Source: Planctomycetota bacterium (GTDB taxonomy: Bacteria > Planctomycetota > J058). Taken from it: 36,485 nt of DNA. The first letter of the stretch is position 1; each line of letters opens with the position of its first letter. The position numbers and the translations under genes were made by a program. The DNA is taken from assembly GCA_024711205.1 (NCBI GenBank), contig JANJTH010000354.1, positions 1-36,485 of the forward strand, read 5' to 3'. Shown here piece after piece: positions 1-36,485 of this stretch. A model generated the notes under the pieces. It ran no database searches. It was not told the DNA's origin and was given only the letters and a program-made list of their open reading frames with translations.

Positions 1-1105
1 CCCCGGCCGCCTCGCCCGCCGCCGACCCGGCGCCCGGGCCCGCGCCCGGCCCCGCCCCGGCCGCGAGGGCCTCCGCGCACCGGCGGACGAGCGCGGCGAG
101 CGCGGCGTCCCGGCCGGCGAGCGGCGCCTGCTCGAACGCCAGGGCGAGCGTCTCCTCGGTCTCGAGCGCGAAGTCGCGCCCGAGGCCCGCGTTGAGCGCG
201 CGGATCACCTCGTTGGCGCTCGCGAACCGGGCCGCCGGCTGCTTCTCGAGCAGCCGGAGCACGATCGCCTCGAGCGCGGGCGGGACGACGACCCCGCGCG
301 CGCGCAGCGCGGTCGGCGGCTCGCTCGTGTGCGCGCGCAGGACGCTCATGGCCCCCGCCAGCCCGGCGAACGGCGGCGCGCCCGCGAGCGCGTGGTAGCA
401 GAGCGCGCCGAACCCGTAGAGGTCCGCCCGGTGGTCGACCGCGTCGCCCCGGATCACCTCGGGCGCCATGTAGGCGATCGTCCCGCGCATGGCCCGGTCC
501 TCGCCCTGGCTCGGGTCGCGCACGAGGTGGAAGTCGAGCAGCTTGACCCGCAGGCCCCCGCCCTGCGCGCCGCGGTCCCCGGCCCCCGGCGCGCCCACGA
601 CGAGCACGTTCTGCGGCTTCAGGTCCATGTGGACGAGCCCGCGCGCGTGGACGTGGGCGAGCGCCCGGAGGGCCTGCACGAACAGGTCGAGCCCGGCCTC
701 CCAGCCCAGCTCCGCGACGGCCTGCACGAGCGTGCGGCCGCGCAGCGGCTCGAGGCTGAAGAACAGCGCGCCGCGCCCCGGCACGACGTCGAGGTCGTGC
801 ACCCGCGCGACGTTCGGGTGCCGGATCCGGGCCAGGGCCCGGAACTCGCGCTTGAGGTACTCGACCGACCGCGGGCCGAGGCGGTCGCGCCGGATCAGCT
901 TGAGCGCGACCTCGAGCGGGCCGTCGGGGCCGACGCGCAGGTGGTCGCGCGCCAGGTAGACGTGCCCGAGCGACCCCCAGCCCAGCTCCGCCGTGACCTC
1001 GTAGCGGCCGTGCAGCCAGCCGCCGACGAGCGCCTCCTCCGGCCGCGCGTGCCGCCCGTCGTCGACCTCGACCGCCCGGCCCGGCCGCTCCTCGCCGCCG
1101 CTCAC
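1..1105 (-). CDS. Serine/threonine protein kinase, partial at window edge, probably fused to a C-terminal AAA/ATPase-like region (PknK-like architecture)
   Basis: Minus-strand translation from GTG at 1105: ...GGWLHGRYEVTAELGWGSLGHVYLARD...VALKLIRRD...HPNVARVHDLD...GLVHMDLKPQNVLV...VKLLDFHLVRD...RGTIAYMAPEVI...; then PLAGRDAALAALVRRC resembling the start of kinase-associated ATPase domains. Open to window edge. Confidence 0.85.
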   Translation of the reverse strand, partial: MSGGEERPGRAVEVDDGRHARPEEALVGGWLHGRYEVTAELGWGSLGHVYLARDHLRVGPDGPLEVALKLIRRDRLGPRSVEYLKREFRALARIRHPNVARVHDLDVVPGRGALFFSLEPLRGRTLVQAVAELGWEAGLDLFVQALRALAHVHARGLVHMDLKPQNVLVVGAPGAGDRGAQGGGLRVKLLDFHLVRDPSQGEDRAMRGTIAYMAPEVIRGDAVDHRADLYGFGALCYHALAGAPPFAGLAGAMSVLRAHTSEPPTALRARGVVVPPALEAIVLRLLEKQPAARFASANEVIRALNAGLGRDFALETEETLALAFEQAPLAGRDAALAALVRRCAEALAAGAGPGAGPGAGSAAGEAAG

Positions 1106-1133
1106 GCCACGCCCCCGGGCGCGCCCGGCGTGG

Positions 1134-2672
1134 TCAGTAGGACTTCGCCCACACGACGCGCGGCAGCCCCGCCGCCGAGGGCTGCCCGCACGCGACGCAC
1201 GCCCCGGCGAACGCGGGCGCGTCGAGCGGGATGCAGCGGATCGTCACCTTGAGCGCCTCCTTCACCGCGGCCTCGCAGCCGGCGTCGCCGCACCAGCCGC
1301 CGCGCACGAACCCGCCGTGGAGCTCGGGCTTCTCGGGGTTCTTCGGCGTGAAGAAGGCGTCGAACGCGGCCCGGTCGTCGAGGTCGCGCGTGTGCTCGTC
1401 GCGGAAGGCCCGCGCGCGCTCGAGCAGCCCGCGCTGCACGCGCGCGAGCACGTCGAGGACCTCGTCGGCGAACGCGTCGCGCGTCGTCGTCGTCTTCTCG
1501 CCGCCCGTGCGGAGCGCGTAGACGAGCTTGCCCTGCTCCATGTCGCGCGGGCCGACCTCGACGCGGACCGGCACGCCGCGCTTCTCCCACTCGAAGTGCT
1601 TGGCGCCCGGCCGCGCGTCGCTCCAGTCGACCTGGACCGCGATCGCCCGGCCCGCGAAGGCCCGCGCCTTCAGCTTCTCGAGCAGCGGCGCGAGGTAGGC
1701 CTCGACGGCCGCCCGCTCCTCGGGCTTGGCGCAGCGGATCGGGATCACGACGACGTGCACGGGCGCGATCGCGGGCGGGAGCACGAGGCCCTGGTCGTCG
1801 GAGTGGGTCATGATCACGCCGCCGATCAGGCGCGTCGACACGCCCCACGACGTCGTCCAGGCCAGCGTCTCGACCTGGTCCTTCGACTGGTAGGTGATCC
1901 CGAACCCGCGCGCGAAGTTCTGGCCCAGGTTGTGGCTCGTGCCGGCCTGGAGCGCCTTGCGGTCCTGCATCATGGCCTCGATGCAGTACGTGTGCATGGC
2001 GCCCGCGAACTTCTCGCGCTCGGTCTTCTTGCCGACGATCACCGGGATCGCGAGCACCTCCTCGGCCAGCTCGCGGTAGACCTCGAGCATCTGCCGGGTC
2101 TCGCGCTCGGCGTCCTCGTAGTCGGCGTGGACCGTGTGGCCCTCCTGCCAGAGGAACTCCATGGTCCGGAGGAACAGGCGCGTGCGCATCTCCCAGCGGA
2201 CGACGTTCGCCCACTGGTTGATCAGGAGCGGCAGGTCGCGGTAGCTCTTGACCCAGCGGGCGAAGCTCTCGCCGATGATCGTCTCGGACGTGGGCCGGAC
2301 GATCAGCTCCTCGGCGAGCGCGCTGTCCGGGTCGGGCACGAGGGTGCCGTCGGGCGCCTTCTTGAGCCGCGAGTGGGTGACGACCGCGCACTCCATGGCG
2401 AACCCGTCGACGTGGTTCGCCTCCTTCTGGAGGAAGCTCTTCGGGATGAACAGCGGGAAGTAGGCGTTGCTGTGCCCGGTCGCCTTGATCCGCTCGTCGA
2501 GCGCGCGCTGGATGTTCTCCCAGATCGCGTAGCCGTAGGGCCGGATCACCATGCAGCCGCGCACGGCCGAGTGCTCGGCGAGCGCCGCGACCTCGACGAG
2601 CTCGTTGTACCAGGCCGAGTAGTCGACCTCGCGCGCCGTGAGCGCGTCCGCGTGCGTCTTCGTCTTCGCCAT
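1134..2672 (-). CDS. proS: Prolyl-tRNA synthetase (archaeal/eukaryote-like type)
   Basis: 512 aa; class II aaRS motifs, e.g. GCMVIRPYGYAIWENIQRALDERIKATGHSNAYFPLFIPKSFLQKE, RPTSETIIGESFARWVKSYRDLPLLINQWANVVRWE, HTVHADYEDAERE. Confidence 0.95.
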   Translation of the reverse strand: MAKTKTHADALTAREVDYSAWYNELVEVAALAEHSAVRGCMVIRPYGYAIWENIQRALDERIKATGHSNAYFPLFIPKSFLQKEANHVDGFAMECAVVTHSRLKKAPDGTLVPDPDSALAEELIVRPTSETIIGESFARWVKSYRDLPLLINQWANVVRWEMRTRLFLRTMEFLWQEGHTVHADYEDAERETRQMLEVYRELAEEVLAIPVIVGKKTEREKFAGAMHTYCIEAMMQDRKALQAGTSHNLGQNFARGFGITYQSKDQVETLAWTTSWGVSTRLIGGVIMTHSDDQGLVLPPAIAPVHVVVIPIRCAKPEERAAVEAYLAPLLEKLKARAFAGRAIAVQVDWSDARPGAKHFEWEKRGVPVRVEVGPRDMEQGKLVYALRTGGEKTTTTRDAFADEVLDVLARVQRGLLERARAFRDEHTRDLDDRAAFDAFFTPKNPEKPELHGGFVRGGWCGDAGCEAAVKEALKVTIRCIPLDAPAFAGACVACGQPSAAGLPRVVWAKSY

Positions 2673-2694
2673 GTCCGTCTCCCGCCGGTCCCGA

Positions 2695-2733
2695 GCCCAG
2701 GGCTCGCGAGCCCTGGGCCCGCGAGCCCTGGGC
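2695..2733. repeat. Intergenic palindrome plus 15-bp direct repeat between leuS and proS
   Basis: gcccagggctcgcgagccctgggc (2695-2718) is a perfect 24-nt palindrome; (t/c)cgcgagccctgggc occurs at 2704-2718 and 2719-2733. Confidence 0.8.
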
Positions 2734-2744
2734 CCGCGGCGGCC

Positions 2745-5450
2745 TCAGCTCGCGACGATGTTCACGAGGTTGTTGACGTTCGCCTTCTTCACGACGATGA
2801 ACTTCCGCACCGTCTTGCCCGCGAGCTCCTCGGCGATCCGCGGCAGCTCGAGCACGAGCCCGCGCAGGGCCGCCTCGTCGGCGTCCGGCGGGACCATCAG
2901 CTTCGCCTTCGGCTTGCCGGCGATCTGGACCGCGATCTCGACCTCGTCGCGCACGAGCGCGGCCGGGTCGACCTCGGGCCAGGCGGCCCGGAACACCGAC
3001 TCCCCGCGCCCGAGGTGGACCTGCCACAGCTCCTCGGCGAGGTGCGGGGCGAGCGGGGCCACGAGCCGCACGAGCACGTCGAGGACCTCGGCGAGCGCGC
3101 GGAGGTCGGCCGGCGGCGGGGCCGCGGCCGGGACCGCGACCGCGTGCTCGAGCTCGATCACGGCCGCGACCGCCGTGTGGAAGCCGAACTTGCCCTCGCG
3201 GTCGAGCTCGAGCCCCGACGTGACGCGCGCGATCGTCTCGTGCGCCTTGCGGCGGAGCGCCCGGGCCTCGCGCGAGGGCGCGCCCGCGCCCCCGGCCGCC
3301 GCGTCGGACGGGACGTCCCGCACGAACGGGGCCGCGGCGGCGACCGTCGCGAGCAGGCGCTTCAGGAACTTGAAGTAGCCGACGACGCCCGTGTCGACCC
3401 ACTCGGCGTCGACCTCGGCCGGGCCGACCGCGAGCGTGTAGAGCCGCTGCACGTCGACGCCCCACCGCTCGCCCATCTCCGAGGCCGAGACGAGGTTCAG
3501 GCGCGTCTTCGACATCTTGAAGTACTCGGGCAGGAGCGGCGTCCCGTCCGGGTGGTAGGCCGTCGACTCGCAGAGGCGCTTCGCGCGCGCGGGCGCCGGC
3601 GCGCCCGCGGCGACGGCGACGCGGCCGCCCTCGGCCTCGTACCAGGTGACCGGCGCGTCGGGCCGGTCGACCTTGTCGCGCCAGCTCACCCAGCCGTGCG
3701 CGGGCGACCAGAAGCTCGTCATGCCGATCATGCCCTGGCAGAACAGCGCGTCGAACGGCTCGTCGAAGCCCAGCTCGCCCAGGTCGAACAGGGCCTTCGT
3801 GATGAACCGGCTGTAGAGCAGGTGCCCCGCCGCGTGCTCGCGGCCGCCCACGTACTGGTGGACCGGCAGCCACCGGTCCACGGTCGCCCGGTCGAACGGG
3901 CGGTCGGCGAGCGTCGGGTTCGGGTAGCGCAGGTAGTACCAGGCCGAGTCGACGAACGTGTCGAGCGTGTCCGGGTCGCGCCGCGCGGCCGCGCCGCAGG
4001 CGGGGCAGGTCGTCGCCATGAACGCCTCGACGCCCTCGAGCACGCTCCGGCCCTTGGGCCGGAAGTCGCTCAGCTCCGGCAGGACGACCGGGAGCTGGTC
4101 GGTCGGCACGCGCACGGGCCCGCAGGCGGGGCAGTGCACGATCGGGATCGGGGCGCCCCAGTAGCGCTGGCGCGAGATGCACCAGTCGTGGAGCTTGAAC
4201 TGGATCGAGCGCTCGCCCTTGCCCTCGGCCGCGAGCCAGTCGACGACGGCCCCGATCACGCCCGGGCTCTCCTGCCCGTCGAACGGGCCCGAGCGGGCCA
4301 TGACGCCGGCCTCGGCCCAGGCCTCCTTCATGCTCGCGGGGTCGAGCGCGCGCCCGGGCGGCTCGATCACGACGCGGACCGGGAGCCCGTGGGCGCGCGC
4401 GAACTCGAAGTCGCGCTGGTCGTGCGCGGGCACGGCCATGACGGCGCCGGTCCCGTACTCCATGAGCACGTAGTTGGCGAGGTAGAGCGGCACGCGCTCG
4501 CCGTTCACGGGGTTCACGACGTGCCAGCCGGTCGCGCAGCCGAGCTTCGTCTTCTCGCGCTCGACGGTCGACTGCCGGCGGACGCGCTCGCGGAACGCCT
4601 CGAGCTCGGCCTTCTTCTCCGGGCTCGCCGCGGCGAGCACCTCGTCGACGAGCGGGTGCTCGGGGGCGAGGGAGAAGTAGGTGACGCCCCACAGCGTGTC
4701 GGGCCGCGTCGTGAAGCAGGGGAGCGGCGCGCCGGTCTCGGCGACCGTGAACCGGACGATCGCCCCCTCGCTGCGGCCGATCCGCGCGCGCTGGATGTTC
4801 TTGACCTGCTCGGGCCAGCGCGGGAGCCGCTCGAGGTCGTCGAGCAGGCGCTGCGCGTAGTCCGTGATCTTCACGAACCACTGGGTCAGGTTCTTGCGCG
4901 CGACCTCGCTCCCGCACCGCTCGCACCGGCCGTCGACGACCTGCTCGTTGGCGAGCACCGTCTGGCACACCCCGCCGCACCAGTTCACGGGCGCGGCCTT
5001 GCGGTAGACGAGCCCCGCGTCGAACAGGCGGCAGAAGATCCACTGCGTCCACTTGTAGTAGCTCGGGTCGCACGTCGAGAGCTCGCGCGACCAGTCGTAG
5101 CCGACGCCCCAGCGGTCGAACTGCGCCTTCATGGACGCGATGTTCTTCGTGGTCCAGGCGGCCGGGTGGATCTCGCGCTTGATCGCGGCGTTCTCGGCCG
5201 GGAGCCCGAAGGCGTCCCAGCCCATGGGCGAGAGGACCTCCTGCCCGCGCATCTTCCGGTAGCGGACGAGCGTGTCGCCGATCAGGTAGTTGCGCCCGTG
5301 GCCGACGTGGAGGTCGCCCGAGGGGTAGGGGAACATCATGAGGCAGTAGGCGGGCGGCCGGGGCGACGCGTCGTCGCAGCGGAACAGGTCGATCTCCTTC
5401 CAGTGCGCCTGCCAGCGCCGCTCGAAGGCCGCGAACTCGTAGTCGGCCAT
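2745..5450 (-). CDS. leuS: Leucyl-tRNA synthetase
   Basis: Start placed at MADYEFAAFERRWQAHWKEIDLFRC; HIGH-like motif MMFPYPSGDLHVGHGRNYLIGD; GWDAFGLPAENAA; KMSKTRLN (KMSKS-like). The annotated ORF extends 5' to 5639 without good coding signal. Confidence 0.95.
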   Translation of the reverse strand: MADYEFAAFERRWQAHWKEIDLFRCDDASPRPPAYCLMMFPYPSGDLHVGHGRNYLIGDTLVRYRKMRGQEVLSPMGWDAFGLPAENAAIKREIHPAAWTTKNIASMKAQFDRWGVGYDWSRELSTCDPSYYKWTQWIFCRLFDAGLVYRKAAPVNWCGGVCQTVLANEQVVDGRCERCGSEVARKNLTQWFVKITDYAQRLLDDLERLPRWPEQVKNIQRARIGRSEGAIVRFTVAETGAPLPCFTTRPDTLWGVTYFSLAPEHPLVDEVLAAASPEKKAELEAFRERVRRQSTVEREKTKLGCATGWHVVNPVNGERVPLYLANYVLMEYGTGAVMAVPAHDQRDFEFARAHGLPVRVVIEPPGRALDPASMKEAWAEAGVMARSGPFDGQESPGVIGAVVDWLAAEGKGERSIQFKLHDWCISRQRYWGAPIPIVHCPACGPVRVPTDQLPVVLPELSDFRPKGRSVLEGVEAFMATTCPACGAAARRDPDTLDTFVDSAWYYLRYPNPTLADRPFDRATVDRWLPVHQYVGGREHAAGHLLYSRFITKALFDLGELGFDEPFDALFCQGMIGMTSFWSPAHGWVSWRDKVDRPDAPVTWYEAEGGRVAVAAGAPAPARAKRLCESTAYHPDGTPLLPEYFKMSKTRLNLVSASEMGERWGVDVQRLYTLAVGPAEVDAEWVDTGVVGYFKFLKRLLATVAAAAPFVRDVPSDAAAGGAGAPSREARALRRKAHETIARVTSGLELDREGKFGFHTAVAAVIELEHAVAVPAAAPPPADLRALAEVLDVLVRLVAPLAPHLAEELWQVHLGRGESVFRAAWPEVDPAALVRDEVEIAVQIAGKPKAKLMVPPDADEAALRGLVLELPRIAEELAGKTVRKFIVVKKANVNNLVNIVAS

Positions 5451-5655
5451 TCCGTCCCTCGCCCCGTCTCCCGGCGGGCCGCCGCGCGTGGGCAGGCCCC
5501 GGGCCGGAAGACGGCGCATGCTACTCGGGCCCGTCACGGGGCGCGCGCCCGGCAGCAGGCCCGCTCGCGGCCTCTCGCTTGACGCCCCGGGCCCCGCTCC
5601 GTATGCTCCCTCCCTTCGCGCCCGGGGCTCCTGCCCCACGTGATCTTTGCGTTCC

Positions 5656-5728
5656 GGGGGATTAGCTCAGTTGGGAGAGCGTTTGGATGGCATCCAAAAG
5701 GTCAGGGGTTCGACTCCCCTATCCTCCA
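5656..5728 (+). tRNA. tRNA-Ala(GGC), CCA not encoded
   Basis: Cloverleaf folds by eye: acceptor GGGGGAT/ATCCTCC, D-arm GCTC AGTTGGGA GAGC, anticodon stem TTTGG/CCAAA with loop ATGGCAT (anticodon GGC), T-arm AGGGG TTCGACT CCCCT. Confidence 0.95.
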
Positions 5729-5786
5729 TGAAGACCTCGACGGGCCGCGCGTCGCGCGCCCCTTCGGCGTTCCGGAGCCGCGCGGC

Positions 5787-7295
5787 TCAGAACGGATAGT
5801 CGAGGCCGACGAACGCGGCCGGGCCCTCGTCGGAGAAGCCGACGTCGATCGAGGTCACGAGGTCCGAGTCGGGGAGCACGAGCCGGATCGCGGCCCCGGC
5901 GGCGAGCTTCGCCTTGTCGAGCTTGAAGCCCCCGCCCTCGGGCAGGACGCGGCCCGCGTCCACGAAGCCGGCGAGCTGCAGGACCGCCTTCGTGCCCATG
6001 AGGTCGAGGCTCGTCACGTTCCAGCGCTCCTCGACGCTCGCGAGCCAGCCGTTCTGGTCGACGAACCGGCCCTGCCCGTAGCCGCGGTGCGTGTGCTTGC
6101 CCCCGAGCTGCGTGAGCGCGTAGAAGGGGACCTCGTCACCGGTCACGATCCAGCCGGCGGCCCGGGCGGCCGTCACGAAGCGCCGCTTGAACTTCGGGAA
6201 CAGCGCCGTGACCGAGAGCCCGAACCGCTGGAAGTCGGCGCCGCTGCCGAGCGTCGTGTCCGCGATCTCGTAGGTGAACTGCGCGAGGATCCCCCGCGTG
6301 GGCGCGCCGCGCGCGTCGCGCGAGTCGTAGGTGAGCTGGAGCCGGTGCGTGAGGAGCGTCGTGCGGCCCCGCATGCCGTCCACCCCCGGGAAGGCCGCCC
6401 GCGCGCTGCGGACGCCGTCGAGCCGGCCCGGCCCGACCTTGTAGGAGGCGACCCGCTCCTGGAGCTCGAGCGTGAAGTCGAGCGGGAGCTGGACCCCGAA
6501 GGTCGCGGCGAACAGGGTCTGGCGGAGCACGTAGCTCGCCTCGTCGTCCTCCTCGGTGTCGTTGCCGAGCCCGTAGAAGCGGGTCGAGAGGTCGGTCAGG
6601 TAGCTCACCTCGCCCCGGTAGAACAGGAATTGCCGCGGCCCGACCCGGCGCTGCGAGAACACGACCCGATTGTTGAAGGCCCCCTCGCTCGAGCCCGCGA
6701 GGTCGAGCTCGAGCGCCGCGTCGGTCGAGAAGAAGCGCCGCATGCGGAAGGCGCCCCCGAACCCGTCGATCTCGTTGTAGGTCAGGTCCGGCGCGAGGAT
6801 GTTCGTGATCCGCTCCTGCTCCTTGAACACGGCGACCGGGAGCAGCCCGAACGTCGGCCCCTTGTTCGGGTCCGTCGCGATGATCGGGAGCGCGAGCGTC
6901 AGGGCCTGGTAGCGGGCCGGGAGCGGCTCGTGCTGCTCCGTCCGCATGAGCGTCCGCCCGAGCAGCGCGCCGCCCATGCCCCCCACGGCGCCGCCGGCCG
7001 ACGCGGACCAGGCCCGGAGGCGGCCGCCGGCGAGCGCCCCGGCGAGGCCGCCGAGCGCGCCGCTCGCCCCGGTGGGCGCGCCGAGGTGGCGGCGGCGGCC
7101 GAGCGCCGCCTCGTCGCGCCGGTAGGCGGGGAGGTTGTAGTCCTTGACGAAGAAGTCGTTGAACGTGCCCCGGGAGATCGGGACCGTGCAGCCGGCGGAG
7201 GCGAGCAGGGTGGGGGCGAGCAGGAGCGAGGCGAGGAGCGCGCGGCCCGGCGCCGCGCGCGCGCGCGGCCGACGCGCTGACCTTCCTCCGCCCAC
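5787..7295 (-). CDS. BamA/TamA (Omp85/D15 surface antigen)-like outer-membrane beta-barrel protein
   Basis: C-terminal barrel signatures: TYDSRDARGAPTRGILAQFTYEIADTTLG, GGKHTHRGYGQGRFVDQNGWLASVEERWNV, LQLAGFVDAGRV, terminal ...AAFVGLDYPF. N-terminal signal ALLASLLLAPTLLASAGC plus Gly-zipper stretch. Confidence 0.75.
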   Translation of the reverse strand: MGGGRSARRPRARAAPGRALLASLLLAPTLLASAGCTVPISRGTFNDFFVKDYNLPAYRRDEAALGRRRHLGAPTGASGALGGLAGALAGGRLRAWSASAGGAVGGMGGALLGRTLMRTEQHEPLPARYQALTLALPIIATDPNKGPTFGLLPVAVFKEQERITNILAPDLTYNEIDGFGGAFRMRRFFSTDAALELDLAGSSEGAFNNRVVFSQRRVGPRQFLFYRGEVSYLTDLSTRFYGLGNDTEEDDEASYVLRQTLFAATFGVQLPLDFTLELQERVASYKVGPGRLDGVRSARAAFPGVDGMRGRTTLLTHRLQLTYDSRDARGAPTRGILAQFTYEIADTTLGSGADFQRFGLSVTALFPKFKRRFVTAARAAGWIVTGDEVPFYALTQLGGKHTHRGYGQGRFVDQNGWLASVEERWNVTSLDLMGTKAVLQLAGFVDAGRVLPEGGGFKLDKAKLAAGAAIRLVLPDSDLVTSIDVGFSDEGPAAFVGLDYPF

Positions 7296-7445
7296 CGGCC
7301 CTCCCGGCCCGCCCCCCCGCGCGGGGGAGAGGGTCGGGGATCTTCTCCGCGGGACCCGGGCAGGGGAAGCCGGACCTTCGCGGCGCGGCCCGGCCCGCGC
7401 GGAGACGGCTGGGGCGGCCGCGCCGGCGGGCTATCATGCGGGGGC

Positions 7446-9674
7446 ATGCCCAAGCTCGTCATCGTCCTCCCGGGCGAGCCCCCTCGCGTGATCCCCCTCG
7501 CCGGCCCGTCGACGACGATCGGCCGGGAGCCCGAGAACGAGGTCCAGCTCGACCTGCCCGACGTCTCGCGCCGGCACTGCCGCGTCGAGGCGCTCCCGCA
7601 GGGCGGGCACCGGCTCCTCGACCTGGGGAGCAAGAACGGCACGTTCCTGAACGGGCGGCAGGTCCAGGCGATGGCCCTCGAGTACGAGGACCGGATCCGC
7701 GTCGGCGAGGCGACGATCCACTTCGTCGACGACGACGCCGACCCCGCGCAGGTCGCGAGCGCGTCGGGCGACGACGGCGCGTTCCCCTGGTCCGCGGGCG
7801 CGCTGCCCTCGCCCGCGGGGCGGCAGGCCCACCAGGGCGAGGACACCGACGACACGTGGCGGACGCCGCGCGGCGACGTCGGGCGCGGCGACCGCGGGCG
7901 GGGGGATCGCGGCGCGACGGGCCCGCACACGCGGCGGAGCAACCGCAGCTACCTCAAGGAGCGCCTGCTCCGGCTCGGGCTCCTCAGCCAGAACATCGCG
8001 TCCGAGCAGGACCTCAGCCGGCTCATGGACACGATCCTCGACGAGGTGATCGACTTCACCGGGTTCGAGCGCGGGCTGCTCCTCCTCGGCGACGAGGACG
8101 AGACCGGGCGGCTCAAGGTCGTGCGCGGGCGGACCATGGAGCGCGGCGACCTCGACGAGGCCGAGCGCCGCTACTCGCGCGGGCTCGTCGACGACGCGCT
8201 CGGGCAGCGCCGGATCACGTTCCGCTCGAACATCGCGTCCGACCGGGCGTTCTCGGCCCGCGACAGCGTGGCGAGCATGGGCCTCGAGAGCGCCCTGTGC
8301 ATCCCGCTGATCGTGACGCCCATGCGCACGGTCCACGACGCCAACGAGGACCGGCGGCGGACGCGCCGGCGGAGCCGCGTGCTCGGCGTGCTCTACCTCG
8401 ACAGCACCTCGCCGATCCGCGACCTCGACGACCCCGACCTGCGGCTGCTCGAGGCGGTCGCCGCGCAGGCCGCGATCGCGCTCCAGAACGCGCGGCTCCA
8501 CCACCAGGCCACGACGGACCCGCTCACCGGGCTCGCGAACCGCGGGTTCATCAAGCAGGTCTTCGAGGAGGAGCTGCGGCGGGCGCGCGACGCGCGCGAG
8601 CCGCTCGCGTTCCTGATCCTCGACCTCGACCACTTCAAGCGGATCAACGACACCTGGGGGCACGGGGTCGGCGACGAGGTCCTCCGCCGGGCGTCGGGCC
8701 GGTTCCGCCGCGCGCTCCGCCGCGACGACTACCTGGGTCGCTGGGGCGGCGAGGAGTTCGTCGTGATCCTCCCGGGCGAGGACACCGACGGCGCGCTGAT
8801 CGTGGCCCAGAAGATCGCCGACGCGCTCCGCTCGCGCCCGATCTCCGAGGCCGAGGTCCGGGTCACCGCCTCGATCGGGGTCGCCGTCTACCCCGAGCAC
8901 GGCGACACGCCGGGCCAGCTCATCAAGCGCGCGGACCAGGCGCTCTACGCGGCGAAGGCCGCCGGGCGCGACCGCACGCTCGTGTTCCGCCCCGAGCACG
9001 ACAAGACGAACCACCGCACGAGCCCGCTCGCGGGGCTGCTCGACGGCGACGCGTCGCGCCTCCAGCGCAACCTCGAGGCGGTGTTCGACACGATCGACGT
9101 CCTGCGCTCGGCGCGCCCGCCGCGCGAGATCCTCGCGCGCGCGCTCGACAACGTGTGCGACCTGACGCGCGCGCGGCGGGCCCTGATCGTCGTCGAGCGC
9201 GGCGAGGGCGGGCTCGAGGTGCTCGCGGGCCGCGGCGCGGGCGGGCGCACGCTCGAGGCCGACCAGGCGGGCGACTTCTCGCAGTCGGCCGTCCGCACCG
9301 CCCTGGCCGAGGGGCGCAGCCTGTGCATGCTCGACTCGAGCGACCCCGACGCGCGCCGGTTCACGTCGACGAGCATCGACAAGCTCGGCCTGAGCACGAT
9401 CATGTGCGTCCCCCTGATCGTCGGCGACCGCACGCTCGGGGCGCTCTACGCCGACGACCACACGGCCCACCGCGAGTTCACGCAGGCCGACCTGGCCCAC
9501 CTCGAGGTCATGGCGAACCAGCTCGCGCTCTCGCTCGCCGCGAACTCGCGGCTCTACGCGCTCGTGAGCGGCTCGCGCGAGTGGGAGGAGACGAAGAGCC
9601 TCAAGGACGAGGTGGCGCGCCTGCGCGCCGAGCTCGGCCGGCTCCGCGGGGCCGACGGGGACCCGGGCCCGTGA
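7446..9674 (+). CDS. FHA-GAF-GGDEF-GAF signalling protein (putative diguanylate cyclase)
   Basis: FHA: TTIGREPENEVQLDLPDVSRRHCRVE...LLDLGSKNGTFLNGR. GGDEF: TTDPLTGLANRGFIKQVFEEEL...LDLDHFKRINDTWGHGVGDEVL...RRDDYLGRWGGEEF. GAF-like segments on both sides (e.g. ALCIPLIV..., TIMCVPLIVGDRTLGALYADD). Confidence 0.92.
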   Translation: MPKLVIVLPGEPPRVIPLAGPSTTIGREPENEVQLDLPDVSRRHCRVEALPQGGHRLLDLGSKNGTFLNGRQVQAMALEYEDRIRVGEATIHFVDDDADPAQVASASGDDGAFPWSAGALPSPAGRQAHQGEDTDDTWRTPRGDVGRGDRGRGDRGATGPHTRRSNRSYLKERLLRLGLLSQNIASEQDLSRLMDTILDEVIDFTGFERGLLLLGDEDETGRLKVVRGRTMERGDLDEAERRYSRGLVDDALGQRRITFRSNIASDRAFSARDSVASMGLESALCIPLIVTPMRTVHDANEDRRRTRRRSRVLGVLYLDSTSPIRDLDDPDLRLLEAVAAQAAIALQNARLHHQATTDPLTGLANRGFIKQVFEEELRRARDAREPLAFLILDLDHFKRINDTWGHGVGDEVLRRASGRFRRALRRDDYLGRWGGEEFVVILPGEDTDGALIVAQKIADALRSRPISEAEVRVTASIGVAVYPEHGDTPGQLIKRADQALYAAKAAGRDRTLVFRPEHDKTNHRTSPLAGLLDGDASRLQRNLEAVFDTIDVLRSARPPREILARALDNVCDLTRARRALIVVERGEGGLEVLAGRGAGGRTLEADQAGDFSQSAVRTALAEGRSLCMLDSSDPDARRFTSTSIDKLGLSTIMCVPLIVGDRTLGALYADDHTAHREFTQADLAHLEVMANQLALSLAANSRLYALVSGSREWEETKSLKDEVARLRAELGRLRGADGDPGP

Positions 9675-10555
9675 GCGCCCCCCGGCCCGGCGGCCCGGCC
9701 GCGCCCCGCGTGCCCGCGGACGACCCGCGGCTCGACGGCGTGCGCGCGCTCCTCGCCGTCATGGACCGCCTGCGCGACCCCGGCGGCTGCCCGTGGGACC
9801 GCGCGCAGGACGCGGCCACGCTCCGCCCCTTCCTCGTCGAGGAGACGTTCGAGCTGCTCGAGGCGCTCGACCTGGGCTCCGACCCGGCCGTGGCGGAGGA
9901 GCTCGGGGACGTGCTGTTCCAGGTCGTGTTCCACGCGCGCCTGGGCCAGGAGCGCGGGGCCTGGGACCTGGGCCGGGTCGCGCAGGGGATCGCCGACAAG
10001 CTCGTCCGCCGGCACCCCCACGTGTTCGCGCCCGCCGCGGAGCCGTCTTCGGGCGCCGGCCCGAGCGCGCCCCCGCTCACGCCCGGGGAGGTCCTCACAG
10101 CCTGGGACGAGCACAAGCGCCGGGAGGGGCGGCGCTCGGCGCTCGACGGCGTGCCCCGCGCGCTGCCCGCGCTCCTCCGCGCCCAGCGGGTGCAGGAGAA
10201 GGCCGCCCGGGCCGGGTTCGACTGGCCCGACCCGCGCGGACCGCTCGACAAGCTCGCGGAGGAGCTCGCCGAGGTCCGCGAGGCCCTCGCGCGCGGCGAC
10301 CGGGCCCAGGTCGCGGCCGAGCTCGGCGACCTCGCGTTCGCCCTCGTCAACCTCGCGCGGCACCTCGAGGTCCCGGCCGAGGACGCGCTCCGCGGGGCGG
10401 TGGCCCGCTTCGAGGGGCGCTACCGGCGCATGGAGGGGCTGGCGGCCAGCGCGGGCAAGGTCTTGCGCGACATGGACCTCGCGGGCCAGGACCGCCTGTG
10501 GGACGAGGCGAAGCGCCTCGAGCGCGCGGAGCAGGCCGCGACCGGCCCGAGTTGA
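9671..10555 (+). CDS. mazG: MazG-family nucleoside triphosphate pyrophosphohydrolase
   Basis: LLAVMDRLRDPGGCPWDRAQDAATLRPFLVEETFELLEAL...VAEELGDVLFQVVFHARL...KLVRRHPHVF...; GTG start at 9671 overlaps the upstream stop (GTGA). Confidence 0.9.
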   Translation: MSAPRPGGPAAPRVPADDPRLDGVRALLAVMDRLRDPGGCPWDRAQDAATLRPFLVEETFELLEALDLGSDPAVAEELGDVLFQVVFHARLGQERGAWDLGRVAQGIADKLVRRHPHVFAPAAEPSSGAGPSAPPLTPGEVLTAWDEHKRREGRRSALDGVPRALPALLRAQRVQEKAARAGFDWPDPRGPLDKLAEELAEVREALARGDRAQVAAELGDLAFALVNLARHLEVPAEDALRGAVARFEGRYRRMEGLAASAGKVLRDMDLAGQDRLWDEAKRLERAEQAATGPS

Positions 10556-10664
10556 CGATCCGGGGCGCCTGCCCCAGGTGGGACGACCGGGCCGCACGAA
10601 ATCGTGCACACGCCCCGCCAGCTCGACGTAATGACGTGGGTTACGTTCCGGCGCGACGTATGCT

Positions 10665-10778
10665 CCAGGTCAAGTGTCGAGAGAATGTCGCGGAGGGCCA
10701 CCATCCCCGACCTTTTCCCCAAGGTCTTCCGTGCTCTCGACGCGGACCCAGGCGAGTTGCCTGGGTCCGTCTCTTTTT
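10665..10778 (+). ncRNA. Candidate structured small RNA with intrinsic terminator
   Basis: Closing stem 10674-10683 (gtgtcgagag) with 10734-10743 (ctctcgacgc), inner hairpin gacctt-ttcccc-aaggtc (10709-10726), cgga/tccg stem, immediately followed by a terminator hairpin; no credible ORF in the interval. Confidence 0.4.
10744..10778 (+). terminator. Rho-independent terminator
   Basis: ggacccaggc-gagtt-gcctgggtcc perfect 10-bp stem followed by gtctcttttt. Confidence 0.8.
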
Positions 10779-10862
10779 GGGCGGCGCGGGCCCGGGACGG
10801 CTCGACGGCTCCACTGCCTCGGGTCCCCTGGCCGGCCCGTCGAGCACCCCCCGCGGGCCGCA

Positions 10863-11010
10863 CCTGGGCCGGCCTCGCGAGCGGCCCGCCCCCCCGGCAA
10901 CGCCCGCTGACGGCCCTCCGCTCGGCGGCCACCCGCTCCGTCACCCCCGCTCAGCCGGGGGCGGTGCCGCTCCGCACAGGGGTGACTCGCCTCCGTGCGG
11001 TCCTTCCGAA
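10863..11010 (+). repeat. Dispersed repeat family, copy A
   Basis: cctgggcc..ctcgcgagcggcccg..caacgcccgctgacgg..ccgctcggcg..tcaccccc.gctcagccggggg..gctCCGCACaggggtgactcgcctccGTGCGGtccttc; diverged homologue of 14958-15120. Confidence 0.75.
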
Positions 11011-11113
11011 GCGAGCGCAGGCACGCTGCGCCTGCCGCTACCCTGCCCAGGGCGCCGCGGCCCGCCAACACCTCGGTCCGGCCGTCCAGACGAGGCCGCT
11101 CGACGGGCAACGC

Positions 11114-12094
11114 TCAGTTGGCGGCCCAGACCTCGTCGATCGTCGGAGCGAACAGGACGGCCTCGGCCCAGCGGTCGAGCGCGTGCTCGTCGGCCTCGGC
11201 CACGCGGCGCTCCACGTCGGCGGAGAGCTGCTTGAACTTGACCCGGAGCAGGGAGAGCAACGTCTCGCGCTTGCCCTCGAGCCTGCCCTGTCGCCGTCCC
11301 TCGAGCCGGAGCGCCTCGCCCAAGGTCATGACTTCCTCCTGGTGCTCCGTGGGGAGGGCCTCGCGCAGGGCCTCGATCGCCTGGTCGATTTCGGCCTCCG
11401 CGGTCACCTCGAGAATATACACCCACGCGCGCTGGCGATCGAAGCGGTGCAAGGCCGCGAGCAGGTCCGCGACCGAGCGCACGAACGCGACGAGCGAGTC
11501 GGGACCGGGCCGCGCCCGCAGCGCGCGCCCGTGCTTCAAGAGCAGGAACGCGAGCCGGCCGAACGCCGAGACCGAGCGCGCGCGCAACGCCTCGTCGGAG
11601 GCGCGCGAGAGGTCGTCGAGCAGGATCCGGAGCTCGGGCAAGAGGTCGCCCAGGGCCGTGCGGGCCGCGTCGGGCACGTCGAGGAGCGCGCCGAGGGTCG
11701 TGGGCGCGGACCAGGAGCGCGCCCCGTGGTAGAGCACGATCGGGAGCACCGGAGGCACCCGCTTCGCGCCCGGGTGGTCCTCGAGCCAGCGGTCCCAGAG
11801 CCGCACCATGTAGAAGACGGCCCACAGGGCCGCGAGCGGGTCCTCGGTCGACTGGTGCTCGTAGAGCAGGAAGCACACGAAGCCCGGCTGGCCCGCGATC
11901 TCGACCTCGTAGACGAGGTCCGAGAACGACTTGCCGAGCCGCTCGTCGACGAAGCTCGTGGGCGAGTGCCGGAGCGTCTCGAGGTCGAGCTGGGCGAGCA
12001 CCGCCGGCGGCAGCGCGGCCTGGATCGCGCCGACGGCGTCCTCCGTGCGCGAGAACGCGGCCTTGCAGAGCGCGTCGTGGGGGTCCTGGGTCAC
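11114..12094 (-). CDS. Rpn family / PD-(D/E)XK nuclease (transposase_31/YhgA-like)
   Basis: SPTSFVDERLGKSFSDLVYEVEIAGQPGFVCFLLYEHQSTEDPLAALWAVFYMVRLWDRWLEDHPGAKRVPPVLPIVLYHGARSW is the recognisable Rpn/YhgA core; GTG start chosen at 12094 (VTQDPHDALCKAAFSR). Confidence 0.85.
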   Translation of the reverse strand: MTQDPHDALCKAAFSRTEDAVGAIQAALPPAVLAQLDLETLRHSPTSFVDERLGKSFSDLVYEVEIAGQPGFVCFLLYEHQSTEDPLAALWAVFYMVRLWDRWLEDHPGAKRVPPVLPIVLYHGARSWSAPTTLGALLDVPDAARTALGDLLPELRILLDDLSRASDEALRARSVSAFGRLAFLLLKHGRALRARPGPDSLVAFVRSVADLLAALHRFDRQRAWVYILEVTAEAEIDQAIEALREALPTEHQEEVMTLGEALRLEGRRQGRLEGKRETLLSLLRVKFKQLSADVERRVAEADEHALDRWAEAVLFAPTIDEVWAAN

Positions 12095-12340
12095 GGGGCC
12101 GCACCCTACCGCGCGGCACCGACAGGCCGGGGCGCGGGGCCCCGGCGAAGCGATCGGGTCGTGTTCGGGTCGGCCGAGCGTCGGGTCGCAGGGGCCGCGC
12201 GCTTCGTTTCGTGACCGAAGTCGACGGGCAAGACTTGCTCGCGGGCGCGCGACGAACCGGGCGACGTCGGCACGGCCGGGCGCCAAGTCCTGCGGCGGCG
12301 GTCAGGCCTGCGCGGACCGCCATGTGCCCCGCGCAGGGCC

Positions 12341-13735
12341 GTGAGCCTGCCCCGTCGCCTCCTGCCTGGCCGGACCTACTCGACGACGCGCCGCACGGCG
12401 CGGCGCGTGTTCTTCCTCAAGCCGAGCCCCGAGACGAACGCGATCGTGCGCTACGCGCTGGGCGCCGCGCTCGTGCGCCACCCCCGGATCGCGCTCTACG
12501 CGCTCCTGGCCCACGTGAACCACGTCCACGCTGTGCTCGGCGACCGCGGCGACGGGTCCGAACCGTGGCAGCTCCCGGCCTTCAAGCAGTACTTCCCCTC
12601 GCTCGTGGCTGGCGCGCTCAACGCGCGCCTCCGCCGCGGCGAGAACCTCTGGACCACGGGGAGCTACGGCGCAGTCGAATTGCACGGACGCGAGGCGCTC
12701 GACGCCCAGCTCTTGTACTGCTGGACCAACCCGACCCTCGACGGCCAGGTCGCGCACCCGGACCAGTGGACGGGGACGAAGTTCTTGCCCGAAGACTTCG
12801 GCCGCACGATCACGGTCGAGAAGCCCGCGGGTGCGTTCTTCGGCGGCCGCCGACCGGCGCAGGTGCTCGAGCGAGCGGCGCGCGCGGGGGACGGGCAGGA
12901 CGACGACGACGCCGGGGAGGCCGCCGACGGCGCGACCGCGGGCGGCCCGGCCAAGGGCGGTCCGCGGTCGAAGCGCCCCGCGGGTGGACGCGCCGAGGGC
13001 GTCCCCGAGGAGACGCCGCCCGTCGGCCGGCCGGCGTGGGGGCCCGGCGATCTGGGCGGGGCCGAGCTCGCGCGCGAGGAGCGCGAGGCCTGGCGCGAGC
13101 TCACCGAGCGGGCGCGGGCCGAGCGCGCGCGGGCGCGGGCCAAGCGCGAGGCGAAGCAGCGCCGAGGGACCAAGCGCCGCCGCAAGAAGGTCGCGGAGGA
13201 CAAGGAGCGCCGGCGCCAGAGGGCCAAGGCCAAGCTGCCCAAGACGCGGCCTCCCCGACCGCCGCGTGTCCGCACGACCTTGCCCGACTCGGTCTCCTTC
13301 GTGATCGAGCCCCCGCCCGGCTTCGAGCGGCGTCCCGCGGAGGCCACCGCGCACTACCGCGCGCTGCTCGACGCCGAGGTCGAGCGGATCGACGCCCTGC
13401 GCCGCGAGGCCGGCTTCCAGCGCTACATGGGCGTCGCCGCGGTCGAGGCCACCGACCCGCTCGACGCGCCCGGGGACACCTGGCCCAGCTTCGGCCTGAA
13501 CCCCAGGATCGCTTGCAAGGACAAGGAGCAGCGGATCGAGCTCCTGCAGGGCCTTCGCGCCTGGCGCCAGGCCATGCGCGACGCCCGCCTCCGTTGGTCC
13601 GAGGGCGACCGCGAGGTCGTCTTCCCGCGGGGCGCATACGCGATCTGGCGCTTCCACGCCGCCCGCGTCGAGGGCGTCACGCCCGCCGCTGTGGGCGGCA
13701 CCGTGGGCGCGACAGGCCCGCCCACGGCGGCCTGA
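12341..13735 (+). CDS. Large RAYT-like / Y1 (IS200-type HUH) transposase with basic insertion
   Basis: HUH motif LLAHVNHVHAVLGD; catalytic-Tyr-like YCWTNPTLDGQVAHPDQW (compare Y..xNPxxxGxV in RAYTs); long K/R/E-rich insertion (~aa 225-305). Confidence 0.7.
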   Translation: MSLPRRLLPGRTYSTTRRTARRVFFLKPSPETNAIVRYALGAALVRHPRIALYALLAHVNHVHAVLGDRGDGSEPWQLPAFKQYFPSLVAGALNARLRRGENLWTTGSYGAVELHGREALDAQLLYCWTNPTLDGQVAHPDQWTGTKFLPEDFGRTITVEKPAGAFFGGRRPAQVLERAARAGDGQDDDDAGEAADGATAGGPAKGGPRSKRPAGGRAEGVPEETPPVGRPAWGPGDLGGAELAREEREAWRELTERARAERARARAKREAKQRRGTKRRRKKVAEDKERRRQRAKAKLPKTRPPRPPRVRTTLPDSVSFVIEPPPGFERRPAEATAHYRALLDAEVERIDALRREAGFQRYMGVAAVEATDPLDAPGDTWPSFGLNPRIACKDKEQRIELLQGLRAWRQAMRDARLRWSEGDREVVFPRGAYAIWRFHAARVEGVTPAAVGGTVGATGPPTAA

Positions 13736-13952
13736 GGTCGGCCGGGGGCCTCGAACACCCCACAACCCGGCACCACCCGCCTCGGCGCCGCGACCCTCGA
13801 GCAGTGGACGCGGCACCGAGGCCGGCGGCGCGTACACCGACGGGCGCGAGAACGCGCTGAACAGGAGCGCAGGGGCGCGCCTGGAGGGCATAGCAAGGAT
13901 CGGGCCGGCTGGGGCCTTGGCACTGCTCTGGGTCGGGTCTCCCCCCACGCGA

Positions 13953-14004
13953 CTGTGGGTCGCTCCTGGGCCCGTCTCGCGAGCGGCCCGCACACCGTCA
14001 ACGG
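13953..14004 (+). repeat. Dispersed repeat family, copy C (5' part)
   Basis: ctgtgggtcgctcctgggcccgtctcgcgagcggcccgcacaccgtcaacg is almost identical (one mismatch) to the segment starting at 14958. Confidence 0.9.
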
Positions 14005-14070
14005 CTTCCTGAACGACTGCACGCACCTGATCCTCGATCGCGACCCGCTCTACACCCAGCGCGTGCGTCG
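14003..14070 (+). pseudogene. Integrase/transposase (rve-type) fragment
   Basis: Translates GFLNDCTHLILDRDPLYTQRVR, resembling the (F)LI.DRDPLFT segment of integrase cores; no further integrase motifs downstream. Confidence 0.4.
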
Positions 14071-14212
14071 GCGGCGGCGGAGACGGCCCCCCGCGCGCGC
14101 CGCCCTGACCTGGGCCCCGGCCCCGCTACGACGCTCGTCGTCGATGCGCTGGCCGACCACCGCCGACCGCGCAGCCCGGGACCCGCGAGGGGCCCGGGCT
14201 CGCGGCGCGTAC

Positions 14213-14319
14213 GGGCGCGTGCGCGGAGGGGTCTGCGGAGGGGGTCAGGAGGGAGGCGGAGAGGCCCGCCGGGGGCCCTGGGCAGGGGGGCTGGGGCACA
14301 AACCTGGGACGGGTGATGA
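14213..14319 (+). repeat. Dispersed repeat, distal block E1
   Basis: ctgcggagggggtcaggagggaggcggagaggcccgccgggggccctgggcaggggggctggggcacaaacctgggacgggtgatga, 1 mismatch to 15139-15225; weaker homology extends 20 nt upstream. Confidence 0.95.
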
Positions 14320-14743
14320 CCCGATCTTCCTCAAGACCGAGAAGCGGATCGCGGCCCTCGGGCTCGTCTACCTGCTCGCGTTGATGGTCTACGCATTGAT
14401 CCAGCGCCACGCGCGGCGGGCCCTCGCCGACGCCAACGAGGTCGTCCCGGGCAACCGCGGAGTGACCGCAAAGCCGACGACCGCCGTGCTCTTCAAGCTC
14501 GTCCACGGGATCGACGTCCTCAGGCCGACGCCGGGCACGGCTCACGCGGTGGTGACCAGGATCACGGAGCCACAGCTCGACGCCCTGCGGCTGCTTCGCC
14601 ACCCACTGCTCGAGGATCCATGCGTGCGGATCTCGGCACCCCACGCGCCTCGCCGGGCGCGCGACAAGACCTATGCCAACTGGCGCCAAAAGCAGCGCGC
14701 TCAGGCCGGAGAAAATGGCGCGTCGTCATCCGCGATCCCTTGA
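14315..14743 (+). pseudogene. C-terminal remnant of IS1634-like (IS4 superfamily) DDE transposase
   Basis: DDPIFLKTEKRIAALGLVYLLALMVYALIQRHARRALADA...KPTTAVLFKLVHGI resembles the C-terminus of IS1634-type transposases; N-terminal catalytic portion absent. Confidence 0.6.
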
Positions 14744-14957
14744 ATGTGGGCCGCCGCGCTCCGCGCCACACCGCTCGGCACCCTCGCACGACGCGACCCC
14801 GCGTCGCGCCGCTGCTTGCCCGTGCCGGCGCCCGAGCACCCGCTGGCGCCCGCGCAGGGCGCCTCGCGCGGTCGCCGCGCCCAGGCCGCGGCGACGTGGC
14901 GCCGAGACGCGACACCGAACACGCCCGAACTGCCGGCCCACATGCAGACCAAAGCTC

Positions 14958-15225
14958 CTGTGGGTCGCTCCTGGGCCCGTCTCGCGAGCGGACCGCACAC
15001 CGTCAACGCGCGCTGACGGTCCCCCGCTCGGCGACTGCCTGCTCTGTCACCCCGGCTCAGCCGGGGGCGGCGGCGCTCCAGATGGGGGTGGCTCGCCTAC
15101 GTCTGGTCCTTCAGAAGTGGGCGCATGCGCGAAGGGGCCTGCGGAGGGGGTCAGGAGGGGGGCGGAGAGGCCCGCCGGGGGCCCTGGGCAGGGGGGCTGG
15201 GGCACAAACCTGGGACGGGTGATGA
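14958..15225 (+). repeat. Dispersed repeat family, most complete copy B (MITE/REP-like, ~268 bp)
   Basis: Contains the 5' block shared with 13953-14004, the central hairpins shared with 10863-11010 and 15265-15322, and the distal block shared with 14213-14319. Confidence 0.85.
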
Positions 15226-15238
15226 TGACAGGCCAACA

Positions 15239-15910
15239 TCACGGCGGCGGAGTTTCCGGACAGCACGGGGGCGGCGTCGCTCCAGATGGGGGTGGCTCGC
15301 CTACGTCCGGTCCTTCAGAAGTGTGACACAGGGTTAGCGAGACCGCAAGGGTACAAGGGACAAGACTCCATGCTGCCATCTGAACAAGAACTCCGGGCGG
15401 TGGAGCGATCCCGATCGCCGAGTGGTCATAGACGTGCTGAACAACAACGTCTGGCCGACTTGCCACAAATGCGAAGATCGCCGTCATGGCCGCCCCCGAA
15501 GCAGCGCACCCGGCAGCAAGAGACGCAGGCCACGGCTTACGTGCCAAGTAGTTACTGATAAGGATCGACATGGCCAAAGATGCCCAGATGCCGAAGACTG
15601 GTGGCACCTCAAGGGCCATAGCGATATCTTCAATGACGAGGTGGGGACGCCCGAACGGCGCCGCACAGACCAGCACCACAAACGCTGGCCACACAAATGC
15701 AAAGACTACGTGAGCGGCCCACGGCGGAGATCGCTCGACCAGGGCGGACAAAGGAAGCGGCGCTAGCCCTAAAGCAAAGCACGCCAGCAACATGCGGGAT
15801 GACTGAAGCCACGCCAGGACAGTGAAATGACCAACCACCAACTGCACAACGGTACCCGCAACGGCAACCGCCACGGCTGACGCGAGAGCGTTAAGCACCC
15901 TCCGGCGCAT
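15239..15910 (-). CDS. Small multi-TM membrane protein, candidate immunity protein for the RHS tip; 3' end contributed by repeat copy D
   Basis: MRRRVLNALASAVAVAVAGTVVQLVVGHFTVLAWLQSSRMLLACFALGLAPLPLSALVERSPPWAAHVVFAFVWPAFVVLVCAAPFG...; ATG at 15910, 2 nt after the RHS stop codon; several hydrophobic helices. Confidence 0.7.
   Translation of the reverse strand: MRRRVLNALASAVAVAVAGTVVQLVVGHFTVLAWLQSSRMLLACFALGLAPLPLSALVERSPPWAAHVVFAFVWPAFVVLVCAAPFGRPHLVIEDIAMALEVPPVFGIWASLAMSILISNYLARKPWPASLAAGCAASGAAMTAIFAFVASRPDVVVQHVYDHSAIGIAPPPGVLVQMAAWSLVPCTLAVSLTLCHTSEGPDVGEPPPSGATPPPCCPETPPP
15265..15322 (+). repeat. Dispersed repeat family, partial copy D
   Basis: ggcggcgtcgctccagatgggggtggctcgcctacgtccggtccttcagaagtg versus copy B ggcggcgctccagatgggggtggctcgcctacgtctggtccttcagaagtg. 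Confidence 0.9.
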
Positions 15911-15912
15911 CG

Positions 15913-16728
15913 CTAGCGCGATCCAGGAGTCGTGCGGAAGGGGTTGATTCCTTCCGCGGGAATGAAAAACGGGTTCGCGGACGGCTTGAGCCAGCGATAC
16001 TTCATCTTGAGCTTGTAGAAGCCACCCCCATTCCAAGGGACAAACCAGCCATCGTCCTTGACCATGAACTCGATTCGCTTGCCTTCGTCGTGTTCAGTCA
16101 TCTTCGCCGAAACGAAGCCGGAGGAGCTGGGCTGTCCCAACACACTGTACGTAAAGAAGTGCGCAAACTCATGGACAATGAGACCTGCGGCGTCCTTGTA
16201 GTCCTCGGCGTCCGTTTCCAAGAGGTCATGATTGAAATCCGGTCCGTCCAGGACAAGAGATCGGTCGGGTGCATCGCTGTCGTAGCCCAGGGCGACGCCC
16301 CGGAAGTTCGTCTGACTAGATCCCCAAGAACGAGTGGCCGATATGTAGATGTTGACGCGGTTCTTTGAGAGGAAGTCTGTTGCGCTAGTGGTGCCCAAAG
16401 CTAGGCCCTTGCCGTGGGCTTCGGCGAGGATCACGTTGTTGAGGTAGTTGGAGACCTCTGGATTGGTCTCTATCTGAAGCTCGGCATAGCGGACTGCTTG
16501 CGCGACGTCGATCGTGTAGTCGGCTTGTGACATGCCATGAAGAAAGTGAATGCAGAATCCCGTGCCTCGAAAGGCTTTCCGCATACTCCGGATTGCTTCC
16601 AGAGCATCGAAAACCACCCAATTGGGTCGCTGGCTGGCCAACGAGGCCTGCCAGATAGCATTGAGGTTCGTCTCGAAGGGCGCGAGGCTCTCGTCTGCAA
16701 TCTGCGCCGCTCTGGCTGGGGAGACTTC
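15913..16728 (-). other. Variable C-terminal tip of the RHS protein with HEFAH zincin motif (putative metallopeptidase toxin domain)
   Basis: Region after ...GVDPWGL; contains DAAGLIVHEFAHFFTYSVLG (HEFAH codons at 16159-16173). Lower GC than the RHS body (hand count: 30/60 at 16141-16200 vs 43/60 at 17101-17160). Confidence 0.6.
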
Positions 16729-19700
16729 CAACCCCCAAGGATCCACCCCGTTGATCGGGTCGTTCCCGAACGCGCTGTACGCGTTCCCCAACTGCCCCGG
16801 GTCCCCCCAGATCCCGAGCGGGTCGCGACTCACCCACCGCCCGGCGCCCGCGTCCAGGTACCGCAGCCGGAAGAACCCCCACCCCGTTTCGCAGTCCCAG
16901 CGCCGCCCCTGGAAGCGCCACGGGTTGCCTGTCCCCCCGCCGCCCCCGACCGCGTCCCCGTCCGCGTCGGTGACCCGGACCTCCCCGTAGATCGACCGGT
17001 AGTCGTACCGCTCGACGACCCGCCCGCTCGCGTCGGTCAGCGCGACGACCGACCACACCGAGTTCGCCGCGGCGTAGTAGGTCTGCCCGCTCTTGCGCCA
17101 CTGCACGAGCTGGTCGACGTACAGCCCGCCCCACACCATGTCGGCGACCACGGCCCCGCTGGCCGCGTCGACCTCCTCCACCTCCTGCGCCCCGTCCCAG
17201 ACGTGCAGCACCCGCCGCGCGACCCCGTCGGCCGGGTCCACGTACGTCCGGTCCACGCGCCGCCCGCCTGCGTCGTAGCGGTACCGCCCCACGACCACGC
17301 CGTCGCTCACGCGCTCGACGCGCACGAGCCGGTCGAAGGCGTCCCACTCCAGCCGGTAGTCGCCCTGCCGGATCCGATTCCCGTTCGGGTCGTGCGTGAG
17401 CGCGTCGTCCCCCTGCACCTGCCCCGCGAGGCTCAGGCGCGTGAGCCGCGCCGCCTCGTTCATGAGGTCCGGCTGGTACTTCCCGTTCGCCCGCCGGTTG
17501 GTCGCCAGGACCTCCCCGTCCTGGACCCGCTGGACCCAGTTGCCCACGCCGTCGAACTGCCAGCTCGTCGGCGCGCGCCCCGCGTCCGAGCTGCCGCCCG
17601 TCCCCGCGTAGCTCACCTGCACGACCCGGTAGGCCGAGTCGTAGCCGTAGCTCTGCGTCCGCGCGACCTGCCCGCCGCCCGCCGCCGCGGTCCGGTCCCA
17701 CGTCGCCGTCTCGCTCGCCCTGCGGTTCGCCCGCGTCCACGCGTACCCGAACGACGCCACGTCCTGGCTGCCGGTGCCCGGGCCTTGCACGTTCGCGGGG
17801 CCCAGGTGCGTGAGCGCGGTCAGCCGCTTCGCCGGGTCGTACCCGAACTGCGTGAGCACGCCGTTGCCGGCCTCCGCGAGCAGCGGCCGCCCACCGAGCC
17901 ACTCGTGCCCCTGGATCGGCGCCCCGGTCCCCTGCTCGACGATCCGCAGGAGCCGATCGAGCCCGTCGTGCTCGTAGCCGATCGTCCTCCCCGACGAATA
18001 CGTCACGCTCGTCCGGTTCGAATCCAGATCGAACGTCCGCGCGATCGTCCGGTCGGCCGCCGCCGGCGCCGACAGCACGGCGATCGAGCCGCTCGTGGCC
18101 CCCGTGTAGGCGCCGACGTTCGTGGTCGCCTGCGCCCGCGTGCGCTCGAAGACCTGCCGGCCGAAGGAGTCCCACACGCAGCTCGTGACCACGTCGTCGC
18201 CCGGGTCCCCGGGGTCGTTCTGGTCGATCGCGAGCCGCAGGCGCGACAGCCCGTCGTACTCCCACGCCTGTACGCCCGTCGGCGCGACCTGCTGGCCCGT
18301 GCCCTCGAGCCCGAGCGCGAGCCGGCTCACGTCCTGCCGGCGCAGGCGCCCGATCGCGTCGAACGTCCGCTCGATCACGGTCCCGTTGCGGTCGATCGAC
18401 TGGACCGGCAGCGAGTCGCGCCCGTAGATCGTCCGCGAGGCCGTCCCGTCCGCCCCGAGCACGTACGTCGCCCGGTCCCGCGCGTCGTGGACCCAGCCCG
18501 TCGTGTTGCCGTTGTCGTCCGTCCGGCCCACGAGCCGCGAGTTCTTGTCCCACGCCTGCCGGATCGTGATCAGCCCGTCGGGGTTGGCCGGGTTGCTCGT
18601 GTCGAGCCCCGTGAAGACCCCGCCCAGGTCGAGCTGCCCGTTGCCGAGGCCACCCGCCTTGAGCAGGAGGTCCGTCTGCACCGGCCGCCCGATTCCGTCG
18701 TAGCGGCTGTGGACCACGTTGCCGTGGTCGTTGATCCAGCCGCCCCCGGTCGTCGTGAAGCTCACCGGGTCCGGCACCAGCGGCGCGCCCGACTGCGCGT
18801 CGGAGGCCGCGATCACGAGCCCGCGCGAGTCGTAGACGAGCCGCCCCGTCTGCCCGATCGGGTCCGTCGCCCGCACGAGCCGCCCGAGCGCGTCGTAGAC
18901 CGCGTGCGATCGGTACTCCTCCACCCCCGTGAGCACCGGCGACCGCTCGAACGTCCGCGACGAGACCGGCTGCCCGGCCTGGTTGTAGAGGTACTCCACC
19001 TCGTTGCGGACGTGCCCGGTCCCCGCCCGGCTCCCGAACGCCGGGCCGACGCCGCGCACGAGCCTCCCCGCGCCGTCCCACAGCGCCAGGCTCTCGTCGC
19101 CCTTCGGGTCGACCGCGCGGACGACGCGGCCGAGGCGGTCGAGCTCCGCGAACGACACGGCCTCCTCTTCGCCCACGGGCACCGGCCCGCCGAGCACCGG
19201 GATCGAGCGGTCCCAGGTCGAGCCGCTGAAGCTCCCCCCGTCCACGAACAGCCGGGCCTCCGTCCTGAACGCCCGGCCCACCTCGTCGTAGAACACCTCC
19301 TCCTCGAGCAGCCGCGGCTTGCCCTCGCTCGTCGGCCCCCGCCGCACGAACCGCACCCGCCGCCCCATGGGGTCGTAGACCGCGTCCCCGCAGTTGTCCT
19401 CCGCGTCCGTGACGCACAGCACCTCGTCGAACCCGTCGTAGCGCGTCCGCGTCACGTCGCCGGGGAAGCCCGGCCAGTGCGCCGGGTTGCGCTTCTCCGG
19501 CGACACGACGAGCTCCGGCACCCCGTTGATCGTGTGGTGGTACGTGACCACCGCCTGCTCCGACGACCCCCACCCGTCGATCGCCTGGAGCGGCAGGTCC
19601 CGCTCGTCCCACACGAACGCGACCCGGTTCCCCTCGGGCTTCGTCACCACCGACACGTTGCGGTTCGGGTCGTAGTCGACCCGCGACACGAGCACCCCCG

Positions 19701-22700
19701 GCGACGACACCGTGAGCGTCGCGTCGTCCGCGATCGGCTCGACCTCGGCCAGCGTGAGCACCGGCCCGTCGAGCAGGTCGTAGGCGACCTTCCGCGTCCA
19801 GTACGGGTTGCTCCCGACCGTGGCCGCCGTCCCGTCGCGCTCGCCCGCGTTCTCGAGGCGGACCTCGACCACGCGCCCGTTGCGGTCGTGCACGACGAGC
19901 GCCTCGTAGCCGAGCGCGCCCAGCCCCGCGAGCGCCGGCTCGTGCACGACCGGGCCCACGATCGCCGCCGCCGCCACGGTCGCCACGACCTCGTCGTACG
20001 CGTTGAAGGTCGCCCGGTGCTCGACCCCGCGCGGGTCGACGACCGCGAGCGGGTTGCCCCGCCGGTCGCGCCGGAACCGCGTCCGCACGCCCACGGGCGA
20101 GGCCGCCGACCCCGAGTTGCGCCCGGGGACCACGCCCACGCCCAGCAGGCTCGCGTCGCCCACGACCTCGCGCACGAAGCCCACGGGCCCCGTGGCGCCG
20201 CTCGGGTCGTCGCCCGGGCCCCCGTCGCCGAAGTAGGCGACCTCGTGGACGTTGCCCTCGGGGTCGATCGTCCGCACCGGCTGCCCGAAGCCGTTCCAGA
20301 GGAGCCGGGTCTCGATCGCCTGGGTCGTCCCGCCGTACAGCCCCGCGAGCAGCGTCTGCCCCGCCGCGAGCGTGACCGGCGGCGCCCGTGCGAGCACCGG
20401 GTCGCCCCGCGTCCGGCCGTCGTCGCTCGCGTCGCCGTTCAGGTCGCCGAGCCCCAGGTCCACCCCGGCCTCGAGCAGGAGCGCCGCCACCTCGGGCTCG
20501 GAGACCCCGAGCTCGGTCGCGAGCGCGCCCAGGACCACGCCCGGCGCCCCCTGCTGGTAGTCGAAGAACGTCGTCTGCGTGTAGCGCTCGCGCGTCACGA
20601 GCCCGCCCGTCTGCGGCACGTAGTGGTCGTCGAAGGCCCGCGGGTCGGTGATCGCGCGGACCCCGTTGTAGATCGGCTCGTAGGCGAGCTCCCAGCGCCG
20701 CGGCCGCACGCCCCCTCGCGTGTCGCCGCGCGCGTCGGGCTCGTCCTGCTGCGCGAGCAGGTTGCCGGCTCGCAGCGGGTCGAGCCGGTCGAGCACCCCG
20801 TCGCCCGGCCGGAACGCGTAGCGCGGGTCGTCCTCGGGCTGCGTGTCCTCCGGGTCGTCGTAGTCCCCGTCGCCGTTCGCGTCGATCCCCGCCGTGAGCG
20901 CCCCGTCGCCGTTCAGGTCCTCGTCGCCCCAGACCCAGCGCGAGCGCCGGCCCGACGGGTCCACGCGCACGAGCAGCCGGCCCTGCCGGTCGTAGACCAG
21001 GGTCCGCTCGAAGTAGTCCGGGTCCTGCCCGTAGCCCGTGCCCCGCGGGCGCAGGTTGCGGTTGGCCCAGGCCCGCACCCGCACGCACTGCTGCTGCGCG
21101 TTGTGGAAGTACTCCGACAGGTTGCCGTTGCGGTCGAGGACCGTCGTCTTCCAGGCCGGGTGGTTGAGCGACGCGCCGGCCGGGACCGCGAGCCGCTCGT
21201 AGGCGAAGTGGATCGTGCCTCCGGCCTCCTGCGGCGTCGCCTGCCCCGTCCAGGCCGGAAGCTGGCTCGTCCCGCCCCAGCGCTGCTCGGTCACCCGCGC
21301 GAACGAGATCAGGTCAGGGTCCGTGCCGTAGCGGTTGCGCGTGCGCGCGAGCGGCTCGAGGAGTGCCTCGTCCTCGAGCGCGAAGGGCGACAGCGCCGCG
21401 AGCCCCGCCGCCTCGACCGGGGCGACCACGTGCGTGAGCAGGTGGTTCAGCCGCTCGTCCGCGAACCCCCGCGTGTAGCCGTAGACCTCGCTCCGGCCGC
21501 CCGCCTGGACCTGCTCGGGGAGCGGGAGCGGGTCGCCCTCGGTCGTGAGCGTGTTGTCGGGGCCTGTGACCCGCACGAGGTCGCCGAACAGGCCGTACTC
21601 GTAGGTGACCCGCCGGCCCATGAAGTCCTGGAGCGCCACGAGTCGCCCGAACGGGTCGTAGCTGAAGTCCACGGCTCGCCCGAGCGCGTCGATCGCGCGC
21701 ACGAGCCGTGAGGTGCTCAGGAGGGCGTACTCGAAGCGGAGCGCCTGCCCGTGGCGGTCGACGATCCGGTCGAGGGCCCCGGGGGCGGAGGGCGCGTCGA
21801 GCGGCCGGAACACGACCCGGGTCCCGTCGGGGTTGCGGATCGTGACCTCGCCCGTGTCGGGGCCCGTGGGGTTGCCGGCGGCGTCGGTCTCGGAGAAGGA
21901 CAGGCGGACGAAGTACTCGTCGGGCGCCCGGTAGGTCCCGTCGGGCTGGCGCCGGAACGTGTCGGTGCGGGCCGAGCCCGTGACCCAGGCCAGGTCGCCC
22001 GAGGGCTCGCGCACGAGCCGCTGGTCGTAGCCGTGGTTCCAGCGCTGCCCGAGCGGGCCCGTGTAGAGCACGAAGCTCTTGTAGGTCCGCGAGAGCACGA
22101 ACGACGGCCCGCGCGGCGCGGGGACCACGAGGTCGACGCGGGACTCGACCTTGCCGCCGTTGCTCAGGAGGACGGGGTTCGTGAGGAACCAGACGTGGAA
22201 GCTCAGGCTCGCGATCACCTGCGGGCCGTCGGGGGGGCAGGGCTTCGTCGAGGCCCTCGTGTCCGCGCCGAAGCTCGCGTCGTTCACCGCCTCCTGGGGG
22301 AACACGGCCACGACCGTCCCGTCGCGGACCTCGAACCCGTCGGGCAGGAAGACCTCCGAGGCCCCGAGCAAGACCGACTCGGGCTCGCCGCTCGAATCGG
22401 CGAAGATCCCGAAGCCGCAGATCAGGACCTGGAACGGGACGTTCTGGAACACCTGCACGTCGAGCGGCACGTTGCCGTTCGCGTCCGTCTCGAGGACGGC
22501 CCGCGGCCCCTGTCCGTTGACGGACGCGAAGGGTTGCGTCTCGTCGATCGGCGCCAGCGGCACGACCTTGACGACCACGAGCATTCCGTCGACGACCACG
22601 AGGGAGTAGCTCCCCGGCCCGCCGGCGGGGTCCGCCTCCGGGCGCGCGTGGCGGATGCCGGCCGACGCCTCGAGCCGGAGGTCCTGCGTGAGCTCGACCC

Positions 22701-25700
22701 CGCTCACGACCACCGCGTCCGGAGCGTCCGCGAGGGCGTCCCACCGATCGAGGATCTGGCCGATCGAGTCGGTCACGGTCACCTGCGTCCGCTCGCCCGC
22801 GACCTCGAAGTCGCCGACTTCGACCGCGACCTGGCCGTTCGCGTCGGCGACCGTCGTGACCACGACCTCCCCGGGACCGAGCTCGATCTCGTCGGCCGAA
22901 GCGCCCGTGACCCGCGCCTTGGGCGGGCGAGTGACCCCGCCCGAGGGGCCCGCCGCGGCCTGGGTCGACAGGTGGACCCGGACCGTCTCGCCGGGGCTCG
23001 CCTGGGCGGTCCGAGATCGCCTGCTCCAGGGGGCGGTCCCGTCCGGCGCGGCGCTCTTGCCGCAGGTCGTCTGCAACGTCGGCGTCGTCGGCGGGTCGCC
23101 AGGTCCCGGGGTCGGCGGCGCGGGCAGGGCCGGGCGCTCGCGGCGGACCGTGATCCCGATCGCCCCGCTCGGGGCCGAAATGCCCCCGTCCGGCCCCTCG
23201 GCCGTCACGTGCAAGGTCGACGGCCCGTCCGCCGGCAGGACGATCGCCGTGCTCCAGGCCCCGCTCGAGTCGATCGAGGCGACCCCGTTCGTCCGGTGCC
23301 CGTTGATCCACACGCGCGCGACGTGGTCCGCGGGCCCCGTGCCCGAGACGAGCAGCGTCGTCTGGGTCAGGACCGCCGCGATCGTCGTCCCGTCGAGCGG
23401 CGAGACGATCGCCGGCGCCGCGGGCGCGGTCGCTCCCAGCGGCGGGCGGGTCGTGAAGACGATCCCGGTCGTCTGCGCGAGCGGGTTGCCGGCCAGGTCG
23501 CGGAGGTGCGGGTGGATCGCCACGCCGCAGGCGACGCCCGACGGCAGCGCGGTCGTGGGCTGCACGACCACCGTCCGCCCGTCCGGCGCGAGGGACACGG
23601 TCGCCGCTGTCGCGCCGCCCGGGGCGAGCGTCACCGACACGGTCGCGCCCGTGACCGACGCGGGGTCGAGGGCCTCGTCGAAGGTCAGGAAGATCTGTCC
23701 GACCGAGGACGGCTCGACGAGCCCCGCCCCGTCGCTCGGGAAGCTCGAGACGAGCCGGGGCCCCGCCAGGTCCGGTCCCGCGGCCACACGGTAGGCCGCC
23801 AGGAACGGGCTCGTCCCCGGGGCGTCCGGCGCCTGGTCGAAGGCGAGCGGCGAGTCGGCCGCGGAGAGCTCGGACAGGACCCGCAGCTCGAGCTCGGCCC
23901 CTGACGGCAGCGGGCTCGTCGGCGTGACCACGAGCGTCCGGTCCACGAGCACGTAGGTCACCGGCAGGACGACCTCGCTCGCCGGGCCGGCCTGGCGGTC
24001 GACGAGGAGGACCGAGGCCGCGAGCGCGCCCGGGTCCGCCGTGGGCGCCCGCGTGAACGTGAGCTCGAAGCGCGCGTCGGCCGGGACCTCGAGCGCGCCC
24101 GGCGCGGGCGCGACCGCCTCGACCTGGAACGAGCGCAGGATCGTCGCCGAGACGACCCCGCCCCGCTCGGGGCGCGAGGTCCCGCCCAGCACGGGCGCGA
24201 GCCGGAGCTGGACGTCGGCCAGCGCCACGTCACGCACGTCGTGCCCGGCGTCCCACAGGATCACGTGCCGCTGCCCGAGTGGCGTGCCCGGTCGAGCGTT
24301 CAGGGCCCCGGCCGCGACCGTGAGCGGCGCCCAGGTCTGGCCGCCGTCGCGCGAGAGCTCCGCCACGACGTCGACCGGCAGGACGTCCGCCACGACCTCG
24401 AAGTAGACGGGCACGTACCGGCGGCTGATCACGGGTGGGACCTGGAGCACCGACACGACCGGGTCGTCCTCGACCTCGGTCGTCTGCCAGAAGCCCGCGA
24501 CCAGGGCGCGTCCGCTCCCGTTGGCGCTCCCGCTGGCGCCGGAGCCGGGGCTCGTGCCCGCCGGCGGCCCGAACGCCGTCGCCTCGCCGAGCGACCAACC
24601 GAGGGCTCCGCCGCCGGCGACGGCCTCCCCGCTCGCCCCCGCGATCGGGGCGAGCGTGGCCTGGAGCCGGCGGCGCGTGATCCGGAGCGTCCCGAAGTCG
24701 GTCGCCACGTCCTCCGGGAAGAGCGGCAGGAGCGGGCCCGAGCGGAACTGCTCGCCGTCGACGACGACCTCGAGGACGATCGGGCTGCCCGCCTCGAGCG
24801 TGAGCTGGGCCGAGCGATACAGCCCGGCGCCAGCGTGCGGCATGGGCTCCTGCCGGCCGCCGGTGCTCTCGGTGAAGACAGCGCTCACGCTCGCGCTCGC
24901 GATCGGGCTCCCGTCGCCGCGCAGCACCTCGACCTGGAGCGTCGTGGTCACGGGCCGCGTCAGGTCGTCGAGCGACGCCAGCTCGGAGCCCTTGACCCGC
25001 GCCGGCGCGCTCGGGTTGCCGAGCAGGTCGAGCGCGATCACCCGAAGCGCCGTCTGCTCGCCCGTGGGCGTGGGCACCGTCAGTTCGAGGGACGGCGCCC
25101 CGCCCGGGAGCCGCCCAACCTCGACCCACGTCTCGCCGTCCTCCGTGCGCTCGACGACGTACTCGGCCAGGCCGACGCCCGCGTCGGTCGAGCCGGTCCA
25201 GCGGAGCGTCGTCGTCGGCGCGAAGGGGTGCGGGCCCGCGACCGGGATCCCCGGCCGCGTCGGCCCCGTCGCGTCGAGCGCGAAGGTCGTCGTCGCCCGG
25301 GACGTCGTCCCGGGCGGCACCGGCTGCCCCGGCACGACCCCGTTGCCGAGTGCGTCGGCGATCGAGACCGTGACCTCGTGCGGCCCGTCCGCGAGCGGGA
25401 GCGCGGGCGTCCAGGAGACCCCCGTCGAAGAGACGAGCGCCTCGGCCGTGCGGTCGACGCCGTCGACGAACAGGCGCGCCGTCGCCAGGTCCAGGCCCAC
25501 GCCGGGGCTCGTCCCGCCCGCCGGCCCCACGGGCGGGTCGCTCCAATCGAAGCGGATCGTCGGCCTGGCGTCGGCGGACGTCGTGCCCGAGGGCGGCGCC
25601 TGCGCCAGGGCGACGACCGGCGCCGTGCGGTCCACGAAGATCGATCGCTCGGCCGTGGCCTGCGTGCCCGCCCCGTCGGCGATCCGGAGCTCGAGCTTCC

Positions 25701-28700
25701 ACGCGCCCTCGCCGAGCGCCTGCGCGAGCGACATGCCCGCGGCCGTGACCGTCGCGTCGGCGGTCACGTCCGCGACGGCGCCCGTCGGGTCGGTCCGGAG
25801 CACGCGCACGGTGCCCAGATTCACGCCCGAACCGCTGTCCGAGAACGTCGCCACGAAGGCGACCGACGCGACCGCGGTCGTCGGCCCGGCGGGGTCGGAG
25901 GCGAGCCCCTCGATCACGGGGGCGAAGTGGTCCTGGGTGAAGACCACCGTCGCGCTGGAGGCGTGGTTCGCGGGGTCGACCGCGGCGTACGGGTCGGCCG
26001 CCTCGACGACGAGCGTGTGCGGCTGGTCGTGCAGCACGCGCGCGACCTGCGCCTCGAACGTGTAGTGCCGCCGGCCCGAGATCGTGCCCTGGGAGGTGAG
26101 CTGGACGGGGAGGATCGCGCCGTCGAGCCGTACGACCACGCTCGACACGTCCGTCAGGTCCGAGATCGCGGCGGCGACGAGGAACGGCCCCGGCCCGAGC
26201 GTCTGCCCGGGCGTCGGCTGCGTGACGACGACCGCCGGCGGGCTCGTGTCGACGTCGACCTGGCCGCTCGACGTCGTGCCCACGTTCCCGGCGGCGTCGC
26301 GGACGACGAGGTCGTAGACGTAGCGGTCGTCGGGGGGCGACGGGTCGGTGACGAAGAACGACGTCGGTCCTGGGCCGGACAGCGGTTGGTTCGTGACCGT
26401 GTGCGTGGCCCCTGTGCTCGCGTCTCGGCGGACCACAGAGAGCTCCGTCAAGCCCGCAGCCGGCACGAACTGCGGCATGGCGCCCTCCGCGACCGCGACC
26501 TGGAGGGTCACGGAGCCGCCGGGCGCGGTGACGAGGCTCGTCTGCGAGAGCACGCTGACCGACGGCGGGCTCACGTCGAATAGGTACTCGGACGAGAGCT
26601 GGGAGTCCGCCTGCCGCCCCGCCAGGTCGACCGCGCGCACGAAGTAGCGGATCGAGTCGTTGCGCATGGGGCTCGGCGAGGTGAACTGCGCCACGGAGCC
26701 CGCTTGCTGCGCGACGAGCACCTGCGGCGAGCCCGCGGACCGCGGGATTTCCCAGAGCTCCAGGCGCGCGATCCCGACGTCGTCGGTCGCCGAGGCGAAG
26801 ATCGTCGTGGGCGTGTTGCGGACGAACGGGCCGCCGTCGGAGGTCGCCGTGACGGTGGGGGCGGCGAAGTCGTAGGTGACGGTCAAGTCGTTCGTGATGT
26901 ACGCGATCAGCCCGGCTGGGCGAGGACGAAGAGCGAAGCGGATCCTCTGCGTGCTCGGCGAAGTCGGGAGCGAGACCGAGACGGTCGAGCGGTAGCCGTT
27001 GGCCGCGTGCAGGTCGAACCGGTCGCCGTAGAACTGCCGGCTCGCGAACCGCAGATTGACGGGGTCCCAGAGCTCGCTCTGGAGCTGGAACGGGCCCGGA
27101 GTCGTCGGGTTCGTGAGCGAGACGACCACGTCGAACTCCCCCGGGACCGTGACCGACGGGCCGACCAGGGTCGCCGCGAGCTGGCCTGCGAAGTGCCCGT
27201 AGACCGACTGCTGCGTCGGGGCGCCGCCGGCGTAGAGGAGCGAGAGCGCGTACGGTCCGCCGCTCGCCAGGGCGCCCGAGGGCACCTGGAAGTGGAAGGG
27301 CGAGCCAGGGACCTGGGCCAGGGGGATCCCGTTCAGGGTCGCGCCGAGGGGCTGGACGCCACCCGCGAGCGGGACGAAGAACACGTCGGAGCCGATCGTC
27401 GGGTCGGTCCACGTCAGGAGCTGGGTCCCCAGGCCCACGGGCGTGGGGCCGTGGGTCGCGGGCGCCGACCCGGAGAGGATCACGACCGCGTCGTCGATCA
27501 GCACGGCGTAGTCGAGCCGCGCAGGTCGGCTCGTGTCGCCGGTCACGGCCAGGACGCCGTCCAGGCGCAGCACGCCGCCCGCGACCTGGGTCGAGAGCGC
27601 GCCGAGCGTCTCGGCGCCGCCCACGGCGAAGGCTCGCGCGATCGGGACCTCGGGCAGGACAAGGTCGGTCGTGAAGGGCACGGCCCAGCCCAGGGTCACC
27701 GCCGCGCCGACCGTCGGGAGCCCCGGGACCTGGCCCTCGGCCCAGCCCCCACCGGAGGCGACCGGCAGCGGGGTCGCGGTCCAGGCGCCCGTGGCCGGGT
27801 CGAGCTGGAGCCAGGGCACGACGGCTCCGGTGGGCAGCCCCGTCGCGTTCGGGACGCGGACCTCGACCGTGCCGTCGACGACGACGCCTTCGGGCTGAAG
27901 GCTCAGGACCGTCTCGGCGTGGTAGCGGCGCTCGGGGTCCGAGGGGCGCGGGAACGGGCTCGGGAGCTGGGCCATGCCCATGCGGTGGAGCGAGAGCGGC
28001 GCCCCCTCCCAGCCCGAAGGGAACGTCAGGCGCGCGCCGGCGCGGATCCGCACCTCGAGGCCCGGGACGTCGGGCCGCGCGAGCACCAGGTCCGCGGCGA
28101 GCGTCCCGTCCGGCGCGAAGTCGGGCGCGGCCTCGAGGGCCGGGTCGCGGTAGGGGACGAAGAAGATCCGGTCGGCGGCCTGGGAGTCGACGGCGGCGGT
28201 CGAGACCAGCGTGTGCGCCCTGCCGGCGCCGACGAGCTGGCCGTCTGCCACGATCGACACGGTCGTGCCGAGCCGGACGCCTTCGAGCACGAAGCGCCCC
28301 TGGTCGTCGGTGACGGCCTCGACGTCGGGGCCTGCCAGCACCCGCGCGCCGCCGAGGGGGATCGCGACCGTGGAGTCGTAGAACCCCGCGACGTACCCCG
28401 TCACGGTCCCCGTGAGCTGGACCTCGAAGGCGTACGCCACCACCGTCTCGTTGCCCGCGTGGTCGGCGACGCGGGCCGTGAGCGTGTGCGGGCCGTGCTC
28501 CAGGTCGTCGAGCGTGGCGGCGGCCTCGGCCGGGCCGACGGCCAGCAGGCCGGTCCGGTCGACCCCGTCGACCGCGAGCCGCACGGAGTCCGGGGCGATC
28601 CCGCAGGTCGCGTCGGCGTAGGCGAGGCGAAAGACGACGGTCGACGAGAGCAGGACCGCGGCCTCGGCCGGCTCGAGCGCCAGCGTAGGCGGCACGGAGT

Positions 28701-30639
28701 CGTACGTGAAGGCGACCGACGCCGCGCCGACGTTGCCCGCGAGGTCGGTGATCCGGGCCTCGAGGGTGTTCGGGCCCTGGGTCAGGTGCGCCGCGACCGC
28801 ACCGAGCGCGCCGGTGCCCCGGCCCGCGCCCCCCGGCGGGGCGCCAGGCGTGCCCGCGGGCGCGTCGGTCACGGCGATCGCGCTCGTCACGTCCGCGCCG
28901 TTCGCCGTCACGACGAGCGAGTCGGCGCGGACGCCCGTGAGGTCGTCGGCCCACGCGACGACGACCGGGGCTCCGTCGCCCACGCAGGCGCCGGACGCCG
29001 GCGCCTCGAAGGCGACCGTGGGGGCGACGACGTCGCGCGCGTAGACGAGCAGGCGCGGCGCCGGGCCGTCGAGGCCACCGCCAGCCTCCCGCGCGTGGAA
29101 GGCGACGGACCCGGGGCCGTGCTCGCGCGTGGCCTTGAGCAGCCAGCCCGCGTCCGGCGCGCCGCCGAGCGTGGCGGCCACGTCCGACGTCAGGTCGAGA
29201 GTCACCGTGCCGCGGCGCCCCCGCTCGAGCGCGACCGCGTCGGTCGGGCTCGCGAGGAACGGGAAGGGCGGCCGGGTCATGCTCCAGGTTGGGCCGCGCC
29301 AACCGCGCCAGCCCGGCCGCCGGCAGCCCGGGTCGTCGGGGCTGCGCCAGGTCGCCCCCAGCTCGTCCCAGGGCGTCGACATGCGGTGGGCCGAGAGCTC
29401 GAACGTCTTCTTCCAGCCCGGGGGCGCGCGGACCTCGCCCGCGATCGTGAGCTCGAGCACAGCGCGCTCGAGCTCGCCCGTGCCGAGCGCCTGCTCGACC
29501 TCGGCCGGGTCGACGCGGAGCAGGGCGCGCTTTCGGGCGAACGCGGCCACGCGGAGGACAGGCTCGTCGCCGTGGTTCGTCGTGGGCCGGGCCTGCGAGA
29601 TCCAGGTGTCGGCGACGATCGCCACGGGGATGGGCGGGGGGAGCGCCACGAGCTCGAAGTCCACGAGGCCGAGCGCGCCCATGGACGCGGCGCGGACCCG
29701 CACGACGCCGAAGGCGGGTGGCGGCCCGAGCGCGACGGTCGCGCGGGCCAGGCCGTCCCGGTCGGTCGTGACCCGGACGCTCGCGGGCGCCAGGGCGCCC
29801 GGCCCTGCCGTGACCTCGAAGTCGATCGGGACGCCCGCGACGCCGCGGCCAGCGCCGTCCCGGACGGCCACGACGAGCGGGGCCGGCGCGGTCTCGCCGG
29901 AGCGGCCGACCTGTCCACCCCCGGAGACCCCGGCGAGGGTCAGCGGGCCTGCGGCCACGAGGTCGAGGACGAGACGCGGCGGCCGGGCCCCTTCGCGCGC
30001 GCCGAGCTCGAGCCAGCCGCTGGCCTGTGCGCGCACGCGCCGCAGGAGCCAACCCTGGGGCGCGTCGGTGCCGGCGAGCGCCGCGAGCACGTCGGCCGTC
30101 ACGTCGAGCCGGAGTTCGCCCTCCTCCCGCGAGACGCGGCCGGTGGCGCTCGTCGGCGTGGCGTAGGCCCGCGCGGCGCCGGGACCGGCGCCCGCCTTGG
30201 CATCACGGCTCAGGTCCCAGCGCCGGCCCGGACCCGGCCCCGGCTGGTCGGGGCTCCACCAGGTCGCGCCTGCCTCGGTCCAGGCCGACGTGAGGCGGAG
30301 CGCCTCGATCTCGCGCTCGTCCTCGCGACAGCGGTCCCAGGACCGATCACGGTCCTCGACGGTCAGGACGAGGTGCGCCGATCGGACGACCTGGGATCCG
30401 GCGGCCGCGCGCAGGGCGGTCAGGTCGAAGCGGACGAGCGCCTGCCCGTCACCGGGACCACCGAGCCGGAGCCGCCGCTCGGCGCCATGGTTCGCGTGCG
30501 GAGGAGCTGCCGAGACCCAGGTGTCGGCGCTCGCCACGAGGGCCGGGCCCGCTCCGTCCGCGTCCGCACGGGCTGCAACGAGGCCGAGGCCCAAGGCGAG
30601 CATGCTCGCGCGGATCTTGCGCCTGCGTTCGGCCTGCAT
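15913..30639 (-). CDS. Giant secreted RHS/YD-repeat polymorphic-toxin-like protein (4908 aa): signal peptide, DNRLRE/CBM96-like and Ig/FN3-like repeats, DUF6531-like start, YD repeats, RHS core junction, variable C-terminal tip
   Basis: N-terminus MQAERRRKIRASMLALGLGLVAARADADG; ADTWVS..NHG (two DNRLRE-like domains); Big/FN3-like segments; DLVVPAPRGPSFVLSRTYKSFVLYTGPLGQRWNHGYDQRL; many YD repeats; RHS core FRLRYLDAGAGRWVSRDPLGIWGDPGQLGNAYSAFGNDPINGVDPWGL. Confidence 0.92.
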   Translation of the reverse strand: MQAERRRKIRASMLALGLGLVAARADADGAGPALVASADTWVSAAPPHANHGAERRLRLGGPGDGQALVRFDLTALRAAAGSQVVRSAHLVLTVEDRDRSWDRCREDEREIEALRLTSAWTEAGATWWSPDQPGPGPGRRWDLSRDAKAGAGPGAARAYATPTSATGRVSREEGELRLDVTADVLAALAGTDAPQGWLLRRVRAQASGWLELGAREGARPPRLVLDLVAAGPLTLAGVSGGGQVGRSGETAPAPLVVAVRDGAGRGVAGVPIDFEVTAGPGALAPASVRVTTDRDGLARATVALGPPPAFGVVRVRAASMGALGLVDFELVALPPPIPVAIVADTWISQARPTTNHGDEPVLRVAAFARKRALLRVDPAEVEQALGTGELERAVLELTIAGEVRAPPGWKKTFELSAHRMSTPWDELGATWRSPDDPGCRRPGWRGWRGPTWSMTRPPFPFLASPTDAVALERGRRGTVTLDLTSDVAATLGGAPDAGWLLKATREHGPGSVAFHAREAGGGLDGPAPRLLVYARDVVAPTVAFEAPASGACVGDGAPVVVAWADDLTGVRADSLVVTANGADVTSAIAVTDAPAGTPGAPPGGAGRGTGALGAVAAHLTQGPNTLEARITDLAGNVGAASVAFTYDSVPPTLALEPAEAAVLLSSTVVFRLAYADATCGIAPDSVRLAVDGVDRTGLLAVGPAEAAATLDDLEHGPHTLTARVADHAGNETVVAYAFEVQLTGTVTGYVAGFYDSTVAIPLGGARVLAGPDVEAVTDDQGRFVLEGVRLGTTVSIVADGQLVGAGRAHTLVSTAAVDSQAADRIFFVPYRDPALEAAPDFAPDGTLAADLVLARPDVPGLEVRIRAGARLTFPSGWEGAPLSLHRMGMAQLPSPFPRPSDPERRYHAETVLSLQPEGVVVDGTVEVRVPNATGLPTGAVVPWLQLDPATGAWTATPLPVASGGGWAEGQVPGLPTVGAAVTLGWAVPFTTDLVLPEVPIARAFAVGGAETLGALSTQVAGGVLRLDGVLAVTGDTSRPARLDYAVLIDDAVVILSGSAPATHGPTPVGLGTQLLTWTDPTIGSDVFFVPLAGGVQPLGATLNGIPLAQVPGSPFHFQVPSGALASGGPYALSLLYAGGAPTQQSVYGHFAGQLAATLVGPSVTVPGEFDVVVSLTNPTTPGPFQLQSELWDPVNLRFASRQFYGDRFDLHAANGYRSTVSVSLPTSPSTQRIRFALRPRPAGLIAYITNDLTVTYDFAAPTVTATSDGGPFVRNTPTTIFASATDDVGIARLELWEIPRSAGSPQVLVAQQAGSVAQFTSPSPMRNDSIRYFVRAVDLAGRQADSQLSSEYLFDVSPPSVSVLSQTSLVTAPGGSVTLQVAVAEGAMPQFVPAAGLTELSVVRRDASTGATHTVTNQPLSGPGPTSFFVTDPSPPDDRYVYDLVVRDAAGNVGTTSSGQVDVDTSPPAVVVTQPTPGQTLGPGPFLVAAAISDLTDVSSVVVRLDGAILPVQLTSQGTISGRRHYTFEAQVARVLHDQPHTLVVEAADPYAAVDPANHASSATVVFTQDHFAPVIEGLASDPAGPTTAVASVAFVATFSDSGSGVNLGTVRVLRTDPTGAVADVTADATVTAAGMSLAQALGEGAWKLELRIADGAGTQATAERSIFVDRTAPVVALAQAPPSGTTSADARPTIRFDWSDPPVGPAGGTSPGVGLDLATARLFVDGVDRTAEALVSSTGVSWTPALPLADGPHEVTVSIADALGNGVVPGQPVPPGTTSRATTTFALDATGPTRPGIPVAGPHPFAPTTTLRWTGSTDAGVGLAEYVVERTEDGETWVEVGRLPGGAPSLELTVPTPTGEQTALRVIALDLLGNPSAPARVKGSELASLDDLTRPVTTTLQVEVLRGDGSPIASASVSAVFTESTGGRQEPMPHAGAGLYRSAQLTLEAGSPIVLEVVVDGEQFRSGPLLPLFPEDVATDFGTLRITRRRLQATLAPIAGASGEAVAGGGALGWSLGEATAFGPPAGTSPGSGASGSANGSGRALVAGFWQTTEVEDDPVVSVLQVPPVISRRYVPVYFEVVADVLPVDVVAELSRDGGQTWAPLTVAAGALNARPGTPLGQRHVILWDAGHDVRDVALADVQLRLAPVLGGTSRPERGGVVSATILRSFQVEAVAPAPGALEVPADARFELTFTRAPTADPGALAASVLLVDRQAGPASEVVLPVTYVLVDRTLVVTPTSPLPSGAELELRVLSELSAADSPLAFDQAPDAPGTSPFLAAYRVAAGPDLAGPRLVSSFPSDGAGLVEPSSVGQIFLTFDEALDPASVTGATVSVTLAPGGATAATVSLAPDGRTVVVQPTTALPSGVACGVAIHPHLRDLAGNPLAQTTGIVFTTRPPLGATAPAAPAIVSPLDGTTIAAVLTQTTLLVSGTGPADHVARVWINGHRTNGVASIDSSGAWSTAIVLPADGPSTLHVTAEGPDGGISAPSGAIGITVRRERPALPAPPTPGPGDPPTTPTLQTTCGKSAAPDGTAPWSRRSRTAQASPGETVRVHLSTQAAAGPSGGVTRPPKARVTGASADEIELGPGEVVVTTVADANGQVAVEVGDFEVAGERTQVTVTDSIGQILDRWDALADAPDAVVVSGVELTQDLRLEASAGIRHARPEADPAGGPGSYSLVVVDGMLVVVKVVPLAPIDETQPFASVNGQGPRAVLETDANGNVPLDVQVFQNVPFQVLICGFGIFADSSGEPESVLLGASEVFLPDGFEVRDGTVVAVFPQEAVNDASFGADTRASTKPCPPDGPQVIASLSFHVWFLTNPVLLSNGGKVESRVDLVVPAPRGPSFVLSRTYKSFVLYTGPLGQRWNHGYDQRLVREPSGDLAWVTGSARTDTFRRQPDGTYRAPDEYFVRLSFSETDAAGNPTGPDTGEVTIRNPDGTRVVFRPLDAPSAPGALDRIVDRHGQALRFEYALLSTSRLVRAIDALGRAVDFSYDPFGRLVALQDFMGRRVTYEYGLFGDLVRVTGPDNTLTTEGDPLPLPEQVQAGGRSEVYGYTRGFADERLNHLLTHVVAPVEAAGLAALSPFALEDEALLEPLARTRNRYGTDPDLISFARVTEQRWGGTSQLPAWTGQATPQEAGGTIHFAYERLAVPAGASLNHPAWKTTVLDRNGNLSEYFHNAQQQCVRVRAWANRNLRPRGTGYGQDPDYFERTLVYDRQGRLLVRVDPSGRRSRWVWGDEDLNGDGALTAGIDANGDGDYDDPEDTQPEDDPRYAFRPGDGVLDRLDPLRAGNLLAQQDEPDARGDTRGGVRPRRWELAYEPIYNGVRAITDPRAFDDHYVPQTGGLVTRERYTQTTFFDYQQGAPGVVLGALATELGVSEPEVAALLLEAGVDLGLGDLNGDASDDGRTRGDPVLARAPPVTLAAGQTLLAGLYGGTTQAIETRLLWNGFGQPVRTIDPEGNVHEVAYFGDGGPGDDPSGATGPVGFVREVVGDASLLGVGVVPGRNSGSAASPVGVRTRFRRDRRGNPLAVVDPRGVEHRATFNAYDEVVATVAAAAIVGPVVHEPALAGLGALGYEALVVHDRNGRVVEVRLENAGERDGTAATVGSNPYWTRKVAYDLLDGPVLTLAEVEPIADDATLTVSSPGVLVSRVDYDPNRNVSVVTKPEGNRVAFVWDERDLPLQAIDGWGSSEQAVVTYHHTINGVPELVVSPEKRNPAHWPGFPGDVTRTRYDGFDEVLCVTDAEDNCGDAVYDPMGRRVRFVRRGPTSEGKPRLLEEEVFYDEVGRAFRTEARLFVDGGSFSGSTWDRSIPVLGGPVPVGEEEAVSFAELDRLGRVVRAVDPKGDESLALWDGAGRLVRGVGPAFGSRAGTGHVRNEVEYLYNQAGQPVSSRTFERSPVLTGVEEYRSHAVYDALGRLVRATDPIGQTGRLVYDSRGLVIAASDAQSGAPLVPDPVSFTTTGGGWINDHGNVVHSRYDGIGRPVQTDLLLKAGGLGNGQLDLGGVFTGLDTSNPANPDGLITIRQAWDKNSRLVGRTDDNGNTTGWVHDARDRATYVLGADGTASRTIYGRDSLPVQSIDRNGTVIERTFDAIGRLRRQDVSRLALGLEGTGQQVAPTGVQAWEYDGLSRLRLAIDQNDPGDPGDDVVTSCVWDSFGRQVFERTRAQATTNVGAYTGATSGSIAVLSAPAAADRTIARTFDLDSNRTSVTYSSGRTIGYEHDGLDRLLRIVEQGTGAPIQGHEWLGGRPLLAEAGNGVLTQFGYDPAKRLTALTHLGPANVQGPGTGSQDVASFGYAWTRANRRASETATWDRTAAAGGGQVARTQSYGYDSAYRVVQVSYAGTGGSSDAGRAPTSWQFDGVGNWVQRVQDGEVLATNRRANGKYQPDLMNEAARLTRLSLAGQVQGDDALTHDPNGNRIRQGDYRLEWDAFDRLVRVERVSDGVVVGRYRYDAGGRRVDRTYVDPADGVARRVLHVWDGAQEVEEVDAASGAVVADMVWGGLYVDQLVQWRKSGQTYYAAANSVWSVVALTDASGRVVERYDYRSIYGEVRVTDADGDAVGGGGGTGNPWRFQGRRWDCETGWGFFRLRYLDAGAGRWVSRDPLGIWGDPGQLGNAYSAFGNDPINGVDPWGLEVSPARAAQIADESLAPFETNLNAIWQASLASQRPNWVVFDALEAIRSMRKAFRGTGFCIHFLHGMSQADYTIDVAQAVRYAELQIETNPEVSNYLNNVILAEAHGKGLALGTTSATDFLSKNRVNIYISATRSWGSSQTNFRGVALGYDSDAPDRSLVLDGPDFNHDLLETDAEDYKDAAGLIVHEFAHFFTYSVLGQPSSSGFVSAKMTEHDEGKRIEFMVKDDGWFVPWNGGGFYKLKMKYRWLKPSANPFFIPAEGINPFRTTPGSR

Positions 30640-30874
30640 GAGTCCCCCCCGCGCCTGGCGCTGGCCCGTGCCCGAGGGGCCCCGTCCCGCCTGGACCGAT
30701 GTAGTCGCCTGCTCAGACTTTTTCCAGTTGCGTTACCCCGTCACGAGTTGCAGCCGAGGTCTGGGTGTTGCAAGAACGTGTTCGTCTGTTGTCTGTCATC
30801 CGTTCGGCCGACGAAAGGAACCCGAACCGATCCCGCGCTGGGCGCCCGTGGGCCGCCGGGAGGTCGGCTTCCCT

Positions 30875-31618
30875 TCAGAGGCCGCCCAGGACGTGGGCCT
30901 CGACGAGGAGCCGCTCGATGTCGGCGCGTCGCGGCTCGGGCCGGGCTGCCTCGGCGAGCGCCCGGCGGAGGCGCTCGACGGCCAGGCGCTCGCGCGCGAT
31001 CCCGAGGCGAGCCGCGAGCGCGCTGGCGCGGACGTCCAGGGCTGCCAGGTCCGCTGGGTCCGAAGGCAGCTTGCACACGGCCGCGTGGAGGGTCCGGACC
31101 TCCTCCTGCACCGCGCCCGCGGCCACGACGCGGGGGGGGAGCACGAGGGGGGCCCGCGCCTCGAGCGAAGCGGGCTGGTAGGCGAGGTCCGCCCGCACCG
31201 CCTCGGTCTGCTCTTCGAGGCGGAACAGGGCCCGGAGCTCGTAGCGGCCGCCCGTGACCTCGCCTCCGGCGGGCTCCTCCAGGGCGAAGGCGCCCGCGCG
31301 GACGATCGCCTCCTGCCGCCAGAGGGACTCCGAACCGGACAGGATTTCGGCCGTCAAGCGAGCTCCGTCCGGGAGGTTCGTCGTCCCGGCGACGCGGATC
31401 GACAGCCCCGTGCCGCCTGCCTGCCCGCCTTCCTCGACCGACGCGTGGGTGACGCGGAGCACGCGCTCGGGCCCGCGTCGGCTGGGGTCCCGAGCGCGGT
31501 CGCCTTCTTCCCGCCCGAGCAGGAGGACCGCGGCGAGGAGCACGGCCCCCGCGAAGGCGGTCGTCCCCACGGCCCCCCACCAGGCCAACCGTCGGCGAGC
31601 CCTGATCGACCGAGCCAT
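30875..31618 (-). CDS. Hypothetical membrane-anchored protein
   Basis: 247 aa; MARSIRARRRLAWWGAVGTTAFAGAVLLAAVLLLG N-terminal TM; soluble remainder with no family recognised. Confidence 0.6.
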   Translation of the reverse strand: MARSIRARRRLAWWGAVGTTAFAGAVLLAAVLLLGREEGDRARDPSRRGPERVLRVTHASVEEGGQAGGTGLSIRVAGTTNLPDGARLTAEILSGSESLWRQEAIVRAGAFALEEPAGGEVTGGRYELRALFRLEEQTEAVRADLAYQPASLEARAPLVLPPRVVAAGAVQEEVRTLHAAVCKLPSDPADLAALDVRASALAARLGIARERLAVERLRRALAEAARPEPRRADIERLLVEAHVLGGL

Positions 31619-31791
31619 GCAGCCGGTCTAGCAGGGCCGGGCGCGCCGCGCCAACGCACCCCAGCGCGCGCCCGGGCCCTGACTCTGGCGGGACGCGACT
31701 TGCGGCTGGGTCCAGATTCTCCTTGCAAGGTTGGTTCGTCCGCGCCATCGTCCCTCGCAAGCTCGGTGTCATGCGATTGGAGGGGAAGCGC

Positions 31792-32844
31792 ATGCAACGC
31801 TCGTCTCGACGTCAGCTCCTCGCGCTCGCCGCGGCCGTGCTGACGACCACCGTGCTCGTCCGCGCCACGGCCGCGGCGCCGGGTCAGGTCGTCCAGTACC
31901 AGGGGCGCCTCGTGGACAGCAACGGGGTCCCGCTCGAAGGGCCGGTCGGGAGGCTGACCTTCCTGATCTACGGCAACGAGGCCGCCACGCCCGCTCACTT
32001 CGTGCGTGGCGAGGAGCATGCCGGCGTGCCCGTGAACCGGGGCGTGTTCACGGTCTCGCTGGGCAGGGGCGCACCCGTCGGGCCGGACGGGACGCCGACC
32101 GGCGGTGCCCCGACCCCCTTCACGAACGAGTTCGACGGCGGCGAGGAGCGCTGGATCGTCACCCGCGTCGACGGCAACCAGGTCGGCGGGCCGGTCCGCC
32201 TCGGCGCTGTGCCCTACGCCGTGTCTGCCGGCGGGTCCGTGCCGATCGGGACCGTCGTGGACTGGTACCGGCCGCGGCCGGACTTCCCGGTGCCGCCCGG
32301 TTGGGAGATCTGCGACGGTCGCACCGTGAGTGACCCCGGCTCACCGCTCGACGGGCAGCCGACGCCGAACCTCGTGGGTCGGTTCGTGCGCGGGTTGAGC
32401 CCTGGGGCCATGACGCCGACGGCGTTCGGCGGCGGGACGCCGACTCCATTGCCGGATCAAGGGGGAGCGGGCGCCTACCAGTACAGCCACTCTCACAGCC
32501 TCACCATGCAGGTCAGTATCCCGAACCATACACATGCGATCAGCGAAGGCGGCTCGCACGATCACATGGCGCACCTTGGCGGCGCCGATGGCCACACCAC
32601 GAGCTTTCACCAACAGGTTCATCAGACCCCCAACTACCTTGCATTCGGCATGCTGGGGTTCGGGAACACATGCACACACGATTACCCTGTCCACGTCAAG
32701 TCGAACGGCTCTCACGATCACGGGGGAGCGACGGGAGCCACGGCGCTCTCTACCGGCGTCAGTGGCAGCACGGATCCCGACTCCAGCCCGATTCCGACCT
32801 TGCCGCCGTTCGTGGGAATGCTCAAAATCGTCCGCGTTCGCTGA
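31792..32844 (+). CDS. Secreted phage-tail-collar-like protein with HxH motifs
   Basis: SD-like ggagggg 6 nt before ATG 31792; signal MQRSSRRQLLALAAAVLTTTVLVRATAAA; collar-like IGTVVDWYRPRPDFPVPPGWEICDGRTVSDPGSPLDGQPTPNLVGRFVRG; C-terminal SHSHSL, NHTH, SHDHMAH, SHDHGG. Confidence 0.8.
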   Translation: MQRSSRRQLLALAAAVLTTTVLVRATAAAPGQVVQYQGRLVDSNGVPLEGPVGRLTFLIYGNEAATPAHFVRGEEHAGVPVNRGVFTVSLGRGAPVGPDGTPTGGAPTPFTNEFDGGEERWIVTRVDGNQVGGPVRLGAVPYAVSAGGSVPIGTVVDWYRPRPDFPVPPGWEICDGRTVSDPGSPLDGQPTPNLVGRFVRGLSPGAMTPTAFGGGTPTPLPDQGGAGAYQYSHSHSLTMQVSIPNHTHAISEGGSHDHMAHLGGADGHTTSFHQQVHQTPNYLAFGMLGFGNTCTHDYPVHVKSNGSHDHGGATGATALSTGVSGSTDPDSSPIPTLPPFVGMLKIVRVR

Positions 32845-32859
32845 AACTCGAGGACTCAC

Positions 32860-33294
32860 ATGGACCACTCCAAGCGTGCACAGCGGTCGCTCGTCGTCAT
32901 CTCGTTTGTCCTCGGGGCGACGGCATGGAACTTGTGGCCGATTGCCCCGTCGCAGGCCCAGGACCCCGTGCTCGGGGTGGACGCGGCGTTCGTGGTGGCC
33001 AGCGAGTTCGCACGAGGCATGACTCAGTGCGATTCCGCCAAGGTGCAAGACGTGGTGACTCCTGCGCTCTGGGGCCGGCTCTCCCCATACGTGAGCAATC
33101 AGGCCCCAGGGTCGCTCGGATCACTCGAGGTGGTTCAGGTCGGTCAGGGGCTGAATCGCGTGGGCTACACCAACGTGCTCTTCCTCCGCAGGGACCCCGA
33201 CGGCGTCGAGGACCTCGTCTCTGGGACGTTGAAGGTCGTGAATGGCGCCTGGCGAGTGTGCGGTGGTCCGGGAGCGACTTGCCCGAGCCGCTGA
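32860..33294 (+). CDS. Small secreted hypothetical protein
   Basis: 144 aa; signal peptide MDHSKRAQRSLVVISFVLGATAWNLWPIAPSQAQ; starts 15 nt after upstream stop. Confidence 0.55.
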   Translation: MDHSKRAQRSLVVISFVLGATAWNLWPIAPSQAQDPVLGVDAAFVVASEFARGMTQCDSAKVQDVVTPALWGRLSPYVSNQAPGSLGSLEVVQVGQGLNRVGYTNVLFLRRDPDGVEDLVSGTLKVVNGAWRVCGGPGATCPSR

Positions 33295-33639
33295 GTCTCC
33301 GCGTGGCTCGGCCGCCGCTTGGCTCCGCCCGGACTGGGCCTCTGGGCCTCCTTGCGAGGTAGCTCTTGGGCGGTCCTACCCAAGGGTTGAAGGAGGCCGC
33401 CGGGCTCCATGCCGCCACAAACCTGACGGGCTCCGGCGAAGACGGGCTCGGTCGTGCCCTGGGCTCCTCGGCGGCGCGGCGACGGTCCCCTCGGGCCCGT
33501 GCCGTTCAGTTGGCCCTCGGGCGTGGGAACGTCGCGGGGCCGCCCTCGCGGTCGACCTGGGGCGCGGTCCCCAGTGGCGTTGGGCTCCTGATCGGCCTGG
33601 CGCCCGTCCTGCGCCCGTCCGGCGGCCTGCGCCCCCGGC

Positions 33640-34398
33640 CTACTCCGAGGACGCGCCCGGGGTGATCTGGGCCACGCTGAAGCTCGTGTTGCCGGGGATC
33701 TCGATCGCGGCGCCCGTGATCTGGCTCGACTCGTCGCGGAGCAGGTAGGCGACCACGTCGGCCACGTCGCGCGGGAGGAGGTGCTCGCCGAGCGCCCAGC
33801 GCGTCTCCTCGAGCTCGATCGCCTCCTCGCCGATCGTGACCGCGCCGGGGCACACGGCGTTCACGTTGATCTTGTCCGAGTGCAGCTCGCGGGCGAGCGC
33901 GCGCGTGAGCCCGATCAGGCCGGCCTTCACGGCGCAGTAGACGGCGGCGTTGGCGCCCGGGGTCACCCCGAACAGCGAGGCGACGTTGACGATCCGGCCC
34001 CCGCCGAGGCGGCGGAACTCGGGGATCAGCGCGCGCGAGAGCAGGAACGGCCCGCGGAGGTTCGCGTTGACGGCGACGTCGAACTCGTCCGCGCTCGTGT
34101 CGGTGAGCGGCTTGTTGAGGAAGTTGCCCGCGTTGTTGACCAGGAAGTCGACCCGCCCGAACACCGAGATCGCCGCCTCGACGGCGCGCGTGACCTCGGC
34201 CTCGACGCCGACGTCGCAGCACAGCGCGACGGAGCGGCCGCCCTGCTCCTGGATCACGCCGGCCGTGTGGTCGATCTCCTTCTGCGTGCGCGCGATCACG
34301 ACGACGCTGCAGCCGAGCTCGTGCAGGCGGTAGGCGATCGCGCGGCCGATGTTCCGCCCGCCGCCCGTGATGATCGCGACCCGGTCCTTCAGCTTCAT
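33640..34398 (-). CDS. SDR-family (FabG-like) oxidoreductase
   Basis: MKLKDRVAIITGGGRNIGRAIA (TGGGxxIG), NNAG, VYCAVKAG (YxxxK), C-terminal SSQITGAAIEIPGN. Confidence 0.93.
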   Translation of the reverse strand: MKLKDRVAIITGGGRNIGRAIAYRLHELGCSVVVIARTQKEIDHTAGVIQEQGGRSVALCCDVGVEAEVTRAVEAAISVFGRVDFLVNNAGNFLNKPLTDTSADEFDVAVNANLRGPFLLSRALIPEFRRLGGGRIVNVASLFGVTPGANAAVYCAVKAGLIGLTRALARELHSDKINVNAVCPGAVTIGEEAIELEETRWALGEHLLPRDVADVVAYLLRDESSQITGAAIEIPGNTSFSVAQITPGASSE

Positions 34399-34572
34399 GG
34401 CGCCCCTCGCGGCGGGGCTGGTTGTAGCACGCGGGGCCCGGCCGGCGGCCGGCCGCCGCCCCGCCGACCCGGCCCCTGGCCCGGGCGCGCGGCCCCCTTG
34501 GACGGCGCCCCGGGCGCTGCCAGAATCGCGCCCCCTGGCCCCGGCCCCCCGTCGGCCGCCCTGGAGGTCCCC

Positions 34573-36393
34573 GTGGCCCGCTCCCCCTTCGACCTCGAGC
34601 GCGTCGACCCGGACGCCCTGCGCCGCGTCGGCGCGACCCTCCGCGGGCTCGGCTACACCGAGGAGGGCGTCCGCGACCGGCTCGGCCTCCCCGACCTGGC
34701 CGCGCTCGGGCTCACGACCTTCCCCTACTACACGGGCTACCGGCTGCGCCGCCGCACGCCGCTCGACCTCGCGATCGTGCTCCTCCTGCTCCAGGGGACG
34801 GTCACCGACGAGGAGCTCGCGCAGGTCCTCGACGCCGACGGGCGCCGGGCCCTCAAGGCGGCCGGTGTGCTGGCGCGCGACCGCCGGGCGGGCACGGTGC
34901 GGGCGCGCACGAGCCTGTGGCCGATCGAGGACCGGCTCGTGTTCACCGACCACCGGCACACGGGGCACGACCCGTGGCTCGCGGCCCGCGCGCCCCGCGA
35001 CCCGGTCATGTACCTCGGCGCCGACACCTACTACCTGGCCCGCACGACCGTCCGCCGCCAGGCGAAGGCCGTGCTCGACCTGTGCCACGGCTCGGGCGTC
35101 CACGCCGTGCTCGCCGCGGCCACGGCCGAGCGCGCGGTCGGCGTCGACGTGAGCGCGCGCGCCGTCGCGTTCGGGCGGCTCAACGCCATGCTCAACGACG
35201 CCTGGAACACGGTGTTCCTCGAGGGCGACCTGTTCGGCCCGGTCGGCGGCGAGCGCTTCGACCTGATCCTCGCGAACCCGCCCTTCGTCGCCTCGCCCGT
35301 CTACGAGCTGACCTACCGCGACGGCGGCCCGAGCGGCGCCGACGTGCTCCGGCGGATCGTCGCCTCGCTGCCCGACTTCCTCGCCCCGGGCGGGCTCGCG
35401 CAGGTCGTCACGCACGTGGCCGAGCGCGAGGGCGAGAGCTACCTCGAGCGGGTCCGGCGCTGGCTCGTGGGCGCGAACATGAACATGCACGCGCTGCGCC
35501 TCGGCGAGGACGACGTCGTCGAGTACGCCATGGCGCAGACGCGCCGGGCCTTCGGCGAGCGCTGGGACCGCTACGGCAAGCAGCTCGTGGACTGGGTCAC
35601 GAACCTGCGCGCCCAGCGCTTCCACCGGGTCGTCGGCGTCGTGCTCAGCTTCGAGTGGAACGACGACGCCCCGCACCCGCCCTGGACGCAGGAGGACGAG
35701 GTCAAGCACCCGCCCCGGCACAGCGTCGCGCCCGAGCTCGCGCGCCTGTTCGCCGCGAAGAAGCGGGTGCGCCGCCTGCCCTCGCTCGCGGCGCTCGACC
35801 GCATGCGCGTCGGCGTCCCCGACGACCTCCTGCTCGTCGAGCGCCGCCGCCCGGGCGGCGGCCGGTTCGAGGTCAAGGACATCCGGGTGACCTTCCGCGG
35901 GGCGACCGTCTCGCCCGAGCTCGAGGTCAAGCCGCTCGTGCGCGACCTGCTCGAGCGCGTCGACAACCGCTCGACCGTGCCGCAGTTGATCGCGCGGCTC
36001 GCCCGCGACACGGGCCAGGCCGCCGCCGACCTCGAGGACCGCTGCCGGCGCGCGCTCGTCGTCATGTTCGAGCGCGGCCTCGTGACCCTGGACGAGGTGG
36101 GCGCGGCCGGCGCGGGCCCCGCCGGGGGCGACGCGGGCGACGCGGGCGACCTCGTGCGGTCGACGAGCGCGCGCCGGGCCGTCACGCTCCCGGCCGACGA
36201 CGCGGGGGGCATCGACCCGGCGCTCGCGCAGTCGCAGCCGGAGATCCCGGCCGTCCCGTTCGGCGACGACGCGGGCGCCCGCCCGCCGACCCCCCGGGAG
36301 GGCGTCCGGGCGGCCGGGGCCACCTCGGGCGAGGACGGGATCGCGCCGATCCGCCGCGGCGCGGACCCCGGGGCGATCTCGGGCGAGGGCTGA
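34573..36393 (+). CDS. Class I SAM-dependent methyltransferase (MTS/PF05175-like) with N- and C-terminal extensions
   Basis: GTG at 34573 preceded by ggaggt; VLDLCHGSGVHAVLAAATAERAVGVDVSARAV (SAM motif I) and FDLILANPPFVASP (NPPF). Confidence 0.85.
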   Translation: MARSPFDLERVDPDALRRVGATLRGLGYTEEGVRDRLGLPDLAALGLTTFPYYTGYRLRRRTPLDLAIVLLLLQGTVTDEELAQVLDADGRRALKAAGVLARDRRAGTVRARTSLWPIEDRLVFTDHRHTGHDPWLAARAPRDPVMYLGADTYYLARTTVRRQAKAVLDLCHGSGVHAVLAAATAERAVGVDVSARAVAFGRLNAMLNDAWNTVFLEGDLFGPVGGERFDLILANPPFVASPVYELTYRDGGPSGADVLRRIVASLPDFLAPGGLAQVVTHVAEREGESYLERVRRWLVGANMNMHALRLGEDDVVEYAMAQTRRAFGERWDRYGKQLVDWVTNLRAQRFHRVVGVVLSFEWNDDAPHPPWTQEDEVKHPPRHSVAPELARLFAAKKRVRRLPSLAALDRMRVGVPDDLLLVERRRPGGGRFEVKDIRVTFRGATVSPELEVKPLVRDLLERVDNRSTVPQLIARLARDTGQAAADLEDRCRRALVVMFERGLVTLDEVGAAGAGPAGGDAGDAGDLVRSTSARRAVTLPADDAGGIDPALAQSQPEIPAVPFGDDAGARPPTPREGVRAAGATSGEDGIAPIRRGADPGAISGEG

Positions 36394-36454
36394 CCCGGAC
36401 CGTGCGCGAGCCCGCCGCCTCGCTCCCCCGTGCGTGACGCGCGGGCCACCGCGC

Positions 36455-36482
36455 CGCGGGCGCGCGGGCCCGCGCGCCCGCG
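36455..36482. repeat. 28-nt all-GC palindrome downstream of methyltransferase
   Basis: cgcgggcgcgcgggcccgcgcgcccgcg is self-complementary over its full length. Confidence 0.6.
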
Positions 36483-36485
36483 CGC

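What the first reader, a model, noticed from the sequence alone, without database searches (positions are those of the whole stretch)
15913..16728. RHS giant ends in a foreign-looking HExxH metallopeptidase tip
Seen: after the RHS core signature (RYLDAGAGRWVSRDPLG...NDPINGVDPWGL) the protein switches to a ~270-aa domain with DAAGLIVHEFAHFFTYSVLG, a canonical zincin HExxH in a hydrophobic helix. GC falls from ~72% to ~50% in hand-counted 60-nt lines, typical of swapped toxin tips. Established: RHS/YD proteins are polymorphic toxins with variable C-termini, and metallopeptidase tips are known as a class. Inference: this is a protease toxin, possibly a new subfamily, since I recognise no further family motif around the HEFAH.
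Basis: partly seen in the sequence, partly recalled or inferred. Interest (0 to 1): 0.72.

Follow-up and report, generated by a model that had tools for sequence, protein, structure and literature searches.

The report
Orphan zinc-peptidase RHS toxin tip
A giant bacterial RHS protein ends in a foreign-looking domain with a zinc-peptidase motif and is followed at once by a gene for a multi-pass membrane protein, most likely a toxin tip with its own antidote; this is a known kind of weapon, but this tip and its partner have no detectable relatives in what was searched.

Summary
On the minus strand a 4,908-residue RHS protein (15913-30639) switches after DPWGL (window 16729) to a 271-residue tip with LIVHEFAHFF (HEFAH at 16159-16173). 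GC falls from 0.74 to 0.57, GC3 from 0.98 to 0.70; the zinc-protease pattern arises in 0.025% of shuffled tips. Related RHS genes in the phylum (inferred: Planctomycetota) carry unrelated tips after the same core, so this is a swapped polymorphic-toxin tip. No relative of the tip was found in Pfam, NCBIfam, PHROGs, PADLOC, PDB sequences, plasmids, phages, about 1,180 sampled genomes, or peptide-pattern scans of genome and viral contigs. Two single-sequence AlphaFold models failed (pLDDT 35), so fold and third zinc ligand are unproven. New: two bases after the RHS stop (TAGcgATG) starts a 223-aa ORF with six hydrophobic segments, most likely a membrane immunity protein; among 49 tips with a downstream ORF it alone is polytopic. 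Rare repeats and an IS1634 remnant border the module; another array of these repeats stands beside an Imm21 immunity gene. Best reading: an antibacterial metallopeptidase tip acting at or outside the inner membrane, guarded by a membrane immunity protein. New member of a known kind.

The parts
15913..30639 (-). RHS/YD-repeat giant protein, 4908 aa; Ig-like domains, DUF6531, RHS repeats, RHS-associated core
29965..30528 (-). N-terminal DNRLRE domain (residues 38-225), after a signal-peptide-like start (residues 1-28, by eye)
   Evidence: NF033679 E 2.1e-26
16729..16989 (-). RHS-associated core with the DPLG-x23-DPWGL release junction
   Evidence: TIGR03696 E 4e-13, residues 4551-4637
15913..16728 (-). 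swapped C-terminal tip, 271 aa plus stop; zinc-peptidase-like; no known family
16159..16173 (-). HEFAH zinc-peptidase motif (within LIVHEFAHFF)
15239..15910 (-). 223-aa polytopic membrane protein, start 2 nt after the RHS stop; candidate immunity protein; its last ~28 codons run into a repeat
15266..15323 (.). 58-nt repeat, second copy at 15062-15119, diverged copy at 10956-11013
15119..15225 (.). 107-nt repeat, second copy at 14213-14319; also at contigs C420, C592, C719
14949..15008 (.). 60-nt repeat, second copy at 13944-14003
14318..14602 (+). remnant of the C-terminal part of an IS1634-family transposase
   Evidence: NF033559 E 4e-10, profile 399-481/483, below cut-off

Best explanation
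The end of the gene is a horizontally acquired toxin-immunity module on an RHS polymorphic toxin. The exported RHS shell would carry the 271-aa tip; after delivery the tip would be cut off at the DPLG...DPWGL junction and act as a zinc-dependent peptidase (HEFAH: two His ligands and the catalytic Glu; third ligand unknown) on a target at or outside the inner membrane of a competing cell. The adjacent polytopic membrane protein, with a start codon 2 nt after the RHS stop, would be the cognate immunity protein. Shown: RHS architecture, tip switch, GC shift, motif beyond chance, tip variability in relatives, tight gene order, membrane character of the partner. Inferred: metal binding, proteolysis, toxicity, autocleavage, immunity, compartment.
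For: Motif statistics and GC shift; RHS domains; unrelated tips on the same core in relatives; TAGcgATG coupling and six hydrophobic segments, 0 of 5000 shuffles with five or more; relatives' RHS tips are usually followed tightly by a small ORF; L031, the only other tip meeting the full zinc-protease pattern, has a predicted lipoprotein partner; HExxH RHS tips are an established toxin class (PMC3482391); the HExxH effector VgrG2b is toxic in the periplasm and has envelope-located immunity (PMC6899460); Rhs toxins are released by Asp autoproteolysis near the C-terminal core (PMC8636562); a repeat array with the same repeats stands beside an Imm21 gene.
Against: No fold model, no third zinc ligand identified, no homologue in which HEFAH can be seen to be conserved; the DPLG-DPWGL spacing is 23 residues, and I could not test cleavage. 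Most known immunity proteins are cytoplasmic and globular (PMC3482391). The link between zincin tips and envelope partners rests on two cases; a third HExxH tip (L035) has a soluble partner.
Confidence: 0.6

Rival explanations
1. It is a metallopeptidase toxin tip, but it works in the cytoplasm of the target; the neighbouring membrane protein is not its antidote but an unrelated acquired gene, or helps in some other way.
For: Most immunity proteins and most partners in related loci are soluble (PMC3482391); repeats and a transposon remnant show that foreign DNA collects here.
Against: The partner starts 2 nt after the RHS stop, shares the low GC of the tip (0.61) and occupies the usual immunity position.
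Confidence: 0.2
2. The tip is a toxin or effector of another kind, and HEFAH is a structural or decayed helix without a metal.
For: No model, no third ligand, no homologues.
Against: The full zinc-protease pattern appears in only 0.025% of shuffles; it sits in a predicted helix after several strands in one low-confidence model, the usual zincin order.
Confidence: 0.12
3. The RHS giant is a surface or adhesion protein and its end is a non-toxic acquired segment or an eroding remnant.
For: Repeats and an IS1634 remnant lie within 2 kb; the tip is an orphan; giant YD-repeat surface proteins need not be toxins (own knowledge).
Against: The ORF is intact to its end, codon positions behave as coding in tip and partner, and tips vary between relatives in the manner of polymorphic toxins.
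Confidence: 0.08

Closest known systems
RHS polymorphic toxins with Tox-MPTase1-5 tips (Zhang et al. 2012, PMC3482391)
   Same: RHS shell followed by a variable tip with HExxH; reported in planctomycetes for Tox-MPTase1 and 4
   Different: No Pfam or NCBIfam profile matches the tip even at E 1; no immunity partner is listed for Tox-MPTase1-5 in that table, here a membrane partner is adjacent
HopH1/NleD-type metallopeptidases (M91)
   Same: HExxH, also found as RHS tips
   Different: No profile match
VgrG2b/Tpe1 T6SS metallopeptidase effectors with Tpi immunity (PMC6899460)
   Same: HExxH C-terminal domain, small downstream partner located in the envelope
   Different: No sequence match in the PDB search; Tpi bulk is periplasmic, anchored or soluble, here the partner is polytopic; carrier is an exported RHS giant, not VgrG
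PVC-metallopeptidase
   Same: HExxH zincin in polymorphic toxins
   Different: HExxHxxQ-E signature absent: T at the Q position (HEFAHFFT)
Polyimmunity loci (PMC3482391)
   Same: Spare immunity genes away from toxins, e.g. the Imm21 gene on C719
   Different: Here interspersed with repeats, few genes, only one identified immunity family

Membership tests
RHS polymorphic toxin | RHS/YD repeats and RHS-associated core before the tip | tested here: met
   PF05593 E 6e-31, TIGR03696 E 4e-13
RHS polymorphic toxin | Variable C-terminal domain after a conserved junction | tested here: met
   64 other distinct tips on related cores, none alike
RHS polymorphic toxin | Immunity gene directly downstream | tested here: inconclusive
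   223-aa membrane ORF starts 2 nt after the stop; its function is not shown
RHS polymorphic toxin | Asp autoproteolysis at DPxG...DPxGL | tested here: inconclusive
   DPLG-x23-DPWGL present; cleavage not testable here
RHS polymorphic toxin | Toxicity of the tip | not testable with these tools
   needs expression
Zincin metallopeptidase (fold class) | HExxH in a hydrophobic helix | tested here: met
   LIVHEFAHFF meets the full pattern; 0.025% of shuffles
Zincin metallopeptidase (fold class) | Zincin fold and a third metal ligand | tested here: inconclusive
   AlphaFold pLDDT 35.7 and 34.8 without an alignment
Tox-MPTase1-5 and HopH1/NleD (M91) | Match to the family profile | tested here: not met
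   No peptidase family in Pfam or NCBIfam at E 1; that Pfam holds models for these families is own knowledge
PVC-metallopeptidase | HExxHxxQ-E signature | tested here: not met
   HEFAHFFT, T in place of Q
VgrG2b/Tpe metallopeptidase effectors | Sequence relationship to the solved domain | tested here: not met
   PDB sequence search at E up to 10 gave no peptidase; fold comparison was not possible

The most novel reading that the evidence does not exclude
A new zincin toxin family that acts at the inner membrane or periplasm and is neutralised by a six-pass membrane immunity protein, in a genome that keeps spare immunity genes (Imm21 and unknown ones) as repeat-bounded low-GC cassettes at a few sites, with the same repeat family bordering this toxin-immunity module.
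Probability: 0.2. Interest if true: 0.66.

Novelty: new member of a known kind. Interest (0 to 1): 0.42.

Why it matters
Zinc-peptidase toxin tips are known, but their bacterial targets and antidotes are mostly unknown. A tip next to a polytopic membrane antidote candidate points to the envelope as the site of action and gives a clean two-gene test. The repeats that border the module, shared with a locus beside an orphan Imm21 gene, offer a way to ask how toxin tips and antidotes are acquired.

Tried and rejected
Homologue searches for the tip all failed: peptide-pattern scans of genome contigs and viral contigs, 392 genomes of its own phylum, 10 further genomes, 379 genomes of the phylum of a Myxococcota record, 399 of the phylum of an Azoarcus record, plasmids, phages, PDB, PADLOC and PHROGs. 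Two weak matches (E 0.003 and 0.009) are short hits to ORFs that look by eye like phage capsid proteins and do not reach HEFAH. A DNA pattern for [hydrophobic]xHEFAHFF hit 82 stretches of genome contigs; the best resemble the tip only around the motif that selected them, and I saw no RHS tip among them. Two AlphaFold runs on single sequences had no confidence and were not used for a fold search. The idea that the repeats mark other RHS genes was rejected: no RHS match in the fetched stretches of repeat-bearing contigs C420, C592, C719 and C768. The idea that all repeat sites hold immunity genes was rejected: several hold other genes. The RNA fold of the repeat region is not more stable than shuffles.

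Full report
What was checked. The open reading frame runs on the minus strand from 30639 to 15913, 4,908 residues without a stop. It carries bacterial Ig-like domains, DUF6531 and RHS repeats, an N-terminal DNRLRE domain and the RHS-associated core. The core ends DPLG-x23-DPWGL at residue 4637; the last 271 residues (window 16728-15916) are the tip. LIVHEFAHFF starts at tip residue 183, HEFAH is at window 16159-16173. GC is 0.739 in the last 900 core codons and 0.567 in the tip, GC3 0.98 against 0.70. In 20,000 shuffles of the tip, HExxH appeared in 0.98% and the full zinc-protease pattern in 0.025%.

Is it a swapped tip? The last 312 residues of the core were searched in 58 genomes of the same phylum; 30 had matches. 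Tails were read from those loci and from 40 further stretches: 65 distinct tips of at least 20 residues, this one included, after the same kind of core, and none of the others is similar to this one. The second RHS gene of the same genome (contig C289) has a different tip. This is the pattern of RHS polymorphic toxins. The phylum is inferred to be Planctomycetota because the list of genome sizes drawn for the phylum of a Gemmataceae record repeats, nearly in order, the list for the window's own phylum; this is an inference, not a printed label.

Relatives. None was found for the tip in any collection searched, nor for its partner in family libraries, in 58 genomes of its own phylum, in 59 genomes drawn for the Gemmataceae record's phylum (largely the same genomes) or in viral contigs. 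An empty search of sampled genomes does not exclude relatives elsewhere. Two other tips with a convincing HExxH occur in RHS relatives of the same family and order: L035 (AHEISH) and L031 (LLVHEFFHSFH). Neither resembles this tip beyond the motif, and neither has a Pfam peptidase match. L031 meets the full pattern. So zinc-peptidase-like tips recur in this clade, apparently as unrelated sequences.

The partner. The RHS stop and the next start read TAGcgATG. The next ORF, 15910-15239, gives 223 residues with six hydrophobic segments. Shuffles of its first 195 codons gave at most four such segments in 5,000 trials and stayed open in 0.8%; T is enriched at second codon positions (0.38 against 0.20 and 0.27), as in true membrane proteins. 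In related genomes RHS tips are commonly followed within a few nucleotides by a small ORF; of 49 tips with such an ORF, only this one has a polytopic partner. L031's partner is a predicted lipoprotein with a weak Sel1-repeat match. The two tips that meet the full zinc-protease pattern thus both have envelope-located partners, against about one in seven of the rest; with two cases, counted after the fact, this is suggestive only.

The borders. Downstream lie repeats of 58 to 107 nt and the C-terminal remnant of an IS1634 transposase (below the curated cut-off). The last codons of the partner run into one repeat. The core of the 107-nt repeat occurs 17 times in the genome at only four loci (reversed-pattern control 0). 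A 261-nt stretch holding it has no match in nine other genomes of the order (in most only the best 40 candidates were scored). On contig C719 the repeats stand beside an orphan Imm21 immunity gene (E 3e-17, above the curated cut-off), and on C420 two small low-GC ORFs end in the same repeat-encoded tail as the partner. Other sites with weaker repeat matches hold unrelated genes. Repeat-associated gain of immunity genes is thus possible but not shown; clusters of spare immunity genes, sometimes next to recombinases, are described (PMC3482391).

How it probably works. Rhs shells encage the toxin and release it by Asp autoproteolysis (PMC8636562). HExxH RHS tips are an established class (PMC3482391), and one HExxH effector, VgrG2b, is toxic in the periplasm with envelope-located immunity (PMC6899460). 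By analogy the tip here is a zinc peptidase, released at DPWGL, that acts at or outside the inner membrane, with the polytopic protein as antidote. Metal binding, proteolysis, toxicity and immunity are not shown. Two AlphaFold runs were uninformative.

Verdict. A sound observation and a well-formed example of a known kind, with an unclassified tip and an unusual antidote candidate. On the tests made here it cannot be filed under Tox-MPTase1-5, M91, PVC-metallopeptidase or the VgrG2b family; it works, most likely, like them.

Noticed in passing
window 13944-15323; G000 contigs C420, C592, C719: A rare repeat family (17 copies of its core at four loci) stands beside low-GC islands with small orphan ORFs; one, on C719 (L180), is an Imm21 immunity gene with no RHS gene nearby, and two on C420 (L179) end in the same repeat-encoded tail as the partner of this tip.
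   Followed up: partly
L031 (same order), RHS tip and next ORF: Another orphan zinc-peptidase-like RHS tip (LLVHEFFHSFH), followed by a predicted lipoprotein with a weak Sel1-repeat match.
   Followed up: partly
L035 (same family), RHS tip: A third, different HExxH tip (DIFAHEISHMRF) with a soluble downstream ORF.
   Followed up: partly
window 14318-14602 (+): Remnant of the C-terminal end of an IS1634 transposase; it begins where one copy of the 107-nt repeat ends.
   Followed up: partly
window 7436-10555 (+) and 33.7-35.4 kb: Ordinary neighbours: a MazG domain, a short-chain dehydrogenase (minus strand) and a methyltransferase (plus strand); the large ORFs at 1.1-5.6 kb have no Pfam match.
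   Followed up: no
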